The notes beneath the pieces were generated by a model, which had not been told where the DNA came from, made no database searches, and was given only the letters and a program-made list of their open reading frames with translations. The translations under genes and the position numbers were made by a program. This document shows, piece after piece, positions 1-64,000 of a DNA stretch of 64,000 bases (position 1 is the first letter of the stretch; each line of letters starts with the position of its first letter). Source of the stretch: Gammaproteobacteria bacterium (GTDB taxonomy: Bacteria; Pseudomonadota; Gammaproteobacteria; SZUA-140). The stretch covers positions 135,094 through 199,093 of the forward strand of contig JACREF010000011.1 of the NCBI GenBank assembly GCA_016218365.1. The letters run 5' to 3'.

Positions 1-1
1 C

Positions 2-886
2 GCCATCGGTGGCATCAACGTGACGCAGACCATCGAAGGGCTGGAGCGTTATCCGGTCAGCCTGCGTTATCCGCGCGAATTGCGCGACAACCTCGAGCAA
101 TTGAACCGGGTGCTGATCCCGACGCCGAGCGGCGCGCAGATCCCGCTGGCGCTGGTGGCGGACGTAAAATTGCGGCGCGGCCCGCCGGACATCAAGAGCG
201 AGAACGCCCGCCCCAATGCATGGGTGTATGTGGACATCAATACCGCGGACATCGGCGGTTATGTGACGCAGGCCAAGGCGGCGGTGGCGCGTGAGGTGCA
301 ACTGCCGTCCGGTTACACGCTCGCCTGGTCGGGGCAATATGAATACATCGAGCGCGCCGCGGCGCGGCTGCGGATCGTCGTGCCGGCGACGCTGCTGATC
401 ATCTTCGTGCTGCTGTACTGGAACTTCAGGAATGTCACCGCGCCGCTGGTGGTGATGCTGTCGATCCCCCTCGGCCTGATCGGCGGCGTGTGGCTGGTGT
501 ATCTGCTGGGCTATAACCTGTCGGTGGCGGTGATGGTGGGCTTCATTGCGCTGGCCGGTGTCGCCGCCGAGATCGGTGTGCTGGTGCTGACCTTCATCGA
601 TCAGGAGGTGGCGCGCCGCCGTGCCTCCGGTGTGCAGTTGACCGCGGCGGAACTGCTGCAGGCCGCCGAGGCCGGCGCCGCCGAGCGCGTGCGGCCGATC
701 GCGATGACGGCCACCGCCATCATCGCCGGGCTGCTGCCGATCATGTGGAGCAGCGGCACCGGCTCCGAGGTCATGCGGCGCATCGCCGCACCGATGGTCG
801 GCGGCATGGCGAGTGTCACCGTGCTGAGCCTGATCGTGCTGCCGGTGATCTATGGCTGGGTGCTGCAGATCAGCGAGAAGAGATAG
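2..886 (+). CDS. cusA: Heavy-metal RND efflux pump, inner-membrane subunit (CusA/CzcA type), 3' part
   Basis: The reading frame is open from base 2, so the gene begins upstream of the window; the 294 residues seen are the C-terminal part of a protein usually about 1040 aa long. It starts in a periplasmic segment (NVTQTIEGLERYP, SLRYPRELRD). Hydrophobic segments typical of the last RND membrane block follow, with the family signature ERVRPIAMTATAIIAGLLP near residue 230. CusA/CzcA pumps use the proton gradient to export Cu(I)/Ag(I) or divalent metals through a CusCBA-type tripartite complex. The Met-rich and YHS-domain genes downstream favour copper/silver, but substrate is inferred. Truncation here is only the window edge. 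Confidence 0.88.
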   Translation, partial: AIGGINVTQTIEGLERYPVSLRYPRELRDNLEQLNRVLIPTPSGAQIPLALVADVKLRRGPPDIKSENARPNAWVYVDINTADIGGYVTQAKAAVAREVQLPSGYTLAWSGQYEYIERAAARLRIVVPATLLIIFVLLYWNFRNVTAPLVVMLSIPLGLIGGVWLVYLLGYNLSVAVMVGFIALAGVAAEIGVLVLTFIDQEVARRRASGVQLTAAELLQAAEAGAAERVRPIAMTATAIIAGLLPIMWSSGTGSEVMRRIAAPMVGGMASVTVLSLIVLPVIYGWVLQISEKR

Positions 887-929
887 TGTAGCGATGATGC
901 TGAAAACCGCAGTTGCCACCCCGCTCATG

Positions 930-1060
930 CCCTTCGACATAGCTCAGGACAGGCATCGATACACCTTGCTACGCAAAGTACTCAGCACGAACGGGGTGGT
1001 CACCAATCTGGTGAGAGGCCGTTCGCCCTGAGTAGCCCGCACAGCGGACGTATCGAAGGG
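930..1060. repeat. Palindromic intergenic repeat (CTGAGTAG...CGAAGGG class), diverged copy
   Basis: An imperfect inverted repeat begins with CCCTTCGACATAGCTCAGG and ends with GTTCGCCCTGAGTAG...CGTATCGAAGGG. The same building blocks recur at 12300-12411 and, in several tandem units, at 58937-59282. It lies between cusA and the next gene and could fold as a transcript-end hairpin. It encodes no protein. Confidence 0.7.
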
Positions 1061-1097
1061 TTGTCATCGTTAAACCATATTGACAGGAGGATTAAAA

Positions 1098-1490
1098 ATG
1101 AAATTTACTGCTTTGGTGCTCGCTGCTGTATCCAATCTGTTCCTTGCGAACATCGTGGCCGCCGGTACGGTACTGGAAGAAAAACAGCTCATCGATGGTT
1201 ACACTGTGAGCTTCCGGATTGCCCCGGCAAAAGCGGGGGCGGAGATGGGTGGCAGCCACGACGTCTTGGTGAAGATTGACAAGAATGGCAAGGCCGTGAC
1301 CGATGCCCAGGTGAACTCCAAGGCCGTCCATCCTGATGGCAACGAAGAGAGCAGGATGATGATGGCGATGGGTGACGGGTATATGGCCGGCTATGACCTG
1401 GGTCATGCCGGCCGGCATCAGATGATGATCCTGTTCAAGACCGCCGATGGCGCCAGACACCGCGGCGGGGTGTGGTATAACGGTCGCTAG
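1098..1490 (+). CDS. Small periplasmic YtkA/FixH-like protein, Met-rich
   Basis: The 130-residue protein starts at ATG 1098 with a good AGGAGG site about 8 bases upstream; an in-frame TTG at 1080 is less likely. Residues 1-23 form a signal peptide (basic start, hydrophobic core, VAAG end). The rest resembles the YtkA-like beta-sandwich fold, with a methionine/histidine patch (RMMMAMGDGYMAGYDLGHAG) that could bind Cu(I). It follows a CusA pump and precedes other Met/His-rich genes, so a metal-handling role in the periplasm is inferred. No catalytic residue is evident and the exact function is unknown. Confidence 0.75.
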   Translation: MKFTALVLAAVSNLFLANIVAAGTVLEEKQLIDGYTVSFRIAPAKAGAEMGGSHDVLVKIDKNGKAVTDAQVNSKAVHPDGNEESRMMMAMGDGYMAGYDLGHAGRHQMMILFKTADGARHRGGVWYNGR

Positions 1491-1520
1491 GCCTCCATGC
1501 TGATCTGACAAGGAGATCAT

Positions 1521-2084
1521 ATGCCCGACATCATCCCGAACTGGCACCCGGTCTTCGTGCATTTCACCGTCGCGCTGTGTTCGCTCGCGGCGGGGCTGTT
1601 TGCCATCACCCCCTTCGTCAAACCGCCGTTGCAGCAACAATGGCAGATCGTGGCGCGCTGGGCGTTGTGGTTTGGCGGCGGATTCACGATCATCACTGGC
1701 CTGACCGGGCTCTATGCCTATAACACTGTGACCCATGATACCCCCTCCCATGTCGCAATGACCGATCACCGCAACTGGGCGCTCGCGACCATCACGCTGT
1801 TTGTGGCGCTCGCCGTTTGGTCGATGGTCCGGGTGCGCCGCAACCAGGCGCTTGGTACGGTATTTATTGCGGTGATGATCATTGCCGGCGGCGTGCTGGC
1901 CGCAACCGCATGGCGCGGGGCGGAGGTGGTATTTCGCTATGGCGTGGGGGTGATGTCCTTGCCCAGGCCGGAAGGCGCGGGCCATGTGCATGAACATGCC
2001 AGTGCAGATCAGCCCCCTGGGAATGAGGTTGATAATGCAGAACAACAGGATCATCATGATGACGATGATGCCCATGATCACTGA
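1521..2084 (+). CDS. DUF2231-type membrane protein with His/Asp-rich tail
   Basis: The 187-residue protein has an AAGGAG site just upstream of its ATG. The N-terminal PNWHPVFVHFTVALCSLAAG is characteristic of DUF2231, a family of four-helix inner-membrane proteins with conserved histidines. Four hydrophobic segments are seen at about residues 10-35, 45-70, 85-105 and 110-130. The C-terminal 25 residues are rich in His, Asp and Glu (DHHDDDDAHDH), suggesting metal binding. Some DUF2231 proteins occur beside copper or haem genes. Its position after a CusA pump and a YtkA-like protein fits metal stress, but no function is established. Confidence 0.75.
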   Translation: MPDIIPNWHPVFVHFTVALCSLAAGLFAITPFVKPPLQQQWQIVARWALWFGGGFTIITGLTGLYAYNTVTHDTPSHVAMTDHRNWALATITLFVALAVWSMVRVRRNQALGTVFIAVMIIAGGVLAATAWRGAEVVFRYGVGVMSLPRPEGAGHVHEHASADQPPGNEVDNAEQQDHHDDDDAHDH

Positions 2085-2199
2085 CCGGCTTCATTATCCA
2101 GGCAGATAAACCCGGCGTGAAAAATGGCGGGCCTCGCTGCACCGCGCCCGGACAGTCTTCAACACGCTGCAACAGCTTGATACCCCAAGGAGGGATGCC

Positions 2200-2610
2200 A
2201 TGAAAAGACTCACTCAACTGACAGCAATCGTGTTGTTGTTGGTTCAGTCCTATGTACAGGCCGATGACAGCCATCATCCGCCGCCGGCATCACCGGCGGC
2301 GATGAGCACGCCCGCAACTTCATCTTCGCCGGGCATGGGCATGATGGACATGGATCGCATGCAGCAGATGCACCAGACGATGGAGCGTATCCACAAGACA
2401 GCGGATGCCCGGGAACGCATGCGGCTGATGCAGCAGCATATACAGCAGATGCACGAGATGATGGGCGACATGCACGGCATGATCGGCGACGACAAGGGCA
2501 GGGAAATGCCGCAGCGTCAGCAGATGATGGAGCGCCGCCTGGACATGATGCAGGGCATGATGGAACAGATGATGGAACACATGATAGCGATGGATCACCT
2601 CCGGCAATAG
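2200..2610 (+). CDS. Periplasmic Met/His-rich protein, probable metal-binding, function unknown
   Basis: The 136-residue protein is preceded by a strong AAGGAGGG site. Residues 1-21 are a signal peptide ending VQA. The mature part is dominated by Met, His and Gln repeats (MDRMQQMHQTMERIHK, MMGDMHGMIGDD, MMEQMMEHM) predicted to form helices or a coiled coil. Such Met-rich strings bind Cu(I)/Ag(I) in periplasmic copper proteins such as CopA/PcoE-like and CusF-adjacent proteins. It sits in a row of same-strand metal-associated genes after the RND pump. Family membership cannot be assigned by eye. Confidence 0.7.
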   Translation: MKRLTQLTAIVLLLVQSYVQADDSHHPPPASPAAMSTPATSSSPGMGMMDMDRMQQMHQTMERIHKTADARERMRLMQQHIQQMHEMMGDMHGMIGDDKGREMPQRQQMMERRLDMMQGMMEQMMEHMIAMDHLRQ

Positions 2611-2715
2611 CAGCCTGTTGCAGCAGGCTGACAGGGGGTGTGAGATGGTGTTCGCGACGTCGTCGCGGTATCCGGCTGTCGCGCCGGGCAGCGCTGACAT
2701 ACACGGGGCCTGTTC

Positions 2716-3213
2716 ATGAGCAAAGGGCGGAAAACGGTTCGCGATCCGGTCTGCGGCATGGCGGTGGCGCCGGGTCAGCATGCGCTGGTCCACCTGCAGA
2801 TGGAGTTTGCCTTCTGTTCCGAACACTGCCGTGCGCATTTTCTCGCCCATCCGCATCTGTACATCGGCTATCCGGGGGTGCCGGCGGCAAGGCAGCAGGG
2901 GAAGAGCGTTCTCAAGCGGCGGCGTTTGCAGCTGTCCCGGCCGTTGTCGGCAGAGGGTGCGTCCATTGTCGAAGCGGTGCTGCGTGAGTTGATGGGTGTT
3001 GTGCAGGTGTCTGTCGCAGGCGAGGTGATCGAGATCAGCTATGACTTGTTGCAGGTGAGTGCCGACGACATCGAGGTCGCCCTCACTGCGGCGGGTGTGC
3101 GGCTGGGTCAAGGGTGGACGGAACGGCTGCAGCGTGCCTGTACGCATCAGGTCGAGGAGTGGGAGATCGAGGGCCTGGAGGTCATCCCGCCGCGCCGTTC
3201 TGACCGACGGTGA
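2716..3213 (+). CDS. YHS-domain protein with ferredoxin-like C-terminal half
   Basis: The 165-residue protein has an N-terminal YHS motif ([10 protein letters not shown] at about residues 8-17, then [16 protein letters not shown] at 35-50) with the Cys residues typical of metal-binding YHS domains found in copper P-type ATPases. Residues 75-130 ([17 protein letters not shown]...[20 protein letters not shown]) look like a beta-alpha-beta heavy-metal-associated fold without the CXXC motif. The tail is unmatched. It is probably a cytoplasmic metal chaperone or sensor working with the upstream efflux genes. No catalytic domain is present. Confidence 0.78.
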
Positions 3214-3238
3214 GTTAAATCAATGGAAGGAGTCAACC

Positions 3239-3844
3239 ATGAGCAAAATACTTGTTCTCTATTACAGCATGTATGGGCATGTCGAAGTCATGGCGCAGGC
3301 GGTGGCCGAAGGCGCGCGCGAGGTGGCGGGAGCGGATGTCGTCGTCAAGCGCGTGCCGGAAACCATTCCCGAGGGCCAGGCGCGGGCGATAGGCGTGAAG
3401 ATCGATCAATCCGCCCCGCTTGCCACCACCGAGGAACTTGCCGGCTATGATGCGATCATCTTCGGCACGCCGACCCGGTTCGGCAACATGACCGCGCAGA
3501 TGCGCAATTTCCTCGATCAGACCGGCGGATTGTGGATGAAGGGTGCGCTGATCGGCAAGGTCGGCAGCGTGTTCACGTCCAGTGCCACGCAGCACGGCGG
3601 ACAGGAAAGCACCATCCTCTCGTTCCATACCACGCTGCTGCACCAGGGCATGGTCATCGTCGGTGTGCCGTATTCCTGCGCCGACCAGATGCGCACCGAT
3701 GAGATCACCGGCGGTTCGCCCTATGGCGCCAGCACCATCACCGGTGGCGACGGCAAGCGCATGCCCTCGGCCAATGAACTTGGCATTGCGCGTTTTCAGG
3801 GCAGGCATGTCGCAGAGATCACAAGGCGCATGACGGCACACTGA
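3239..3844 (+). CDS. wrbA: NAD(P)H:quinone oxidoreductase, WrbA family flavoprotein
   Basis: The start at ATG 3239, with GGAAGGAG 9 bases upstream, gives 201 residues, the usual WrbA length. The flavodoxin-like FMN-binding start ([20 protein letters not shown]) and the WrbA-typical [24 protein letters not shown] and [17 protein letters not shown] segments are present. WrbA reduces quinones by two electrons using NAD(P)H and FMN, avoiding semiquinone radicals. It starts 25 bases after the YHS gene and could be co-transcribed with the metal genes, which would fit protection from copper-driven redox stress; that link is inference. Confidence 0.95.
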
Positions 3845-3931
3845 CGGCAGGTTGCCACGCCCGGGGTGACGCAAGCGCACGGCACTTCAACTCCCTTCCA
3901 TTGAAGTATTTTTGTTGCGGGGGCGGGACAC

Positions 3932-5653
3932 ATGGACAGCAAAGGCTATATCGCCTATTTCACCATGGAGGTCGGCCTGGCGGAGGCCATGCCCACCTAT
4001 GCCGGCGGCTTGGGGATACTGGCCGGGGATACGGTGCGATCCGCAGCGGATCTGGAAATCCCCATGGTCGCGGTGACGCTGCTGCACCGCCGGGGTTATT
4101 TTCGCCAACGACTCGATGCCGCCGGCACGCAGAGCGAAGAACCCGTGTCATGGCCGGTAGCCGAGTTGTTGTTCGAAATGGGGCCGCGCTGCACGGTGGA
4201 GATCGAGGGACGCATCGTCGCGTTGCGGGCGTGGCGGCATCAGGTCAGCGGCGTCAACGGCTATGTGGTGCCGGTTTATTTTCTGGATGCCGCGCTGCCG
4301 GAAAATTCGGAGTGGGACCGTGCACTGACCGATCATCTCTATGGCGGGGATGAACACTACCGGCTGTGCCAGGAGATCATCCTCGGGATAGGCGGGGTGA
4401 GAATGCTGCGCGCCCTCGGCTATCGTGATATCAAGCGCTACCACATGAACGAAGGCCATGCCGCCCTGCTGACGCTGGAGCTTGCTTATGAGCTTGCGCG
4501 CCAGGCATGGGAACTGGCTTATGAACCGATCACGCAGGTCGTGACGCCGGAACTGGTCCATCTGATCAAGCCGCTGTGCGCCTTCACCACCCACACCCCG
4601 GTGCCGGCCGGGCACGACAAATTTCCTGTGGAGCTGGTGCATCGCGTCCTCACCGATTACCACGGCGCCTTTGCCGGGCGCGAAAAGGAGTTTTGTCCTG
4701 ACGGGGTGCTGAATCTGACCGCACTCGCCCTGGATAACAGTCACTACATCAACGGCGTCGCCAAGCGGCACGGCAAGGTCACGCAACAGATGTTTCAGGA
4801 CTACAAGATCGATTCCATCACCAATGGCGTACATGCCGCCACCTGGGCAGCGCCGCCGATGGCCGGGCTCTTTGACCGGCGCATCCCGGGCTGGCGCGAA
4901 GACAATACCAGCCTGCGCTATGCGCTGAAGATTCCCGTCCGCGAGATCTGGGAGGCGCATCGCCAGGCCAAGCGCGAGTTGATTGCGCGGGCCAACAGCG
5001 TTGACGCCGCCGGCATGGACCCCGACGTCTTCACCATCGGTTTTGCCCGGCGCGTGACCGCCTATAAACGCGCCGATCTGTTGTTTGTCGACAGCGCCAG
5101 GCTCGTGGACATCACCGCACGATCAGGCCCGTTCCAGATCATCTACGCCGGCAAGGCCCATCCCCGCGACCCAGCCGGCAAGGACATCATCAAACACCTC
5201 TATCAAATAAAAGAGGCGCTGAAAGGCAGGATCAGGATCGTCTATCTCGAAGACTATGACATCGATCTGGCCCGGGCACTGGTCGCCGGTGTGGATCTGT
5301 GGCTGAATACGCCGCAGCCGCCGCTCGAGGCCTCCGGGACCAGCGGCATGAAGGCCGCCCTCAATGGCGTGCCCTCGCTCAGCGGGCTGGACGGCTGGTG
5401 GGTGGAAGGGTGTATCGAGGGCGTGACCGGGTGGTCCATCGGTCAGGACGATGGCGGACTGGAAAACCATGATCGCCGCGCCGCGGATGCCCAGTCTCTT
5501 TACAACACGCTCGAGACGCTCATTCTGCCGCTGTTCAACCACGAAGAAGGACGTTACGCAGAGGTGATGCGCAACGCAATCGCACTCAATGGCTCGTTCT
5601 TCAACACCGAACGCATGCTGAACCAGTACATCGCCAAGGCGTATTTCAAATGA
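3932..5653 (+). CDS. Alpha-glucan (glycogen) phosphorylase family protein, short form
   Basis: The 573-residue protein belongs to the GT35 alpha-glucan phosphorylases. The N-terminal AYFTMEVGLAEAMPTYAGGLG is typical of the short bacterial/archaeal type. HMNEGHAALL, TTHTPVPAGHDKF, NGVHAATW, FARRVTAYKRADL and the C-terminal ASGTSGMKAALNG are conserved; the Lys in the last motif is the pyridoxal-phosphate site in this family. The enzyme releases glucose-1-phosphate from alpha-1,4-glucans. It is shorter than E. coli GlgP (815 aa) but normal for the subfamily that lacks the long N-terminal region. No other glycogen genes are near it in the window. Confidence 0.92.
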   Translation: MDSKGYIAYFTMEVGLAEAMPTYAGGLGILAGDTVRSAADLEIPMVAVTLLHRRGYFRQRLDAAGTQSEEPVSWPVAELLFEMGPRCTVEIEGRIVALRAWRHQVSGVNGYVVPVYFLDAALPENSEWDRALTDHLYGGDEHYRLCQEIILGIGGVRMLRALGYRDIKRYHMNEGHAALLTLELAYELARQAWELAYEPITQVVTPELVHLIKPLCAFTTHTPVPAGHDKFPVELVHRVLTDYHGAFAGREKEFCPDGVLNLTALALDNSHYINGVAKRHGKVTQQMFQDYKIDSITNGVHAATWAAPPMAGLFDRRIPGWREDNTSLRYALKIPVREIWEAHRQAKRELIARANSVDAAGMDPDVFTIGFARRVTAYKRADLLFVDSARLVDITARSGPFQIIYAGKAHPRDPAGKDIIKHLYQIKEALKGRIRIVYLEDYDIDLARALVAGVDLWLNTPQPPLEASGTSGMKAALNGVPSLSGLDGWWVEGCIEGVTGWSIGQDDGGLENHDRRAADAQSLYNTLETLILPLFNHEEGRYAEVMRNAIALNGSFFNTERMLNQYIAKAYFK

Positions 5654-5713
5654 ATGTCCCGCAGCCGGGCGGGCAATGATAGTGTCGGGCAAGGCATGGC
5701 GATGGAGACGACG

Positions 5714-6706
5714 ATGGAGGAAGTAAAAAAGCCGGCGCGCATTGGTGTGGTGCTCAGCTCCGGCGGTGGTCGAGGGGTCTACGCGCACACCGGTTTCCTG
5801 CTGGCCTTGCGCCAGCTGGGCATCGAGGTCAGTGCCATCGCCGGTTGCAGTGCCGGCGCGCTGGTCGGCGGCATCGCCGCCAGCGGTGCTGATCTGCAGC
5901 AGTGGTCGCAGGTGATCGCCAGCGTTCGGACCCGGGAATACTGGACACCGGACCCCTGGCTGCAGTTTGTCTGGCGGCTGGCCGTCAACAAGGGCCGCGG
6001 CTACACCGGGCTGTCTGACACGGCGGCGGCGATTGCCTTTTGTCGCCGCAACCTGGCGGTACAGACCTTCGAGGAGTGCCGGGTGCCATTCTACAGCCTG
6101 GCGATGGATCTGGGCCGTGGCGCCAAGGTGCTGTTTGCGGCCGGGGAGCTGGCGCCGCGCATGATGGCCAGCGCCGCGATGCCGCTGCTGTACCGGCCAG
6201 TGGAGATCGCCGGGAGCTTGTATACCGATGGCGCCGTCATCGAACTGGCGCCGACCGAGGCGATCTGTTGCAAACACAACCTGGACGCGCTGATCGTCCA
6301 TCACACCTCGGTGCATCGCGAAGGTGGCGAAGGCATGGCATGGGCGGTGCGGCAACCGTGGTCGTTGATAGAAATCCTGAATCTGCTGCTGTACCGTCAC
6401 CGTCCGTGGTATCTGTCCGATCAGCCGCTGGCCTTTCAGCGTTGTCCGCACGGTTGCGGTACGCCGCTTATCGTGCTGGAGTGTGACCTGCCGGAGCTGG
6501 TCTGGCCGCTGAATAGCGGCGGTCCCCGGGTGCAGGCCGCCGCGCTGTCGCAGTCCTTGGCGAGCTTGCAACCCTATGCCGGGATATTGATGAGCGATCC
6601 GCACCGCCTGCCGCTGCCGCGCGTCAGCGCGGGGCAGGCCGCGACACCGGCAGCGCGCTGCAACACCGCTCCGGAACCGGAAGACGGGGAACATTATCCT
6701 GAATAA
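5714..6706 (+). CDS. Patatin-like phospholipase/acyl hydrolase
   Basis: The protein shows the patatin fold signatures: an oxyanion-hole glycine run (SSGGGRGVYAHTG), the nucleophile elbow GCSAG (Ser is the nucleophile) and a DGA triplet (YTDGAVIE) supplying the catalytic Asp. The predicted length is 330 residues from ATG 5714, chosen because GGAG lies about 6 bases upstream; in-frame ATGs at 5654, 5696 and 5702 are alternatives. The first of these abuts the stop of the phosphorylase gene. Bacterial patatins of the RssA/YchK type hydrolyse lipid acyl esters at the membrane. Substrate is unknown. Confidence 0.88.
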   Translation: MEEVKKPARIGVVLSSGGGRGVYAHTGFLLALRQLGIEVSAIAGCSAGALVGGIAASGADLQQWSQVIASVRTREYWTPDPWLQFVWRLAVNKGRGYTGLSDTAAAIAFCRRNLAVQTFEECRVPFYSLAMDLGRGAKVLFAAGELAPRMMASAAMPLLYRPVEIAGSLYTDGAVIELAPTEAICCKHNLDALIVHHTSVHREGGEGMAWAVRQPWSLIEILNLLLYRHRPWYLSDQPLAFQRCPHGCGTPLIVLECDLPELVWPLNSGGPRVQAAALSQSLASLQPYAGILMSDPHRLPLPRVSAGQAATPAARCNTAPEPEDGEHYPE

Positions 6707-6754
6707 TAGGAACAAGGTCAGTTAGGCGCAATAAGATTGCGTCCTACAGGGCTG

Positions 6755-7210
6755 TCAGGTCATCGCTGGCGGCCAGTTGTGGGCCTCGTCCTGGCAATGC
6801 TGGCACCATGCATACAGCGCGTCGTACATCACCAGGCCATGTCGTAGCATCTCGTGGTCATCAGTGAAGTGTTGCGACAGGCCGAGTGACAGCGCATACA
6901 GCCCGGCCGATTGCGGTGTCAGATCGAGGCGCGAGGTATCGGCGCCGCGCACGATGGCTGCGAGCTGCTGTAAGGCCGGATTGTTCAAGTGGTATTTTTT
7001 CAGAAATGCATCGAAGCTGCACAGTTCGCCGACGTGCGACAGCTCGACGCCGGGGATGTCATACGGGATCGCCTCGGTTTGCCGGGCAAGGCGTAACACC
7101 TCCCCGGCCGGGACATAGAGAAATTCCGGTGTCTCATCGATGAAGCGGGCGATCAGCCACGGACAGGCGATGCGGTCGATCTTCGGACGTTCACGGGTAA
7201 TCCATTTCAT
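6755..7210 (-). CDS. chrB: ChrB-domain chromate resistance protein
   Basis: The 151-residue protein matches the C-terminal ChrB/chromate-resistance domain: KWITRERPKIDRIACPWLIARFID at the start, then PGVELSHVGELCSFDAFLKKY, and a histidine-rich end (HFTDDHEMLRHGL). In larger ChrB proteins this domain follows an N-terminal regulatory region, which is absent here. It lies 7 bases downstream of chrA on the same strand, so the two form an operon. Proposed roles in the literature are chromate sensing or support of chromate export; the biochemical activity of the stand-alone domain is not settled. Confidence 0.88.
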   Translation of the reverse strand: MKWITRERPKIDRIACPWLIARFIDETPEFLYVPAGEVLRLARQTEAIPYDIPGVELSHVGELCSFDAFLKKYHLNNPALQQLAAIVRGADTSRLDLTPQSAGLYALSLGLSQHFTDDHEMLRHGLVMYDALYAWCQHCQDEAHNWPPAMT

Positions 7211-7217
7211 GACAAGC

Positions 7218-8588
7218 TCACAATATCAGTGTCTTCAGCAGCAGGCCGATGACCGCGCAGCCGGCGATGACCTGCATGACGTTCAGTTTGAAACGCAGCA
7301 GTGCGACGGCCGCGGCCAGTGCGATCACGGCCGACGGCCAGTCGAAGGCCGCGCCAAAACCCTGCGGCCACACGACATGATAGCCGAAGAACAGCGCCAG
7401 GTTCAGCACCACACCGACCACGGCGGCGGTGATCGCCGTCAGCGGTGCGGTGAATTTCAGATCGTTGTGCGTGCTCTCGACCAGCGGACCGCCGGCGAGG
7501 ATGAAGATGAACGACGGCAGGAACGTGAACCATGTCACCAGTGATGCCGCGACAGCGCCGGCCAAGAGCAGCTGGTCGGGCCCGAACAGCGCCTTGATAT
7601 AGCCGCCGACGAAACCGACGAAGGCCACGACCATGATCAGCGGTCCCGGCGTGGTCTCGCCGAGCGCCAGGCCGTCGATCATCTGCGTTGGTGTCAGCCA
7701 GCCGTAGTGGCCGACCGCGCCCTGATAGACATATGGCAGCACCGCATAGGCGCCACCGAAGGTCAGCAATGCGGCCTTGGTGAAGAACCAGGCCATCTGC
7801 GTCAGCGTGTGATTCCAGCCGTAGATCATCGTCAGCAGCAGCATCGGGATCAGCCACAACAACCCGCCGATGACGGCGACGCGCAGCAGTGCCGGCCAGC
7901 GGAAACGCGCATGCTCCGGTGGCGGCGTGTCATCGTCGATCAGTGCCGCGCCATAGGATGTGCCGGCCTTGCCATGGCCGCCACCGGCCTTGAAGCTGTC
8001 CGGTGACCAGCGGCCGCCCAGATAACCGATCAATGCGGCGCAAGCGATGATGGCCGGGAACGGTACGTTCAGCGCAAAGATCGCAACGAACGAGGCGGCG
8101 GCGATCGCCCACAGGAGATTATTCTTCAGCGCGCGGCTGCCGATGCGGTGCGCGGCCTGCACGACGATCGCCGTCACCGCCGGCTTGATGCCGTAGAACA
8201 ACCCGGCGACCAGCGGCACATCACCCAAGGCGATGTACAGCCACGACAGCAGGATCAGGATCAGCAGCGACGGCAGCACGAACAGCGCACCGGCGACGAT
8301 GCCGCCCCAGCTGCGATGCATCAGCCAGCCGATATAGGTCGCGAGCTGCTGCGCCTCCGGTCCCGGCAGCACCATGCAATAGTTCAGCGCATGCAGGAAG
8401 CGCCGCTCGCTGATCCAGCGCCGCCGTTCGACCAGCTCCTGATGCATGATCGCGATCTGACCGGCCGGGCCGCCAAAGCTGATGAAGCCGAGCTTGAGCC
8501 AGAACAGCAAGGCCTGCCAGAAACTGATGGCCGGCGGCGGTTCAGCGTGCTGGCGGGTCGCGGTGGCATCGGTTGGTGTGGGGCTCAT
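7218..8588 (-). CDS. chrA: Chromate transporter ChrA (two-domain, long form)
   Basis: The 456-residue inner-membrane protein has two homologous CHR halves. The N-terminal half carries FGGPAGQIAIMHQELVERRRW and ALNYCMVLPGPEAQQLATYIGW; the C-terminal half carries TFGGAYAVLPYVYQGAV and GLALGETTPGPLIMVVAFVGF. These are hallmark ChrA motifs. ChrA exports chromate (or takes part in sulfate/chromate antiport) and confers chromate resistance. It is the first gene of a two-gene operon with chrB, transcribed opposite to its neighbours. A His/Pro-containing loop near residues 200-225 joins the halves. Confidence 0.95.
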   Translation of the reverse strand: MSPTPTDATATRQHAEPPPAISFWQALLFWLKLGFISFGGPAGQIAIMHQELVERRRWISERRFLHALNYCMVLPGPEAQQLATYIGWLMHRSWGGIVAGALFVLPSLLILILLSWLYIALGDVPLVAGLFYGIKPAVTAIVVQAAHRIGSRALKNNLLWAIAAASFVAIFALNVPFPAIIACAALIGYLGGRWSPDSFKAGGGHGKAGTSYGAALIDDDTPPPEHARFRWPALLRVAVIGGLLWLIPMLLLTMIYGWNHTLTQMAWFFTKAALLTFGGAYAVLPYVYQGAVGHYGWLTPTQMIDGLALGETTPGPLIMVVAFVGFVGGYIKALFGPDQLLLAGAVAASLVTWFTFLPSFIFILAGGPLVESTHNDLKFTAPLTAITAAVVGVVLNLALFFGYHVVWPQGFGAAFDWPSAVIALAAAVALLRFKLNVMQVIAGCAVIGLLLKTLIL

Positions 8589-8795
8589 GGGCTGGGGGGG
8601 TTCCGTGTCGAAGGCTGCAGGCCGGCCGCCTGTAATAGCAGAATAGCAGCCATGTCATCGGACAGAGAGTACTACAGCACTGTGCTGGCCACAATGTAAG
8701 CAGATGTCAGCGGCAATGCGCTGTTGCAGCGGGTCGAGTGGCAGGGAGCGTGACGTGCGAGGAAGAATGGGGGTATATTGACTGTTCTCAGGCCC

Positions 8796-9053
8796 GAATG
8801 GCACTTACATAAGCGGTTTCATAAGCAATGTAGCGTGGGTTAACAGTCTGGCAAAGATGCTGTATGTGGAGTGCGGCGACACGTCACCACACTCCACAAC
8901 ACAGGCAGGCCCGCAGCGTGCACGCTTATTGCCTCTGCATTTTGGCTTAAGGTAGCCGGCGGGTAGCCTGGGTTGAGCGACAGCGAAACCCGGGTTTCAC
9001 TCCGTTCAACCCAGGCTACCTCCTATCAAAAACGCTTAAGTTAAGTGCCATTC
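8796..9053. mobile_element. Miniature inverted-repeat element family 1, copy a (long version)
   Basis: Terminal inverted repeats GAATGGCACTTACATAAG (left) and CTTAAGTTAAGTGCCATTC (right) bound 258 bp with no coding capacity. The right half is the shared core palindrome (GTAGCCTGGGTTGA ... GAAACCCGGGTTTC ... TCAACCCAGGCTAC); the left half adds about 135 bp with another hairpin (TGGAGTGCGGCGAC ... CACACTCCA). The flanks are TTCTCAGGCCC (8785-8795) and TTCTCCGACCC (9054-9064), matching at 9 of 11 positions, as expected of an aged 11-bp target duplication. It fills most of the 496-bp gap between chrA and the cupredoxin gene. The rest of that gap holds the chrA upstream region, with no clear promoter hexamers. 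Confidence 0.85.
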
Positions 9054-9084
9054 TTCTCCGACCCCGTTCTTCAGGAGGACCCGC

Positions 9085-9510
9085 ATGGCCCCGAGAAGAT
9101 GTCTGTTGTGTTTGGTGCTGTGGCTGTCAATCCCGGTGGTCCTGCCGGTCTGGGCGCAGGATCATGCCCAAGAGCCGCCGTGGCGGGCGGTCGTCGACGC
9201 GGATGGCAGGCAGCGGGTGCAGATGGTGGGCGGCAGTTACTTCTTCAAACCCAGCCACATCATCGTCAAGGCGAATCTGCCGGTAGTATTATCGGTCAGG
9301 CTGGAACCGGGGATCATCCCGCATACGCTGGTCATCAAGGCGCCCGAGGCCGGGGTGGTCATCGACGAGTTGTTGAGCACGGAGGCGAAGACCTTCGTTT
9401 TTACCTTCAGCGCCACCGGCACGTATCCGTTTTATTGCCGCAACAAATTGCTGTTCTTCAAAAGCCATCGGGCCAAAGGGATGGAAGGCGTGTTCGAGGT
9501 GGTTGAATAA
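9085..9510 (+). CDS. Secreted cupredoxin-domain protein
   Basis: The 141-residue protein has an AGGAGG site upstream of ATG 9085 and a signal peptide at residues 1-24 (ending VWAQ). The mature domain is plastocyanin-like, with a type-1 copper ligand set visible as His80 (GIIPHTLVI), Cys118 (YPFYC), His128 and Met133 in the C-terminal loop. It probably transfers electrons or binds copper in the periplasm. It is followed 4 bases later by a LolA-like gene, suggesting co-transcription. Its start lies just after a miniature inverted-repeat element, so its promoter may sit partly inside that element. Confidence 0.85.
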   Translation: MAPRRCLLCLVLWLSIPVVLPVWAQDHAQEPPWRAVVDADGRQRVQMVGGSYFFKPSHIIVKANLPVVLSVRLEPGIIPHTLVIKAPEAGVVIDELLSTEAKTFVFTFSATGTYPFYCRNKLLFFKSHRAKGMEGVFEVVE

Positions 9511-9513
9511 CGG

Positions 9514-10137
9514 ATGCTCGGAGGATCGTTACTGGCGCTGCTTATCCTTGCCGATACCATCGATCCGCTGCAGACGGCGATCGACCATTACCAGGGTGTC
9601 GCGGCCTATCAGGTCGTCGTGACATCAACGCGCGGTGATCGCAGCGAGACGCTGCGCTATTACTTTCGCAAGCCCGGTCAGGTGCGCATCGAATTCGTGC
9701 AACCCTTCCGCGGTGCGGTGTTGATCTATGATCCAGCGACGCAGCGCGCCCGGTTATGGCCGTTCGGCTACCGGACGTTCCCGGCGCTGACCTTGCGGCC
9801 CGGGAGCCCGCTGATCCGCAGTGCCACCGGGCAGCGGATCGACCGCTCGGATGTCGGGGCACTGTATGACAACATGCAGCGGTTGCAGCAACACGGCAGC
9901 ACCGCGGTCTCCCGCAGCGAGGTCATCGCCGGCAAGGACACGCTGCAGCTCAGCGTCGACGGTGAGCAAGGTTTTTCGGTCGGGGCGGTGCACCGTTATC
10001 AGCTGTGGCTGGATCCGCAGAGCGGTTTTCCGGTGAAGGTGATCAGCCATGATGTGGCGGGGCGCTTGATCGAGGTGGTCGAGCTGAATGAGCTGCAGAT
10101 CAACCCCGTCTTCCCCGATGGATTTTTCAACCCCTAG
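9514..10137 (+). CDS. LolA-like/DUF1571-type outer-membrane lipoprotein-sorting-related protein
   Basis: The 207-residue protein begins with a short hydrophobic N-terminus that acts as a signal peptide or anchor. A LolA-fold pattern follows: YQVVVTSTRGDRSETLRYYFRKPGQVRIEF, then VLIYDPATQRARLWP and later LWLDPQSGFPVKVISHD. Proteins of this fold bind lipids or lipoproteins in the periplasm. It is not the canonical LolA, which lacks this extended middle region, and resembles DUF1571 members more. It lies 4 bases after the cupredoxin gene and is followed closely by an SRPBCC gene. Confidence 0.7.
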   Translation: MLGGSLLALLILADTIDPLQTAIDHYQGVAAYQVVVTSTRGDRSETLRYYFRKPGQVRIEFVQPFRGAVLIYDPATQRARLWPFGYRTFPALTLRPGSPLIRSATGQRIDRSDVGALYDNMQRLQQHGSTAVSRSEVIAGKDTLQLSVDGEQGFSVGAVHRYQLWLDPQSGFPVKVISHDVAGRLIEVVELNELQINPVFPDGFFNP

Positions 10138-10150
10138 TGTAGTGTGCGCC

Positions 10151-10606
10151 ATGGCAGAATTCTGTTTCGTCACGTTATGGCGCATCGAGGCGCCGCTGGC
10201 CCAGGTGTGCGAGGCCATTTCGCAGTGCGCGCGCTGGCCGGAATGGTGGCCGGGCGTCGAGAAGGTCGAGGAGATCGAGCCCGGTGCCGCCGATGGCATC
10301 GGCAGCCTGCGGCGCTTCACGTGGAAGGGCCGGCTGCTGTACCGGCTGACCTTCGATATCCGCATCACCCGGGTGGTGCCGCTGCAGCTGCTCGAGGGCC
10401 GGGCGAGTGGCGAGGTCGAGGGCATCGGCTGCTGGTACTTTTCCTGCGAAGGCGCGGTGACCATCGTGCGCTATGAATGGCAGGTGCGCACCACCCGCGG
10501 GTGGATGAATGTGCTGGCGCCGCTGGCGCGACCGCTGTTCAAATGGAACCACGACCAGGTGATGCGGCAAGGGGCGGCAGGGCTGACGCGGCTGTTGCAG
10601 CGATGA
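10151..10606 (+). CDS. SRPBCC (START/polyketide-cyclase-like) family protein
   Basis: The 151-residue protein starts at ATG 10151, 14 bases after the preceding stop. The pattern FRHVT/FCFVTLWRIEAPLAQVCEAISQCARWPEWWPGVEKVEEIEPG is typical of SRPBCC hydrophobic-ligand-binding proteins, with an N-terminal beta strand, a WPEWWPGV motif and a long C-terminal helix (LFKWNHDQVMRQGAAGL). Members bind lipids, polyketides or other hydrophobic molecules. Its stop overlaps the next gene's start (ATGA), so translation is probably coupled. Confidence 0.85.
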   Translation: MAEFCFVTLWRIEAPLAQVCEAISQCARWPEWWPGVEKVEEIEPGAADGIGSLRRFTWKGRLLYRLTFDIRITRVVPLQLLEGRASGEVEGIGCWYFSCEGAVTIVRYEWQVRTTRGWMNVLAPLARPLFKWNHDQVMRQGAAGLTRLLQR

Positions 10607-11061
10607 ACTGGACGGCGGCCGTATGGTCCGGGGTCATCGCCGGCATTGTTGCGACCGCCGTGCAACTGGCGCTGTGGTCGGCCGGCCCCGATGTGCTGCC
10701 GGAGATCCTGTACCGGGACGCCCGGCTGACCGCGGCGATCGTGCTCGGGCGCAGCGTGCTGCCGCCACCGGCCACGCTGGCATGGGGGGTGATGGCGGTT
10801 GCGACGCTGATTCATTTTGCATTGAGCATTATCTATAGCATGATACTGGCGGGGTTCATCGCCCGCTTGGCCGTGTTGCCCGCATTGCTGGTCGGGACCG
10901 GCTATGGCGTGGCGCTGTATGTCATCAACCTGTACGGTTTCACGGTGATCTTTCCATGGTTTGCGGCGAGCCGTGACGGCATCACGCTGCTCAGCCATGC
11001 GGTGCTGGGTGTGATCATGGCCGGGGCATATAAACTGTGGACCCGGCAGCGGCTTGATTGA
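10603..11061 (+). CDS. Small multi-pass membrane protein, function unknown
   Basis: The 152-residue protein starts at ATG 10603 within an ATGA overlap with the SRPBCC gene. Four hydrophobic stretches are visible at about residues 5-25, 60-85, 90-112 and 128-146. Features include a loop with LPEILYRDARLTAAIVLG and an aromatic stretch YVINLYGFTVIFPWFAASRD. No known family motif was recognised. Tight coupling to an SRPBCC gene suggests the two act together, perhaps on a lipid. Confidence 0.65.
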   Translation: MNWTAAVWSGVIAGIVATAVQLALWSAGPDVLPEILYRDARLTAAIVLGRSVLPPPATLAWGVMAVATLIHFALSIIYSMILAGFIARLAVLPALLVGTGYGVALYVINLYGFTVIFPWFAASRDGITLLSHAVLGVIMAGAYKLWTRQRLD

Positions 11062-11131
11062 CGACGATGCAGGATAACGATATGAAATCCCTTGCCACTG
11101 CCTGCCAAACCACGGCTGCCCCCTGAGATAG

Positions 11132-12292
11132 ATGCGCGACCCGACCGCCAAATACCGCTTTGCCTGGCGACCCGGCAATCACTTCGAGCTGCTGGTCGAC
11201 GGCCGGCAGTTCTTTCCAGCCATGCTCGCCGCCATCGAGCAGGCACAGTCGCAGGTCTGGCTGGAGATGTATCTGGTCGAGTCCGGTGTTGTCGCCGATC
11301 ATTTTATCGTAGCGTTGTGTCATGCGGCGCGGCGCGGCCTCGATGTCCGGGTGCTGGTCGATGATTATGGCGCAAGCGGCTTGCAGCAGGTCGATCGGCA
11401 GCGGCTGCAACAGGCCGGTGTGCAGCTGGCGCTGTACAACCCGCTGCACTGGCGCAAATGGCTGCGCAACCTGCTGCGCGATCACCGCAAGCTGCTGATC
11501 GTCGATGGCCGCATCGGCTATGTTGGCGGCGCCGGCCTCAGCGATGACTTTGACCACCCGCGCCGGCCACAGCGCAGCTGGCGCGAACACATGCTGAGCA
11601 TCGAAGGCGCAGTGCTGGCCGACTGGCAGGCGCTGTTCATGCAGGTGTGGCGCGAGCAGCACCGCAGCCCGATCGAGGCGCTGGGCGCCGCTATCGATGC
11701 CACCGCTGTCACCGGTGGCGTCAACGGCCGCGTCGCGCCGGCGGTCGCGTTGCGGGTGCAGGACATCCGCCGTTCATTGTACTACCGGCTGCAAGGCGCC
11801 GAGCGCCGCATCTGGCTGATGACCGCCTATTTCGTGCCATCCCGCCGCACGCTGCGCGCATTGCGGCAGGCGGCACAGCGCGGTGTCGATGTCCGGTTGC
11901 TGCTGCCCGGCCCGGTCAGCGACCACCCGGCGATCGCCCATGCCGGCCGGCGCTTCTACAGCCCGCTGCTGCGCGCCGGCGTGCGGGTGTTTGAATACCA
12001 GCCACGGTTTATGCATGCCAAGGCAGTGATCTGCGATGGCTGGGTGTCGATCGGCTCCAGCAACTTCGACCGCTGGAACCTGCACTGGAACCTCGAGGCC
12101 AATCAGGAGATCGATGATCAGCCGTTCGCCGACCGGCTGTGTGCGGTCATCGTGAGTGATCTGCATGACTGCATCGAGATCCGCTATCCAGACTGGCATC
12201 AGCGCGGGCTGCGCGCGCGGCTGCGCGAACACCTGTGGGGCCGCATCGACCGTCTGCTGGAAGGGCTGGGCCGGCTGCGACGGGACCGCTAA
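11132..12292 (+). CDS. clsB: Cardiolipin synthase B-like phospholipase D family protein
   Basis: The 386-residue protein has two HKD catalytic motifs: HRKLLIVDGRIGYVGG at about residues 117-132 and MHAKAVICDGWVSIGSSNFD near 291-310. The start PGNHFELLVDGRQFFPAMLAAIEQA is typical of ClsB. ClsB makes cardiolipin from phosphatidyl-containing substrates at the inner membrane using a covalent phosphatidyl-histidine intermediate. No N-terminal membrane helices are present, which fits ClsB rather than ClsA. It is the last gene before the glycan locus. Confidence 0.9.
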   Translation: MRDPTAKYRFAWRPGNHFELLVDGRQFFPAMLAAIEQAQSQVWLEMYLVESGVVADHFIVALCHAARRGLDVRVLVDDYGASGLQQVDRQRLQQAGVQLALYNPLHWRKWLRNLLRDHRKLLIVDGRIGYVGGAGLSDDFDHPRRPQRSWREHMLSIEGAVLADWQALFMQVWREQHRSPIEALGAAIDATAVTGGVNGRVAPAVALRVQDIRRSLYYRLQGAERRIWLMTAYFVPSRRTLRALRQAAQRGVDVRLLLPGPVSDHPAIAHAGRRFYSPLLRAGVRVFEYQPRFMHAKAVICDGWVSIGSSNFDRWNLHWNLEANQEIDDQPFADRLCAVIVSDLHDCIEIRYPDWHQRGLRARLREHLWGRIDRLLEGLGRLRRDR

Positions 12293-12299
12293 AGGGCAG

Positions 12300-12411
12300 G
12301 CCCTTCGAAGGGTTCCGTTCGTGGTGAGTAGCGGCGGCCGCCGCGTATCGAACCATAACGGCCCTTCGATACGCGGCTGACGCCGCAACTCAGGGCAGGC
12401 TCTTCGATACG
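12300..12411. repeat. Palindromic intergenic repeat (CTGAGTAG/CGAAGGG class)
   Basis: The segment contains CCCTTCGAAGGG, GTGGTGAGTAGCGGCGG, CGCGTATCGAACC and CCCTTCGATACGCGGCTGAC, the same modules seen at 930-1060 and 58937-59282. It begins 8 bases after the clsB-like stop, where a folded transcript end would be useful. With the following 180 bp it accounts for the 305-bp gap before the glycan-locus regulator. Confidence 0.75.
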
Positions 12412-12492
12412 CTTTTCCTCTGGAGGTCTCCCCGTTGGCGGGGCTTGAGTGGCAGTCTCGTGCTGACTTCAAAGCCGGCCCGCCGGGTTGAC

Positions 12493-12498
12493 TATAAT
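12493..12498 (+). promoter_or_regulatory. Candidate -10 hexamer upstream of the glycan-locus regulator
   Basis: A perfect TATAAT lies about 100 bases before the MarR-type gene. No good -35 hexamer is found at 16-18 bp spacing, so activator dependence or chance are both possible. Confidence 0.35.
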
Positions 12499-12597
12499 TT
12501 ACACAGAGACCGCTCAAAGACCCGGGCAGGGTAAACCCAGCGCCATTGACTCACCCTCATGATTCGTGTCTAATCTCCCTCGTTCAGCCGTTGAACA

Positions 12598-12993
12598 ATG
12601 GAGAGACTCGGCTTGCATCTTAATGATGAAACCCATTACAAGCTGCTGAAGTTACTGGAACAAAATCCCGAACTCAGTCAGCGTGAGTTGGCCAAGGAAC
12701 TGGGCATCAGTCTTGGCAAGGCCAACTATTGCCTGCAGGCCGTCATCGAGCGGGGCTGGGTCAAGGCCAAAAACTTTACCCACAGTTCCAACAAGCGTGC
12801 CTATGCCTACATCCTGACCCCCACGGGCATCGAACACAAGGCCAAGGTCACGCTGCGCTTTCTAAAGCACAAGGTTGCCGAATACGATGCCCTGCAGAAA
12901 TATATCGAGCAGCTGCGGCAAGAGGTTGACGACATGGAAACGGGTCTGCAGCCAACGCCACTGATCAATGTCGATCAGACTGAGCAACGTTAG
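12598..12993 (+). CDS. MarR-family EPS-associated transcriptional regulator
   Basis: The 131-residue protein carries a winged helix-turn-helix (LLKLLEQNPELSQRELAKELGIS at about 17-39, then KANYCLQAVIERGWVKAKNF). A C-terminal helix (AEYDALQKYIEQLRQEVDDM) suggests dimerisation by coiled coil. The sequence matches the small MarR-like proteins that occur at the head of exopolysaccharide loci in gammaproteobacteria. It is immediately followed by rfaH and the glycan cluster, so it probably controls that locus; its DNA site and effector are unknown. Confidence 0.9.
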   Translation: MERLGLHLNDETHYKLLKLLEQNPELSQRELAKELGISLGKANYCLQAVIERGWVKAKNFTHSSNKRAYAYILTPTGIEHKAKVTLRFLKHKVAEYDALQKYIEQLRQEVDDMETGLQPTPLINVDQTEQR

Positions 12994-13013
12994 TATCGAT
13001 AGTTACGAAAAAT

Positions 13014-13559
13014 ATGGATACTCACGTGCTTGAATCAATACAGCAGCCATTGACGCATCACCATCAGAAAGATCATTCCGGGGCATGGTATGCGATTCAG
13101 ACCAAACCCAGGCAGGAACGCCGTGCGCTGGAGCATCTCCAGAATCAGGGCTATGAGTGTCTGCTATTGCAGTGCCAGCGCGAGAGGGTGCGACAGGGTG
13201 CGCGAGCGCTCCTCGATGAGCCGTTGTTTCCGCGTTACCTGTTTATTCGCCTAAACTCGGTAGACAGCAACTGGGGGCCGATTCGCAGCACCCGAGGCGT
13301 CATCGGACTGGTCTGTTTTGGCGGGATCCCGGCTGTGTTGCCAGATGGTGTGGTCGAGGGGCTGGCGCAGCGCATGATCGTCAAGGAACATCTGTTTTGC
13401 GCCGGCGATCGGGTGCGGATCAGCGATGGACCGTTTGCCGGGCTGGAAGGGATCTTTGCCCAGGAGGATGGTATGGCCAGGGTGGTGATTCTGCTGGAGT
13501 TCATGCAACAACAGCAGCGACTGAGCATGCCGGTGGCAAATATCAGGCGGCTGGGGTGA
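13014..13559 (+). CDS. rfaH: RfaH-type transcription antiterminator (NusG paralogue)
   Basis: The 181-residue protein has the NusG N-terminal domain at about residues 22-115 (WYAIQTKPRQERRALEHL, DEPLFPRYLFIRL, IRSTRGVIGLVCFGG) and a KOW domain at about 125-180 (AGDRVRISDGPFAGLEGIF). The EPLFPRYLF and TRGV elements are those of RfaH rather than NusG. RfaH joins RNA polymerase at ops sites and lets it read through long, poorly expressed operons. An exact ops motif lies 95 bases downstream, before the glycan genes, so this copy probably acts in cis on the adjoining locus. It lies 20 bases after the MarR-type gene. Confidence 0.92.
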   Translation: MDTHVLESIQQPLTHHHQKDHSGAWYAIQTKPRQERRALEHLQNQGYECLLLQCQRERVRQGARALLDEPLFPRYLFIRLNSVDSNWGPIRSTRGVIGLVCFGGIPAVLPDGVVEGLAQRMIVKEHLFCAGDRVRISDGPFAGLEGIFAQEDGMARVVILLEFMQQQQRLSMPVANIRRLG

Positions 13560-13653
13560 GCTAGGCTTACCGATTGGCTGACTGCATCAATGTTTGTGGG
13601 TGCAAGTTAAACACATGTACTTACGTTTTTTGGAAATCAACGACTAATCCAAG

Positions 13654-13665
13654 GGCGGTAGCGTG
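13654..13665 (+). promoter_or_regulatory. ops element for RfaH recruitment
   Basis: The sequence GGCGGTAGCGTG is identical to the 12-base ops core known from E. coli rfa and capsule leaders. It lies on the + strand in the 354-bp leader between rfaH and the first glycan gene, exactly where RfaH loading is expected. The rest of this leader is occupied by a miniature inverted-repeat element (13731-13852). Confidence 0.85.
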
Positions 13666-13730
13666 TTCACAATCTGTTCAAAGCTATGGCGGCCACGGAC
13701 TAGCTTTGACAGATTTATAGTATTAGATGG

Positions 13731-13852
13731 GAATGGCACTTACTTAAGCGTTTTTGATAGGAGGTAGCCTGGGTTGAACGGAGTGAAACCCGGGTTTCGC
13801 TGTCGCTCAACCCAGGCTACTCGCCGGCTACCTCCTTAAGTAAGTGCCATTC
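13731..13852. mobile_element. Miniature inverted-repeat element family 1, copy b
   Basis: The 122-bp element has perfect 18-bp ends, GAATGGCACTTACTTAAG and its complement CTTAAGTAAGTGCCATTC. It is flanked by identical 11-bp direct repeats GTATTAGATGG (13720-13730 and 13853-13863). Its core is the GTAGCCTGGGTTGA palindrome in inverted orientation relative to copies a and c. It sits in the transcribed leader between the ops site and the first glycan gene, so the RNA there would form a strong hairpin. No coding capacity. Confidence 0.92.
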
Positions 13853-13913
13853 GTATTAGATGGTTTTAACCCAAGCACTCTTGTATCTTCGCGTAACGTA
13901 GCAAGCAACGATT

Positions 13914-15731
13914 TTGATAAACTCTAGCACATCCTCTGACGGCCTCTATACCTTGCTGGCTCAGCTTTTTCGGCACATCAATCGTCGCCGTCGTTATCAA
14001 TTCATGCTTTTGCTCGGTTTGACACTGGCCAGTTCTTTTGCGGAGGTTGTCAGTCTTGGTGCCGTGGTGCCCTTCATCGGCATTCTTACTCAGCCGGAAA
14101 AAGTGTTTAACGCCCCGTTAATGTTGGGAATTGTTCAAGGACTGGATGTCACATCGGCAGCGGATTTGGTGTTGCCCATTATCGTAGCGTTTTCCGCGGC
14201 TGCGCTTGTTGCTGGTGGATTACGCCTATTGTTACTGTGGGCCAGTATCCGGCTTGCAAATGCCACTGGTACTGATTTTAGTGTTGAAGTCTATCGCCGA
14301 ACTCTATTTCAACCCTATCACGTACATGTAGCCCGCAGCAGCAGCGAAATCATCAGTGGAACGACACAAAAGGTGGGAACTGCCACAAGCGTGTTGACCT
14401 CTTTAGTAACCGTAGTCACGTCAGCAATCTTGTTTGCAGCAATTTTAGCGACATTAATTTTGATTAACCCCATCATAGCAATAATAGCTGTGATCAGTTT
14501 TGGAGTCGGCTATGGTTTAATTGCATGGAAGACACGTCGCCGGTTAAAAAACAATAGCCAGTGTATTGCGCAACAACAAACCCAGGTAGTTAAGTCTCTA
14601 CAGGAGGGGCTAGGGGCTATCCGAGATGTTCTACTAGATGGTACCCAGGAAATTTACTGCGACGCATATAAAAAAGCCGTTCAGCAGTTACAGAGGGCGA
14701 CTGGAGAAAATCAATACATTACCCTAGCTCCTCGATATGTCATGGAGGCCTTGGGTATGATATTAATTGCCACTTTCGCCTACGCCCTGAGCCACCAACC
14801 GGGTGGTATTGGAGCCGCGCTCCCGGTATTAGGGGCACTGGCCTTGGGGGCGCAACGGCTGATTCCTCTTTTGCAGCAACTCTATAGTAACTGGACATTT
14901 GTAGTCGGTAGCCAAGCTACACTGAGCGACGTGCTTAACTTGCTTGAACAACCTCTGCCAGACGATGCCTACACATCATTACCCACACCGCTTATGTTTC
15001 AGAACACAATTTGTTTCGAAAATTTGCGCTTCCAATATGGTAGCGACGGTCCTTGGGTATTGGATGGTATCAACCTGACCATATCTAAAGGAGCACGAAT
15101 CGGCTTCGTCGGCAGCACTGGTAGCGGTAAAAGCACAGCGCTGGATCTGCTGATGTCCCTGCTTGAACCGACTCAGGGAAGAATTCTTGTAGATGGACAG
15201 CCAATCAGTGGCAAACATAGACGAGCATGGCAGCGCACCATTGCCCACGTACCGCAAAGCATCTATCTTGCCGATGCCACTATCGCCGAGAACATTGCCT
15301 TTGGTGTGCCGTCAGATCAGATTGATCTTGATCTTGTCCGGCGTGTCGCCAAGCAGGCACAGATTGCCGAATTCATAGAAAGCCGCCTTGAGGGTTATGG
15401 TGCTTTCGTGGGCGAACGTGGTATCCGTCTCAGCGGTGGTCAGCGTCAGCGTATTGGCATCGCTAGGGCGCTCTATAAGCAGGCAACAGTGATCATATTT
15501 GACGAAGCCACGAGTGCGCTGGACAGCTCCACTGAAAAGGCGGTTATGAGCGCCATAGAAAATCTCGACCGTACGCTCACTATTCTAATCATTGCGCATC
15601 GAATAACCACTCTTCAGAATTGCGATATGATTGTACAGTTGGAGCATGGGCAAGTGGTGTCGCAAGACTCGTATGATCATTTTATGAAGATCAACCCTGG
15701 CTTCCAGGGCTTGAGGAAGGTCGAGGCGTGA
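13914..15731 (+). CDS. ABC exporter (PglK/MsbA-like), probable glycan flippase
   Basis: The 605-residue half-transporter has an N-terminal six-helix membrane domain (about 25-330) and a C-terminal ATPase. Walker A is GSTGSGKST at about 400, the signature LSGGQRQRIGIARAL at about 506, Walker B VIIFDEATSALD near 525 and the switch His in IIAHR near 562. The start of the membrane domain (LLLGLTLASSFAEVVSLGAVVPFI) resembles PglK, which flips lipid-linked oligosaccharides. No Wzx-type flippase is found in the window. The likely start is TTG 13914; a Met near residue 31 is an alternative. It is the first gene after the ops leader. Confidence 0.85.
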   Translation: MINSSTSSDGLYTLLAQLFRHINRRRRYQFMLLLGLTLASSFAEVVSLGAVVPFIGILTQPEKVFNAPLMLGIVQGLDVTSAADLVLPIIVAFSAAALVAGGLRLLLLWASIRLANATGTDFSVEVYRRTLFQPYHVHVARSSSEIISGTTQKVGTATSVLTSLVTVVTSAILFAAILATLILINPIIAIIAVISFGVGYGLIAWKTRRRLKNNSQCIAQQQTQVVKSLQEGLGAIRDVLLDGTQEIYCDAYKKAVQQLQRATGENQYITLAPRYVMEALGMILIATFAYALSHQPGGIGAALPVLGALALGAQRLIPLLQQLYSNWTFVVGSQATLSDVLNLLEQPLPDDAYTSLPTPLMFQNTICFENLRFQYGSDGPWVLDGINLTISKGARIGFVGSTGSGKSTALDLLMSLLEPTQGRILVDGQPISGKHRRAWQRTIAHVPQSIYLADATIAENIAFGVPSDQIDLDLVRRVAKQAQIAEFIESRLEGYGAFVGERGIRLSGGQRQRIGIARALYKQATVIIFDEATSALDSSTEKAVMSAIENLDRTLTILIIAHRITTLQNCDMIVQLEHGQVVSQDSYDHFMKINPGFQGLRKVEA

Positions 15732-15869
15732 TGATTCAGCTACTATCGCTGCTGGGTTGCGCTAACGACTTAATTTGCCTTGGTTGCAATTTTTGAAGAT
15801 GCATGAAGAAGGTGGTTTATCCATACTGATTGATGGATCATTTTTTATCGAAATAGACAGCGTAAGAAT

Positions 15870-16571
15870 ATGGCACTGAATACAAGTCTAGTGATTGGCC
15901 TCATTCCAGCACGTGGTGGCTCAAAGGGCGTGCCGAGAAAGAATATGAGAGTGATAGCGGGGAAACCGCTTGTTGATTTTAGTATTCTGGCTGCACAGCA
16001 ATCAAGCTACATCGATAGCGTGTATGTGTCATCGGATGATCAAGAGATTCTGCAGCACGCACATACCATGGGTGCAACAAGTGTTGTGAGACCGGATGAG
16101 TTTGCTTCAGATACGTCTTCTGCTGTTGAAGTGGTTAACCATTTTATTGGCATGCTGCCGAACGCCTTGCTTCAGGAAGATCCGTATATTGTTTACTTGC
16201 AGCCCACTTCGCCGTTTCGCACCGCCCGCCATATCGATGATGCACTGGAGCAGATGCTGGCCGCAAATGCACAATCGCTCGTGAGTGTGACGAAAACGGA
16301 GAAATCCCCATTCAAAATGTTTACCCTGGATGCAGAGGGATGTCTTCAGTCATTATTTGATGAAAAACTGTCAAATGCCCGGCGTCAGGACTTGCCTGCC
16401 GTGTTTGCCCCGAATGGGGCGATCTATGTATTTCAAGTGTCAGAATTCAAAGCGAGAAGAGGCTTTCCATCAAATGGGAGCCTCCCTTTTATAATGAACC
16501 AAGAAGATGGTATGGATATTGATACTGAAGATGATGTCCGTCATGCAGAAATGATTTTTGGAGTTAAGTAA
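15870..16571 (+). CDS. CMP-nonulosonate cytidylyltransferase (NeuA/LegF/PseF type)
   Basis: The 233-residue protein begins with LIPARGGSKGVPRKN (residues 11-25), the CTP-binding signature of CMP-sialate synthase-type enzymes, followed by KPLVDFSI, VSSDDQEIL and YLQPTSPFR. It activates a nine-carbon 2-keto sugar acid as its CMP derivative for transfer. The stop overlaps the start of the NeuB-type gene (TAATG). Length fits LegF/PseF enzymes rather than the larger NeuA with an esterase domain. Which nonulosonic acid is used cannot be read from this gene alone. Confidence 0.9.
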   Translation: MALNTSLVIGLIPARGGSKGVPRKNMRVIAGKPLVDFSILAAQQSSYIDSVYVSSDDQEILQHAHTMGATSVVRPDEFASDTSSAVEVVNHFIGMLPNALLQEDPYIVYLQPTSPFRTARHIDDALEQMLAANAQSLVSVTKTEKSPFKMFTLDAEGCLQSLFDEKLSNARRQDLPAVFAPNGAIYVFQVSEFKARRGFPSNGSLPFIMNQEDGMDIDTEDDVRHAEMIFGVK

Positions 16572-17611
16572 TGGCTGAATTCAAAATTTCAGATCGATTG
16601 ATTGGCGACAATCATCCCCCAGTGGTTATCGCAGAAATCGGTATCAACCATGAAGGATCGCTTGAGACAGCGATCCGGATGGTTGATGCTGCTATCGATG
16701 CCGGTGCTGAGATCATCAAGCATCAAACACACATTGTTGAAGACGAGATGTCTGATGAAGCAAAAGGTGTGATTCCTGGAAATGCCGATGTTTCAATCTA
16801 CGAGATCATGGCTCGCTGTGCTCTATCCGAGGCAGATGAGCGATCACTGATGAAGCATGTTCAACGACGTGGTGCGATTTTTATCAGCACACCATTCTCT
16901 CGTGCTGCGGTAGACAGACTGGTGGAATTTGATATTCCCGCCTTCAAGGTGGGATCCGGGGAGTGCAATAACTATCCGTTGATAAAACATATCGCGCGAT
17001 TTTGGAAGCCTGTCATCATCAGCACGGGCATGAATTCGATTGAATCAGTCAGGCCTTCGGTCGAAATTTTGCGCAAGGCAAAAATTCCGTATGCGCTGAT
17101 GCACTGTACAAATGTATATCCAACTCCGCCGGAACTGGTGCGGCTGGGAGCCATGTCCCAGCTCAAGGAAGCATTTCCGGATGCGGTAATCGGTTTATCA
17201 GATCACACTGCTTCAAATTATCCATGTCTGGGTTCGGTGGCACTTGGCGCATCCATACTGGAGCGCCACTTTACAGATCGGATGGATAGACCTGGCCCAG
17301 ACATTGTCTGTTCAATGGATCCCGCGGCATTAAAGGAATTGATCAAAGGTTCAAAAATCATCTTCGCTGCACGGGGCGGAGAAAAAGGCCCCGTTGAGGC
17401 CGAGGCGCCGACAATCGCCTTTGCGTTTGCGTCGGTTGTGGCCATTCGCGACATTGCACCCGGACAGAAGCTGAGCGAAGAAAACATCTGGGTCAAACGT
17501 CCGGGTGGTGGCGATTTTACGGTGCTGGACTACGAGGCGCTGCTCGGAAAAGTTGCAAGGAACCCCATTCATCGAGGCTTTCAGATAAAGAAATCAGATG
17601 TCCTTGGGTAA
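16571..17611 (+). CDS. Nonulosonic acid synthase (NeuB/LegI family)
   Basis: The 346-residue enzyme has an N-terminal TIM barrel (VVIAEIGINHEGSLETAIRM, AGAEIIKHQTHIVEDEM, FKVGSGECNNYPL, ISTGMNS, HCTNVYPTP, IGLSDHT) and a C-terminal antifreeze-like SAF domain from about 285 (IRDIAPGQKLSEENIWVKRPG). NeuB-family enzymes condense phosphoenolpyruvate with a 2-acetamido-mannose-type sugar to make sialic, legionaminic or related acids. EIGINHEG and HQTHIVEDEM fit the LegI branch better than NeuB proper. It overlaps its upstream cytidylyltransferase partner by one base. Confidence 0.92.
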   Translation: MAEFKISDRLIGDNHPPVVIAEIGINHEGSLETAIRMVDAAIDAGAEIIKHQTHIVEDEMSDEAKGVIPGNADVSIYEIMARCALSEADERSLMKHVQRRGAIFISTPFSRAAVDRLVEFDIPAFKVGSGECNNYPLIKHIARFWKPVIISTGMNSIESVRPSVEILRKAKIPYALMHCTNVYPTPPELVRLGAMSQLKEAFPDAVIGLSDHTASNYPCLGSVALGASILERHFTDRMDRPGPDIVCSMDPAALKELIKGSKIIFAARGGEKGPVEAEAPTIAFAFASVVAIRDIAPGQKLSEENIWVKRPGGGDFTVLDYEALLGKVARNPIHRGFQIKKSDVLG

Positions 17612-17617
17612 AAATCA

Positions 17618-18469
17618 TTGAGAGTCGTTGTTACAGGAGCATCAGGATTTGTTGGAAGTCGAGTCTTGCGATTGCTTTGTGAATGTTCACAGGTTGAACT
17701 AGTGCCAGTGACAAGGCAACAAATGCCTGATTGGTGCTGCGTCACTGATTATGCGCAATCACCATCCGGAGATGTGCTCATACATTTGGCCGAGAATTGT
17801 GATCGGGGACACGTTGCAAATCTCGGTACTGCATACGAAGAGAGTATCAGTGCATCACTCTCTGCACTGTTGGCGAAGGGCTATCATCGAATAGTTTATG
17901 CATCTTCAGCCGTTCTTTATGGCGATGAAGACACGCGCCCTCATTTGACAAGTGACCGTGTTGTGATAACGGATGCATATGCGCGAGTTAAATATCAATC
18001 GGAACTTGCTGTATTGGGCTTGCAGGGCGGAACAGTAGTACGCCTGGCCAATGTGTACGGGTACGGAATGTCCGAGAATAACGTAGTAAGCGCCATTCTT
18101 CGGCAGATACCTGGCACGGGAGCGCTGAAAGTTATGGATACGAGCCCGGTTCGCGACTTTATAAGTATTGATGATGTAGCTGAAGGTATTGTGGCGCTTG
18201 CACTTAGGCACAACCAAAATGGCAATACAGGTGGCCTGTATAATCTTAGCACTGGAATTGGTACATCCATCGGGGAACTGGCCAGCATAGCATTGGAGAT
18301 AGCAGAACAATCCGATCGGCGAGTCGAAACAAAGTCAAACACAAACAAGCAATCGAGTCTGGTACTTGAATATAGCCAAACCACACTTGACTGTGGGTGG
18401 AAGCCGAAGATAACGTTACATCAAGGGCTTACTGATCTGTTGCAAAAAAGGAAAGAACACGCATTATGA
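17618..18469 (+). CDS. NAD-dependent epimerase/dehydratase (extended SDR), possible 4-ketosugar reductase
   Basis: The 283-residue protein starts at TTG 17618, six bases after the NeuB-type stop. It has the Rossmann GASGFVGSR motif at residues 7-15 and the catalytic YARVK (Tyr-X3-Lys) near 123. IVYASSAVLYGDE and VRLANVYGYG are typical of sugar-nucleotide SDRs. It overlaps the NeuC-type gene (ATGA-like) and sits inside the nonulosonate block, where an aminotransferase would be expected in a legionaminate pathway. A ketosugar reductase or epimerase role is inferred. The short length suggests a reductase rather than GalE. Confidence 0.82.
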   Translation: MRVVVTGASGFVGSRVLRLLCECSQVELVPVTRQQMPDWCCVTDYAQSPSGDVLIHLAENCDRGHVANLGTAYEESISASLSALLAKGYHRIVYASSAVLYGDEDTRPHLTSDRVVITDAYARVKYQSELAVLGLQGGTVVRLANVYGYGMSENNVVSAILRQIPGTGALKVMDTSPVRDFISIDDVAEGIVALALRHNQNGNTGGLYNLSTGIGTSIGELASIALEIAEQSDRRVETKSNTNKQSSLVLEYSQTTLDCGWKPKITLHQGLTDLLQKRKEHAL

Positions 18470-19686
18470 AGCAACGCACAATCGCCGTATTTACAGGCAA
18501 CCGGGCTGAATATGGCCTGCAGTATCCAATACTACGGGCTATAGATCGCCATCCGGATTTGGATTACCGCTTATTGGTATCCGGAGCACATTTGGATCCA
18601 AATTATGGGAGGACTTTGGACGAAATCAGGGCGGACGGTTTCCATATTGATGCAGAAGTAATAATAGAAATGGATGCTGCATCACTTTACGGCACTGCGC
18701 AAGCGATTGGTTCAGGGATTTTGTCTATCAGTCGTGTATTAAATGAGTTGAAGCCAGACATGATGGTGGTCTATGCAGATCGTTTCGAGGGTTTGGCTGC
18801 TGTCATTGCTGCAAGCCAGATGAATATACCTACTGCACACATAGAGGGTGGCGACCTAACCGAAGGTGGAGCGCTAGATGACTCGGTGCGGCATGCTATG
18901 ACTAAACTTTCTCATCTTCACTTTACAACAAACCACCAGGCGACCAACCGCATCCTAGGGATGGGTGAAGAGTCTTGGAGAGTGCATACAGTGGGGTTCC
19001 CTGCGATTGATCTGATATCTGAGGGTCGATTTGCTAAGGAGGTAGAAATTGTCGAAAAATTGGGTCTGGATGTATCACGTCCTATCATGCTATTTACCCA
19101 ACATTCGGTGAGTACCGAATTTGATCAGGCAAGATTGCAACTGGTTCCTTCATTGGAAGCTATAGAGAAATTGGCAGCAGAGGGTGTGCAGACACTTCTT
19201 ACCTATCCTAACAATGATGCCGGAGGGCAGGCAATCATTGAAAGTCTAGAGGTGTTTAGGGCAAGGTGTATTCCCGGCACACAAATTCGGCCTTCTCTTG
19301 GTCGACATTTGTATCACGGTGTACTGGCACTCGCGCGCAATCAGTCAATAAGGGTAGCTTGTATAGGTAATTCATCTTCAGGTTTAAAAGAAACGCCTGC
19401 ATTTGGGTGTCCTACGGTGAATATCGGCTCACGCCAAGAAGGGAGATTGCGCGGACAGAATGTCGTTGATGCAGGCTATGATGCTGACGCTATCACGAAG
19501 GCGATGAAAAAATGCCTATTTGACGACAGTTTCAGATTGGTCTGCCGTGATGCAGAAAACCCATATTGGCTTGGAGATGCAGGCCCCAAGATTGCAGACG
19601 TATTGGCAACTGTTTCTCTGGATTCTCAAATCATTCGCAAACGCATGACGCTAAGAGGGGAAACCATGGATGGTTGGTTTAGATGA
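18466..19686 (+). CDS. Hydrolysing NDP-N-acetyl-sugar 2-epimerase (NeuC/LegG family)
   Basis: The 406-residue protein has the family start TGNRAEYG (residues 10-17), ADRFEGLAAVIAAS, HIEGGDLTEGGALDDSVRHAMTKL and GNSSSGLKETPAFG. NeuC/LegG enzymes remove the nucleotide and invert C2 of a GlcNAc-type sugar, giving a ManNAc-type substrate for the NeuB-family synthase. It follows the SDR with a 4-base overlap and overlaps the next gene by 4 bases, so it is translationally coupled. GDP versus UDP substrate cannot be read directly, but the adjacent PtmE-like gene points to GDP. Confidence 0.9.
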   Translation: MKQRTIAVFTGNRAEYGLQYPILRAIDRHPDLDYRLLVSGAHLDPNYGRTLDEIRADGFHIDAEVIIEMDAASLYGTAQAIGSGILSISRVLNELKPDMMVVYADRFEGLAAVIAASQMNIPTAHIEGGDLTEGGALDDSVRHAMTKLSHLHFTTNHQATNRILGMGEESWRVHTVGFPAIDLISEGRFAKEVEIVEKLGLDVSRPIMLFTQHSVSTEFDQARLQLVPSLEAIEKLAAEGVQTLLTYPNNDAGGQAIIESLEVFRARCIPGTQIRPSLGRHLYHGVLALARNQSIRVACIGNSSSGLKETPAFGCPTVNIGSRQEGRLRGQNVVDAGYDADAITKAMKKCLFDDSFRLVCRDAENPYWLGDAGPKIADVLATVSLDSQIIRKRMTLRGETMDGWFR

Positions 19687-20747
19687 TAGAGAAACCGCTT
19701 CGACCGGAAGCAAAACTGATAGACGCTGTTCGCGCTATTGAGATCAGCCGCAGGCGTATGGCGGTGGTTGTTGACGCAGACAATCGTCTGGTGGGAACAC
19801 TTACAGATGGCGATATCCGTCGCCATTTACTTGCCGGAGGCAGTTTGGATGCGCAAGTAGCCAAGGCTATGAACCCCAATCCGCTTTCAGCTCAGGAGGG
19901 GTCTTCAGATGGATATATCAAGGACTTGATGCGCCATAAGAATGTGGTAGCCATCCCGCTGTTGGATCAGGATGGCAAGTATCTTCGATTGGTTCATTTG
20001 ATGGACCTTGAGCAAGATGAAGGCGTATCCGACAAAGCAGTAGGGTTCAGCTTTTCGGTAATCATGGCGGGTGGCGAGGGCACAAGGCTGAGACCTCTGA
20101 CGGAGACGATACCAAAGCCTATGGTTGAGATTGGCGGCGTTCCCTTGCTCGAGCGTCAGATCCAAAGGCTGGTTAAGATCGGAATACCGCGTGTTTATAT
20201 TTCCGTCAATTATTTGGGTCATATTATTGAAGAATATTTCGGTAATGGGGATGGGTTCGGAATCGAAGTTTGCTATTTAAGAGAACAAGAAAAGCTGGGA
20301 ACTGGCGGAGCACTTACGCTTTTACCGGAACAGCCTACCGAACCAATCATCGTGATGAACGGGGACATTCTGACCAACTCGGATCTTGATGGTTTCTATC
20401 GCTTTCACCAAGCGCATGATGCCTATATTACTGTGGCTGCAATAGATCATCGGGTTCATATTCCCTATGGAGTAATTCGCGCTGAAGGGCCATTTATTAC
20501 TGGGCTGATTGAAAAGCCTTCTGAGCGATTTTTGTGCAATGCAGGTATTTATGCACTTTCACCTCAAGTGTTGAATTACATGCCGAAGAACGCACATAGC
20601 AATATGACAGATCTTGTTGAAATTTGTCTTTCTAAGCAATTGCCCATTGCCGTGTTTCCAGTGCACGAATATTGGAATGACATTGGCACACCTGATGATT
20701 TAGAAAAAGCCCGCGCTCATTTCTCAAAAATGGAGATCAATAAATGA
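19683..20747 (+). CDS. CBS-domain nucleotidyltransferase (PtmE-like, GDP-hexosamine route)
   Basis: The 354-residue fusion has two CBS repeats at about residues 5-120 (LVGTLTDGDIRRHLL, NVVAIPLLDQDGKYLRL) followed by a sugar-1-phosphate nucleotidyltransferase (GGEGTRLRPLTETIPKPM from residue 130, VNYLGHIIEEYFG, MNGDIL). This architecture is that of Campylobacter PtmE, a glucosamine-1-phosphate guanylyltransferase of the legionaminate pathway. Its overlaps with LegG-like and LegB-like genes support a GDP-linked pathway. Substrate is inferred by architecture and context. Confidence 0.88.
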   Translation: MIEKPLRPEAKLIDAVRAIEISRRRMAVVVDADNRLVGTLTDGDIRRHLLAGGSLDAQVAKAMNPNPLSAQEGSSDGYIKDLMRHKNVVAIPLLDQDGKYLRLVHLMDLEQDEGVSDKAVGFSFSVIMAGGEGTRLRPLTETIPKPMVEIGGVPLLERQIQRLVKIGIPRVYISVNYLGHIIEEYFGNGDGFGIEVCYLREQEKLGTGGALTLLPEQPTEPIIVMNGDILTNSDLDGFYRFHQAHDAYITVAAIDHRVHIPYGVIRAEGPFITGLIEKPSERFLCNAGIYALSPQVLNYMPKNAHSNMTDLVEICLSKQLPIAVFPVHEYWNDIGTPDDLEKARAHFSKMEINK

Positions 20748-21745
20748 GTGAATCACTCAAAGGAAAAAATGTTTTCGTTACAGGCGCAGACGGATTTATC
20801 GGCAGTCACCTAGTAGAGATATTAGTGAATGCCGGGGCAAAAGTTCGAGCTTTGGTTTACTACAACTCGTGGAATGCTAGCGGTTGGCTGAAAGACGCAC
20901 CCGAATCAACTCTTAACCAGGTCGAATTGTATATTGGCGATATTCGTGATTCAGAACGCATGCGCCAAGGCGTGAAAGGATGTGATTATGTATTTCATTT
21001 ATCTAGCCTCATTGCCATTCCTTACAGCTATGATGCGCCGAGATCGTATGTGGAAACCAATGTAGTAGGTGCGCTGAATATTCTTAACGCATGCAGAGAG
21101 AGTGATACTCTTACCCGATTAGTGCATGTATCCACTTCTGAAGTATATGGCTCTGCGCAAACGGTTCCGATTTCGGAAGAGCACCCGTTGGTTGGCCAAT
21201 CGCCATATTCTGCGAGCAAGATTGCTGCTGACAAGATGGCTGAGAGCTTCTACCTGTCATTCGGCTTGCCAGTCGTGACCGCCAGACCATTTAATACCTT
21301 TGGTCCACGCCAAACTGCGCGTGCAGTCATACCAACCTTAGCCAGCCAGTTGATTGCGGGAAAACAGCAGCTCAAGCTGGGATCGCTGCATCCGACGCGC
21401 GACTTCAACTTTGCTACGGACACTGCGCGTGGCATGGTGGCATTGGCACTTTGTGCTGCTGCGGAGGGGCAGGTGGTAAACATCGGCTCCGGTGAAGAAT
21501 GGTCAATTGCGAAAACTCTGGAAATGCTTTGTGAGATAATAGGGCGCAATCCGAGCTTCATCACTGATGATGAGCGCATCCGCCCAGAAAAAAGTGAAGT
21601 GAATCGACTGCTGGCGGATAACTCCAAGATTCATCAATTAACGGGATGGAAGAGTGAGGTGCCCTTTCGGGAGGGTCTTGAGAAGACCGTTCGCTGGATT
21701 GAGAAAAATATGGATTACTTCGATGTGGATCGCTATACAAAATGA
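20744..21745 (+). CDS. legB: NAD-dependent 4,6-dehydratase (LegB-like)
   Basis: The 333-residue extended SDR has GADGFIGSH at residues 14-22, VHVSTSEVYGSAQTVP and the catalytic YSASK (Tyr-X3-Lys). FNTFGPRQTARAVIPT and LHPTRDFNFATDTARG are typical of LegB-type GDP-GlcNAc 4,6-dehydratases. The enzyme would make a 4-keto-6-deoxy sugar nucleotide, the branch point toward legionaminic-like acids. It overlaps both neighbours by 4 bases. No LegC-type aminotransferase or LegH-type acetyltransferase follows, which is unusual. Confidence 0.88.
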   Translation: MSESLKGKNVFVTGADGFIGSHLVEILVNAGAKVRALVYYNSWNASGWLKDAPESTLNQVELYIGDIRDSERMRQGVKGCDYVFHLSSLIAIPYSYDAPRSYVETNVVGALNILNACRESDTLTRLVHVSTSEVYGSAQTVPISEEHPLVGQSPYSASKIAADKMAESFYLSFGLPVVTARPFNTFGPRQTARAVIPTLASQLIAGKQQLKLGSLHPTRDFNFATDTARGMVALALCAAAEGQVVNIGSGEEWSIAKTLEMLCEIIGRNPSFITDDERIRPEKSEVNRLLADNSKIHQLTGWKSEVPFREGLEKTVRWIEKNMDYFDVDRYTK

Positions 21746-22488
21746 GAGTGATTGCACGGCTTGATGTTAAAAATCAGTTTGTCATCAAGGGAATCCATTT
21801 AGAAGGATTGCGCAAAGTTGGCGATCCCAACCAATTAGCTAAAGCCTATTACGAGGCAGGAATCGATGAAATAGTGTTCATTGATGCTGTTGCTAGTTTA
21901 TATAACCGGAATAATTTATTCTCGGTGATTCAAAAGGCGTCAGAAGAGGTGTTCGTGCCGATCACCATCGGAGGGGGGCTGCGCAGTCTGTCCGATGTTG
22001 AACAAGCCTTGGATGCTGGTGCAGATAAGGTTGCACTAAATACAGCTGTAATTCGTGAACCCGGATTGATTGAGAACGTGGCAAAACAATATGGTAGCCA
22101 ATGTGTTGTAGCTTCCGTGCAAGCCAAGCGCACAGCAAATGGGTGGGAGGCATACATGGAGACTGGGCGAGAAAGGACGGGGGTACAAGTTTTGGATTGG
22201 GTCCGTCGCTTGCAAGACCTGGGTGCAGGTGAATTGCTCCTTACGTCGGTGGATCAGGAGGGGACTAAAACTGGTTTTGATGTTCCTTTGGTGCAAGCAG
22301 TGAACAATGCGATATCGATCCCGGTCATAGTCAGCGGTGGTTATGGGCAACCGAAACACATCGCGGAGCTTCTTGAAGTTACGGAGCCAAGCGGATTATG
22401 TTTTGCTTCGGTATTGCATTACAAGACAGCCACCGTGGATGAATTGCGACAAATGATAGCTCTTGCAGGAACGACCGGAATTAAATGA
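21742..22488 (+). CDS. HisF2/AglZ-like acetamidino-modification protein (HisF paralogue)
   Basis: The 248-residue TIM-barrel protein resembles HisF (RLDVKNQFVIKG, EIVFIDAVAS, ITIGGGLRS, LLTSVDQEGTKTGFD). In biosynthetic HisF two aspartates, D11 and D130 in Thermotoga, are essential. Asp8 here matches D11, but the D130 position is Gln127 (SVQAKR instead of IDAKR). With the neighbouring HisH-like gene and a sugar amidotransferase it forms the triad known to convert N-acetyl groups to acetamidino groups on O-antigen sugars. It probably channels or produces ammonia with HisH2 rather than making histidine. Confidence 0.88.
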   Translation: MRVIARLDVKNQFVIKGIHLEGLRKVGDPNQLAKAYYEAGIDEIVFIDAVASLYNRNNLFSVIQKASEEVFVPITIGGGLRSLSDVEQALDAGADKVALNTAVIREPGLIENVAKQYGSQCVVASVQAKRTANGWEAYMETGRERTGVQVLDWVRRLQDLGAGELLLTSVDQEGTKTGFDVPLVQAVNNAISIPVIVSGGYGQPKHIAELLEVTEPSGLCFASVLHYKTATVDELRQMIALAGTTGIK

Positions 22489-23114
22489 AGAAGATCGTCG
22501 TTCTGAGTTATGGGCTTGGCAATGTGCGTAGCGTAGGCAATGCATTACGCGCGATTGGCGCTCATGTAGAAGTTTCGCATGCTGAACACAGCATCATGCA
22601 GGCTGACGGCCTTATCATTCCTGGCGTTGGGGCATTCCCGCATGGGATGGCAAACCTAGTTGAGTCAGGCTTGGTTGATGTGATACGAAAATACATTGCT
22701 TTCGGCCGCCCGGTATTGGGAATTTGTTTGGGCATGCAGTTGCTGTTCGACAAAGGCACGGAGTTTGTTCCAACTGATGGGTTGGGCTTGATTACAGGCT
22801 CGGTCGATATCATTCCAGTTTCAACAGAGGTGGGCCGATTACCTCACATAGCATGGTCTACGATTTGTCAAACTGAGCAAGGGCGGCAAAAAATGTTTGC
22901 TGGACTGACCGATAGCGAGATGCGTTTCTATTTTGTGCATAGTTACGCTGCAATGGGCGTTAAGCCGGATAACATCAGCGCAACAGTAACTTATCTTGGT
23001 AACACCATCGTTGCAGCTGTGCAAAGCTGTAATGTATGGGGTACTCAATTTCATCCGGAGAAAAGTGGCCCAAGTGGACTGCATTTCTTAAGAAATTTCG
23101 TTAATAATTGTTAA
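22485..23114 (+). CDS. HisH2 glutamine amidotransferase subunit (acetamidino modification)
   Basis: The 209-residue class-I glutamine amidotransferase has the nucleophile Cys81 in GICLGMQLLF and the His/Glu pair in GTQFHPEKSG near residue 190, so the triad is intact. The start IVVLSYGLGNVRSVGNAL matches HisH. It overlaps the HisF2 gene by 4 bases and is followed by the amidotransferase gene. It should release ammonia from glutamine for the acetamidino-forming reaction. A histidine-pathway role is unlikely because no other his genes are nearby. Confidence 0.9.
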   Translation: MKKIVVLSYGLGNVRSVGNALRAIGAHVEVSHAEHSIMQADGLIIPGVGAFPHGMANLVESGLVDVIRKYIAFGRPVLGICLGMQLLFDKGTEFVPTDGLGLITGSVDIIPVSTEVGRLPHIAWSTICQTEQGRQKMFAGLTDSEMRFYFVHSYAAMGVKPDNISATVTYLGNTIVAAVQSCNVWGTQFHPEKSGPSGLHFLRNFVNNC

Positions 23115-23129
23115 GTATTGGGGATGGCA

Positions 23130-24332
23130 ATGAGCAAGGCCTATTTTGGACTGCCTGAAGAAGTGGTTTTTTGTAAACACTGCGTTATTTCAAATCAACG
23201 ACCAAGTTCATCTGTTGAATTTAAGCACAAGCACGATGAGAAGAAGGCAACGATAGGTTTTGACGCTCAAGGTGTATGCGATGCCTGCCGGTACCATGAA
23301 ACAAAGGACAAACAGATCAGTTGGGAAAAGCGCGAACAGGCGCTGATCAAATTGCTTGATCAACATCGTCGCAATGATGGTGGCTATGATGTGATTATTC
23401 CTGGTAGTGGGGGAAAGGACAGTGCCTACACCTCTCACATACTCAAATACAAATATGGCATGAACCCGCTTACAGTCACTTGGGCGCCACATAAATACAC
23501 CGAGATCGGCTGGAAGAATTTTGAGAGCTGGGTTCACATAGGCGGGCTGGATAACATCCTGTTTACACCAAACGGAAAGCTTCATCGCTATTTGACACAG
23601 CAAGCCTTCTTAAACTTGCTCCATCCTTTCCAACCTTTCATCGTTGGCCAGCGCATTATCGGTCCGGCGATGGCGGCGAAATTTGGTGTCAAGCTGGTTA
23701 TGTATGGTGAAAATCAGGCAGAGTATGGCAACAACCCTGATGACAACTATGTTCCAACCATGGATCGTAAGTTCTTCTCTGTGGGCGATCCGGAAGAGAT
23801 GATACTGGGTGGAAAGACTGTTAAGGAAATTATTTCTGAAGGGAAATTCAAACTCAATGATTTCGCACCCTACATCCCGCCGAGTGCAGGTTTTCTTGAG
23901 AGAAAAGGCGTTGAGGTGCACTACCTTGGTTACTACCTTAAATGGGATCCGCAGGAGTGCTACTACTATGCAGTCGAAAATACCGGCTTCCAGGCGAACA
24001 GTGAGAGAACAGAAGGGACGTACTCCAAATACAGCAGCATTGACGACCAGATAGACATGTTTCACTACTTCACAACGCTTATCAAATTTGGTATCGGCCG
24101 TGCCACATATGATGCGGCACAAGAAATTAGAAACGGAAAGATCACGCGCGAGGAAGGCGTGCATCTAGTGCACAAATATGACCAGGAATTCCCGCAGAAA
24201 TATTTCAAAGAGTTTCTGGAATACATCGATATATCGGAAAAAATATTCTTTGAGATAGTGGACCGTTTTCGTTCACCGCATCTATGGGCGCATGTGGACG
24301 GGAAATGGGTGCTGAGGCGCAGGGTAGAATGA
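23130..24332 (+). CDS. N-acetyl sugar amidotransferase (WbpG/PseA-like)
   Basis: The protein belongs to the N-acetyl sugar amidotransferase family. It has an ATP pyrophosphatase P-loop (PGSGGKDSAYT; SGGKDS at about 93-98) and two CXXC pairs, FCKHC near 14-18 and VCDAC near 49-53, typical of the family's zinc site. ATG 23130 is chosen (400 aa) because GGGG lies about 7 bases upstream; TTG 23118 is an alternative. With HisH2 and HisF2 it would convert an acetamido group to acetamidino on the glycan's amino sugar or nonulosonic acid, as in Pseudomonas and Legionella-type pathways. Its stop overlaps the next gene. Confidence 0.9.
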   Translation: MSKAYFGLPEEVVFCKHCVISNQRPSSSVEFKHKHDEKKATIGFDAQGVCDACRYHETKDKQISWEKREQALIKLLDQHRRNDGGYDVIIPGSGGKDSAYTSHILKYKYGMNPLTVTWAPHKYTEIGWKNFESWVHIGGLDNILFTPNGKLHRYLTQQAFLNLLHPFQPFIVGQRIIGPAMAAKFGVKLVMYGENQAEYGNNPDDNYVPTMDRKFFSVGDPEEMILGGKTVKEIISEGKFKLNDFAPYIPPSAGFLERKGVEVHYLGYYLKWDPQECYYYAVENTGFQANSERTEGTYSKYSSIDDQIDMFHYFTTLIKFGIGRATYDAAQEIRNGKITREEGVHLVHKYDQEFPQKYFKEFLEYIDISEKIFFEIVDRFRSPHLWAHVDGKWVLRRRVE

Positions 24333-25135
24333 GCATCAGGAATATCGCGGCGAATGTCTTTACAGGCAAACTTGAGAAGTTCAGTAATCGCCACGAAGGT
24401 GAGACCTGTTACATATTCGGTGACGGCCCATCGATCAAGTGGTTTGACTTTAGCGAATTCAGCAATCATCCAGCTATTTGTTGCGGAATGATTCCATTTC
24501 ATAAAGACTTCGACAAACTGGACGTCAGATATATCGCGCTGGTTGAGCCTTGGTTGTTTGTGCCCAAGATTTTTCAGCCAAAGATATTGCATTGCTTAAG
24601 GCAGATAGCAGCCGAATATAAATGCCGTATCGCCAGCCTGCCTGACAAAGAGTTCTTTGTTAGTCTGTCTAACCTGTTCTCTCTTTCAGGGAAAAACATC
24701 AACTACGTTTATCGGAACTTACCAAATTCCAGAAATCAGACTGATATGGATCTCAATCAGTTTGATTGCTTTGGAGGATCATTTCATGCTTCGCTTTCTT
24801 TGGCGTATTACATGGGCTTTAAGAAGATATATCTTGTTGGTTTTGACGCATGGACTATCCAACCGGCACGCACATTGCGGTGGTATGAATTGGGAGACGG
24901 AGAATATTTCAATCCCACCAACTTTGCGCTGGAATATCTAAAGGTACTTAAACAAGAGATCGACATTTATACAATTTCAAAAGATGGCAAATCATGCAAT
25001 GTGAAAAATATTAGTTATGCGTCTTTCACTGGCAAGCAACCAGAATACACAGAAAATTACGAGCTGCTCAGCGGGCATATGCTAAAGGTGCTTGGCACTT
25101 GTCATGAGTACAAAATTATCTCCACTGGCAATTGA
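24329..25135 (+). CDS. DUF115/MptE-like protein, putative nonulosonate (sialyl-type) transferase
   Basis: The 268-residue protein starts at ATG 24329 in an ATGA overlap. It has a nucleotide-binding-like start (YIFGDGPSIKWFDF near 31-44) and GGSFHASLSLAYYMGFKKIYLVGFD near 155. These match the DUF115/MptE-like fold shared with Maf flagellin glycosyltransferases and distantly with GT42 sialyltransferases. Placement right after nonulosonate and acetamidino genes suggests it transfers the CMP-activated sugar. This is an inference from fold motifs and context; other transferases in the locus could do it instead. Confidence 0.6.
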   Translation: MSIRNIAANVFTGKLEKFSNRHEGETCYIFGDGPSIKWFDFSEFSNHPAICCGMIPFHKDFDKLDVRYIALVEPWLFVPKIFQPKILHCLRQIAAEYKCRIASLPDKEFFVSLSNLFSLSGKNINYVYRNLPNSRNQTDMDLNQFDCFGGSFHASLSLAYYMGFKKIYLVGFDAWTIQPARTLRWYELGDGEYFNPTNFALEYLKVLKQEIDIYTISKDGKSCNVKNISYASFTGKQPEYTENYELLSGHMLKVLGTCHEYKIISTGN

Positions 25136-25820
25136 TAAATATATGGAGAGGCGAATGAAGAAGGATTCCGTACTTCTGCCTTCAGTGATGCCGGTTGACA
25201 GAGAACAATGGGGGCAGCAATTACACCTGTGCAATTTCGTCAATGCCTACTACCAATACGAAGATATTCAAAGCTGCGGCAACGTAAAAAAGATATTGAT
25301 AATTGGGCCCGGTCAGGGACTGGATACAAACATATTCAAGTGGAGGGGATTTGAAGTCACGACGTTCGACATCGACGAGACTTTTAGACCGGATGTCATT
25401 GGCAGCGCACATGACCTGAGCATGTTCGGGGAAAAAAATTTCGATGTGATCATTGCATCGCATGTTCTGGAACACCTTCCCATTCCATATCTGGATCAAT
25501 GTTTGGCTGAGTTTGCTAGGGTGAGTGCGTACTCGATCATCTATCTTCCGGTGGCAGGCAGACATTTTCAATTCCAAATCAAGCTGGACGTCAAAGGAAT
25601 TACCCTGTCGTTCATGTTCGACCTGTTCAATTTTCTGCATAAGCCGGATGGTGTGACGGCACGTTATTGCCAGGGAATGCATTATTGGGAAATGGGGATG
25701 AGGGGCTTTACCTCGGGCGCCTTGGCGAGAAGATTTTCGAATCATTTTAGTATCGTAAAGAATTATAGAAATAAAGACTGGAATCCCAGCTATAACTGGA
25801 TTCTAAAATCAAAAGCCTGA
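25104..25820 (+). CDS. Class I SAM-dependent methyltransferase
   Basis: The 238-residue protein has methyltransferase motif I as ILIIGPGQGLD near 65-75, an acidic residue after strand 2 (TTFDIDE) and motif II/III FDVIIASHVLEHLP near 112-125. ATG 25104 overlaps the upstream stop; internal Met codons at 25143 and 25155 are possible starts. It lies in the glycan locus and probably methylates a sugar hydroxyl or carboxyl; the target is unknown. Confidence 0.78.
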   Translation: MSTKLSPLAIDKYMERRMKKDSVLLPSVMPVDREQWGQQLHLCNFVNAYYQYEDIQSCGNVKKILIIGPGQGLDTNIFKWRGFEVTTFDIDETFRPDVIGSAHDLSMFGEKNFDVIIASHVLEHLPIPYLDQCLAEFARVSAYSIIYLPVAGRHFQFQIKLDVKGITLSFMFDLFNFLHKPDGVTARYCQGMHYWEMGMRGFTSGALARRFSNHFSIVKNYRNKDWNPSYNWILKSKA

Positions 25821-25849
25821 TTGCTTTGGTCGAAAATTAAAGAATATCA

Positions 25850-26905
25850 ATGAAGATAATCTATTCATTCGGGAAGGTCGGTTTTGAGGCCGATTATTGG
25901 GGGCGCGAGATTGCAGCTGCCTCCACTTCTGAATATACATTCATGCCGTTCAACCATGCTGGATATGAAAAATCCAGCTCATTTACGCGCGCCCAATTGC
26001 TGGACAATCTCTACTTTCAGAATAATGCCGGTCTGGCGCGGCTGTATGCGGATATAGAAGTCAAGATTCGGACAGAGCAGGCCGACGTATTGATGGTAGA
26101 TACATACAATCCTTACCATCCGGACTATCTTCGCAAGCTGGGTATCTACAAAGTGCTGCGGATAAACGATGGGCCTATGGCGGCCTATGACCGTGACTTT
26201 GCCTATCTGCATGCTTTCGACCATGTGCTATACCATTCTCCTGCGTACAGCAAAGATATGCAGATCGATGAAAAGCTGCGCTATTGCGGGGCGAAGCGAA
26301 TCGATTTTTGGCCGCTCGGGTCGTTTGATGCGCTATGTGATCGCAGCATGACGGAAGATGACATCAAATTAAGGAGTAGAGATATCGATATCGCATTCGT
26401 TGGTGCACTTGCGCCGAATAAGATGCCTGTCATCGCAGCGGTAAAGAGGGCGTTTGGACCACGGATGAAATTGTATGGTTTGACTAACCTGAAACGGAAC
26501 GTGTATTTCAATATGAAATTCGGCTTTCCGGGATGGGTAAAATCGCTTCCATTTGAACAATACGTTCCGCTCTATCAGAGAACGAAAATCGGGATCAATG
26601 TGCACAATCGAGGTGACTATACAGTGGGTGGTTATCGATTGTTTGATCTACCCGCAAACGGTGTGATGCAAATATCAGACGGTGGCCCCTACTTGGAGAG
26701 TTTCTTTGAAGTCGGAAAAGAGGTTGAATTATACAGAAATACTGACGAGCTTATAGACAAGATCAAGTATTACTTAGCACACGAGGCCGAACGCAAGCAG
26801 ATCGCGCTCAATGGCTACAAGCGAGTGAATAGGGATTATCGGATGGCGCACTTGCTACAAAAGTCTGGGGCGCTGATTAAGGAAGGATTTTATGATAAGC
26901 ACTGA
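25850..26905 (+). CDS. CgeB-like glycosyltransferase
   Basis: The 351-residue protein has a GT-B pattern: an N-terminal domain with ADVLMVDTYNPYHPDYL and RINDGPMAAY, and a C-terminal nucleotide-sugar region (IAFVGALAPNKMPVI, GINVHNRGDYTVGGYRLFDLPANGVMQISDGGPYLESFF). The C-terminal half matches CgeB/Glyco_trans_1_2 proteins. It would add a sugar to the growing lipid-linked repeat in the cytoplasm. The donor and linkage cannot be read from the sequence. Confidence 0.75.
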   Translation: MKIIYSFGKVGFEADYWGREIAAASTSEYTFMPFNHAGYEKSSSFTRAQLLDNLYFQNNAGLARLYADIEVKIRTEQADVLMVDTYNPYHPDYLRKLGIYKVLRINDGPMAAYDRDFAYLHAFDHVLYHSPAYSKDMQIDEKLRYCGAKRIDFWPLGSFDALCDRSMTEDDIKLRSRDIDIAFVGALAPNKMPVIAAVKRAFGPRMKLYGLTNLKRNVYFNMKFGFPGWVKSLPFEQYVPLYQRTKIGINVHNRGDYTVGGYRLFDLPANGVMQISDGGPYLESFFEVGKEVELYRNTDELIDKIKYYLAHEAERKQIALNGYKRVNRDYRMAHLLQKSGALIKEGFYDKH

Positions 26906-26915
26906 GCGATAACTA

Positions 26916-28196
26916 ATGTATACCATTTTGTTCCTTTCCGCAGTAATTATCGCCTTAGTTTATTTGATATATATGCAGCCAGCTAGCCACAGAACCATAT
27001 TTGAGCCAGGCGTTATTATTCTCGGGCTATTTTCACTTTGTTATCTTGCGCCGGCTCTCGCAATTCACATCGGTGCAAATATTCTATCTGTTGACGATAT
27101 TGAGAATGTCGAATCTATCTCACTATATGGTTTATTGTTCGTGGTTTCATTCGTATTTTTTTATATTGCAACTAAAATAGTTAGACGTGTTCGGGTGTTT
27201 CCAGAGGTGAATATAAGCATTGGTTGGTCTCCTGGTAAATGTTTTATTGGAGTTATTTCTACATTTTTGATAATTAAAACTATATTTCTGTATTATGGGG
27301 TGGGCGACTCTGGTGATTATGCTGGGCAATATTTTGAAAGAGCATCGATGCCGCAAGCGGTCAGGCAGGCTGTAAATATTTTGAGTGCAATACAGTGGGT
27401 TCTTGTATATTTGTTGTTAGCGACTAGCATTTCTTCATCGAATCTAAAATACGCCATGTTTTTTGTATGGGCAGCTTTTTTTGTTTATTTTGTTGATATG
27501 TGGATTACGAATTCACGCTCAATATTCGTTATGTATTCACTTGTATTCATAGTAACGTACATGTTTTACAACAGATCCATTGGATTAAGAAAGGAGATTA
27601 TCTATGCTACATTATTTATAACCATAATGGGACTGTTTGCATATAAGCGTGCCAATTTTGATGGTGAGATTGATGTTAATGTTATAGATATTTTGATTCC
27701 ATCAGAATTTATTGCTATTTATCAAAATGCACTACATTTGATGTCAATATCGGGCTCTTCTGATTTTGTTCAACCACCTGGTAGCTCTTATCTGCAATCC
27801 CTTATTGCATTTATTCCTAAGCAGATTAATGATGAAAAGTGGGATTTGGCAAGCTGGTATGTTGGAGAATATTTTCCTGGATATGCAGCGCAAGGCGGAG
27901 GGCTTGCTTTCGGTATTATTCCAGAGGCCTTGATAAATTGGGGTATAATCAGTATTGTATTTCAGGCGTTCATAGTTTCTGTTGTATTTAGAGTTTCATA
28001 TGTGGCAGCTTGTAGAACGAGATCTCGCTCGCCAAATATCTGGCTATTGTTCTACCTGTTCTGTATTTCTAATATTTATAATGTAATTAGGTCTCATTCA
28101 TTTTCCATCTTTAATGGTATAGCTCTTGGTTTTATTGTACCCTTCTTAATATTATTTCTGATTAGCCGAATTAGAGTTGCGCCACGTAAATTATAA
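26916..28196 (+). CDS. wzy: Wzy-type oligosaccharide repeat-unit polymerase
   Basis: The 426-residue protein is strongly hydrophobic with about ten or more membrane segments and a large periplasmic loop around residues 250-330 (PSEFIAIYQNALHLMSISG, QPPGSSYLQSLIAFIPKQ), as in Wzy/O-antigen polymerases. The gene is markedly more A/T-rich than the flanking housekeeping genes, typical for polymerases in exchanged glycan loci. It would join repeat units on the periplasmic face. Identity rests on topology and context since Wzy sequences are poorly conserved. Confidence 0.78.
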   Translation: MYTILFLSAVIIALVYLIYMQPASHRTIFEPGVIILGLFSLCYLAPALAIHIGANILSVDDIENVESISLYGLLFVVSFVFFYIATKIVRRVRVFPEVNISIGWSPGKCFIGVISTFLIIKTIFLYYGVGDSGDYAGQYFERASMPQAVRQAVNILSAIQWVLVYLLLATSISSSNLKYAMFFVWAAFFVYFVDMWITNSRSIFVMYSLVFIVTYMFYNRSIGLRKEIIYATLFITIMGLFAYKRANFDGEIDVNVIDILIPSEFIAIYQNALHLMSISGSSDFVQPPGSSYLQSLIAFIPKQINDEKWDLASWYVGEYFPGYAAQGGGLAFGIIPEALINWGIISIVFQAFIVSVVFRVSYVAACRTRSRSPNIWLLFYLFCISNIYNVIRSHSFSIFNGIALGFIVPFLILFLISRIRVAPRKL

Positions 28197-28198
28197 AA

Positions 28199-29311
28199 AT
28201 GGCTAAAATATTACATTTAATTCCTACCATGTCTTATGGTGGGGCAGAGCGACAATTGTCGATGCTTGCAACCGAGCAAGTTGGTCGTGGATGGGAGGTT
28301 CATGTCGGCATTCGGCGTGGAGGTGCATATAAAGATTCGCTTCAAAATAGTGATGTAATTGTTCATTCATTAGGTGACTATCGCGGACTTAATCCTTTGT
28401 TATTAATACGTATCAGTCGCCTGATTCGGGATATTGAGCCGGACATAGTTCAAACATGGCTTCCACAAATGGATATTATTGGCGGTATTGCTTCCTTGTT
28501 TAATTCGGCACCATGGGTAATTACTGAGCGTACGGGTGGTTTAGCTTACCAGAGTTATAAAATACAAAATACGGTCCGATGCTTTCTTGCTCGGTATGCA
28601 AACTCCGCAGTTGCAAATTCAGCACATGGAGCTGCATTTTTGCGTAGAATCCTGCCTACTGCATCTCATGTTTATCAGGTTGCTAATGCAGTGGACATAA
28701 CAGCTATTCGTAGAGCCGTTTCTGGGTGCTGTGAGATGCCAAACCAAAGTGACAGCATGAAAAATATATTTGTCGTTGGAAGATTGGCTCCTGAAAAATC
28801 ATTAGATGTTATTATTCGCGCAGTCACAATCCTGACAGTTAAGACGAATATTCACGTGTATATCATGGGAGAAGGTCCTTTACGTAATGAGATTGAAAGG
28901 TGGATCAGATCATCAAATCTTGTAAGTACCATCTCTCTTCTATCCTCGCGACAAGATTGGTGGGGGCTGCTGAGAAACGCCAGTGCATTGATTAGTATGA
29001 GTCGCTTCGAGGGACATCCAAATGTTGTCCTCGAAACAATGGCAGCAGGATGTCCGCTTATCGTGAGTGATATTCCAGCTCATCGAGAATTTTTGGATGA
29101 AGATACTGCCATTCTAGTGCCGCCAGATAACCCAGTTATGCTTGCTCAAGCCATTTGCTCTCTTGTGTTAGATCCACTATCTGCACAGCAACGAGCCGAA
29201 TGTGCGGCTGAGCGAGTGGGTAGGTTGACGATTGGGTTGGCGGCAGATGCCTATGAATCCATATATGAAATGGTGCTAGAAAGGAAGAAGCAATCATGTG
29301 TGGAATTATAG
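28199..29311 (+). CDS. Family 4 glycosyltransferase
   Basis: The 370-residue GT-B enzyme has the N-terminal PTMSYGGAERQLSMLA pattern, a C-terminal VVGRLAPEKSLDVIIRAV at about 195 and the donor-site SRFEGHPNVVLETMAAGCPLIVSDI near 262. It would transfer a hexose from an NDP-sugar to the lipid-linked oligosaccharide. It begins 2 bases after wzy and its end overlaps asnB by 16 bases, indicating one transcript. Confidence 0.88.
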   Translation: MAKILHLIPTMSYGGAERQLSMLATEQVGRGWEVHVGIRRGGAYKDSLQNSDVIVHSLGDYRGLNPLLLIRISRLIRDIEPDIVQTWLPQMDIIGGIASLFNSAPWVITERTGGLAYQSYKIQNTVRCFLARYANSAVANSAHGAAFLRRILPTASHVYQVANAVDITAIRRAVSGCCEMPNQSDSMKNIFVVGRLAPEKSLDVIIRAVTILTVKTNIHVYIMGEGPLRNEIERWIRSSNLVSTISLLSSRQDWWGLLRNASALISMSRFEGHPNVVLETMAAGCPLIVSDIPAHREFLDEDTAILVPPDNPVMLAQAICSLVLDPLSAQQRAECAAERVGRLTIGLAADAYESIYEMVLERKKQSCVEL

Positions 29312-31170
29312 GCATTGCCTCGTCTTCGCCAAACAAGGATCGTGACTGGCTAATTACAGGCCGTGATGCTATGGCGCATCGGGGCCCGGACGACGCGGGC
29401 TTATGGTGGTCAGCGGATAATCAGATTTGTTTGGGCCATCGACGGCTGGCGATTATTGATCTTTCACCTGCCGGGCATCAACCTATGCAGGATGCCGCGG
29501 GCTCATTTACCATTGTTTTCAATGGCGAGATTTATAACTACCGCGAGTTACGGCGAGAACTGATTGCGATGGGGCATACTTTTTGCTCACATAGCGATAC
29601 GGAGGTAATCCTTGCGGCTTATCGAGAATGGGGAGTGGATTGTCTCACGCGGTTGAATGGTGTGTTTGCCTTTGCCTTGTACGATATTAGTCAGCAGACT
29701 CTATTTATTGCCCGTGACCGGGCGGGTGAGAAGCCGCTATTTTATTGGCTAGCTGGTGGTGAATTGCGCTTTGCATCGGAATTGAAGGGACTGATGGCTG
29801 ACCCTACCTTTCCGCGACGCATCGATCCCGAGGCGCTTGATTTATACTTGTCTATGGGCTACGTGCCTGGCAACCGATGCATGATGCAGGGTGTGAAGAA
29901 GCTGCCACCTGCTCATGCTCTATTGTTCAATCTGACGAGTAGTTCTGTCAGAATATGGCGCTATTGGCAATTGCCAGAACCGCCATCACCTGGGAGGGCG
30001 GATAGGTGGGATGAACAGGGATTGCTGGATGAATTAGAAATTCTGCTTGAGGATGCGGTTCGTCTTCAGTTGGTAGCTGATGTGCCAGTAGGTGTGCTGT
30101 TGAGTGGTGGGGTGGACTCTAGCCTGATCACGGCTATGGCAGTGCGGGCTTCAAGCCAGGTGAGAACTTTTACTGTAGGCTTTCCCGGTTTTAGTAAATA
30201 TGATGAGAGCGAACATGCTCGACTTATCGCCCGACATTTTGGTACAGATCATATCGAACTTAATGCAGGCGATGTTGCTCCTGATTTGTTACCGGTTTTG
30301 GCGCGTCAGTACGATGAGCCCATGGTAGATTCATCCATGATACCTACCTATTTAGTAAGTCAATTGGTACGGCAACATTGTACAGTGGCATTAGGTGGTG
30401 ATGGTGGTGATGAACTTTTTGGTGGCTATGCTCATTACTCCCGTCTATTGTGGACAAATAAGCAGTTCGAATGGGTGCCATCCATATTAAGAAAATTTAT
30501 TGCATATAGCGCAGGAGCTATTTTACCAGCAGGATTTAAAGGGCGAAATTGGTTGCAGTCATTGAGTTGTGATCTGAATCATAGTCTTCCAATGATTGCT
30601 GCATTTTTTGATGATGCAATGCGGCATAAACTTATGAGTAATGCAGTAGGTGGATCCTGGCCACTGGTTGCGGAAGGTGTCTGGGGTTCCCGAATTCCAG
30701 CGGTCGATAATCTATTGCAGCGTGCTACAAGGATGGAATTCGAGAACTATATGGCAGAAGATATTTTGGTGAAGGTCGATCGTGCCAGTATGCTAAATTC
30801 ACTGGAGTTGCGCGCACCGATGTTAGATTACCGAATCATCGAATTTGCATTTGGTCAGGTCCCTTCTTCTCTGAAGACGACTGTAAGTAATCGTAAGATT
30901 CTATTAAAACGGTTGGCGGCGAGGTTACTGCCTCCTGAATTTGACCAGCAGCGCAAGCAGGGCTTTTCCATTCCGCTGGCCGAGTGGTTAAAAATTAGTC
31001 CTTGGAGAGATTATTTCCATGAGATATTACTCGATGAGCGATGCCTCTTTGATAAGAAAGCCATATATGGACTGATACGTGGACAAGACAAAGGAAGAAA
31101 TAATCAAGAAAGATTGTTCGGTTTGGTCTTATTCGAACTTTGGCGACGGGAATATCAAGTGTCTTTGTAG
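29296..31170 (+). CDS. asnB: Glutamine-hydrolysing asparagine synthase (AsnB-like), glycan-locus type
   Basis: The 624-residue protein starts MCGIIGIAS, with Cys2 as the glutaminase nucleophile after Met removal, followed by HRGPDDAG, the FNGEIYNYRELR segment and the synthetase P-loop SGGVDSS near residue 270. AsnB makes asparagine, but copies in polysaccharide loci are thought to amidate sugar uronic acids or other carboxyls. Its location among glycosyltransferases favours amidation of a sugar acid; this is inference. It overlaps the upstream transferase by 16 bases. Confidence 0.92.
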   Translation: MCGIIGIASSSPNKDRDWLITGRDAMAHRGPDDAGLWWSADNQICLGHRRLAIIDLSPAGHQPMQDAAGSFTIVFNGEIYNYRELRRELIAMGHTFCSHSDTEVILAAYREWGVDCLTRLNGVFAFALYDISQQTLFIARDRAGEKPLFYWLAGGELRFASELKGLMADPTFPRRIDPEALDLYLSMGYVPGNRCMMQGVKKLPPAHALLFNLTSSSVRIWRYWQLPEPPSPGRADRWDEQGLLDELEILLEDAVRLQLVADVPVGVLLSGGVDSSLITAMAVRASSQVRTFTVGFPGFSKYDESEHARLIARHFGTDHIELNAGDVAPDLLPVLARQYDEPMVDSSMIPTYLVSQLVRQHCTVALGGDGGDELFGGYAHYSRLLWTNKQFEWVPSILRKFIAYSAGAILPAGFKGRNWLQSLSCDLNHSLPMIAAFFDDAMRHKLMSNAVGGSWPLVAEGVWGSRIPAVDNLLQRATRMEFENYMAEDILVKVDRASMLNSLELRAPMLDYRIIEFAFGQVPSSLKTTVSNRKILLKRLAARLLPPEFDQQRKQGFSIPLAEWLKISPWRDYFHEILLDERCLFDKKAIYGLIRGQDKGRNNQERLFGLVLFELWRREYQVSL

Positions 31171-31179
31171 GTAAATATT

Positions 31180-32163
31180 GTGCATATTGAATTATTGGAA
31201 ATCCTCCGTTGCCCCCTTACAGGACAGCGTCTTGTATTAAAAGATCCTGTTTATCGAGATGGACAGGTTTACAGTGCTATACTTGTATCGGAAGATGGCG
31301 AATGCGGCTACTCGGTCCGAGATTTCATTCCGCGCTTTGTTCAAGAATCAAACTACGCTGATAACTTTGGGATGCAGTGGAATAGATTTCGCCAGACACA
31401 ACTTGATAGCTATTCCGGACACCCTATTTCAGCAGATCGTTTCTGGAAGGCGACGGGTTGGAGGGCTGAAGATATCGCTGGTCATTGGGTTCTGGATGCA
31501 GGTTGTGGTGCTGGTCGATTTGCAGAGCCTGCACTGCAGGCTGGAGCGAAGGTCGTAGCTCTGGATTTTTCAGGCGCGGTTGATGCCTGTTTTGCCAATC
31601 TTAGGCATCATTCCAATCTGCATGTTGTGCAAGGGGACATTTATGCGCTGCCGTTACTGAAGAAGTTCTTTCCGTTTGTATATTCACTCGGTGTGTTACA
31701 GCATACCCCTAATGTGGCTAAAGCATTTGCTGCATTACCTGTTATGGTAGCAGAGGGAGGGAGACTTTGTGCCGATTTTTATTGGAGGCGTCTACAGAGT
31801 ATGCTTCACACAAAATATTTGTTGCGACCAATTACCAAGCGATTACCACAACAATCATTGTTTAGCGTCCTGGAAAAAATCGTTCCCTCCTTGCTTAAAA
31901 CAAGCCGATTTTTTGGTAGTGTTCCATTTGCGGGGCGATACTTGAAGAGATTGGTCCCGGTTGCAGATTATACGGGAATTTACCCGCTTGATATGCGTCA
32001 GTTAGAGGAGTGGGCTCTTTTGGATACTTTTGACATGCTTGGCCCACAATATGATACACCTCAGAGCGCCGACACAATAACAAACTGGATGATGAACGCA
32101 GGATTGAATAATGTTGAAGTATTGCAGGCGAATCTCTTGGTCGTAAGAGGTGTTAAAAGATGA
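31180..32163 (+). CDS. SAM-dependent methyltransferase with Trm112-like N-terminus
   Basis: The 327-residue protein begins at GTG 31180. Residues 1-50 (LLEILRCPLTGQRLVL...GYSVRDFIPRFV) resemble a Trm112-like/YcaR region found before some methyltransferases. The SAM-binding motif VLDAGCGAGRFAE is near 107 and a later VYSLGVLQHTP replaces the usual acidic motif. It probably methylates a glycan component. It lies 9 bases after asnB. Confidence 0.82.
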   Translation: MHIELLEILRCPLTGQRLVLKDPVYRDGQVYSAILVSEDGECGYSVRDFIPRFVQESNYADNFGMQWNRFRQTQLDSYSGHPISADRFWKATGWRAEDIAGHWVLDAGCGAGRFAEPALQAGAKVVALDFSGAVDACFANLRHHSNLHVVQGDIYALPLLKKFFPFVYSLGVLQHTPNVAKAFAALPVMVAEGGRLCADFYWRRLQSMLHTKYLLRPITKRLPQQSLFSVLEKIVPSLLKTSRFFGSVPFAGRYLKRLVPVADYTGIYPLDMRQLEEWALLDTFDMLGPQYDTPQSADTITNWMMNAGLNNVEVLQANLLVVRGVKR

Positions 32164-32269
32164 GATATAAGTCAGAGTTTTTCAGTCGGACGATGTTTGT
32201 CACAGAATAGCGCACCAATTTGATAATTTGTGAAGAATATATTCAGATGATAATAATATATTCAGTAAA

Positions 32270-33430
32270 GTGAAAGTATTTCTCAATCTTCTTGCGGCAA
32301 CAGCTGGCGGACAGTTGTCTCGGGCCCGGGCATTTTTGGATCGTTTTGATGATTGCGCCCACAATTCACAGCTTATCATCATTAAGGAAAAATCTGTTCT
32401 AACAGAGTATGTATCGACTGATAGAAGATTGGTAATTGATGTAGCTATTGGGTTGGGATGGATGAAGGCATTGCGTAGAACGTGGTGGGAAAATGTTGTT
32501 ATGCCCGAAGTGATTCGTAGGCATAAGGCTGATGTTTATCTGACTTTTTCACACTATTTGCCACAACTTCGAAATATTGTTGTGCCGTCTGTCGTTGGGG
32601 TGTCAAATCTTGCGCCATTCTCTACAGAGGCTTGGGTTGAGGAGTTTTTTCTAGCTAAAATAAAAATGGCGGTATTGCGTAAAACAATTATTTCATCAGC
32701 GCGACGTGCGACTTGTGTTCTTGCGCTTTCAGAAACATGTCGTGATATTCTTATTCAACAAGGCATCCCGACGGAAAAGATTGTAGTCACGCCCAATGGG
32801 GTAGATGCTTATTGGGGGGGGGCTTTTCAATCGACCGGTTTTTTGACTGCATTAGGAGTTACGCGGCCGTTTTTATTATATGTATCGCATTTTTACCGCT
32901 ACAAAAACCATGTACGCCTTATTGAGGCCTATGCACGTTTGCCAACAGATCTTAGATTGTCACATCAGCTCGTGTTGGTTGGAAAGCCATACAGTAAAGC
33001 CTGCTACGAAGAAACTCGGATGCTGATAGAACGTCTAGGGCTGTCTAGTGATGTGATATTAATTCCAGGCGAGGGTAGAGGCAGGCTAAGAGAGCTGTAT
33101 CAAAGTGCAAAACTATTTGTATTTCCTTCTCTAATTGAAAATAGCCCGAATATCTTGCTTGAAGCGATGATGGCCGGATCGCCTGTAGCCACAAGTAGCC
33201 TTCGTCCCATGCCTGAATTCAGTGGTGATGCTGCCGAATATTTCGATGCTCTCGATATTTATGATATGTCAAAAAAGATGGAAAATCTATTATGCGATAC
33301 GAGCCGTCTTACAGATTTAGGTAAGCGGGCTCATATCCGAGCTTGTAGATTTACATGGGATGATTTTGTTTTCAGGGTTGTGCGGCATCTTGAAATGGTG
33401 AAAGAGAATAGGGGTAATAAAGTTGGGTAA
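32270..33430 (+). CDS. Family 4 glycosyltransferase
   Basis: The 386-residue GT-B protein starts at GTG 32270, after a 106-base gap that holds no recognised feature. It has VVTPNGVDAYWGG near 174, LLYVSHFYRYKNHVRLIEAYARL near 198, LVGKPYSKA and the donor-site FPSLIENSPNILLEAMMAGSPVATS near 285. It is a typical GT4 hexosyltransferase. Acceptor and donor are unknown. Confidence 0.87.
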   Translation: MKVFLNLLAATAGGQLSRARAFLDRFDDCAHNSQLIIIKEKSVLTEYVSTDRRLVIDVAIGLGWMKALRRTWWENVVMPEVIRRHKADVYLTFSHYLPQLRNIVVPSVVGVSNLAPFSTEAWVEEFFLAKIKMAVLRKTIISSARRATCVLALSETCRDILIQQGIPTEKIVVTPNGVDAYWGGAFQSTGFLTALGVTRPFLLYVSHFYRYKNHVRLIEAYARLPTDLRLSHQLVLVGKPYSKACYEETRMLIERLGLSSDVILIPGEGRGRLRELYQSAKLFVFPSLIENSPNILLEAMMAGSPVATSSLRPMPEFSGDAAEYFDALDIYDMSKKMENLLCDTSRLTDLGKRAHIRACRFTWDDFVFRVVRHLEMVKENRGNKVG

Positions 33431-33464
33431 TTTACTGAATTTTAGTTTCATGAGGTCATAATTA

Positions 33465-35231
33465 ATGGTAATACTCGGCATCAATGCCTACCATGGTGAT
33501 TCATCGGCTTGTTTAATCAAAGATGGTGTTCTGGTTGCTGCCGCCGAAGAAGAGCGGTTTCGCCGAATTAAACACTGGGCCGGATTTCCTGCTGATGCAA
33601 TAAAATATTGCTTGACCGAGGCAGGTATTGACTTAAGTGAGGTGGAGCATGTGGCTATTAACCAGGATGCTAAGGCCAATCTATGGAAAAAAATCGTATT
33701 TACTCTGGCAAAGCGCCCTGACTTGAGCATGGTTATGGATCGAATTCGTAATAAACGAGAGCGAGCCAATGTCCGAGATGAGCTGGCCAATGTGGTTGCC
33801 ATGGGCCACTTTTCTGGTGAGGTGCATGAGGTGGAGCATCATTTTGCGCATCTTTCTTCCGCTTTTCATGTGTCGCCTTTTGAGGAAGCTGTTGTGGTTT
33901 CTGTGGATGGATTTGGTGATTTTGCCAGCGCAGCATGGGGGGTCGGCCGTGACACTAAAATAACTGTAGAAGACAAGGTATATTTTCCACATTCGCTGGG
34001 AATATTTTATCAGGCGCTGACTCAGTTTATTGGCTTCCCGAATTACGGAGATGAATATAAAGTAATGGGGCTAGCACCATATGGTGAGGACACATTTTTG
34101 CCTGAGATGCGTAAAATTGTTTTCTTGCAACATGATGGCAGTTTTAGGCTTAATCTAGCGTATTTTAGCCATCATAATGAAAAAATCGAATATGAATGGG
34201 AAAATGGCTCTCCATCTGTTGGAAGGTTGTTTAGTCCGGCATTGGAGAAATTACTTGGCCCAGCACGTCGGGCGGATGAGACATTGGGGCAGCGTCACAA
34301 GGACGTGGCTCACTCGATACAGGCTATGTATGAGGAAGTATTTTTTCACTTACTGAATACACTTCATGCTCGACATGAGATTGATGCTATTGCTATTGCC
34401 GGTGGATGCGGCATGAATTCAGTTGCCAACGGAAAGATTACACTTAAAACGCCTTTTAAGAAAGTGTATGTGCAGTCAGCCGCCGGGGATGCGGGTGGTG
34501 CTATTGGTGCGGCTTATTCCGTTTGGCATCAACTAGGTGGGCAACGAGGGCCGCAGCACGATCATGCCTATTGGGGGCCGAGTTTCAGCAATAACCAAAT
34601 TCGCGAAGTTCTGGATCAAAAGGTTGCTGAGCTTCATGATCAGGGTTGCAGAGTAGATCTTGTAGACGATGAAGATTCCCTGTGTCAACAAACCGCTATA
34701 GCGGTTTCAAACGGTTTGGTCGTCGGTTGGTTTCAGGGGCGTATGGAATGGGGGCCACGTGCGCTGGGTAACCGCTCTATCATAGGTGATCCGCGCCGTG
34801 CAGATATGAAGGATATTCTGAACCTGAAAATCAAACGCCGAGAGTCTTTCCGGCCCTTTGCGCCGTCTATTCTACGTGAAGCGGTATCCGATTGGTTCGA
34901 GACAGATGGAGACGTTCCTTTCATGATGCAGGTTTATCAAATCCGAGAGGAGCGGCGAGCGATCATACCTGCTGTTACACATGTAGATGGTTCAGGACGT
35001 TTACAAACCGTGTATGAGCATACAAATGCTCGCTACTACAGATTGATAAAAGCATTTTATGATTTAACTAACGTACCTATGGTTTTGAATACATCATTTA
35101 ATGAAAACGAGCCAGTGGTCTGTACTCCACAGGAGGCGCTGAATTGTTTCATTAGAACAAAAATGGATATCCTGGTAATGGGGAATTGGTATATTCAGCG
35201 GGTTGATGTTTCAAATCGAAGCAATACATGA
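33465..35231 (+). CDS. Carbamoyltransferase (NodU/CmcH/TobZ family)
   Basis: The 588-residue protein has the N-terminal Kae1-like domain (GINAYHGDSSACLIKDG, AAEEERFRRIKHWAGFP, HHFAHLSSAF, VDGFGD) and the C-terminal YrdC-like region (GWFQGRMEWGPRALGNRSII, RESFRPFAPS, NTSFNENEP). NodU-type enzymes move carbamoyl from carbamoyl phosphate through an adenylate to a sugar hydroxyl. Its place in the glycan locus points to O-carbamoylation of a sugar. It is followed by an SGNH gene overlapping its end by 4 bases. Confidence 0.93.
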   Translation: MVILGINAYHGDSSACLIKDGVLVAAAEEERFRRIKHWAGFPADAIKYCLTEAGIDLSEVEHVAINQDAKANLWKKIVFTLAKRPDLSMVMDRIRNKRERANVRDELANVVAMGHFSGEVHEVEHHFAHLSSAFHVSPFEEAVVVSVDGFGDFASAAWGVGRDTKITVEDKVYFPHSLGIFYQALTQFIGFPNYGDEYKVMGLAPYGEDTFLPEMRKIVFLQHDGSFRLNLAYFSHHNEKIEYEWENGSPSVGRLFSPALEKLLGPARRADETLGQRHKDVAHSIQAMYEEVFFHLLNTLHARHEIDAIAIAGGCGMNSVANGKITLKTPFKKVYVQSAAGDAGGAIGAAYSVWHQLGGQRGPQHDHAYWGPSFSNNQIREVLDQKVAELHDQGCRVDLVDDEDSLCQQTAIAVSNGLVVGWFQGRMEWGPRALGNRSIIGDPRRADMKDILNLKIKRRESFRPFAPSILREAVSDWFETDGDVPFMMQVYQIREERRAIIPAVTHVDGSGRLQTVYEHTNARYYRLIKAFYDLTNVPMVLNTSFNENEPVVCTPQEALNCFIRTKMDILVMGNWYIQRVDVSNRSNT

Positions 35232-36418
35232 TGAGCTTGAATTCAAGCAAGCGCAATGCTGTGCCTCAATCTTCTATACATGTGCTTCGGCCGCAGGCAA
35301 TGTTGGCTGCTTTCTTGATTGGAACTACGATCGCTCTTGCTATTCTTGTCATATACTTCGGTGGAAAAAAGACTAATTTTGAGGATGCTGCTACCTTTGG
35401 TGCGCAAACAACTTCAGTTTTCGCAAAGGTTGGAGTATACCCCATTCACTGTGCGGACAGTCGAGATTTGGCAGCATGTCTTGCAGGGGCGAGAGATAGA
35501 AAGGCTGTACATTCTGTTTTATGGTTGGGTAACTCTCAGGTGCATGCAGTTAATCAACTGCAGAAGGGTGAAACCAACGCCGTGCCGATTCTTTTCGATG
35601 CACTAAGGCGCCGCGGTTTTGATCTACTGACTTTTAGCCAGCCCAATGCGAATTTACAAGAGCACTACGTGCTTTTTGAGTATCTGCGGAGGCAGTTGCC
35701 ACTACGCGTTCTCGTTCTGCCAGTCGTGTTCGATGATCTTCGTGAGGAGGGTTTGCGAAACGAGATTGCAATACTTACGCGTGATGATGCAACCGTTTCA
35801 GCATTATCTGAAACAGAGATCGGTCGACGTCTTGTGACAGCCGTCCATACTGTTCCGCAAGATCAGGATACAGCCGGAATTGCAAAAACTATGCAGGAGA
35901 GAGTTGAGCGCTATATTAATCTTTGGCTTGAGAAGCATAGTTCTCTTTGGCAAGCACGGCCAGAAATACGGGGTCAGCTAATATATGGTGTCTTGTATAA
36001 CTTGCGGAACACGTTGTTCGGAATCAAAGCTACAAGCAAGCGTAAGATGATGCCGGGCCGATATCTGGACAACATGGATGCTCTGGAAGAGATGCTCATT
36101 ACAGCTAAACGAAATAATATTAGTGTAGTGTTGTATGTGGCGCCATTTCGAGGTGGTGTTGAAAATCCGTATATTGATACTGAATACGCTCGATTCAAAT
36201 CAGATGTGAAAATATTGTCGAGGCGGTACGGTGCAGTCTATGAAAATATGGAAATGCTAGTCCCTGGCGATCTATGGGGAACCAAGGACGCTACTGCTTT
36301 GGGTGGTGAAGCGGAAGTGGACTTTATGCATTTCCAGTATGGCGGTCACAAGCTTTTAGCCGGGCGACTGGAAGGATTAGTCGTTGAAGCTATGGCGAGT
36401 CGGGAGAAGGAGCAGTGA
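35228..36418 (+). CDS. Membrane-anchored SGNH-like protein, partner of MBOAT
   Basis: The 396-residue protein has one N-terminal membrane helix (about 22-45) and a periplasmic SGNH-like domain. Block I is WLGNSQVHAV with a possible nucleophile Ser103, and a C-terminal DFMHFQYGGHKLL supplies a plausible His. It is directly coupled to an MBOAT gene by overlapping stop and start. AlgX/AlgJ- or PatB-like proteins act with MBOAT partners to put acetyl groups on sugars in the periplasm. Sequence similarity to a named family was not recognised, so the role is inferred from pairing. Confidence 0.7.
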   Translation: MMSLNSSKRNAVPQSSIHVLRPQAMLAAFLIGTTIALAILVIYFGGKKTNFEDAATFGAQTTSVFAKVGVYPIHCADSRDLAACLAGARDRKAVHSVLWLGNSQVHAVNQLQKGETNAVPILFDALRRRGFDLLTFSQPNANLQEHYVLFEYLRRQLPLRVLVLPVVFDDLREEGLRNEIAILTRDDATVSALSETEIGRRLVTAVHTVPQDQDTAGIAKTMQERVERYINLWLEKHSSLWQARPEIRGQLIYGVLYNLRNTLFGIKATSKRKMMPGRYLDNMDALEEMLITAKRNNISVVLYVAPFRGGVENPYIDTEYARFKSDVKILSRRYGAVYENMEMLVPGDLWGTKDATALGGEAEVDFMHFQYGGHKLLAGRLEGLVVEAMASREKEQ

Positions 36419-37878
36419 TTTTTAACTCAGTTACATACTTGCTGTTTTTATCCGCTACGGTTTTCTTATTCTGGCTTATGCCAAAGCGCCCAAGGCTTTG
36501 GATGATTTTTTTGTCCAGTTTAACCTTTTACGGGTTCTGGCGTCCCGAGTTTCTTGCCGTTATGCTGCTGTCGGCTGCGACAGACTACTTTGTCGCTATG
36601 CGTATAGAGGCAAGCGAGCATCTAAAGATGCGCAGGCTTTGGCTACTTGTCAGTCTTGCGGTCAATCTAGGCTTGCTCTTTTATTTTAAGTATTTGTTAT
36701 TTGTCGTAGATAATGCAATTGTTATCATGCGTATTTTTGGTGTCGAGGTGCAGTCCCCTGTGCTGAATATCGTATTGCCATTGGGTATAAGCTTTTATAC
36801 GTTCCAGACTATTAGTTACACGGTGGACGTCTACCGGAGATTTATCTTGGCTGAGCGTGACTTCTTGCTTTATGGATGTTTTGTGACCTTTTTCCCTCAG
36901 TTGGTTGCAGGGCCAATTCTTCGTGCAGGTGAACTCCTGCATCAGCTTGCCGCCAAGCCGACCTTCAGATTGGATACATTTGTCAGTGGCCTCCGGCGAA
37001 TTTTATTCGGATTATTTCTCAAAGTTGTTATGGCAGACAATATTTCGCCTCTGGTTGATGCTGGATTCGAGCAGCCAGTTTTATCGATGAGTGCAATAGA
37101 TGTTATTACGCTGGCATTTCTATTTGGCTTTCAAATATATTTCGATTTTTCGGCATATTCGCATATTGCGATCGGTTCTGCACGGTTGATGGGTATCTCA
37201 TTTCCTGAAAATTTTAACTTTCCTTATATGGCTAGCTCGCCTCGTGAGTTCTGGCGGCGTTGGCATATCTCACTTTCAAGTTGGATTAGAGACTATCTGT
37301 ATCTGCCACTGCTGCGAGTAAAAGTGCAGGATCGTTCCGTCGGCGGGCTTACAGCCGCCACTCAGAATTATGGGAAGGAGACATACCATTCGATCCTGGC
37401 GCTATTCCTCACATGGGCGATCATGGGGTTTTGGCACGGCGCAAACTGGACGTTTGTCATATGGGGTTTGTATCACGCATTTTTTATTGCGGCTTATCGT
37501 GGTGTGAGCGGACATACAGCGAAGTTTCCATCATATGTTCGGACTTGGGGTGGGTGGGCAATCACATTACCATTGGCGATGCTTGCTTGGATTCCGTTCC
37601 GTGCTAAGACGGTGAGCGATACGCTTGACATGTTTGCAAAGCTTGTTTCCCCGCGCGAGTATCTTTATTTTGGAATGAGAGAAAATACCTATCTTGTTGC
37701 CGCTGTAGTTCTCATTACATCTATTTTGGCATATGTTTTTCATGAGCGTGCCAATCAATGGTTTGGAAAAAGGTTGTTGTTAAATTTTGTCGCAGAAACT
37801 GCCTTGATGGGTGTGGTGGTTGCTTTAGTATTTGTATTTCTTCGTCCAATTAATCAATTTATCTATTTTCAGTTTTGA
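36415..37878 (+). CDS. MBOAT family O-acyltransferase (AlgI/PatA-like)
   Basis: The 487-residue multi-pass protein (GTG start within GTGA) has the MBOAT motifs PLGISFYTFQTISYTVDVYR, FFPQLVAGPI, FPENFNFPYMASSPREFWRRWHISLSSWIRDYLY and the catalytic His in GFWHGANWTFVIWG near residue 341. Such proteins move an acetyl group across the membrane for transfer to a polysaccharide. Coupling to the SGNH gene upstream indicates a two-component O-acetylation system for this glycan. Confidence 0.93.
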   Translation: MIFNSVTYLLFLSATVFLFWLMPKRPRLWMIFLSSLTFYGFWRPEFLAVMLLSAATDYFVAMRIEASEHLKMRRLWLLVSLAVNLGLLFYFKYLLFVVDNAIVIMRIFGVEVQSPVLNIVLPLGISFYTFQTISYTVDVYRRFILAERDFLLYGCFVTFFPQLVAGPILRAGELLHQLAAKPTFRLDTFVSGLRRILFGLFLKVVMADNISPLVDAGFEQPVLSMSAIDVITLAFLFGFQIYFDFSAYSHIAIGSARLMGISFPENFNFPYMASSPREFWRRWHISLSSWIRDYLYLPLLRVKVQDRSVGGLTAATQNYGKETYHSILALFLTWAIMGFWHGANWTFVIWGLYHAFFIAAYRGVSGHTAKFPSYVRTWGGWAITLPLAMLAWIPFRAKTVSDTLDMFAKLVSPREYLYFGMRENTYLVAAVVLITSILAYVFHERANQWFGKRLLLNFVAETALMGVVVALVFVFLRPINQFIYFQF

Positions 37879-37937
37879 TCATTACCGAAATAAGTTGTGA
37901 TGCTAGCCATGTTGAAAAGATTGGCGCGAGATATCCA

Positions 37938-38726
37938 ATGAATGAACAATTGATTCAGTCTCAAAAGGTATCGATCATCACAGTCTGTTTTAATAGTTCC
38001 AAGACGATACGCGATGCCATCGATTCAGTTCTGTCTCAGGATTACCCTGGCATCGAGTATATAATTATTGATGGTGGGTCTACTGACGGGACTGTAGAGA
38101 TTGTTCAGCAATATAAAGAAAAGATAAGTCTCTTCGTTTCTGAGCCTGATCGTGGTATCTATGATGCAATGAATAAAGGCATTAATATGGCAACTGGTGA
38201 CGTTGTCGGCATGCTAAACTCGGATGACTTTTATACTGATACTCATGTTATAAGAGATCTCGTTTTGGCTATGGATACTGCCAATGTCGATTCAGTATTT
38301 GCAGATCTGGTTTATGTGGATCAACTAGATACGGGCAGGATACTCCGATACTACGATTCAAGTCGTTGGAAACCGTGCCGTTTTCGCTTTGGATGGATGC
38401 CTGCGCATACGACATTTCTTATTAAGCGTGAATGGTATATGCGATATGGTCTCTTTTCACTTGATTATAGGATTGCTGCTGATTTTGAGATGCTTGTAAG
38501 GCTGCTTTATCGAGGCGCGGCTTCTTATATTCATGTTGCACGACCTGTCATAAAGATGCGCGTCGGCGGGATTAGTACTCGAGGATTGAGGCATAGCTGG
38601 GTGTTAAACTGCGAGATTGTGAGAGCATGTCGTGCAAATGGGGTATGGACGACGCTTCCACTTATTTTATTAAAAATCCCGATGAAGTTAATGGAGATAA
38701 TAAGACGGAAGCGCACGAGTGAGTGA
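37938..38726 (+). CDS. Family 2 glycosyltransferase
   Basis: The GT-A enzyme has VSIITVCFNSSKTIRDAIDSVLSQDYP, YIIIDGGSTDGTVEI, the DXD-like LNSDDFY and RIAADFEMLVRL. The start at ATG 37938 gives 262 residues; a TTG at 37875 within TTGA would add 21 residues and overlap the MBOAT stop. It probably adds a hexose or amino sugar to the lipid-linked repeat. Its end overlaps the next gene by 8 bases. Confidence 0.87.
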   Translation: MNEQLIQSQKVSIITVCFNSSKTIRDAIDSVLSQDYPGIEYIIIDGGSTDGTVEIVQQYKEKISLFVSEPDRGIYDAMNKGINMATGDVVGMLNSDDFYTDTHVIRDLVLAMDTANVDSVFADLVYVDQLDTGRILRYYDSSRWKPCRFRFGWMPAHTTFLIKREWYMRYGLFSLDYRIAADFEMLVRLLYRGAASYIHVARPVIKMRVGGISTRGLRHSWVLNCEIVRACRANGVWTTLPLILLKIPMKLMEIIRRKRTSE

Positions 38727-39708
38727 AGGCTCTATTGTATTGGTAACTGGTGTAAGCGGTTTCGTTGGCCAAATCCTGTGCAGGAAAGCATTGGATGTTG
38801 GTTATATTATTCGCGGGGCGGTTCGTGCAACTTCTAATATTATTTCCCCGCCTTACTCAACTCCCTTGTTGGAGGGGGTACATAATATTGTGGCGGGAGA
38901 TATAGGTGCCGATACTGATTGGGCTCATGCATTAGCAGGCATTGATGTTGTGGTGCATCTGGCGGCACGGGTGCATGTCATGAATGACACGGTATCTGAT
39001 CCCCTTGCAGAGTTTCGTAAGGTAAATGTTGCGGGTACGGAGCGATTGGCACGGTCTGCAGCGGCAGCAGGGGTGAGGCGATTTGTTTTTCTAAGTTCGA
39101 TCAAGGTGAATGGCGAGGGGAGTGAAAGAGGCTTTTCTGACAATGATGCGCCAAACCCGCAGGATCCTTACGCTATCAGTAAATGGGAGGCTGAGCAGGT
39201 TTTACATCGGATTGCAATAGAGACAGGTTTGGAGGTTGTGATAATTCGTCCACCACTGGTGTATGGTCCCGGAGTTGGGGCGAATTTCTTGAGGTTGTTG
39301 CGGTGGGTTGATAAGGGGGTCCCGCTCCCTTTAGGGATGGTGCATAACCAGCGCAGCCTGATTTATATTGGTAATCTTGTTGACGCCATCTTTGAATGTA
39401 TAAAAAACCCTGCTGCGGCTGGCAAGACGTACCTGGTCAGTGACGGTGCTGATGTATCGACACCCGAATTGATCAGAAAGCTTGCATCCGCCATGGGGCG
39501 GGACCCACATGTGTTGCCAATCCCGGAATCATTGCTGCGACTAACAGCCAAGTTGGTTGGAAGGTCATCAGAGGTAGATCGTTTGCTGGGTTCGCTTGCG
39601 ATAGACAGTTCAAGGATACGCAGCGAGCTGGATTGGGTGCCACCATTCACGCTGGAGCAGGGTTTGCAGGATACTGTGCGGTGGTATAGAACGTTACATG
39701 CAAAATAG
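38719..39708 (+). CDS. NDP-sugar epimerase/4-reductase (WbpV-like SDR)
   Basis: The 329-residue SDR (GTG start) has GVSGFVGQ at about residues 11-18, VVHLAARVHVMND, the catalytic YAISK and FVFLSSIKVNGEG. It resembles WbpV-type enzymes that reduce the WbpM 4-keto product to UDP-QuiNAc or related sugars. In Pseudomonas O-antigen loci wbpV, wbpL and wbpM are adjacent; here the WbpL- and WbpM-like genes follow downstream, the last after a 6-kb repeat/toxin segment. Reductase versus epimerase cannot be decided by eye. Confidence 0.82.
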   Translation: MSEGSIVLVTGVSGFVGQILCRKALDVGYIIRGAVRATSNIISPPYSTPLLEGVHNIVAGDIGADTDWAHALAGIDVVVHLAARVHVMNDTVSDPLAEFRKVNVAGTERLARSAAAAGVRRFVFLSSIKVNGEGSERGFSDNDAPNPQDPYAISKWEAEQVLHRIAIETGLEVVIIRPPLVYGPGVGANFLRLLRWVDKGVPLPLGMVHNQRSLIYIGNLVDAIFECIKNPAAAGKTYLVSDGADVSTPELIRKLASAMGRDPHVLPIPESLLRLTAKLVGRSSEVDRLLGSLAIDSSRIRSELDWVPPFTLEQGLQDTVRWYRTLHAK

Positions 39709-39767
39709 AATCCAATTTGGCATGAATCAGTCGTACTTTCTGTTACCAAGTGTGTAGGTGTATTGAA

Positions 39768-39895
39768 GGAGTCTCTGATTAATTCGAATTGTCGTCATGC
39801 CCGCGGTAGAGAGCACCCATAAATATTTTGTAATATCTGGATTCCCGCTGTCGCGGGAATGACGGCCATAGTAAAAAATGGTAGTGATGTCGAGT
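39768..39895. mobile_element. Miniature inverted-repeat element family 2, copy 1 (3' end worn)
   Basis: The left end GGAGTCTCTGATTAATTCG and the internal palindrome (GTCATGCCCGCG ... TCGCGGGAATGACGGCC) match the copies at 41049, 46055 and 52104, but the right terminal repeat is lost after GACGGCCATAGTAAAAAATG. It occupies most of the 223-bp gap between the WbpV- and WbpL-like genes. Confidence 0.75.
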
Positions 39896-39931
39896 TGAGA
39901 TCAAACTATATTTTATAACGAGAGTACGTAA

Positions 39932-40960
39932 GTGGTGGAATTATTATTTTTAGCGGTGGTATTTATTGCATCGTGGGCCTTGGTGGCGCGATTCCGGGCC
40001 TATGCCCTGGGGAAAGGTCTGCTGGACAATCCCAATGCGCGTTCCTCACATACCGTTGCTACGCCGCGCGGTGGCGGCATGGTGTTCGTGGCCGTATGGT
40101 CGGTCAGTGCCTTGGCGGTCATAGTGCTGGATATGTGGTCGTCAACGCAGGCCCTGGTGGTATTGCCGGCTGCCTTGCTGATTGCCGTGGTGGGCTATTG
40201 GGATGATCACCATCACCTGGCGGCGCGGTGGCGTGCCTTGACGCATTTCGTCGCGGCCAGTATCAGCATTATGGCCCTGGGTGGATTCAACATCATTGAT
40301 CTTGGCGTGACCGCGCTGTCTTTGGGTGTGCTGGGTTCGTTGCTGGCCGTCATTGGCATCGTCTGGTCGGTGAACCTGTTCAATTTTATGGATGGCACCG
40401 ACGGGATTGCGGGGGTCGAGGCCGTTTTTGTATTTGGCGTTGGTGGTCTCATGTTATGGCAGGCGGGCGGTGCGCCACTGGCGCTGATGGCCTGGGCCTT
40501 GATGGCTGCCGTTCTGGGTTTTCTGGTGTGGAACTGGCCGCGTGCCAGGATCTTCATGGGCGATGGCGGTAGTGGCTTTCTGGGCCTTGCCATTGCTGTT
40601 TTTGCCCTGGCGGGAGAGACATGGTTTGATGTGCCGGCCATGCTGTGGCTGATCCTGTATGGTGTATTCTGGTTTGACGCCACCGTGACATTGTTGCGGC
40701 GTGTCGCGCATGGCGAGCGGTGGTATGATGCCCATCGCTCGCATGCCTATCAGCGCCTGCATCATGGAATGGGCTGGTCGCATGCTCAGGTATTGGCGGG
40801 TGTGATTATTATAAACACACTGTTGGCGGCCATTGCGCTCTGGGCCGACAGCGATCGCGTGATGATCCCCTGGGCGCTGCTTATTGCCGTGATACTGCTC
40901 GCGACTGCCTACCTGGCGGTCGAACGTGGGGCGTCTATGTATGCTGATCCAGCGAGTTAG
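39932..40960 (+). CDS. Undecaprenyl-phosphate sugar-1-phosphate transferase (WecA/WbpL family)
   Basis: The 342-residue membrane enzyme (GTG start) shows the MraY/WecA family motifs: DNPNARSSHTVATPRGGG, GYWDDHHHL, NLFNFMDGTDGIAG and NWPRARIFMGDGGSGFLG. These hold the acidic residues for Mg2+ and nucleotide binding. It has about ten membrane helices. It would start each repeat unit by moving a phospho-QuiNAc/FucNAc-type sugar to undecaprenyl phosphate. Base composition is higher in G+C than the genes before it, resembling the housekeeping flanks. Confidence 0.9.
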   Translation: MVELLFLAVVFIASWALVARFRAYALGKGLLDNPNARSSHTVATPRGGGMVFVAVWSVSALAVIVLDMWSSTQALVVLPAALLIAVVGYWDDHHHLAARWRALTHFVAASISIMALGGFNIIDLGVTALSLGVLGSLLAVIGIVWSVNLFNFMDGTDGIAGVEAVFVFGVGGLMLWQAGGAPLALMAWALMAAVLGFLVWNWPRARIFMGDGGSGFLGLAIAVFALAGETWFDVPAMLWLILYGVFWFDATVTLLRRVAHGERWYDAHRSHAYQRLHHGMGWSHAQVLAGVIIINTLLAAIALWADSDRVMIPWALLIAVILLATAYLAVERGASMYADPAS

Positions 40961-41048
40961 GCGCTCTTTGATGAGTGTAACTGTTCCATCAACCCCATCT
41001 TTTTTAGAATCAGTAATATATCAATGGAAATTCCGGAGTATATGCTAG

Positions 41049-41177
41049 GGAGTCTCTGATTAATTCGAATTGTCGTCATGCCCGCGAAAGCGGGCATCCA
41101 TAAATAACTGTAATATCTGGATTCCCGCTTTCGCGGGAATGACGGCCGTGGTAATTTTTGAATTAATCAGAGTTTCC
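41049..41177. mobile_element. Miniature inverted-repeat element family 2, copy 2
   Basis: The 129-bp element has left end GGAGTCTCTGATTAATTCG and right end GAATTAATCAGAGTTTCC, with a palindromic core (CATGCCCGCGAAAGCGGGCATCC and CCCGCTTTCGCGGGAATG). Flanking bases are CTAG (left) and TTAA (right), which are not identical. It fills much of the 325-bp gap after the WbpL-like gene. Confidence 0.8.
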
Positions 41178-41198
41178 TTAAAACCCAGCACCGCTCAA

Positions 41199-41255
41199 AT
41201 GGCTGTGAGCAATAAACACATGCAGACGTTGCTGGAGAAGTTGGCGGGTACCTGA
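41199..41255 (+). pseudogene. Fragment of a small antitoxin gene (copy of 43173 start)
   Basis: The first 46 bases are identical to the start of the antitoxin gene at 43173 (MAVSNKHMQTLLEKL), then the sequence diverges and stops after three further codons. It begins 22 bases after a family-2 miniature element. Only 18 codons long, it is a remnant, not a working gene. Confidence 0.75.
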
Positions 41256-41285
41256 TTCCGCCCCGAGGATCGGGGACCGGGGGCG

Positions 41286-42443
41286 TTAACGATTCTTGAT
41301 TGCCTGCCATGACAGGATTTGTATGCCGCTGCGCGTCATGGATTCCGTGCCACCATAGATCAATTGAGGGGGGAGCGCAGATTCTCCGGCAATCCCCATC
41401 CATTTATTCAGGCCGGACATGAACTGTGGTGCAAGGGTCTGTCCGGATTTAATCTCCACGGGTTGCAGTTTGCCGCCTTGTTCGATGATGACATCTATTT
41501 CGTCGCCGATGTTATTGCGCCAGAAGTAGAGGTTTGCTGATAGGCCGGCGTTGAAGCGCTGCTTCAGCAGTTCGCTGATAACGAAGTTTTCGAACATTGC
41601 ACCGCGCGAGGCGTGAATGGAAAGATGTTCAGGGTCGCGGATGCCTAGTAAAAATGCGGCGAGCCCTGTGTCATGAAAATAGAGTTTGGGCGTTTTGACC
41701 AGACGTTTGCCGAAATTTTGATGATGCGGTTGCAGCAGAAACACGATGTACCCGGCCTCTAGTACGGAAAGCCATTTTCGGGCGGTGGTGTGCGATATGC
41801 CGCAATCATTTGATAGGCTGGAAAGGTTGAGCAATTGCCCGGTGCGTGCCGCACACATTTTTAGGAACCGTTGAAAAAGGCTTAGGTTTTGCACCTCAAT
41901 GAGTTGTCGTACATCGCGCTCGACATAGGTCATGACGTAGTTGGAAAACCAGTGGGCGGGATCGAGGTCACGATCATAAAGGGGTGGGTACAAGCCTCGA
42001 CAAAGCAGCTCGTCGAGTTGGTTTATGACAATCCCGGCGTGCTGCAATTCTGCCAATGAAAATGGCAGCACCTGTACCAGTCCGGCTCTGCCAGCCAGAG
42101 TCTGAGAGATGTTGGACACCAGGCCGAATTGCTGGGAACCGGTGATAACGAACTGCCCCATTTGTGGTTTGTTGTCTACCAGGGTTTGCAAATAAGAAAA
42201 AAGCGCCGGGCAGTGTTGGGCTTCATCCAGAATGGCGCCATCCGGAAATCTTGCCAAAAAACCGCGAGGGTCTTCGGTGGCAAACAGCCGCTCGTCCGGA
42301 TCCTCAAGCGAGACATAACGTTTTTCGGCAAAGGTCGCTTTGGCCAAGGTGGTTTTACCGGACTGCCGCGGTCCGGTGATCGCCAGTATCGGGTAGCCTT
42401 GCGCTAGTTGCTGGAGCGTTTCAGTAGCGGTGCGCGGGATCAT
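41286..42443 (-). CDS. AAA family ATPase with DUF4143 domain
   Basis: The 385-residue protein has Walker A GPRQSGKTTLAK near 24-35, Walker B ILDEAQHCP near 94, and an ITGSQQFGL sensor segment. The C-terminal DUF4143 region ends with DEIDVIIEQGGKLQPVEIKSG, a PD-(D/E)XK-like core (ExK). These proteins are widespread in bacteria and archaea, and their role is unknown. It is on the opposite strand to its neighbours and opens a repeat-rich stretch of toxin-antitoxin debris, so it is probably accessory cargo. It appears intact. Confidence 0.88.
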   Translation of the reverse strand: MIPRTATETLQQLAQGYPILAITGPRQSGKTTLAKATFAEKRYVSLEDPDERLFATEDPRGFLARFPDGAILDEAQHCPALFSYLQTLVDNKPQMGQFVITGSQQFGLVSNISQTLAGRAGLVQVLPFSLAELQHAGIVINQLDELLCRGLYPPLYDRDLDPAHWFSNYVMTYVERDVRQLIEVQNLSLFQRFLKMCAARTGQLLNLSSLSNDCGISHTTARKWLSVLEAGYIVFLLQPHHQNFGKRLVKTPKLYFHDTGLAAFLLGIRDPEHLSIHASRGAMFENFVISELLKQRFNAGLSANLYFWRNNIGDEIDVIIEQGGKLQPVEIKSGQTLAPQFMSGLNKWMGIAGESALPPQLIYGGTESMTRSGIQILSWQAIKNR

Positions 42444-42534
42444 TGTTTTACAATCTGTAGTTAACTAATTCATATTGTAAGGATCGGCTTCGATTTGTCA
42501 AGCGATCAGCGGCCTGCGCCGCAAGGGGTAGGTG

Positions 42535-42905
42535 ATTCCGCGGGAAGTCATGGGTGTTGCATCTGGAGTGCGGCGACGTGTCGCCGCTTTTCAGGCTGAG
42601 GTATACAAAGTGGTGACATGTCACCGCAGTCCAAAGGCGCCAGCACAGGTTACTGGATTCCGGGTCTACGCTGCGCTGCGCCCGGAATGACGCAGGGACG
42701 CAGGACATCATTGGCACAGTTTATAAACTGATTTGTAGCGGCACTGCATCTGGAGTGCGGCGACGTGTCGCCGCTTTTCAGGCTGGGGCATACAAAGCGG
42801 TGACATGTCACCGCAGTCCAAAGGCGCCAGCACAGGTTACTGGATTCCGGGTCTACGCTGCGCTGCGCCCGGAATGACGGATGAGGCAGGGCGCAGGGCA
42901 TCATT
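42535..42905. repeat. Two tandem copies of a ~160-bp palindromic REP-like unit
   Basis: Unit 1 (42559-42717) and unit 2 (42746-42905) both run GCATCTGGAGTGCGGCGAC...TGTCGCCGC, then GGTGACATGTCACCGCAGTC, then TGGATTCCGGGTCTACGCTG...CCCGGAATGACG. Further copies are at 43771-43960, 45946-46200 and 46994-47147. Unit 1 is followed by CACAGTTTATAAACTGATTTG, the empty target site of the family-2 element at 46055. Confidence 0.85.
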
Positions 42906-43058
42906 CAGGAGTGGAGCGCCAAAGCACCCTGGCCGGATTCGAGGCAGGTCGAACAGGACCTGATCATCTGCCGTGCATTATGTGATCTATTCAATTCGCC
43001 GGCATTGGCGGTTTCTGCGAAGGTAGCCGACATGCGTCGCATTGATGATGTTGGTTAG
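42906..43058 (+). pseudogene. Remnant of an AbiEii/nucleotidyltransferase toxin gene (5' part)
   Basis: In frame with a missing start, the bases encode IQEWSAKAPWPDSRQVEQDL followed by IICRALCDLFNSP. This is the characteristic N-terminus of AbiEii/AbiGii-type nucleotidyltransferase toxins. The frame then runs into unrelated sequence and stops at TAG 43056-43058. The start is lost at the junction with a REP unit and everything downstream of the first 40 residues is missing. Confidence 0.65.
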
Positions 43059-43172
43059 CGGGCCGGGCCTTGATTTTCATTGTTTCACAGCGTAGCCTTC
43101 TCCAGAGTAATCCATGAGTTACAGTTTGGTGATTGTTGCGCATCTTTCGTGGGTATCGAGAGGATTGAATGA

Positions 43173-43382
43173 ATGGCTGTGAGCAATAAACACATGCAGA
43201 CGTTGCTGGAGAAGTTGGGTGAACTCGCCCCCGAGCGTGTGGCGGAGGTGGAAGATTTCATCGATTTCTTGAAGAGCCGCGATCAGGATCGCCAACTCAC
43301 GCAGGTTGCGATGCAAACTGCGGAGAGAAGTTTTACCGGAGTGTGGGATAATCCCGACGATGCGGTCTATGACAGGCTTTGA
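43173..43382 (+). CDS. Small antitoxin-like protein of a MazF/PemK-type module
   Basis: The 69-residue protein has ELAPERVAEVEDFIDFLKSRDQDR, the pattern of DUF2281/VapB-like antitoxins, and an acidic, unstructured C-terminus (GVWDNPDDAVYDRL). It overlaps the downstream MazF-type toxin start by 14 bases, the usual antitoxin-first order. A truncated copy exists at 41199. As the toxin is frameshifted, the antitoxin may now be a relic that is still intact. Confidence 0.75.
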   Translation: MAVSNKHMQTLLEKLGELAPERVAEVEDFIDFLKSRDQDRQLTQVAMQTAERSFTGVWDNPDDAVYDRL

Positions 43383-43706
43383 GTTCGGCAATATCGTTCT
43401 GGTGCCGTTTCCGTTCACGGATCAGAGTGCCGCAAGAAACGTCCCGCCGTGGTTATTAGTTCTCTCGCCTATAATGCCGAACGGCCCGACCTTATTATTA
43501 TGGCCGTGACCAGTCAGATCAAAGCTGCCAGCGCCCTCGGCGAGGTAGTTGTCAAGGATTGGCAGGTCGCCGGGTTGCTCAAACCCTCGGTTATCAAGCC
43601 GGTGATCACCACCATTGAGAAGAGCCTTGTGATTAAACCCCTGGGGCGGCTGAAGGACGATGATCTCAGGGTGTTGCGCGAAGCGATTGGCCATATCCTG
43701 GGATGA
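43369..43706 (+). pseudogene. MazF/PemK-family toxin gene with a one-base deletion
   Basis: The start MTGFEFGNIVLVPFPFTDQSA is a typical MazF N-terminus. At about 43430 the sequence reads AGTGCCGCAAGAAACG, while a duplicated fragment at 45866-45946 reads AGTGCCAGCAAGAAACG. Restoring that A would rejoin the frame with the downstream half (PAVVISSLAYNAERPDLIIMAV...VLREAIGHILG), giving a full-length toxin of about 112 residues. As read, the gene shifts frame after residue 21 and stops at 43509. Confidence 0.85.
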
Positions 43707-43770
43707 AGATCGGCGCTATGCAAAAAATGCGGATTGGCCAGATGCGTATTCCACGCCAAGCCTGCCACTG

Positions 43771-43960
43771 ATTCCACGGGAAGTCATGGGTGCTGCATCT
43801 GGAGTGCGGCGACATGTCGCCGCTTTTCAGGCAGAGGCATACAAAGCGGTGATATGTCACCGCAAGTCCAAAGGCGGCAGCGTGGTTTACTGGATTCCGG
43901 GTCTACGCTGCGCTGCGCCCGGAATGACGGATGAGGCAGGGCATCATTGGCGCAGTTTAT
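43771..43960. repeat. REP-like ~160-bp unit, third copy
   Basis: The unit begins after ATTCCACGGGAAGTCATGGG and repeats the GCATCTGGAGTGCGGCGAC / GTGATATGTCACCGC / CCCGGAATGACGG modules of the copies at 42535-42905. The perfect palindrome GCGGCGACATGTCGCCGC lies at its head. With the operators below it fills the 392-bp gap before hipB. Confidence 0.82.
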
Positions 43961-44017
43961 TCAGGGCGAACGGCCTCTCACTAAATTGGTGACCACCCCC
44001 ATGCCTGGTTTAAATAA

Positions 44018-44080
44018 TCAACGATCATTGAGTATTTGTTGCGTTGACGGCCAATATAAGGCAAAATTCAACGATCGTTT
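44018..44080 (+). promoter_or_regulatory. Two palindromic operators upstream of hipBA
   Basis: TCAACGATCATTGA (44018-44031, one mismatch from a perfect palindrome) and AACGATCGTT (44070-44079, perfect) are both centred on GATC, 50 bases apart, i.e. about five helical turns. They lie just before hipB and are the likely autoregulatory HipB sites. Confidence 0.65.
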
Positions 44081-44098
44081 ATCTTCGTTGGAGGGGGC

Positions 44099-44335
44099 AT
44101 GGCGCGCGGGGACATTGCTATCTCTTCTGTCGCCGAGCTTGGGGCGATACTTCGAGCGGTCCGCAAGGAATCCGGGCTGACGCAGCGTGATGCCGCCGCG
44201 CTGTGCAATGTCAGTCTGCCATTTCTGAATGGCCTGGAACAAGGGAAATCGACTGCCCAGATCGGCAAGGTTTTGTCGGTCTGTCACCGCTTGGGCATCG
44301 ATGTCAGGCTGAGGCCGCCGGGTGAAACGGCATGA
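44099..44335 (+). CDS. hipB: HipB-like antitoxin (XRE-family repressor)
   Basis: The 78-residue protein carries an XRE helix-turn-helix (LGAILRAVRKESGLTQRDAAALCNVSLPFLNGLEQGKS) and ends IGKVLSVCHRLGIDVRLRPPG, as in HipB. A GGAGGGG site is near the ATG. HipB binds HipA and represses the operon. Its last codons overlap the hipA start (ATGA). Two GATC-centred palindromes precede it. Confidence 0.9.
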   Translation: MARGDIAISSVAELGAILRAVRKESGLTQRDAAALCNVSLPFLNGLEQGKSTAQIGKVLSVCHRLGIDVRLRPPGETA

Positions 44336-45690
44336 CTGGTTTGAACGTCTCGGCCAATGGGGTAGCGGTCGGAACCCTTGAGGTCGAGAACGGGCGGTGG
44401 ACGTTTGGCTACACGACCGAGTGGAAAGACTATGCGCTTTCGCCCAGTTTCCCGCTGGATACCCGCGTGTTCGAAGACACCGCGAGTGCCAGGCCGGTCG
44501 AGTGGTTCTTCGAGAACCTGTTGCCTGAGGGCCGGCTGCGGGAGCTGATTGCTCGCCGTGACAGAATTGACCCGCAGGATACTTGGGCGCTGTTGATCCG
44601 GCATGGACAGGACACCGCCGGGGCGCTCTCGTTGATCCCCGAAGGGTTCGCGGCGGTGACAGAGGAAATCCTGGTGCCACTTGCGCGCGCGGCGCTTCAG
44701 CAAAAGATTGAGGCCTCCAGGACGCGCCATCTCCCGCTGATGGCGTCATGGGATAAGATCCGGATGTCGCTGGCGGGTGCCCAGGAAAAACTGGGGCTGC
44801 AGATTGATGCCGCTGGCGCACTGTTTCTTCCCGAAGGGTCGGCACCGTCGACCCATATTGTCAAACCGGAGAATGCCAGTGCGGACTTCCCGCACTGTCC
44901 TGCCAACGAATTTTTCTGCATGCGCCTCGCTGATGCGCTGAAGGTACCAGTGCCTGAGGTTGGGTTGCTGCATCTCCCTGAACCGCTTTATGTCGTCAAG
45001 CGCTTTGACCGTGAGCCCGCGGAACAGGGCGCCGGACAGCGTACTGGCCGGGCATTCAGGCGGCTCCACCAGATCGACCTGTGCCAGGCCCTGGGTGTGG
45101 CGCCTTCAAAAAAGTATGAGAGCGAGGGTGGGCTGGGTTTGCATGATCTGTTTGCGATGCTGCGAGGCACCTTCATCCAGCGCCCGATTGTAGCGGCCAA
45201 CGCAATTGTCCAGTGGATTGCCTTCAACTATTTGATCGGCAATCTGGATGCTCACGCAAAAAATATTGCCTTTCTGATGCGTGGTCAAAAGGCGGTAGTG
45301 GCACCGTTTTACGACATGCTGTGTGTCGGCGCGTATCTGCCGGGGCAGGCCATGTCGATGGCCATTGCCGGAGAGAACAGGCCAGGCTGGGTGGAGGGGC
45401 CGCACTGGGATGCAATGGCCTATGAGGCCGGCGTGGCACCACGGCTCGTTCGCAGTGTCTTGTCGCGGATGAGCGCGGACTTGCCGGAGGCGATCGCCAG
45501 GGTGATCGGAGATGAACGGCTGTTGTTCGCTGAACGGGATTTTCTGCGACAGCACGTGTTGCCTGTCATTGAGGAGCGTAGAGGGTTCGTCGCCGATGCG
45601 CTGCAGTCGCGGCAGTCGACTCTGACAGAGCTGCTGACCCGGCGGGAATTCGATCCATCGGTAGTGGAGCGTTTGGCCAGGCTTTCCTGA
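44332..45690 (+). CDS. hipA: HipA-type serine/threonine kinase toxin
   Basis: The 452-residue protein is complete. It has the HipA N-terminal domain (GTLEVENGRWTFGYTTEW, PVEWFFENLLPEGRLREL), SLAGAQEKLGL at 146-156, the ATP-binding Lys in HIVKPEN (175-181), the catalytic NLDAHAKN at 304-311 and the FYDML metal motif at 326-330. HipA phosphorylates the tRNA ligase GltX and halts growth. It is the only intact toxin among the broken modules in this segment. Confidence 0.93.
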   Translation: MTGLNVSANGVAVGTLEVENGRWTFGYTTEWKDYALSPSFPLDTRVFEDTASARPVEWFFENLLPEGRLRELIARRDRIDPQDTWALLIRHGQDTAGALSLIPEGFAAVTEEILVPLARAALQQKIEASRTRHLPLMASWDKIRMSLAGAQEKLGLQIDAAGALFLPEGSAPSTHIVKPENASADFPHCPANEFFCMRLADALKVPVPEVGLLHLPEPLYVVKRFDREPAEQGAGQRTGRAFRRLHQIDLCQALGVAPSKKYESEGGLGLHDLFAMLRGTFIQRPIVAANAIVQWIAFNYLIGNLDAHAKNIAFLMRGQKAVVAPFYDMLCVGAYLPGQAMSMAIAGENRPGWVEGPHWDAMAYEAGVAPRLVRSVLSRMSADLPEAIARVIGDERLLFAERDFLRQHVLPVIEERRGFVADALQSRQSTLTELLTRREFDPSVVERLARLS

Positions 45691-45751
45691 CCTTCAAGGC
45701 GGCCACCCTGAGAACAGCCTGCAGCAATACGTGTACCGCGGCGGTGTATGT

Positions 45752-45946
45752 GAAGGTAGTCGACGTGCGTCGCATTGATGATGTTGGTTAGCGGGCCGGG
45801 CCTTGATTTTCATTGTTTCACAGCGTAGCCTTCTCCAGAGTAATCCATGAGTTACAGTGCGGTCTATGACAGGCTTTGAGTTCGGCAATATCGTTCTGGT
45901 GCCGTTTCCGTTCACGGATCAGAGTGCCAGCAAGAAACGTCCCGCC
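45752..45946 (+). pseudogene. Duplicated MazF-module debris with the antitoxin deleted
   Basis: Bases 45752-45858 repeat 43019-43125 nearly exactly without gaps. The sequence then jumps directly to the toxin start (GCGGTCTATGACAGG), omitting 236 bp that hold almost all of the antitoxin. The toxin copy (ATG 45866) runs 27 codons and is cut by a REP unit. This copy keeps the A that is missing in the longer toxin gene at 43430. Confidence 0.8.
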
Positions 45947-46200
45947 GCAGTCCAAAGGCGCCAGCACAGGTTACTGGATTCCGGGTCTACGCTGCGCTGC
46001 GCCCGGAATGACGGATGATGCAGGGCGCAGGGCATCATTGGCACAGTTTATAAAGGATGCTCTGATTAATTCGTATTGTCGTCATGCCCGCGGAAGCGGG
46101 CATCCATAAATACCTGTAATACCTGGATTCCCGCTTTCGCGGGAATGACGGCCGTAGTAATTTTTGAATTAATCAGAGTTTCCTAAACTGATTTGTATGA
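45946..46200. repeat. REP-like unit, fourth copy, interrupted by a family-2 element
   Basis: The partial unit (from CGCAGTCCAAAGGCGCC to CACAGTTTATAAA) is split by the 129-bp element at 46055-46183 and resumes as CTGATTTGTATGAGC. The same unit at 42559-42740 is uninterrupted. Together with the MazF debris before it and about 125 bp of unrecognised sequence after it, this fills the 636-bp gap between hipA and the nucleotidyltransferase gene. Confidence 0.85.
46055..46183. mobile_element. Miniature inverted-repeat element family 2, copy 3, with target duplication
   Basis: The element begins GGATGCTCTGATTAATTCG and ends GAATTAATCAGAGTTTCC. It is flanked by identical TAAA (46051-46054 and 46184-46187). 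The uninterrupted sequence TTTATAAACTGATTTG at 42721-42736 holds a single TAAA, proving insertion with a 4-bp duplication. No protein is encoded. Confidence 0.92.
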
Positions 46201-46326
46201 GCAAGTTTCGGAACAAACCAACCCTGAAAACGACGTGGATGCCAGGCATCCAGTCAGGTATTATTACGTCAGGCGTTGCACTGCAAACTTGAAGCGGAGT
46301 GGCGGCTGGTTGAAACGGGGGAAAGC

Positions 46327-46626
46327 ATGAGATTGACTCAGGAGCAGATTGCCGCCATACGCATCTCGGCCAACGAGGTGTTTGGATCGGGGGCGCAAGT
46401 GTGGCTTTTTGGCTCACGGGTGGATGACCGCAGGCGTGGCGGTGACATCGATCTTCTGGTTCGCCCGGCGGCGACACACAACATGCCGTCATTGGCCAGC
46501 AAGGTGCGCTTTCTCAATACACTGGAGAGACGAATCGGTGAGCGCAAGGTTGATGTTGTTGTCGAGGCGACCGATGACCCCCGTCCGATTGTGCGAGTGG
46601 CGCATGAAACAGGTGTGTTGCTGTGA
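46327..46626 (+). CDS. MNT-domain nucleotidyltransferase (antitoxin of MNT-HEPN pair)
   Basis: The 99-residue protein shows the minimal nucleotidyltransferase core: FGSGAQVWLFGSRVDDRRRGGDIDLLV (GS and DxD motifs), then RIGERKVDVVVEA. In MNT-HEPN modules this enzyme AMPylates and neutralises the HEPN RNase toxin. The adjacent HEPN gene is broken, so this copy has lost its partner. Start ATG 46327 follows GGGGGAAAGC. Confidence 0.88.
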   Translation: MRLTQEQIAAIRISANEVFGSGAQVWLFGSRVDDRRRGGDIDLLVRPAATHNMPSLASKVRFLNTLERRIGERKVDVVVEATDDPRPIVRVAHETGVLL

Positions 46627-46977
46627 AAAACATCCCTGAATGGCTGGCGCTTCAGCAGGCATATGCGGTGTGTCGGGTGCATGCGGAAGCTTTGCGCGAC
46701 GCGATTGATGATCTTAAGCTGCGCAAGCTGGTTGCTGCTGATCTGGATACTTTGGGTAAGGCCGATCGTCATGGAACAGCTCGGTTGGCTGACTGATGCC
46801 GAGGAATGGGCCGAGCTCCGGCGCATCCGTAACGAGTTTGCGCACGACTATCCGGAATCGATGGGGGAGCGGTTCGAACGGCTGCAACTTGCCATTACTT
46901 CAGCGCAAACGGTGATGGAAATTTTCACTTCCATGAGCCACAAAATTCGTGAGCGTTTTCCCGGGATGGCGCCATAA
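46623..46977 (+). pseudogene. HEPN-domain toxin gene with internal deletion
   Basis: From GTG 46623 the frame reads KNIPEWLALQQAYAVCRVHAEALRDAI...DTLGKADRH and stops at 46796. In the second frame the gene resumes as EQLGWLTDAEEWAELRRIRNEFAHDYPES to 46977, holding the HEPN RNase motif RNEFAH (R-X4-H). The middle of the HEPN domain, roughly 40-50 residues by comparison with the usual layout, is gone and the frames no longer match, so the toxin is inactive. Confidence 0.82.
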
Positions 46978-46993
46978 ACAAGCAACTGCCACT

Positions 46994-47147
46994 GATTCCA
47001 CGGGAAGTCATGGGTGCTGCATCTGGACTGCGGCGACATGTCGCCGCAGTCCAAAGGCGCCAGCGCAGGTGACTGGATTCCGGGTCTACGCTGCGCTACG
47101 CCCGGAATGACGGATGGTGCAGGGCGCAGGGCATCATTGGCATAGTC
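46994..47147. repeat. REP-like unit, fifth copy with internal deletion
   Basis: It starts ATTCCACGGGAAGTCATGGG and goes directly from GCGGCGACATGTCGCCGC to AGTCCAAAGGCGCC, lacking the roughly 38-bp middle present in other copies. The missing part is bounded by the similar TGTCGCCGC and TGTCACCGC, suggesting slippage or recombination between them. The rest of the 316-bp gap before the WbpM-like gene shows no clear feature. Confidence 0.8.
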
Positions 47148-47293
47148 GTCAATCCGGCTTTGTTGCGGACACCGGGGGGGATCCGGCGAGTTAGGTAACC
47201 TTATGTATATTAGCTGCCCACTGAAGCAGTGGTCAGGGATTAATCATTTACGTTTCATAAGTATATTGTTAAGATCTGGGCCATAACAATGAG

Positions 47294-49201
47294 ATGATCC
47301 AGGATGGCCTCCACACCTCTATGAAGTTACCTCTGCGGCGCATATTGGCGGCCTTACATGACATGTCCATGGTCGTGGTGGCGTGGTGTCTGGCGTATCT
47401 GACCCGCTTCAATTTTACCTTTTCTGCAGTTGACTGGGGGGCGGTATGGCAGAACCTGCCCTATGTCTTCCTGATCCAGTCGCTGGTGTTGTGGCTGGCG
47501 GGTTGCTATCGCGGGCTGTGGCGTTTTGCCAGTCTGCCTGATCTGTGGAACATCGCCCGGGCAACGATATTGGGCATCTTTGCCATCGCGTTGACACTGG
47601 TCTTGCTGTCACGACTAGAGGGTGTGCCACGTACCGTGCTGGTGTTTTTCCCGCTGTGGCTGATGTTTCTGCTCAGCGGATCGCGCCTGACCTATCGCAT
47701 CTGGAAGGAACATGGTCTCGGCCTTCAGCCTCTCACCGACCGGCGCCGGGTATTAATCCTCGGCGCCGGCCGCGCCGGGGAGATGTTGATTCGTGACCTG
47801 CGCCGAGACGCTGAATACCGGGTGGTGGGTATCCTCGACGACATGCCTGAACTGAAGGGGGCCCGGGTGCATGGCGTGCCGGTGCTGGGCCGGTTTGATG
47901 ATATTGGCCGGGTGGCTGGTCAACACGCCATCGATATTGTCATCATTGCGATCCCGTCGGCGAGCCGTGAGCAGATGAAACGCGTCGTCAGTCTATGCGA
48001 AAGCGTGTCGTTGCCGTTTCGTACCGTGCCGCGCATCAATGATCTGGTGTCGGGCCGGTTTTCAATCAATGACCTGCGTGAGGTGGCAATCGAGGATTTG
48101 TTGGGACGGGAGCCGGTGACGCTGGACTGGGCGGCGATCGCCGAAGGCTTGTCTGGTAGATCTGTTTTAGTCAGCGGTGGCGGTGGATCGATCGGTTCCG
48201 AACTGTGCCGGCAGATCGCACGGCTGGCACCGGCCAAACTAGTGTTGATTGAAAACAGCGAGTATGCGCTGTATGAAATTGAACGGGAGCTGCGCAAGAC
48301 ATTCCCACAGCTGATGCTGGAACCGCTGCTCGGCGATGTGACCGACCGGGCGATGCTGGACCATGTATTCCAGCATCATCGTCCTCAGATTGTATTTCAT
48401 GCCGCCGCCTACAAACATGTGCCGATCATCGAGCGCCAGGCGCGTGAGGGTGCCTACAACAATGTCCTCGGTACCTGCGAGATCGCACTGGCAGCTGATC
48501 GCCATGGTTGTGGCACCTTTGTCATGGTCTCCACCGACAAGGCGGTCAATCCGGAGAATGTCATGGGGGCGACCAAGCGGCTGGCCGAGATCTTCTGCCA
48601 GAATCTGAATCAGCGCTCCAAGACCCATTACATCACCGTGCGTTTTGGCAATGTGCTGGATTCGGCCGGCAGCGTGGTGCCGTTGTTCCGTGAACAGATT
48701 GCCGCTGGCGGTCCAGTGACGGTGACCCATCCCGAGATCACCCGCTTCTTCATGACGATACCCGAGGCCAGCCAGCTGATCCTGCAGGCGGCGGCAATGG
48801 GGCAGGGTGGCGAGATCTTTGTGCTGGACATGGGGGCCTCGATCAAGATTTGTGATCTGGCTGAGCAGATGATCCGCCTGGCCGGCAAGCAGCCGGGTGA
48901 GGATATCGAAATCATCTTTACCGGTCTGCGTCCCGGGGAAAAGCTGTATGAAGAATTGTTCCATGCCCAGGAAAATCTGAAGCCCACGAAGCATAACAAG
49001 ATACTGCTGGCGCTCTGCAGGAACGTGGATTGGAAGGACTTGAACCAGGGCATTGATACCTTGGCGCAGTTATGTTCCCTGTATGATGATGAGGCGATCC
49101 GTGAGCAGCTGCGTCGTTTGGTCCCGGAGATGAATTCGAGCAGCAGGTTGGTAGCACAGAACAGCAACATCATAGACTTTGAAGTGATTCAAAGGTCATG
49201 A
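47294..49201 (+). CDS. wbpM: UDP-GlcNAc 4,6-dehydratase, membrane form (WbpM/PglF family)
   Basis: The 635-residue protein has four N-terminal membrane helices (about 15-120), a first Rossmann domain (ILGAGRAGEMLIRDLRRD near 154) and the catalytic SDR domain with SGGGGSIGSELCRQI near 294 and VSTDKAVNPENVMGATK. The usual active-site Tyr is replaced by Met (M-X3-K), as in WbpM and PglF. It makes UDP-4-keto-6-deoxy-GlcNAc for QuiNAc/FucNAc-type sugars. It is cut off from its WbpV/WbpL-like partners by about 6 kb of accessory DNA. Confidence 0.92.
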   Translation: MIQDGLHTSMKLPLRRILAALHDMSMVVVAWCLAYLTRFNFTFSAVDWGAVWQNLPYVFLIQSLVLWLAGCYRGLWRFASLPDLWNIARATILGIFAIALTLVLLSRLEGVPRTVLVFFPLWLMFLLSGSRLTYRIWKEHGLGLQPLTDRRRVLILGAGRAGEMLIRDLRRDAEYRVVGILDDMPELKGARVHGVPVLGRFDDIGRVAGQHAIDIVIIAIPSASREQMKRVVSLCESVSLPFRTVPRINDLVSGRFSINDLREVAIEDLLGREPVTLDWAAIAEGLSGRSVLVSGGGGSIGSELCRQIARLAPAKLVLIENSEYALYEIERELRKTFPQLMLEPLLGDVTDRAMLDHVFQHHRPQIVFHAAAYKHVPIIERQAREGAYNNVLGTCEIALAADRHGCGTFVMVSTDKAVNPENVMGATKRLAEIFCQNLNQRSKTHYITVRFGNVLDSAGSVVPLFREQIAAGGPVTVTHPEITRFFMTIPEASQLILQAAAMGQGGEIFVLDMGASIKICDLAEQMIRLAGKQPGEDIEIIFTGLRPGEKLYEELFHAQENLKPTKHNKILLALCRNVDWKDLNQGIDTLAQLCSLYDDEAIREQLRRLVPEMNSSSRLVAQNSNIIDFEVIQRS

Positions 49202-50076
49202 GATCCACAGTTAAGAAGGCTGTTTTTCCGGTCGCCGGGCTCGGCACTCGCTTCCTGCCCGCCACCAAGGCCAACCCGAAAGAGATGTTGCCGATCGTCG
49301 ACAAACCGCTGATCCAGTATGCGGCCGAAGAGGCGATGGCAGCCGGCATCAAGGAGCTGATCTTCGTCACCAGCAGCAGCAAGCGGGCGATCGAGGATCA
49401 TTTTGACCTGAACTATGAGCTCGAATCCGAACTGCGCAAGCGCGAGAAATTCGACCTGCTGAACATCGTCCGCAGCGTCGTGCCGGCGGATGTATCATGC
49501 GTCTACGTGCGCCAGCCCGAGGCGCTGGGTCTGGGGCATGCGGTGTTGTGCGCGCGGCCGGTGGTCGGTGATGAACCGTTTGCCGTGATCCTGGCGGATG
49601 ACCTGATCGACGGTGGCAGCAAGTCATGTTTGACGCAGATGTGTGAATTGTTTGAGCAACATCATTGCAGTCTGCTGGGCGTCGAACAGATCCAGCGCAA
49701 GGATACCGACAAATATGGCATCGTCGGTGCCTCACCGTTGCAGGATGCGTTGTCTTGCGTCAACTCGATTGTTGAAAAGCCGAAACCAGAGGTCGCGCCG
49801 TCGACGCTGGCCGTCGTCGGCCGCTATATCCTGACGCCAGCCATTTTCAAGATCCTCGAGACGGTGCCGCGCGGCACCGGCGGCGAGGTTCAGCTGACCG
49901 ACGGATTGGCCAGACTTCTGGACAGCGAGCAGATCCTGGCCTATGAATTTGCCGGTAAACGTTATGACTGCGGCAGCAAGCTCGGTTACCTGCAGGCCAC
50001 GATCGAATACGGTCTGCAGCATCCAGAATTGCGCGATGAGTTCCGCCGCTATCTGCAGACCTTCTGCAAGGGCTGA
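49198..50076 (+). CDS. galU: UTP-glucose-1-phosphate uridylyltransferase
   Basis: The 292-residue protein has VFPVAGLGTRFLPATKANPK at the start, MLPIVDKPLIQYAAEEA, ILADDLIDGG and IVEKPKPEVAPS. GalU makes UDP-glucose, the precursor for UDP-galactose (GalE, encoded at 53598) and UDP-glucuronate. Its ATG overlaps the WbpM-like stop (ATGA). Length and motifs are standard. Confidence 0.95.
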   Translation: MRSTVKKAVFPVAGLGTRFLPATKANPKEMLPIVDKPLIQYAAEEAMAAGIKELIFVTSSSKRAIEDHFDLNYELESELRKREKFDLLNIVRSVVPADVSCVYVRQPEALGLGHAVLCARPVVGDEPFAVILADDLIDGGSKSCLTQMCELFEQHHCSLLGVEQIQRKDTDKYGIVGASPLQDALSCVNSIVEKPKPEVAPSTLAVVGRYILTPAIFKILETVPRGTGGEVQLTDGLARLLDSEQILAYEFAGKRYDCGSKLGYLQATIEYGLQHPELRDEFRRYLQTFCKG

Positions 50077-50112
50077 TGGGCAAGCGTATGACAGTGGCTA
50101 TGCCAGGGAAAT

Positions 50113-50180
50113 TGGCAGGGAAATTGGGGACAGACCCCCGTTTCACGACACGAAACTGGGGTCTGTCCCCAATTTTCCGG
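50113..50180. terminator. Long REP-type hairpin between galU and cysM
   Basis: AAATTGGGGACAGACCCC and its complement GGGGTCTGTCCCCAATTT flank a GTTTC-ACGACAC-GAAAC loop. The stem is long and nearly perfect. The GGGGTCTGTCCCC motif is typical of REP sequences associated with REP-type tyrosine transposases. It may end galU transcription, although no U-tract is seen. Confidence 0.55.
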
Positions 50181-50187
50181 GTCCGAG

Positions 50188-51084
50188 ATGTCATTTCCCA
50201 CCATTGAATCCACGGTCGGCAATACCCCGTTGGTGCGGCTGCAGCGGCTGCCCGGTGCAGCCAGCAATGCCCTGCTGATCAAGCTCGAAGGTAACAATCC
50301 CGCCGGGTCGGTCAAGGACCGGCCGGCGCTGAACATGATCCGGCAGGCCGAGGCGCGCGGCACCATCAAACCCGGTGACACGCTGATTGAGCCGACCAGC
50401 GGCAACACCGGCATTGCATTGGCGATGGCGGCCGCGATCCGCGGCTACCGGATGATTTTAATCATGCCGGAGAACATGAGCAGCGAGCGCCGCGCGATCA
50501 TGCAGGCCTATGGCGCCGAGCTCATGCTGACCTCGCGCCAGGGCGGTATGGAGGAGGCCATCGACCGGGCCCGTCAGCTGGTGGCCGAGGGCCGCGGCGT
50601 CATGCTGGACCAGTTCTCCAACCCCGATAACCCCGATGCCCACTATCGTACTACCGGCCCCGAGATCTGGCAGCAGACCGCTGGCCGGATTACCCATTTT
50701 GTCAGCGCGATGGGCACCACCGGCACCATCATGGGCACCTCACGCTATCTGAAAGAACAGAACCCGGTGATCCAGATCATCGGCGTGCAGCCGGAGGACG
50801 GCGCGTCGGTGCCCGGCATCCGCCGCTGGCCGAAAGAGTACCTGCCGAAGATCTATCATCCGGAGCAGGTCGATCGCATCATCGACGTATCGCAACGGGA
50901 TGCGGAGGAGACGACATTGCAGCTGGCGGAGCAGGAGGGGATCTTCGTCGGCATCTCGGCCGGCGGCGCCGTCAGCGCTGCGCGCACGCTGTCTGCCGAG
51001 GTGCAGAATGCGGTGATCGTCGTCATTGCCCCGGATCGCGGCGATCGTTATTTATCGACGCCGCTGTTTCAATCGCCAGGGTGA
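50188..51084 (+). CDS. cysM: Cysteine synthase B
   Basis: The 298-residue PLP enzyme has GNTPLVRLQRLPG, the PLP-lysine motif NNPAGSVKDRPALNM near 42, PTSGNTGIALAMAAA, the GTTGTIMGTSRYL phosphate loop and GISAGGAVSAA. The form resembles CysM, which uses O-acetylserine and sulfide or thiosulfate. The ATG follows a strong hairpin. No other cysteine gene is adjacent. Confidence 0.93.
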   Translation: MSFPTIESTVGNTPLVRLQRLPGAASNALLIKLEGNNPAGSVKDRPALNMIRQAEARGTIKPGDTLIEPTSGNTGIALAMAAAIRGYRMILIMPENMSSERRAIMQAYGAELMLTSRQGGMEEAIDRARQLVAEGRGVMLDQFSNPDNPDAHYRTTGPEIWQQTAGRITHFVSAMGTTGTIMGTSRYLKEQNPVIQIIGVQPEDGASVPGIRRWPKEYLPKIYHPEQVDRIIDVSQRDAEETTLQLAEQEGIFVGISAGGAVSAARTLSAEVQNAVIVVIAPDRGDRYLSTPLFQSPG

Positions 51085-51161
51085 TAGTGGATCGAGTCAT
51101 AAGCTGTTAACATATAATGAAAGTTATTCTTACAAATCAGTATCCAAGGCTAAAATAGTTA

Positions 51162-52103
51162 ATGCATCCATTAAATAAAGAGCACGATAGCCATCCCGGC
51201 GCAGGGGGTGGATTGAGTGGCCAACTCCAATCAGGTGACGTCTATTCCCAGGATCAGGAGGTCAGCCTTGTTGACCTGTGGTTGGTATTGTCTAAACGCT
51301 GGCGGCTCTTTGCCATCGTATGGATGTTAGTTGGATTGGCAGGCCTGGGTTTCGCCATGATGCAGCATCGGAATTATACCTATTCCACCATTATCGAGCC
51401 CGCCAGGCAGATCACCGGTGGTATATACACTGCCGATGTGTTGTCCGTGAAATTCAAGGAATATTATATCCCGGCAGCGACCAGAGCACATTCGCAAAAT
51501 ACATCCGACAAAGAGAAGCGGATCAAGGCAGAGGTCAGGGTGCCGAAGAACAGCGATTTTATTGTTCTGGAGAGTGTCGGCCCTGAAAAGGATCAAGATG
51601 CTATTCGTGTGATGCATGAGTCTGTTGTCAGGATTATGACTGCTGACCAGAAGCAATTCATCGATACCATTCATGATGGGATGATTATGACGCTGGCCAA
51701 GGAGCAGTTGAGGCTGATGGAATTGCTGGGTCAGGAGATCACGCCGTTTGCAACCACCATGGGTGGGATGAGGCTGAAGCAAGGCGTAACCTCTGCGAAG
51801 CAAGATAAGCCGCCCATCGTCGGCGAGGTGGAGATCAATCTGAATAATAAAATCATGACCGACCATGAGCGGGAGATTGCGGCGCAGCGGCAACGGATCA
51901 ATGAGATTGAACTGCAACTCAGGAGCTTGAGTCCCTCACACGCGGTAGAGCTGGCGGCCAAATCACCCGACCCCAAGGGGCCCGGGCGAAGAGTTATCGC
52001 AGGTGTAAGCATTATGGCAGGTCTGGTATTTGGTATATTTGCTGTATTTATTGCTGAGTTTCTGCTGAAGGTTAAGGCGAGGCGGGCAGAGTTAGTTGAC
52101 TAG
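51162..52103 (+). CDS. Wzz-type chain-length determinant protein
   Basis: The 313-residue protein has a cytoplasmic start, a first membrane helix near 49-68 (LFAIVWMLVGLAGLGFAMM), a long periplasmic helical middle with a coiled-coil stretch (MTDHEREIAAQRQRINEIELQ) and a C-terminal helix near 280-300 (AGVSIMAGLVFGIFAVFIAEFLL). This is Wzz topology. It probably sets glycan chain length with the Wzy-like polymerase. The TAG stop lies inside the 4-bp target (CTAG) next to a miniature element, so the original C-terminus may have been a few residues longer. Confidence 0.82.
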   Translation: MHPLNKEHDSHPGAGGGLSGQLQSGDVYSQDQEVSLVDLWLVLSKRWRLFAIVWMLVGLAGLGFAMMQHRNYTYSTIIEPARQITGGIYTADVLSVKFKEYYIPAATRAHSQNTSDKEKRIKAEVRVPKNSDFIVLESVGPEKDQDAIRVMHESVVRIMTADQKQFIDTIHDGMIMTLAKEQLRLMELLGQEITPFATTMGGMRLKQGVTSAKQDKPPIVGEVEINLNNKIMTDHEREIAAQRQRINEIELQLRSLSPSHAVELAAKSPDPKGPGRRVIAGVSIMAGLVFGIFAVFIAEFLLKVKARRAELVD

Positions 52104-52233
52104 GGAAGCTCCGATTAATTCAAAAATTACCATAGCCGTCATTACCGCGAAAGCGCTAATCCAGGTGTTACAAGTATTTATGGATGCCCGCTTCCGCGGG
52201 CATGACGACAATTCGAATTAATTTAGAGCTTCC
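52104..52233. mobile_element. Miniature inverted-repeat element family 2, copy 4 (inverted)
   Basis: Ends GGAAGCTCCGATTAATTC and GAATTAATTTAGAGCTTCC enclose a core that is the reverse complement of the other copies (GGATGCCCGCTTCCGCGGGC). The flanking tetramers are CTAG (52100-52103) and CTGG (52234-52237), one mismatch. It starts at the base after the wzz-like stop. Confidence 0.85.
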
Positions 52234-52309
52234 CTGGCGATGGTCTGCTGCACTATAAGATCAAGAATAAACGGCGAGTCGAGATCCTCAGTCAGGAAGG
52301 TATTGAGTC

Positions 52310-53092
52310 ATGAATATCCTGGTCTTTGACATCGAAACCATCCCTGACGTCGCCAGTGGCCGGCAGCTGTATCAGCTCGATGGCCTGACGGACAAGGATG
52401 TCGCCGAGGTGATGTTCCACAAGCGGCGTCAGGAGACCGGCGACAGTGATTTTCTGCGGCTGCACCTGCACCGGGTGGTGGCGATCTCGGCGGTGTTGCG
52501 TTCCGGGGATATGTTCAAGGTCTGGTCGCTCGGTGAACCGGATTCTTCGGAGCGCGAGTTGGTGCAACGCTTCTTTGATGGCCTGGAGCGCTACACGCCG
52601 ACCTTGGTGTCGTGGAACGGCGGCGGCTTTGACCTGCCGGTGCTGCATTACCGCGCGCTGCTGCATGGCATCAGTGCGCCGCGTTACTGGGAGACCGGTG
52701 ATGAGGACAACAGCTTTCGCTGGAACAATTATCTGAGCCGCTACCACAATCGTCACACCGATCTGATGGATGTGCTGGCAGCCTATCAGCCGCGCGCCAA
52801 TGCGCCGCTCGATGAGATCGCGACCATGCTCGGCCTGCCGGGCAAGATGGGCATGAGTGGCGCCAAGGTGTGGGACAGTTACCGCGACGGCGGCATCGAT
52901 GACATCCGCAATTATTGCGAGACCGATGTGCTGAACACCTATATGGTCTACCTGCGTTTTGAGCTGATGCGCGGCAAGATGACGCGCGAGGCCTATCAGG
53001 CCGAATGCGCGCGGGTGCGCCAGGAGTTGCAGTCCTCGGGCCGGGCCCATCTGCAGGCCTTCGAGCAGGCCTGGCTTGCCGACACATTATAG
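52310..53092 (+). CDS. PolB-related 3'-5' exonuclease
   Basis: The 260-residue protein is a DnaQ-like RNase-H-fold exonuclease: the FDIETIP start supplies the first Asp/Glu, TLVSWNGGGFDLPVLHYRAL the second, and the NYCETDVLNTYMVYLR end the third acidic group. This matches the predicted 3'-5' exonuclease family related to the PolB exonuclease domain. It probably acts on DNA or RNA ends; its physiological role is unknown. It precedes a CYTH gene by 18 bases. Confidence 0.85.
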   Translation: MNILVFDIETIPDVASGRQLYQLDGLTDKDVAEVMFHKRRQETGDSDFLRLHLHRVVAISAVLRSGDMFKVWSLGEPDSSERELVQRFFDGLERYTPTLVSWNGGGFDLPVLHYRALLHGISAPRYWETGDEDNSFRWNNYLSRYHNRHTDLMDVLAAYQPRANAPLDEIATMLGLPGKMGMSGAKVWDSYRDGGIDDIRNYCETDVLNTYMVYLRFELMRGKMTREAYQAECARVRQELQSSGRAHLQAFEQAWLADTL

Positions 53093-53110
53093 ATCCTGCA
53101 CACTCCCGCC

Positions 53111-53584
53111 ATGGCCCAAGAGATCGAACGCAAGTTCCTGCTGATCAATGATGACTGGCGCGCACAGGTCAGCCGCCAGTCGTATTATCGCCAGGGCTAT
53201 CTGGCCGGCGGCGAGCGCAGCTCGATCCGCGTCCGCGTCGCCGATGGCCAGGCCTGGCTGAACATCAAGAGCGCCACCTTGGGTATCCAGCGCACCGAAT
53301 TCGAATATCAGATCCCGCTCGCCGATGCCCAGCAGATGCTGGACCGTTTTTGCCTCGGTGCGGTGATCGAGAAGACCCGCTATTTTGTCACGGTTGCGGG
53401 CCATCTGTGGGAGATCGATGTGTTCGACGGCGCCAACGCCGGGCTGGTGGTCGCCGAGATCGAGCTTGATGATGAGCATGAGGCCTTCGTCAGGCCGGCC
53501 TGGCTCGGGGCGGAGGTGTCGGATGATCCGCGCTATTATAATGTCTGCCTGGTCGAACACCCGTACAGCCAGTGGAATCCATGA
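53111..53584 (+). CDS. CYTH-domain triphosphate-binding protein
   Basis: The 157-residue protein starts with the CYTH signature EIERKFLL and has YRQGYL, SSIRVRVADGQAWLNIKSAT, WEIDVFDGANAGLVVAEIEL. Members hydrolyse inorganic or organic triphosphates in a beta-tunnel lined by these acidic and basic residues. It sits between the exonuclease and galE genes with no direct functional link. Confidence 0.92.
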   Translation: MAQEIERKFLLINDDWRAQVSRQSYYRQGYLAGGERSSIRVRVADGQAWLNIKSATLGIQRTEFEYQIPLADAQQMLDRFCLGAVIEKTRYFVTVAGHLWEIDVFDGANAGLVVAEIELDDEHEAFVRPAWLGAEVSDDPRYYNVCLVEHPYSQWNP

Positions 53585-53597
53585 AAGGAAGATCTAG

Positions 53598-54575
53598 ATG
53601 AAGGTCCTGGTCACCGGCGGTGCCGGGTATATCGGCAGTCATGTGGTGCGCCAGCTCGGCGAGGCCGGTCATCAGATCGTCGTCTATGACAACCTGTCGA
53701 CTGGCCATGGCTGGGCGGTACTGGCTGGCGAGCTGGTGGTCGGTGAGCTGGCGGACCGCGCCAGGCTCGATGCACTGTTTGCCGCGCACCGTTTCGAGGC
53801 CGTGCTGCATTTTGCCGCGCACATCGTGGTGCCGGAGTCGGTCAGCGATCCGCTGAAATACTACCGCAACAATACCGCCAACACGCTGGGGCTGATCGAG
53901 ACCTGCCACCGGCATCAGGTCAACCGTTTCGTCTTTTCCTCGACCGCTGCGGTCTACGGCATGCCGGACACGGGGCAGGTCAGCGAGGGTGATCCATTAT
54001 TGCCGATCAATCCGTATGGCGCGTCAAAGATGATGAGCGAACGGATGCTGATGGACTATGCGGCGGCCTCGCAACTGCGCCATGTGATCCTGCGCTATTT
54101 CAATGTCGCCGGTGCCGCGCTCGATGGCCGGATCGGCCAGGCGACGCCGGAGGCCACCCATCTGATCAAGGTGGCCTGCGAGACCGCGTTGGGCAAACGG
54201 CCCAAAATGATGGTGTTCGGTAGCGATTATCCGACCCCGGACGGCACCTGTGTCCGCGACTACATCCATGTCGAGGACCTGGCCCGCGCCCATGTCGATG
54301 CGCTGGCCTATCTGGCGGCAGGGGGGGGCTCAACGGTACTGAACTGCGGCTATGGCCATGGTTACAGCGTGCGTGAGATCATCGACCGGGTGCAGGCGGT
54401 GTCGGGCGTGCCTTTTGTTGCCGAGGAGGTCGGGCGCCGTGCCGGCGATCCGCCCTTGCTGATCGCCGAAAGTAACAAGATCCGACAGGTGCTGGGCTGG
54501 AGCCCGCGCCATGACGATATAGACCTGATCATCAGGACGGCACTGGATTGGGAGCGGACGCTGGGTGAAAAATAG
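53598..54575 (+). CDS. galE: UDP-glucose 4-epimerase
   Basis: The 325-residue SDR has VTGGAGYIGSHVVRQL, YDNLSTGH, the catalytic NPYGASKMMSE and RYFNVAGA, all typical of GalE. GGAAG lies upstream of its ATG. It interconverts UDP-Glc and UDP-Gal, and some members also handle GlcNAc/GalNAc forms, supplying precursors for surface glycans. Confidence 0.94.
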   Translation: MKVLVTGGAGYIGSHVVRQLGEAGHQIVVYDNLSTGHGWAVLAGELVVGELADRARLDALFAAHRFEAVLHFAAHIVVPESVSDPLKYYRNNTANTLGLIETCHRHQVNRFVFSSTAAVYGMPDTGQVSEGDPLLPINPYGASKMMSERMLMDYAAASQLRHVILRYFNVAGAALDGRIGQATPEATHLIKVACETALGKRPKMMVFGSDYPTPDGTCVRDYIHVEDLARAHVDALAYLAAGGGSTVLNCGYGHGYSVREIIDRVQAVSGVPFVAEEVGRRAGDPPLLIAESNKIRQVLGWSPRHDDIDLIIRTALDWERTLGEK

Positions 54576-54602
54576 AATTAGACAACAAAAGGGGACAGAT
54601 TT

Positions 54603-54724
54603 GAATGGTACTTACTTAAGGAGGTAGCCGGCGGGTAGCCTGGGTTGAGCGACAGCGAAACCCGGGTTTCACTCCGTTCAACCCAGGCTACCTCCTATCA
54701 AAAACGCTTAAGTAAGTACCATTC
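54603..54724. mobile_element. Miniature inverted-repeat element family 1, copy c
   Basis: The 122-bp element has ends GAATGGTACTTACTTAAG and CTTAAGTAAGTACCATTC. The C-to-T change in the left end relative to copy b is matched by G-to-A in the right end. Identical 11-bp flanks GGGACAGATTT (54592-54602 and 54725-54735) mark the target duplication. It is inserted next to a GGGACAGATTT...AAATCTGTCCCC REP hairpin. Confidence 0.93.
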
Positions 54725-54770
54725 GGGACAGATTTATTTTCCGGAAAAATAAATCTGTCCCCTTTTGTAC
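54725..54770. repeat. REP-type hairpin
   Basis: The inverted repeat GGGACAGATTTATTTTCCGG / AAAATAAATCTGTCCCC pairs over almost all its length and is followed by a short T-run (TTTT). The left arm is also the right target duplication of the copy-c element. It could end galE transcription. Confidence 0.65.
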
Positions 54771-54795
54771 CGCGGGTGACGCCGTGTTTCATAAC

Positions 54796-55080
54796 TGTCA
54801 TTCCGGGCGAGCGTAGCGAGACCCGGAATCCAGGGTTTGAAGGGTGGATCGGTCGTAAAGGCTGGATTCCGGATCGCGGCTGCGCCGCGTCCGGAATGAC
54901 AAGGGGGAGATGTTGTCGGCGTCCGGAATGACGGTGAAATGGAATTGTCATTCCGGGCCAGCACCATGCTACATAATTGACATTTCGGGCCAGCGCTATG
55001 CTGCATAATTGTCATTCCGGGCGAGCGCTATGCTACATAACTGTCATTCCGGGCGAGCGCAGCGAGACCCGGAATCCAGC
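54796..55080. repeat. Array of REP units (TCATTCCGGGCGAGCG ... CCCGGAATCC)
   Basis: Several palindromic units of about 35-40 bp recur: TCATTCCGGGCGAGCGTAGC...GAGACCCGGAATCCAG, GGATTCCGGATCGCGG...CCGCGTCCGGAATGAC and degenerate half-units. With the element and hairpin before them they fill the 565-bp gap between galE and the binding-protein gene. The same class is at 56685-56963. Confidence 0.8.
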
Positions 55081-55140
55081 ATGATGCCGGGTGATGCCCC
55101 GGCCGGTCGGCCGTGGTGTTGTATGAATCATTTGTAAGGG

Positions 55141-56664
55141 TTGATTTTGAAAAGCCTGATCCGTACGTTACTGCTGGTCGTGATGATGCCGGTGGCACTA
55201 GGCCTGTCGTCCTGCGCCCGCCCGCACGATGCGACCATCCGCTTTGGCATGGCGCGGCTGCCGGTGACGCTGGACCCGCGTTTTGCCACCGATGCCGCCT
55301 CGTACCGCGTCAACCGGTTGCTCTACCGCCAGCTGGTCGATTTTGACGACAACAGCCGGGTGATCCCGGCGCTGGCACAGTGGCAGCTGCTGTCGCCGAC
55401 CCGCTATCGTTTCACGCTGGGGGTGCAGGGCCGTGACTTCAGTGACGGCACGCATCTGACATCTGCTGATGTCAAGGCGACCTATGATTTCGTGCTCGAC
55501 AAGGCCAAGGCGTCACCGCACCAGGTGTCGCTGGCGAATATCGAGCGCATCGAGACCCACGGTGTCGACCAGGTGGATTTCATGCTGCACCAGCCCGATG
55601 CCTTGTTCCCGGGCCGGCTGGTCATCGGCATCGTGCCGGCAGCGCGTATTGCATCAAACCATCCGCTGAACCGCGAGCCGATCGGCAGCGGACCGTTTCA
55701 GATGTTGTCATGGCAAGGGGAGAGCGCCTTACACCTGCAACGCCGCGCCGATGGCCAAAAGATATCGTTCATCGGCGTGCCGGACCCGACGGTGCGGGCG
55801 TTGAAGCTGCTGCGCGGCGAGATCGACCTGACGCAGAACGACCTGCCGCCGGAACTGGTCACGCATCTGAAAAGCCAGCCGGACCTCGAGGTACTGACGC
55901 GACCCGGCGCCAACTTTGCGTATCTGGGCTTCAACCTGCAGGACCCGGTGACCCGCAAGCTTGAGGTGCGGCAGGCGATCGCCCACGCGCTGAACCGCCC
56001 GGCGATCATCAAACATGTACTGGGCAACAGTGCCCGCCAGGCCGAGGCAATCCTGCCGCCGGACCATTGGGCCGGCGCGCCTGATCTGCTGCCGTATCCG
56101 TATGATCCGGCCTTATCGCGCGAATTGTTGAAGCAGGCCGGTTATGATGCACAGCACCCGCTGCATCTGGTGTACAAGACCTCCAGCGATCCGTTCCGGC
56201 TGCGGCTGGCGACGATCATGCAGCAGCAGCTGGCCGAGGTCGGCATCCACGTCGATCTGCGCAGTTATGACTGGGGGACGTTCTATGGCGACATCAAGGC
56301 CGGGCGTTTCCAGATGTTCAGCCTGATGTGGGTCGGCATCAAGCTGCCGGACATCTTCCATTACGCCTTTCACAGCGATGCCTTGCCGCCCGATGGCGCG
56401 AACCGTGGCCGGCTCGTTAACCCCGATATCGATCAGATGATCGAGGCGGCGGAGAAGATCCAGGACCTGCCGCAGCAGGCGGCCGCCTACCGGGCGCTGC
56501 AGGCGCGATTGCACGCGTTGCTGCCGTATGTGCCGCTGTGGTATGAAGATCACGTGCTGGTCAAGCGGCGAGATATCCAGGGCTATACGCTCGCGGCCGA
56601 TGGCAATTTTGATGGCTTGATTGCAGTGACGCGCGGTAGCAGTGACCGTCGGTCGGGTCGCTGA
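55141..56664 (+). CDS. Peptide/oligopeptide ABC transporter substrate-binding lipoprotein
   Basis: The 507-residue protein (TTG start, alternative 55147) has a lipoprotein signal (residues 1-24 ending GLSSC, with Cys as the lipidation site). A family-5 binding domain follows: PVTLDPRFATDAASYRVNRLLYRQLV, GRDFSDGTHLTSADVKATYDFV, FAYLGFNLQDPVTRKLEVRQAI and the C-terminal ALLPYVPLWYEDHVLVK. It binds peptides outside the inner membrane. DppB/DppC-like permeases lie at 59380-61109, after two unrelated genes and repeats; no ATPase subunit is in the window. Confidence 0.9.
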   Translation: MILKSLIRTLLLVVMMPVALGLSSCARPHDATIRFGMARLPVTLDPRFATDAASYRVNRLLYRQLVDFDDNSRVIPALAQWQLLSPTRYRFTLGVQGRDFSDGTHLTSADVKATYDFVLDKAKASPHQVSLANIERIETHGVDQVDFMLHQPDALFPGRLVIGIVPAARIASNHPLNREPIGSGPFQMLSWQGESALHLQRRADGQKISFIGVPDPTVRALKLLRGEIDLTQNDLPPELVTHLKSQPDLEVLTRPGANFAYLGFNLQDPVTRKLEVRQAIAHALNRPAIIKHVLGNSARQAEAILPPDHWAGAPDLLPYPYDPALSRELLKQAGYDAQHPLHLVYKTSSDPFRLRLATIMQQQLAEVGIHVDLRSYDWGTFYGDIKAGRFQMFSLMWVGIKLPDIFHYAFHSDALPPDGANRGRLVNPDIDQMIEAAEKIQDLPQQAAAYRALQARLHALLPYVPLWYEDHVLVKRRDIQGYTLAADGNFDGLIAVTRGSSDRRSGR

Positions 56665-56684
56665 GATGTCGACAGCCGAATCAT

Positions 56685-56963
56685 TGTCATTCCGGATGGG
56701 CGTGGTTCTTCCACTGTCATTCCGGGCGAGCGCAGCGAGACCCGGAATCCAGTGGTTGTATAATGGATCGGTCGTAAAGGCTGGATTCCGGATCGCGGCT
56801 TTGCCGCGTCCGGAATGACGGGAGGGAGAGGTGTCGCGGCGTCCGGAATGACGGTGAAATGGAGTTGTCATTCCGGATGGGCGTGGTTCTTCCACTGTCA
56901 TTCTGGGCGAGCGTGGTTCTTCCACTGTCATTCCGGGCGAGCGCAGCGAGACCCGGAATCCAG
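56685..56963. repeat. Array of REP units (TCATTCCGG class)
   Basis: Units related to those at 54796-55080 recur with added GGGCGTGGTTCTTCCAC modules repeated three times. The array fills the 336-bp gap before the sugar dehydrogenase gene; no promoter was identified in it. Confidence 0.8.
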
Positions 56964-57000
56964 ATATCATTCGACATTAGTATGTCAGGAGCAGGGACAG

Positions 57001-58281
<1,281 letters not shown>

Positions 58282-58285
58282 TAGT

Positions 58286-58438
58286 ATGTTGAAAAAGGCC
58301 GTCCATGGCCTTTTTCAACTCGCAAGGCAAAAACTGCGATTTTTGCCTTGCTCCATTTTCCAAGCCAACGAACCCGGCATGGAAAATTATGGCGCATCCC
58401 TGCGCCGCACACAGACCGTTGAAAAAAAGCCTGCGTGC
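58286..58438. repeat. Intergenic palindromic repeat with paired hairpins
   Basis: Two hairpins stand next to each other: TTGAAAAAGGCCGTCC-ATGGCCTTTTTCAA and GCAAGGCAAAAACTGCG-ATTTTTGCCTTGC. A GACCGTTGAAAAAAAGCC end lies at 58415-58432. The first hairpin is placed like a terminator for the dehydrogenase gene. The repeat runs into the reading frame of the L,D-transpeptidase. Confidence 0.7.
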
Positions 58439-58927
58439 GCCGCGGACTGTCTGATCCGCATCGGCCTGCACAGCCAGACCTTGCGCGCCTGGCAGCGTGG
58501 CCAGCTGATCTTCGACACGCTGATCTCAACCGGTGCCAAGGGGCCCGGTGAGCAGAATGGCAGTGGCTGCACGCCACGCGGCCGGCATATCATCCGCGCC
58601 AAGATCGGCGCTGGCTGTCCAGTGGGCACGGTATTCGTCGGCCGTCGCCCGACCGGCGAGATCTTCACGCCTGAGTTGCGTGAGCTGTACCCGCGCCGCG
58701 ACTGGATCCTGACCCGCATCCTGTGGCTCAGCGGTTGCGAGCCCGGCTACAACCGGCTCGGCGACGTCGACACCATGCGCCGCTATATCTACATCCATGG
58801 CACGCCGGATGATGTGCTGATGGGCACGCCCGGCTCACACGGTTGCGTGCGGATGCGCAACGCCGAGATCATCCAGCTGTTCGACCTGATCCCGGCCGGC
58901 ACGCCAGTTGAGCTGGTCGAGGATTGA
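58379..58927 (+). CDS. L,D-transpeptidase (YkuD family), short
   Basis: The catalytic core includes CTPRGRHIIRAKIGAG and the YkuD active-site motif IHGTPDDVLMGTPGSHGCVRM with Cys in SHGCVRM. ATG 58379 gives 182 residues, but this start and an in-frame ATG at 58286 lie inside a repeat, and the recognised domain begins near residue 24 (CLIRIGLHSQTLRAW). No signal peptide is seen. Such enzymes form 3-3 peptidoglycan cross-links or attach proteins. The N-terminus is uncertain. Confidence 0.8.
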   Translation: MENYGASLRRTQTVEKKPACAADCLIRIGLHSQTLRAWQRGQLIFDTLISTGAKGPGEQNGSGCTPRGRHIIRAKIGAGCPVGTVFVGRRPTGEIFTPELRELYPRRDWILTRILWLSGCEPGYNRLGDVDTMRRYIYIHGTPDDVLMGTPGSHGCVRMRNAEIIQLFDLIPAGTPVELVED

Positions 58928-58936
58928 GCGGGTAAC

Positions 58937-59282
58937 AGCCCCGTTCGTCCTGAGTAGCGGCGGAACGCCGCGTATGGTTCGATACGGCGCTTGAGCCTGC
59001 CCTGAGTAGCGGCGTAGCCGCGAATCGAAGGGCGCCTACTCACCACGAACGGTATATGTTAGGGCCTGTCCTGAGTGCGGCGTAGCCGCGTGTCGAAGGG
59101 GCGCCTACTCACCACGAACGGCCTCCATCTATCTACCCGTTCGTCCTGAGTAGCGGCGTAGCCGCATATCGAAGGACCGGCCTGATCCGTTCATGGTTCG
59201 ATACGGCGCTCTGCGCCTACTCACCACGAACGGTATATGTTAGGGCCTGTCCTGAGTGCGGCCCCAGCCGCGTATCGAAGGG
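58937..59282. repeat. Array of CTGAGTAG/CGAAGGG palindromic repeats
   Basis: Four to six units of GTTCGTCCTGAGTAGCGGCG...GCGTATCGAAGGG, in both orientations, alternate with CACCACGAACGG modules over 346 bp. They fill most of the 452-bp gap before the permease gene. Related copies are at 930-1060 and 12300-12411. Confidence 0.85.
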
Positions 59283-59379
59283 CTGATTTTTTTCCATAGA
59301 CTGTTAAACTAGCGTAGCATTCAGGCAGATACAGTCCAGGTAACCGAACCTTGCTACGCTCAGGATAACGCCATACCCC

Positions 59380-60309
59380 ATGCTGCATTTCCTTGCCTCC
59401 CGCTTGCTGAGCGCCCTGCTGGTCATCTTCGGGGTATCGACGGTTGTTTTCCTGCTGATCCATATCGTGCCCGGTGACCCGGTCGAGGTGATGCTCGGCG
59501 AGGCCAGCCAGGCCGCCGATCGCGAGGCCTTGCGCCATGCGCTGGGGCTGGACCTGCCGCTGTGGACCCAGTTGATGAACTACTATGGCCATCTGCTGCA
59601 GTTCGATCTTGGCACCTCGCTGCAATCCAAGCGGCCGATCGGTGACATGATGCTCGAGGCGCTGCCGGCGACCGCCCAGCTGGCGCTGGCCGGCATGGTG
59701 GTGGCGATGCTGGTGGCCTTTCCGCTTGGCATCCTGGCGGCGGTGCGCAAGGATACACCGCTGGACAGCGGCGCGATGGCATTCTCGATGCTCGGTATCT
59801 CGATCCCGCATTTCTGGATGGGGCCGCTGCTGATCCTGTTCTTCTCGTTGTGGCTGGGCTGGCTGCCGGTCAGCGGCCGGGATGATTGGGCCTCGCTGGT
59901 GTTGCCGGCGCTGACGCTGGGTACCGGGCTGGCGGCGATCCTGTCGCGGATGGTCCGGGCCTCGCTGCTCGAGGTGCTCGGCGAGGACTTTGTCCGCACC
60001 GCGCGCGCCAAGGGCCTGTCCGAGTCACGGGTGGTGCTGCGTCATGCATTGCGCAATGCGCTGCTGCCGGTGATCACCGTGCTCGGCCTGCAGCTCGGCA
60101 CCTTGCTCGGTGGCGCCGTGATCACCGAGATCGTGTTTTCGTGGCCCGGGGTCGGCCAGATGACGATCGATGCGATCAATCGCCGCGATTATCCGGTGGT
60201 GCAGGCCTGTGTATTGCTGATCAGCCTGTCCTATGTCGGCATCAACACGCTGACCGATCTGGTCTATGCCTGGCTCGATCCACGGATCCGGCTCGCGGAG
60301 GACAGCTGA
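59380..60309 (+). CDS. Dipeptide-type ABC transporter permease (DppB/OppB)
   Basis: The 309-residue protein has six membrane helices, the DppB start FLASRLLSALLVIFGVSTVVFLLIHIVPGDPV, and the EAA coupling loop ARAKGLSESRVVLRHALRNALLPVIT near 207. It forms the membrane channel with the next gene for peptide import. It overlaps the DppC-like gene by one base (TGATG). Confidence 0.92.
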   Translation: MLHFLASRLLSALLVIFGVSTVVFLLIHIVPGDPVEVMLGEASQAADREALRHALGLDLPLWTQLMNYYGHLLQFDLGTSLQSKRPIGDMMLEALPATAQLALAGMVVAMLVAFPLGILAAVRKDTPLDSGAMAFSMLGISIPHFWMGPLLILFFSLWLGWLPVSGRDDWASLVLPALTLGTGLAAILSRMVRASLLEVLGEDFVRTARAKGLSESRVVLRHALRNALLPVITVLGLQLGTLLGGAVITEIVFSWPGVGQMTIDAINRRDYPVVQACVLLISLSYVGINTLTDLVYAWLDPRIRLAEDS

Positions 60310-61109
60310 TGCGGATCTGGGGGCCGACAGCGATCGTCGTGGTATGGCTGCTGATGGCGGTGCTCGGGCCGTGGCTGCCGCTTGCACCCAACCATATCGA
60401 GCTCGAACATATCCTGGCCGGGCCCGGCAGCGGCGCGCTGCTGGGGTTTGATGACCTCGGTCGCTCGCTGTGGGACCGCGTCGTCGTCGGCGCGCAGTTC
60501 TCGTTTTTTGTTTCGCTGCTGGTGGTGTCGATCTCGCTGAGCGCCGGCACGCTGATCGGTGCCAGCAGCGCCTATCTGGGTGGCTGGGTTGATCACGTCA
60601 TCGTGCGGATCATCGACATCTTCCTGGCCTTTCCCGGCATCCTGCTGGCGATCGCGCTGGCCGGTCTGCTCGGGCCGGGCCTCAGCAACATCGTCATCGC
60701 ATTGAGCATCGTTGGCTGGGTGGGTTTTGCCCGGCTGGCGCGGGCCCAGGTGCTGTCGCTGCGTCATCGCGAACATGTGCAGGCGGCGCAGATGCTCGGC
60801 GCCGGGCCATTGCGCATCATCGTGCGTCATCTGCTGCCGCTGATCATGGCGCCGCTGATCGTCGAGGCGACGTTTGCCATCGCCGGCATCGTCATCGCCG
60901 AGGCCGGGCTGTCGTTTCTCGGCCTCGGCATCCAGCCGCCGACGCCGTCGTGGGGCAGCATGATCCGTGACGGCTCGCGGTATATGCTGGTGTCGCCGCA
61001 CATGGTGCTGGTACCGGGGATCGCGCTGATCCTGGTCGTGCTGGCGGTCAACCTGCTCGGTGACCGGCTGCGCGACAGGATGGATATCCGGTTGCGCGAG
61101 CGCAAGTGA
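60309..61109 (+). CDS. Dipeptide-type ABC transporter permease (DppC/OppC)
   Basis: The 266-residue protein begins at ATG 60309. It has LLGFDDLGRSLWDRVVVGAQFSF, VRIIDIFLAFPGILLAIALAG, the EAA loop (QAAQMLGAGPLRIIVRHLLPLIMAPLIV) and AEAGLSFLGLGIQPPTPSWG. It pairs with the DppB-like gene. A binding protein of the same class lies 2.6 kb upstream, and no ATPase gene follows; nagZ does. Confidence 0.92.
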   Translation: MRIWGPTAIVVVWLLMAVLGPWLPLAPNHIELEHILAGPGSGALLGFDDLGRSLWDRVVVGAQFSFFVSLLVVSISLSAGTLIGASSAYLGGWVDHVIVRIIDIFLAFPGILLAIALAGLLGPGLSNIVIALSIVGWVGFARLARAQVLSLRHREHVQAAQMLGAGPLRIIVRHLLPLIMAPLIVEATFAIAGIVIAEAGLSFLGLGIQPPTPSWGSMIRDGSRYMLVSPHMVLVPGIALILVVLAVNLLGDRLRDRMDIRLRERK

Positions 61110-61134
61110 AGTGATGGTGCATGTTAACAAAGAA

Positions 61135-61282
61135 ATAGGAAATAGGGGTCTGACCCGAATGGCACTTGATAGGAGGTAGCCTGGGTTGAACGGAGTGAAA
61201 CCCGGGTTTCGCTGTCGCTCAACCCAGGCTACCCGCTGAGGAAATAGGGGTAGGAAATAGGGGTCAGACCCCTATTTCCTTT
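61135..61282. repeat. REP hairpin (GGGGTCAGACCCC) split by a truncated family-1 element
   Basis: GGAAATAGGGGTCTGACCC precedes the element and GGAAATAGGGGTCAGACCCC TATTTCC follows; the latter is a perfect hairpin (61254-61281). It lies just before nagZ and may act as a terminator for the permease operon. Confidence 0.65.
61157..61240. mobile_element. Miniature inverted-repeat element family 1, copy d (truncated)
   Basis: The left end GAATGGCACTTGATAGGAGG and the full core palindrome are present in the same orientation as copy b. The right terminal repeat is lost after GGCTACCCGCTGAGG. It is embedded in a GGGGTCTGACCC REP hairpin. Confidence 0.8.
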
Positions 61283-61304
61283 GGAACATTATGAGGATTA
61301 GGTA

Positions 61305-62354
61305 ATGACGCTGGGACCGTTGATGATCGGTGTACAGGGGCTGGCATTGACGGACATCGAACGCGAGATGCTGGCTAACCCGCGGGTCGGCGGTGTCATC
61401 CTGTTCACGCGCAATTATGAATCGCCGGAACAGCTGAGCCAGCTGGTCGCGGAGGTCCATGCCTTGCGCGATCCGCCGCTGCTGGTGGCCGTCGATCACG
61501 AGGGCGGGCGGGTGCAGCGCTTTCGCCGTTCATTCTCCGAACTGCCGCCGGTGCGCCGCTTGGGCGAGATCCACGATCAGCAGCCGCGTGTCGCACGTGA
61601 ACTGGCCGAACAGAGCGGCTGGCTGATGGCGGTGGAGCTGCGCAGTGTCGGCATCGATTTCAGCTTCGCACCGGTGCTGGACATGGACCGCGGCATCAGC
61701 CGCGTCATCGGCAACCGCGGTTTTCACCGCGACCCGGAGGTCATCGCCACGCTGGCCCATGACTATATGCGCGGCATGCACCGCGCCGGCATGGCGGCCA
61801 CCGGCAAGCATTTTCCTGGACATGGCGGCGTCGTCGAGGATTCGCATGTTGCGCTGCCGGTCGATCGCCGGCCGCTGGCCGACATCGAACTCGAGGATCT
61901 GGTGCCGTTCGAACGGTTGATCAAGGCCGGCATCGAGGCCTTGATGATTGCCCATGTCATCTATGAACGGATCGACCCGCAGCTGGCCGGGTTCTCGCCG
62001 TTCTGGCTGCAGCAGATATTGCGGACCCGGCTGGGTTTTCAGGGCGTGATCTTCAGTGATGATCTGGAGATGGCCGGGGCGGCGGTGGCCGGCGGGGTCG
62101 CCGATCGGGTGCAGGCGGCGCTGGCGGCCGGTTGTGACATGGCGCTGGTGTGTCAGACCCAGCCGGCGATGATTGCGGCGCTCGATGGCCTGCCAACCTC
62201 GTTCGTCCATGCACCGGCCTCGCAGCTGCGGCTGGTGCGGATGCGTGGCCGGCTGCCGCTGACCCGCGGTCAGTTGCATGCCGACCCGCAGTGGCAGGAG
62301 ACCTGCCGCCGCGTCGAGGGGTATAATGCCCCGGGCACCGGTCAGCTGGTGTAA
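61305..62354 (+). CDS. nagZ: Beta-N-acetylhexosaminidase NagZ
   Basis: The 349-residue glycosidase family 3 enzyme has the LFTRNYESPEQL and VDHEGGRVQRFR motifs, the KHFPGHGGVVEDSH loop with catalytic His near 168-180, and the nucleophile Asp in IFSDDLEMAGA near 249. NagZ removes GlcNAc from anhydro-muropeptides in the cytoplasm during peptidoglycan recycling. The nearby peptide permeases and L,D-transpeptidase fit a cell-wall theme. The ATG follows TGAGGA. Confidence 0.95.
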   Translation: MTLGPLMIGVQGLALTDIEREMLANPRVGGVILFTRNYESPEQLSQLVAEVHALRDPPLLVAVDHEGGRVQRFRRSFSELPPVRRLGEIHDQQPRVARELAEQSGWLMAVELRSVGIDFSFAPVLDMDRGISRVIGNRGFHRDPEVIATLAHDYMRGMHRAGMAATGKHFPGHGGVVEDSHVALPVDRRPLADIELEDLVPFERLIKAGIEALMIAHVIYERIDPQLAGFSPFWLQQILRTRLGFQGVIFSDDLEMAGAAVAGGVADRVQAALAAGCDMALVCQTQPAMIAALDGLPTSFVHAPASQLRLVRMRGRLPLTRGQLHADPQWQETCRRVEGYNAPGTGQLV

Positions 62355-62379
62355 CCTTCTTTAGCGGATATCGAACGTC

Positions 62380-63468
62380 ATGCCGAACTCTGAACGCTGG
62401 ATGTTGCAGGTCGCGATCGTTGTCGTCGTGACGCTGGTGGCGCATTTCGCCCAGCGCGTGATCCTGCGCCGGTTGAAGATTCGTGCCGAGCACACCACCA
62501 ATATCTGGGATGACATGCTGGTCGAGGCGCTGCACGGGCCGGCGGCCGCCTTGATCTGGATCACCGGCATTGCCTTTGCATTGCTGATCGTCGAATCCGA
62601 GACCGAGGCGGCGATCTTTGCCGCAGTGCGGCCGCTGCGTGATGTCGCGGTGCTGGTGACGCTGTGCTGGTTCGTGATCCGGATGATCTCCAGTGCCGAG
62701 CGGGTATTGCTGGCGCAGCAGCACGATCCCGGCGCCGAGCACCGGCTCGATGCGACGACGATCACGGCGCTGGCGCGCTTGTCACGCATCACCGTGCTGA
62801 TCATCTTCGTGCTGGTCGGGCTGCAGACGCTGGGCTTCAGCATCTCCGGCATCCTGGCCTTTGGCGGCATCGGCGGGGTGGCGGTCGGTTTTGCCGCCAA
62901 GGACCTGCTGTCGAATTTCTTCGGCGGCCTGATGCTGTATCTGGACCGGCCGTTTGCCATTGGTGATCAGATCCGCTCGCCGGATCGCGAGATGGAAGGT
63001 ATCGTTGAGGCCATCGGCTGGCGCATCACCCGGATCCGCACCCCGGAGAAACGCCTGCTGTATGTGCCGAACTCGGTGTTTTCAACCGTGCTGGTCGAGA
63101 ACATCACCCGCATCACCCATCGGCTGCTCAATGAGACGATCGGTATCCGCTATGATGATGCCGACAGGATCGGCGTCATCACCGCACAGATCCACCAGAT
63201 GCTGACCCGGCATCCGGATGTTGATGCTGATGAGACGCTGGTCGTCAATTTCAATCTGATGGGACCGTCGTCGCTGGACATCCTGGTCTGGGCCTATGTG
63301 CGCAGCACTGAGCGCGAACACTACCAGCAGGTCAAGCAGCAGCTGTTGATGTCTATCTATCAGATCATCCGCCAGCACGGTGCCGAGGTGGCGTTCCCGA
63401 CCCAGACCGTGTTGATGCCGGAGGTGGTGACGGTGATCAGCCCGTCTGCGGCCGCAATCAAACAATAA
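62380..63468 (+). CDS. Mechanosensitive ion channel, MscS family
   Basis: The 362-residue protein has several N-terminal membrane helices and the MscS pore and cytoplasmic beta domain: FGGIGGVAVGFAAKDLLSNFFGGLML near 165, DRPFAIGDQIRSPDREMEGIVEAIGWRITRIRTP, and VPNSVFSTVLVENITR. It relieves turgor on osmotic down-shock. It is longer than E. coli MscS (286 aa), as in YbdG/YnaI-like members. Confidence 0.92.
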   Translation: MPNSERWMLQVAIVVVVTLVAHFAQRVILRRLKIRAEHTTNIWDDMLVEALHGPAAALIWITGIAFALLIVESETEAAIFAAVRPLRDVAVLVTLCWFVIRMISSAERVLLAQQHDPGAEHRLDATTITALARLSRITVLIIFVLVGLQTLGFSISGILAFGGIGGVAVGFAAKDLLSNFFGGLMLYLDRPFAIGDQIRSPDREMEGIVEAIGWRITRIRTPEKRLLYVPNSVFSTVLVENITRITHRLLNETIGIRYDDADRIGVITAQIHQMLTRHPDVDADETLVVNFNLMGPSSLDILVWAYVRSTEREHYQQVKQQLLMSIYQIIRQHGAEVAFPTQTVLMPEVVTVISPSAAAIKQ

Positions 63469-63486
63469 TCCTTCCGGAGTTCACGC

Positions 63487-64000
63487 TTGAATACGTTGAT
63501 TCGTGTTGTTACGTTCTGTGGCGCGTTGTCATGGGCCGTTGTGGTGGGCGCTGAAGAATTTTCACCCTTTCAACCCTTGCCGCCCCAGCCGCCGATCCCG
63601 GCCGACAATGCCCTGAGCGATGACAAGGTCCAGCTCGGCCGTCAGCTGTATTTTGACCGGCGGCTGTCCTTCAATCAGGGCTTGTCATGCAACAGCTGTC
63701 ATGACCTGATGGCCGGCGGCGCTGACAACCGCGCGGCGGTGTCGAAGGGGGATGTCGGCCGTGCCGCCGCCCGTTCGGCGCCGACCTTGTGGAACGTCGC
63801 CTACCAGACGGTTTATTTCTGGGATGGACGTGCTGCCAGCCTCGAGGCGGCGCTCGCTGAGCATCTGACCAGTCCGACCGAGATGGCAATGCCGGATGAC
63901 AAGGCGCTGGTCGAGCGTTTGTCAGGTGCTTATAGCGATCAGTTTGAACGGGTGTTCAAAAAACAGGGTGAGTTCAATTACCAGAACATCACGCGCGCGC
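63487..64000 (+). CDS. Di-haem cytochrome c peroxidase, 5' part
   Basis: The gene runs off the window. From TTG 63487 (GGAG about 8 bases upstream) come a signal peptide of about 22 residues and QPPIPADNALSDDKVQLGRQLYFDRRLSFNQ. The first haem site CNSCH follows at 68-72, then SAPTLWNVAYQTVYFWDGRA. This is the CcpA/MauG family, which reduces hydrogen peroxide in the periplasm. The second haem region would lie downstream. Confidence 0.92.
   Translation, partial: MNTLIRVVTFCGALSWAVVVGAEEFSPFQPLPPQPPIPADNALSDDKVQLGRQLYFDRRLSFNQGLSCNSCHDLMAGGADNRAAVSKGDVGRAAARSAPTLWNVAYQTVYFWDGRAASLEAALAEHLTSPTEMAMPDDKALVERLSGAYSDQFERVFKKQGEFNYQNITRA

What the first reader, a model, noticed from the sequence alone, without database searches (positions are those of the whole stretch)
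13014..13665. RfaH gene with an exact ops site directly ahead of its glycan locus
An intact rfaH-type gene is followed 95 bases later by GGCGGTAGCGTG, identical to the E. coli ops core. In enterobacteria rfaH is usually unlinked from its targets. Here regulator, loading site and about 26 kb of co-directional glycan genes form a self-contained unit that could transfer as a block.
Basis: partly seen in the sequence, partly recalled or inferred. Interest (0 to 1): 0.65.

Follow-up and report, generated by a model that had tools for sequence, protein, structure and literature searches.

The report
RfaH beside its own ops-controlled locus
A bacterium carries a gene for an RNA-polymerase helper protein (RfaH) directly in front of the exact DNA landing site and the long sugar-coat gene cluster it probably helps transcribe; this linked layout, with a conserved RNA hairpin before the landing site, turns out to be common in related bacteria and suggests how such linked regulators find their target.

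Summary
Confirmed. ORF 13014-13559 is an RfaH (TIGR01955, 164.5 bits, cut-off 144.5). GGCGGTAGCGTG at 13654-13665 is the only exact ops in the 2.26 Mb genome and precedes ~27 kb of co-directional, AT-rich glycan genes. The layout is not unique. Of 72 relatives' rfaH loci, 33 carry GGCGGTAGCGT nearby, always in sense orientation (permuted motifs: mean 0.13). In 42 non-redundant sites, 83% have a >=5-bp stem ending 0-1 nt before ops (29% when arms are exchanged), and the window's subgroup shows compensatory changes. Best reading: a dedicated, cis-encoded RfaH that loads at its own operon's ops leader and suppresses polarity. Linked RfaHs are known (Wang 2020), but their recruitment was called unknown. 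The window's RfaH keeps the E. coli contacts K10, R16, H20, Q24 and R73, whereas 28 of 33 ops-linked RfaHs in the survey lack R73 and 28 lack H20. Function is inferred, not shown; an AlphaFold test of fold-switching was uninformative by its control. New variant of a known kind.

The parts
12598..12993 (+). MarR-family EPS-associated regulator (MarR_EPS), 20 bp upstream of rfaH, probably co-transcribed
   Evidence: TIGR04176 159.9 bits against cut-off 88; also beside rfaH and/or ops in relatives
13014..13559 (+). rfaH: NusG-paralogue elongation factor, 181 aa
   Evidence: TIGR01955 164.5 bits, cut-off 144.5; only such gene besides the weak NusG-like match in the genome; keeps K10, R16, H20, Q24, R73, E48, F130, R138 of E. 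coli RfaH, with R23 to N and I93 to V
13629..13653 (+). Leader RNA hairpin, arms TTTGGA (13629-13634) / TCCAAG (13648-13653), 13-nt loop, abutting ops; JUMPstart-like
   Evidence: Same position and loop length in Marinobacterium and Pseudomonas MYb185 with compensatory changes; alone it folds weakly, -2.7 kcal/mol
13654..13665 (+). ops element GGCGGTAGCGTG, proposed RfaH loading/pause site
   Evidence: Exact match, unique in the genome; conserved at +43 to +195 from the rfaH stop in relatives with the same gene order
13731..13852 (.). MITE inserted between ops and the first glycan gene, with an 11-bp target duplication GTATTAGATGG (13720-13730 and 13853-13863)
   Evidence: About 30 copies in the genome; target duplication; transcript folds at -67.6 kcal/mol, z -8.8
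13914..15731 (+). First gene of the target block: PglK/MsbA-type ABC transporter
   Evidence: 34-36% identical to the ABC transporter after rfaH-ops in Marinobacterium
15870..40960 (+). Rest of the proposed target block: nonulosonate-type sugar synthesis (PseF/NeuB/NeuC/LegB-like), WbuZ/HisF + amidotransferase, glycosyltransferases, Asn synthase-like, carbamoyltransferase, MBOAT, epimerase, WecA/WbpL-type transferase
   Evidence: GC 41-49% against 60-65% outside

Best explanation
A cis-encoded, apparently dedicated RfaH-ops antitermination module. Transcription (start site not identified; most simply upstream of marR) passes through rfaH into the leader. RNA polymerase pauses at ops. The hairpin immediately upstream ends 11-12 nt before the expected pause nucleotide U11 and may lengthen the pause. 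The ops bases exposed on the non-template strand recruit RfaH through its K10/H20/R73 patch. RfaH then stays on RNA polymerase, excludes NusG/Rho and helps ribosomes load, so the ~27 kb AT-rich glycan block is transcribed to its end. MarR_EPS probably controls initiation. Shown: genes, motif, uniqueness, conservation, covariation. Inferred: promoter, pausing, RfaH loading, polarity effect, role of MarR.
For: RfaH equivalog over cut-off with E. coli ops-contact residues retained. Exact, genome-unique ops in sense orientation. ops near 33 of 72 relatives' rfaH loci, none antisense. Same order rfaH - hairpin/ops - ABC transporter in Marinobacterium. Hairpin abutting ops in 83% of 42 sites against 29% with exchanged arms and compensatory changes. 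E. coli's rfb JUMPstart stem sits in the same place. No terminator was found between rfaH and ops. Long AT-rich target, typical of RfaH targets (PMC7593976). Best full-length fold match is recruited RfaH at ops, 8phk.
Against: No expression data. No promoter was recognised by a simple scan. R23 is N. The window hairpin alone is no more stable than shuffles. A MITE separates ops from the first gene. Many related linked RfaHs have no exact ops in the stretch examined.
Confidence: 0.8

Rival explanations
1. The linked RfaH is constitutively active ('monomorphic', beta-barrel CTD) and acts in cis without needing ops, as proposed for adjacent RfaHs in PMC13015549; the ops is only a pause site or a relic.
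For: AlphaFold2 models its CTD as a beta-barrel; the preprint links genomic adjacency with monomorphic RfaH.
Against: With the same alignment AlphaFold2 also gives a beta-barrel for an enterobacterial RfaH 96% identical to the E. coli protein, whose free form has an alpha CTD, so the model does not discriminate. The preprint says its monomorphic orthologues lack several ops-binding residues; this one keeps most of them plus E48, F130 and R138. ops and its hairpin are conserved.
Confidence: 0.15
2. The ops match is a chance 12-mer and the RfaH acts elsewhere.
For: One occurrence per genome is about what chance gives for such a short motif.
Against: Position probability about 1e-4; conserved position, orientation and hairpin in relatives; no other hairpin-ops site in the genome.
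Confidence: 0.03
3. The leader works mainly as an RNA-structure regulator (JUMPstart RNA) read by another factor, RfaH being secondary.
For: Covarying stem abutting ops; a JUMPstart stem-loop was described by Weinberg 2010.
Against: The most conserved block is ops itself; stem sequence varies freely; rfaH is physically linked.
Confidence: 0.07

Closest known systems
E. coli RfaH-ops system (rfb, rfa, hly, tra)
   Same: RfaH equivalog, exact ops, long AT-rich surface-glycan target, stem in the same place before ops at rfb
   Different: E. [quoted passage not shown] here rfaH is next to the genome's only exact ops
Cis-encoded NusG paralogues UpxY, TaA, LoaP, ActX
   Same: Regulator encoded at or in its target operon
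   Different: UpxY and LoaP models score below cut-off; those have other or unknown recruitment signals, here an exact ops
RfaH clusters CL2-CL8 of Wang et al. 2020 (PMC7593976), CL4 with an HTH regulator
   Same: RfaH beside envelope genes; CL4-like pairing with an HTH gene
   Different: That paper names no recruitment site for them; cluster assignment of this protein was not tested
JUMPstart RNA, Rfam RF01707
   Same: Stem-loop directly before ops in polysaccharide leaders
   Different: RF01707 does not match the window even at E 5, nor 11 relatives at gathering score

Membership tests
RfaH (TIGR01955) | Curated model cut-off 144.5 bits | tested here: met
   164.5 bits
RfaH (TIGR01955) | ops-contact residues K10, R16, H20, R23, Q24, R73 | tested here: met
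   5 of 6 identical; R23 is N
RfaH (TIGR01955) | Autoinhibition residues E48, I93, F130 and partner R138 | tested here: met
   E, V, F, R; I93V is conservative
RfaH (TIGR01955) | CTD fold switch alpha to beta | tested here: inconclusive
   AlphaFold2 gives beta for this protein and for an enterobacterial control alike
RfaH (TIGR01955) | Suppresses polarity of distal genes via ops | not testable with these tools
   Needs RNA-seq or a reporter assay
JUMPstart RNA (RF01707) | Covariance-model gathering score 35 bits | tested here: not met
   No match at the site
JUMPstart-like leader (works like) | Stem ending 0-1 nt before ops | tested here: met
   Window 13629-13653; conserved with covariation
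UpxY / LoaP | Curated cut-offs 100 / 125 bits | tested here: not met
   66.4 / 43.3 bits
MarR_EPS (TIGR04176) | Cut-off 88 bits | tested here: met
   159.9 bits

The most novel reading that the evidence does not exclude
Many cis-encoded RfaHs across Gammaproteobacteria (with a few beta-proteobacterial cases) are recruited by a composite leader signal - a covarying RNA hairpin 11-12 nt from the pause nucleotide plus an invariant ops - and most of them read the same ops without the R73 and H20 contacts considered essential in E. coli. Linkage therefore does not mean ops-independence, and ops may be conserved first as a hairpin-assisted pause and only second as a protein-DNA contact.
Probability: 0.35. 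Interest if true: 0.65.

Novelty: new variant of a known kind. Interest (0 to 1): 0.45.

Why it matters
How RfaH-type regulators encoded within or beside their targets are recruited is stated as unknown (PMC7593976), and a recent preprint ties adjacency to ops-independence (PMC13015549). This locus and its relatives offer natural cis units with an exact ops and a pause-positioned hairpin. Some keep and most lack the E. coli ops contacts, which makes both questions directly testable.

Tried and rejected
The search for related loci with the single protein found nothing, and the first alignment was too diverse. Rfam at the leader gave only chance miRNA matches from hairpins. Promoter scan found nothing. 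AlphaFold fold-switch test rejected after its own control failed. Folding energy of the hairpin alone is not significant; the exchange and covariation tests were used instead. No association of R73 or H20 with presence of ops (Fisher p 0.26 and 0.76). One search was my mistake: a made-up 18-residue query, without meaning. The genome-wide ops count is near the control level and was not used as evidence. The flanking PLD gene is present in 15 of 20 family genomes, but no clean empty site was established. In one search row L099 is misaligned at its 5' arm, which only lowers the pairing count.

Full report
WHAT IS THERE. ORF 13014-13559 encodes a 181-residue protein that passes the curated RfaH equivalog model TIGR01955 with 164.5 bits (cut-off 144.5), while UpxY, NusG and LoaP models stay below their cut-offs. 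The only other TIGR01955 hit in the genome scores 45.9 bits and is presumably NusG. GGCGGTAGCGTG lies at 13654-13665, same strand, 94 bases after the rfaH stop. GGCGGTAGCNTG occurs nowhere else in the 2.26 Mb assembly. One hit per genome is about chance; its place is not. Permuted 11-mers occur at about 3.7e-7 per base in comparable loci, so a sense hit in the 354-base gap has a probability near 1e-4. Of 22 GGCGGTAGC cores in the genome only one other continues GT (C9:72219), without an upstream hairpin.

NEIGHBOURS. Twenty bases upstream of rfaH is a MarR_EPS gene (TIGR04176, 159.9 against 88 bits). Downstream, sense-strand ORFs run from 13914 to 40960: a PglK/MsbA-type ABC transporter; PseF-, NeuB-, NeuC- and LegB-like enzymes, several just under or above their curated cut-offs; WbuZ/HisF with an amidotransferase; glycosyltransferases; asparagine synthase-like, carbamoyltransferase, MBOAT, epimerase; and a WecA/WbpL-type transferase. 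This points to a surface glycan with nonulosonate-type sugars. GC falls from 62-65% to 41-49% across exactly this block; rfaH is 58%, marR 53%.

A HAIRPIN BEFORE ops. TTTGGA (13629-13634) can pair with TCCAAG (13648-13653), which touches ops. In Marinobacterium and Pseudomonas sp. MYb185, ops follows rfaH by 50-107 bases with a stem of the same length, loop and position but other letters (CAGGA/TCCTG, CGGGA/TCTCG, CAAGA/TCTTG); a Moraxellaceae site is the same with a loop one base longer. On eight such sites 92.5% of cells pair, 5 cells change on both sides (0 of 500 shuffles reach this), and slid versions pair in 23-58%. Over 42 non-redundant ops sites near rfaH genes, 83% have a stem of 5 or more pairs (GU allowed) ending 0-1 nt before ops. 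The figure is 29% (sd 6, maximum 48) when arms are exchanged between sites, and 19-36% for slid positions. The mean-stem excess is strongest at offset 1 and gone by offset 4. The E. coli K-12 rfb leader has a 5-bp stem in the same place. Weinberg et al. 2010 noted a JUMPstart stem-loop (PMC2864571), but Rfam RF01707 does not match the window. The window stem alone folds weakly, so the evidence is comparative. The stem's end lies 11-12 nt before U11, where E. coli RNA polymerase pauses at ops (PMC11001881); from general knowledge this is the spacing of the his pause hairpin. That paper describes the ops-paused complex as distinct from a hairpin-stabilised one, so an assisting role of the native leader hairpin is open, not shown.

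HOW WIDESPREAD. 74 of 369 genomes of the class hold a relative at E 1e-20. Of 72 other loci read, 33 have GGCGGTAGCGT within 1.5 kb upstream or 3.5 kb downstream of rfaH, none antisense; 400 permuted motifs average 0.13 loci, maximum 2. Orders vary: MarR-rfaH-ops (as here; L060, L087, L119), rfaH-MarR-ops, rfaH-ops-MarR, ops-MarR-rfaH. Eleven of 29 other MarR_EPS stretches carry ops: 5 in plus orientation and 6 on the complement, the latter all from minus-strand MarR hits; only 4 of the 29 contain rfaH. In Marinobacterium the order rfaH - hairpin/ops - ABC transporter is kept, the transporters being 34-36% identical to the window's.

RESIDUES. E. coli RfaH reads ops mainly with K10, H20, R23 and R73 (PMC5995543). 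The window protein keeps K10, R16, H20, Q24 and R73 (R23 is N), and E48, F130 and R138 of the autoinhibition set with I93V (set from PMC7593976). By contrast, of 33 ops-linked RfaHs including the window's, 28 lack R73 and 28 lack H20, although the neighbouring ops is identical. Either they read it differently, or another factor does; each of those genomes showed one strong RfaH match.

FOLD SWITCH. AlphaFold2 with 40 homologues gives a beta CTD, and the best full-length PDB match is recruited RfaH at ops, 8phk. The same alignment gives a beta CTD for an enterobacterial RfaH too, whose E. coli counterpart is alpha when free (2OUG; general knowledge and PMC6370827), so nothing follows about autoinhibition.

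MITE. A 122-bp inverted-repeat element, flanked by an 11-bp duplication and present in about 30 copies, sits between ops and the first gene. Its transcript folds at -67.6 kcal/mol (z -8.8), a strong leader structure lying after the proposed RfaH loading point.

READING. Best explanation: a dedicated cis-encoded RfaH-ops module driving its adjacent glycan block. Linked RfaHs are known (PMC7593976), their recruitment is stated as unknown, and a 2026 preprint associates adjacency with ops-independent, monomorphic proteins that lack ops contacts (PMC13015549). This locus combines adjacency with an intact ops, hairpin and contact residues. Function is inferred throughout. Transfer as a block is plausible (patchy presence in the family; low GC) but no boundaries were found.

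Noticed in passing
window 13731-13852; other copies near 8950-9053, 54603-54724 and 61166-61236: MITE family with terminal repeat GAATGGCACTTACTTAAG and an inner GGAGGTAGCCTGGG inverted repeat, about 30 near-identical copies in the genome; the copy here has an 11-bp target duplication.
   Followed up: partly
window 41000-47200: Repeat-rich stretch with a DUF4143/AAA_14 gene (minus strand) and a HipA-like gene between the glycan block and a WbpM-like gene (47294-49201); looks like a later insertion into the glycan locus.
   Followed up: no
L270, L273, L276, L279, L280, L285, L286, L289, L290, L294, L297: MarR_EPS genes carry an ops within about 1.5 kb in 11 of 29 relatives, mostly without rfaH nearby: MarR_EPS and ops may be functionally coupled.
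   Followed up: partly
L060-L129: Most RfaHs encoded beside an exact ops lack the R73 and H20 contacts that E. coli RfaH needs.
   Followed up: partly
genome contig C18:48710-49469: Partial second copy (94% and 83% identical pieces) of the PLD-family gene at window 11132-12292.
   Followed up: no

Follow-up and report, generated by a model that had tools for sequence, protein, structure and literature searches.

We have found a short mobile element, a MITE, in the probable leader of a glycan operon that lies next to its own rfaH gene and behind an exact ops site. The DNA analyzed, here called the window, is a stretch of 64,000 nucleotides from a gammaproteobacterial draft genome of 2.26 Mb (33 contigs, 97% complete; assembly GCA_016218365.1, contig JACREF010000011.1, positions 135,094 to 199,093). 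We consider it probable that the element is a non-autonomous IS4-family MITE with a core of inverted GTAG-type REP palindromes, inserted in the leader of a glycan operon with a cis-encoded rfaH-ops unit, where it would be read through with a mild effect and would not work as an RfaH-dependent terminator. Table 1 collects the features of the region.

Table 1. Features around the ops site and the MITE, in coordinates of the window
Feature	Position	Strand	Remarks
MarR-family EPS-associated regulator gene (TIGR04176)	12598..12993	+	NCBIfam 159.9 bits, cut-off 88
rfaH, specialised NusG paralog (TIGR01955)	13014..13559	+	NCBIfam equivalog 164.5 bits, cut-off 144.5
ops site GGCGGTAGCGTG, exact 12-mer	13654..13665	+	94 nt from the rfaH stop codon
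Native leader hairpin, outside the MITE	13671..13715	+	5 nt downstream of ops
Target-site duplication, left copy GTATTAGATGG	13720..13730	+	
MITE with IS4-family terminal inverted repeats	13731..13852	+	122 bp; arms 13731-13748 / 13835-13852
GTAG-type REP palindrome 1, inside the MITE	13764..13794	+	a similar REP flanks the Y1_Tnp/RAYT gene
GTAG-type REP palindrome 2, inverted	13790..13820	-	central CCCGGG common to both palindromes
Target-site duplication, right copy GTATTAGATGG	13853..13863	+	
First gene after ops: ABC transporter ORF, Pfam ABC_tran	13914..15731	+	TTG start, mechanical call

Structure, copies and insertion sites of the MITE

The two arms of the element are inverted repeats of 18 bp that match exactly, and the direct repeat GTATTAGATGG around it is identical at 11 of 11 bp, a match that at one given place has a chance of about 2.4e-7 (4 to the power of -11). 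The predicted RNA fold is very strong (-71.1 kcal/mol, z -10.1), as must be the case for a near-perfect inverted repeat. A previous sequence-only reading of the same DNA had proposed a transposed hairpin between the ops site and the first glycan gene, and the exact arms and duplication, the exact ops and the ABC transporter frame at 13914 bear this out.

When the element was used as query against its own genome, 15 places matched it over its whole length with 95-100% identity; a further whole-length match had 85%, and there were many partial matches. Overlapping contig ends with 141 identical bases account for two of the 15 (L003 and L005), which are therefore a single insertion, so that the 15 places correspond to 14 insertions. 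The 11-bp duplication was exact in 12 of these near-full insertions, had one mismatch in another and failed in one. The sequence-only reading had called the duplication of the window copy fresh; it is indeed exact, but this does not set it apart from its sisters. Within the window itself there is a second near-full copy (about 54603-54724), and partial copies are found at 8950-9053 and 61166-61236. The element, 122 bp long with about 14 near-full insertions, has no coding capacity. It is a MITE, and recent like most of its sister copies. Neighbouring frames were readable on both sides at 13 of 16 places and, by a crude ORF-based call, were co-directional at 7, convergent at 3 and divergent at 3. 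We are dealing with an ordinary dispersed repeat. In a search of other genomes, 2 of 55 besides its own matched at E 1e-5, each over a single stretch of REP size (42 and 32 bases).

Among the duplications listed, 11 of 15 (the partial copies L025 and L026 included) start with GGG in one direction, unlike that of the window copy. Most likely an IS4-type MITE inserted here by chance, at a site that is atypical for it. Copies of the MITE were often located inside GGGTCAGAGTA boxes in this genome (e.g., L002, L012, L014 and L026). With up to one mismatch allowed, the 13-mer GGGTCAGAGTAAA was counted 32 times, some of these being duplicated flanks of the MITE copies themselves, and its reversed pattern 0 times. 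A GGGGWSAS motif has been reported in repeats beside RAYT-like genes (passages in PMC3733652), and the several favoured sites in GGGTCAGAGTA boxes fit this motif.

IS4-type ends around a core of REP palindromes

In order to identify the origin of the ends, the motif AATGGYACTTACTTAAG was scanned across 84,980 species genomes, and at least 117 stretches were found. Among the matches listed there were 16 pairs of ends at most 4 kb apart, 5 of them bounding elements of 1500-1531 bp and 11 bounding elements of 143-534 bp. We looked for a transposase in three of the five long elements. Those of Paraburkholderia madseniana and of a gammaproteobacterial MAG code for proteins of 458 and 472 aa, which scored 224 and 236 bits, respectively, with the IS4-family transposase model (cut-off 115) and both matched DDE_Tnp_1. 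In the long element of Halomonas sp. Y3 the transposase gene is in two DDE_Tnp_1 pieces, and the flanking repeats agree exactly over 11 bp. An exact duplication of 10-12 bp, with a small boundary shift allowed, surrounds 7 of the 16 elements among the matches listed in other genomes, while 9 of the 16 have none of 9 bp or more; for the long elements among these matches it is exact, of 10-11 bp, in 3 of 5.

Since the same 18-bp ends are found on elements with an IS4 transposase, we take those of the MITE to be IS4-family ends. The window element shares its ends with an autonomous element, has a duplication of about 11 bp and is non-coding and multicopy, the marks of an IS4-family MITE. It differs from the IS4-family insertion sequences with ends GAATGGYACTTACTTAAG, whose 18-bp ends are the same, in that these carry a transposase and the MITE does not. 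No IS4_1 transposase over the cut-off was detected in its own draft genome (97% complete), where the single match reached 27 bits; the autonomous partner was possibly lost, left unassembled or located elsewhere. MITEs can outlive their autonomous partner, and we do not count a partner in the same genome among the requirements for an IS4-family MITE. The gene behind that single match, a DDE_Tnp_1 gene on contig C14, was considered as the mobiliser of the MITE and rejected, at 27 bits against the IS4_1 cut-off of 115; on that contig no GAATGGCACTTACTTAAG-like ends come within 3 kb of it on either side.

The interior of the element is of a different nature. Elsewhere in the genome a Y1_Tnp (RAYT) gene (G000:C22:239448-239756) has closely similar palindromes on either side, in inverted orientation, and because of these flanking palindromes we read the core as a GTAG REP pair of the kind described in passages of PMC3733652. 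The core has the GTAG tag, an imperfect palindrome and an associated RAYT, and the tag, the palindrome and the inverted pair are as in the GTAG REPs/REPINs with RAYT (the same passages of PMC3733652). Unlike those REPs and REPINs, the REP pair of the MITE lies between IS4-type ends flanked by a target duplication. The MITE is thus a chimera, two inverted GTAG-type REP palindromes between IS4-family ends, and an example of the enclosure of REPs by ends of this family. REPs alone are not known to make a target duplication.

We have seen different REP-type cores, GTAG- or CGTC-tagged, in short IS4-ended elements of other genomes (L136, L139, L146, L150 and L152). A tagged palindrome with a stem of at least 7 was present in 5 of the 11 short elements among the matches listed in other genomes. 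None of 300 trials reached 5 in either of two controls; for shuffled cores the count averaged 0.18, with 2 as the largest value, and for random stretches drawn from the same loci 0.51, with 3 as the largest. A looser palindrome rule, applied without a control, adds L145 (6 of the 11 short elements among the matches listed) and does not catch the window MITE; the strict tag test, with a perfect stem of at least 6, also misses it, as its stems have mismatches. These examples suggest that IS4 ends around REP-type cores seem to recur, and IS4-type ends may capture REPs repeatedly.

One more sequence in the core was inspected. GGAGGTAGCCTG, inside the MITE, was tried as a second ops and discarded, being 2 mismatches away from ops. 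It is the GTAG end of the REP and therefore recurs across the copies of the MITE. Near matches to GGCGGTAGCNTG (up to one mismatch) numbered 82 genome-wide, not above the reversed-pattern control of 135.

The rfaH-ops unit and its relatives

Apart from the equivalog score, the product of the rfaH gene aligns to the E. coli RfaH chain 2oug_A with an E value of 3.7e-25. K10, E48, R73 and F130 of E. coli RfaH are identical in the window protein, I93 is replaced by V and F126 by L. Passages in PMC7593976 name K10, R73, E48, F130 and I93 for ops binding or autoinhibition, and 4 of these 5 are thus identical, I93 being the exception. The ops site is the only exact one in the genome. The best NCBIfam models for the first gene after it, MsbA, HepA and PglK, were all below their cut-offs. 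Downstream of the ABC transporter there are PseF-like and NeuB-like genes (both below the NCBIfam cut-offs), an Epimerase-family gene (PF01370) and a NeuC gene over the cut-off. By eye, no Shine-Dalgarno is visible before the first gene. No promoter-like site reached the scan threshold in 12500-14500 (shuffles had a mean of 1.7), no covariance match to the JUMPstart RNA (RF01707) was found up to E 10 in 13540-14000, and no Rfam family matched at the gathering score within the window; the six Rfam matches to the leader up to E 10 were all far under their cut-offs.

The location of rfaH beside a polysaccharide operon is that of the cis-encoded RfaH and specialised NusG paralogs (RfaH clusters CL2-CL8, UpxY and TaA). 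An HTH regulator as neighbour has been reported for cluster CL4 (passages in PMC7593976). The window is unlike these systems in having an exact E. coli-type ops after 94 nt and a MITE in the leader.

We have searched for similar arrangements in other genomes. With its own genome included in both counts, 9 of 55 genomes had an RfaH match at E 1e-20, as did 70 of 369 class members at E 1e-25. The best match other than itself had an E value of 2.0e-42 with 49% identity over part of the protein, and the most identical one reached 50%. There was no second genome of the same genus among the RfaH matches of the 55-genome search, and no genome with the same locus in the related-locus searches (55 genomes; 369 class members). 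For comparison we used 35 RfaH-like loci, namely the window and 34 taken from the RfaH matches, the remaining class-member matches being left out. An exact ops on the same strand was present in 14 of the 35. In 13 of them, the window and 12 loci each from another family, it lies downstream of rfaH, at less than 100 nt in three (the window, L036 and L180), at 684-905 nt in nine and at 1435 nt in one; in the other one, L179, it is located just upstream. None of the 35 had an exact ops on the opposite strand. In 21 of the 35 the exact ops is absent from the stretch covered, several of these being cut by contig ends. The order rfaH then ops is hence a recurring arrangement, not a rule. Because 12 other families also have an exact ops no more than 1.5 kb behind rfaH, we regard this pair as a cis rfaH-ops unit.

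The leader lengths that follow rest on mechanical start calls. The distance from ops to the nearest downstream start was 24-38 nt in 7 loci, 69, 80, 107 and 289 nt in four, and unreadable in two. In the window it is 248 nt, and it would be 115 nt without the MITE and one copy of the duplication (248 less 133).

Some minor regularities appeared in these loci. Six of them (L031, L037, L182, L190, L192 and L200) have an open frame of about 207-219 aa between rfaH and ops, and in the same six the distance from the rfaH match to ops is 684-788 nt, the letters just before ops being CTGCAT, CTGTAG or similar. The window and L036 have AATCCAAG before ops in common. In L179 (1421) the exact ops precedes the rfaH match itself by about 80 nt, an arrangement in which the rfaH transcript would be a target of RfaH.

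Possible effects of the insertion on the leader

We propose that the MITE transposed into the probable leader of the cis rfaH-ops glycan operon. The leader would be transcribed from upstream of ops, and a polymerase carrying RfaH from ops would read through the element, which in the mRNA would form a self-contained hairpin of about 122 nt. In the predicted fold of the leader the MITE pairs with itself, and the mean predicted accessibility around the start codon is 0.63 both with the MITE and in the empty site. There would be two main effects, the lengthening of the ops-to-start distance from 115 to 248 nt and, by analogy with Correia and other MITEs, a double-stranded site for RNase III or an obstacle to 3' exonucleases. 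The MITE would not terminate in an RfaH-dependent manner, and expression is probably affected mildly, if at all. At present the likeliest outcome would be read-through with a longer leader, perhaps with processing by RNase III. Correia-element transcripts are cleaved by RNase III, and MITE folds stabilise or destabilise the mRNA (passages in PMC10969869 and PMC3733652). In the same two sources, Correia/NEMIS, ERIC and Chunjie are MITEs that are transcribed and processed; like the window element they are short and non-coding, with inverted repeats, a target duplication and a strong RNA hairpin, and are located beside or inside operons. The window MITE differs in its IS4-type ends, its 11-bp duplication, its core of two GTAG REPs and its location between ops and operon.

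A longer leader could also be harmful. The insertion would damage the operon if, by moving ops and the loaded RfaH off the start codon, it weakened the recruitment of ribosomes to a gene without a visible Shine-Dalgarno. RfaH has been reported to recruit ribosomes to mRNAs that lack a binding site for them (passages in PMC13015549 and PMC7593976), and the 248 nt of the window compare with 24-38 nt in seven relatives and with 69, 80, 107 and 289 nt in the four others. However, the predicted accessibility of the start site is unchanged by the MITE, and in uropathogenic E. coli the hly ops is located 634 bp upstream of hlyC, yet rfaH mutants show reduced haemolysis (passages in PMC6775461), so that distance alone need not abolish the effect of RfaH. 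We consider such damage unlikely.

The leader has a second structure, the native hairpin located between ops and the MITE, which the sequence-only reading had passed over. It has a predicted energy of -19.9 kcal/mol (z -4.35, with 0 of 200 shuffles as good), starts right behind ops and belongs to a leader stretch with no second copy in the genome. When its last 2 pairs are opened, a tail TTTATAGT with 5 T of 8 follows (relaxed scan). This makes it at least as good an attenuator candidate as the hairpin of the MITE, and it might be the regulatory structure of the leader, as a pause or weak terminator after ops, with the MITE behind it by chance. That reading is improbable in our view, since 7 of the 11 other ops leaders whose start could be read are, at 24-38 nt, too short for such a hairpin, the U-tract is weak, the standard terminator scan does not pick the hairpin up, and neither the Rfam search of the window at gathering score nor the JUMPstart search of 13540-14000 up to E 10 gave a match.

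The sequence-only reading had suggested that the transposed hairpin could be an attenuator, one that stops or pauses the polymerase unless RfaH is bound. The position of the MITE between ops and gene and its strong fold would suit this role, and in E. coli systems in vitro RfaH has been reported to reduce pausing at hairpins as well as termination at some sites, whether Rho-dependent or intrinsic, the Thly intrinsic terminator included (passages in PMC2871177). A standard scan of 12500-14500 found 0 terminator-like sites (shuffles had a mean of 2.0). A relaxed scan of 13641-13930, with long loops allowed and no shuffled control, gave 8 combinations of stem and tail; among them was the MITE stem, with 15 pairs and the tail TTCGTATT (5 T of 8), and for this reason weak termination or pausing may take place at the 3' end of the element. 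That tail is broken and requires the last 3 pairs of the stem to be opened, and the MITE does not show the G+C-rich stem directly followed by a U-tract of an intrinsic terminator. Moreover, antitermination has been reported to be a minor part of the action of RfaH in vivo (passages in PMC7593976). The lack of a standard terminator and of a strong U-tract, the unchanged accessibility and the nature of the MITE as an ordinary dispersed repeat all speak against a hairpin that stops or pauses the polymerase, and we find an RfaH-dependent attenuator quite improbable. As for Rho, the 5' half of the MITE is G-rich (C/G down to 0.39), the windows of its 3' half are mildly C-rich (1.14-1.44) and paired in the predicted fold, and the native sequence downstream reaches a C/G of 1.86; there may be a change in Rho loading linked to the MITE.

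Least of all do we expect the two hairpins, native and transposed, to form together a leader with RfaH-dependent read-through or processing, in which the MITE would have been captured as a regulatory part of a closed circuit with a single target (one operon, one exact ops and one rfaH match over threshold); we hold this reading to be very improbable.

Going back to the read-through that we favor, the MITE has inserted cleanly into the leader of an apparent single-target rfaH-ops unit, which offers reporter experiments a ready-made design. A response of the hairpin to RfaH, should there be one, would provide a natural test of antitermination versus ribosome recruitment in a cis-encoded RfaH system. 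In the literature searched for MITE and RfaH together, we found no insertion of this kind in an RfaH leader described. Two details of the native hairpin were noticed by eye. Its arms (AATCTGT/ACAGATT) resemble GGGACAGATTT, the target of the MITE copy L010, and its loop contains an ATG frame of 5 codons, a candidate leader peptide ATGGCGGCCACGGACTAG.
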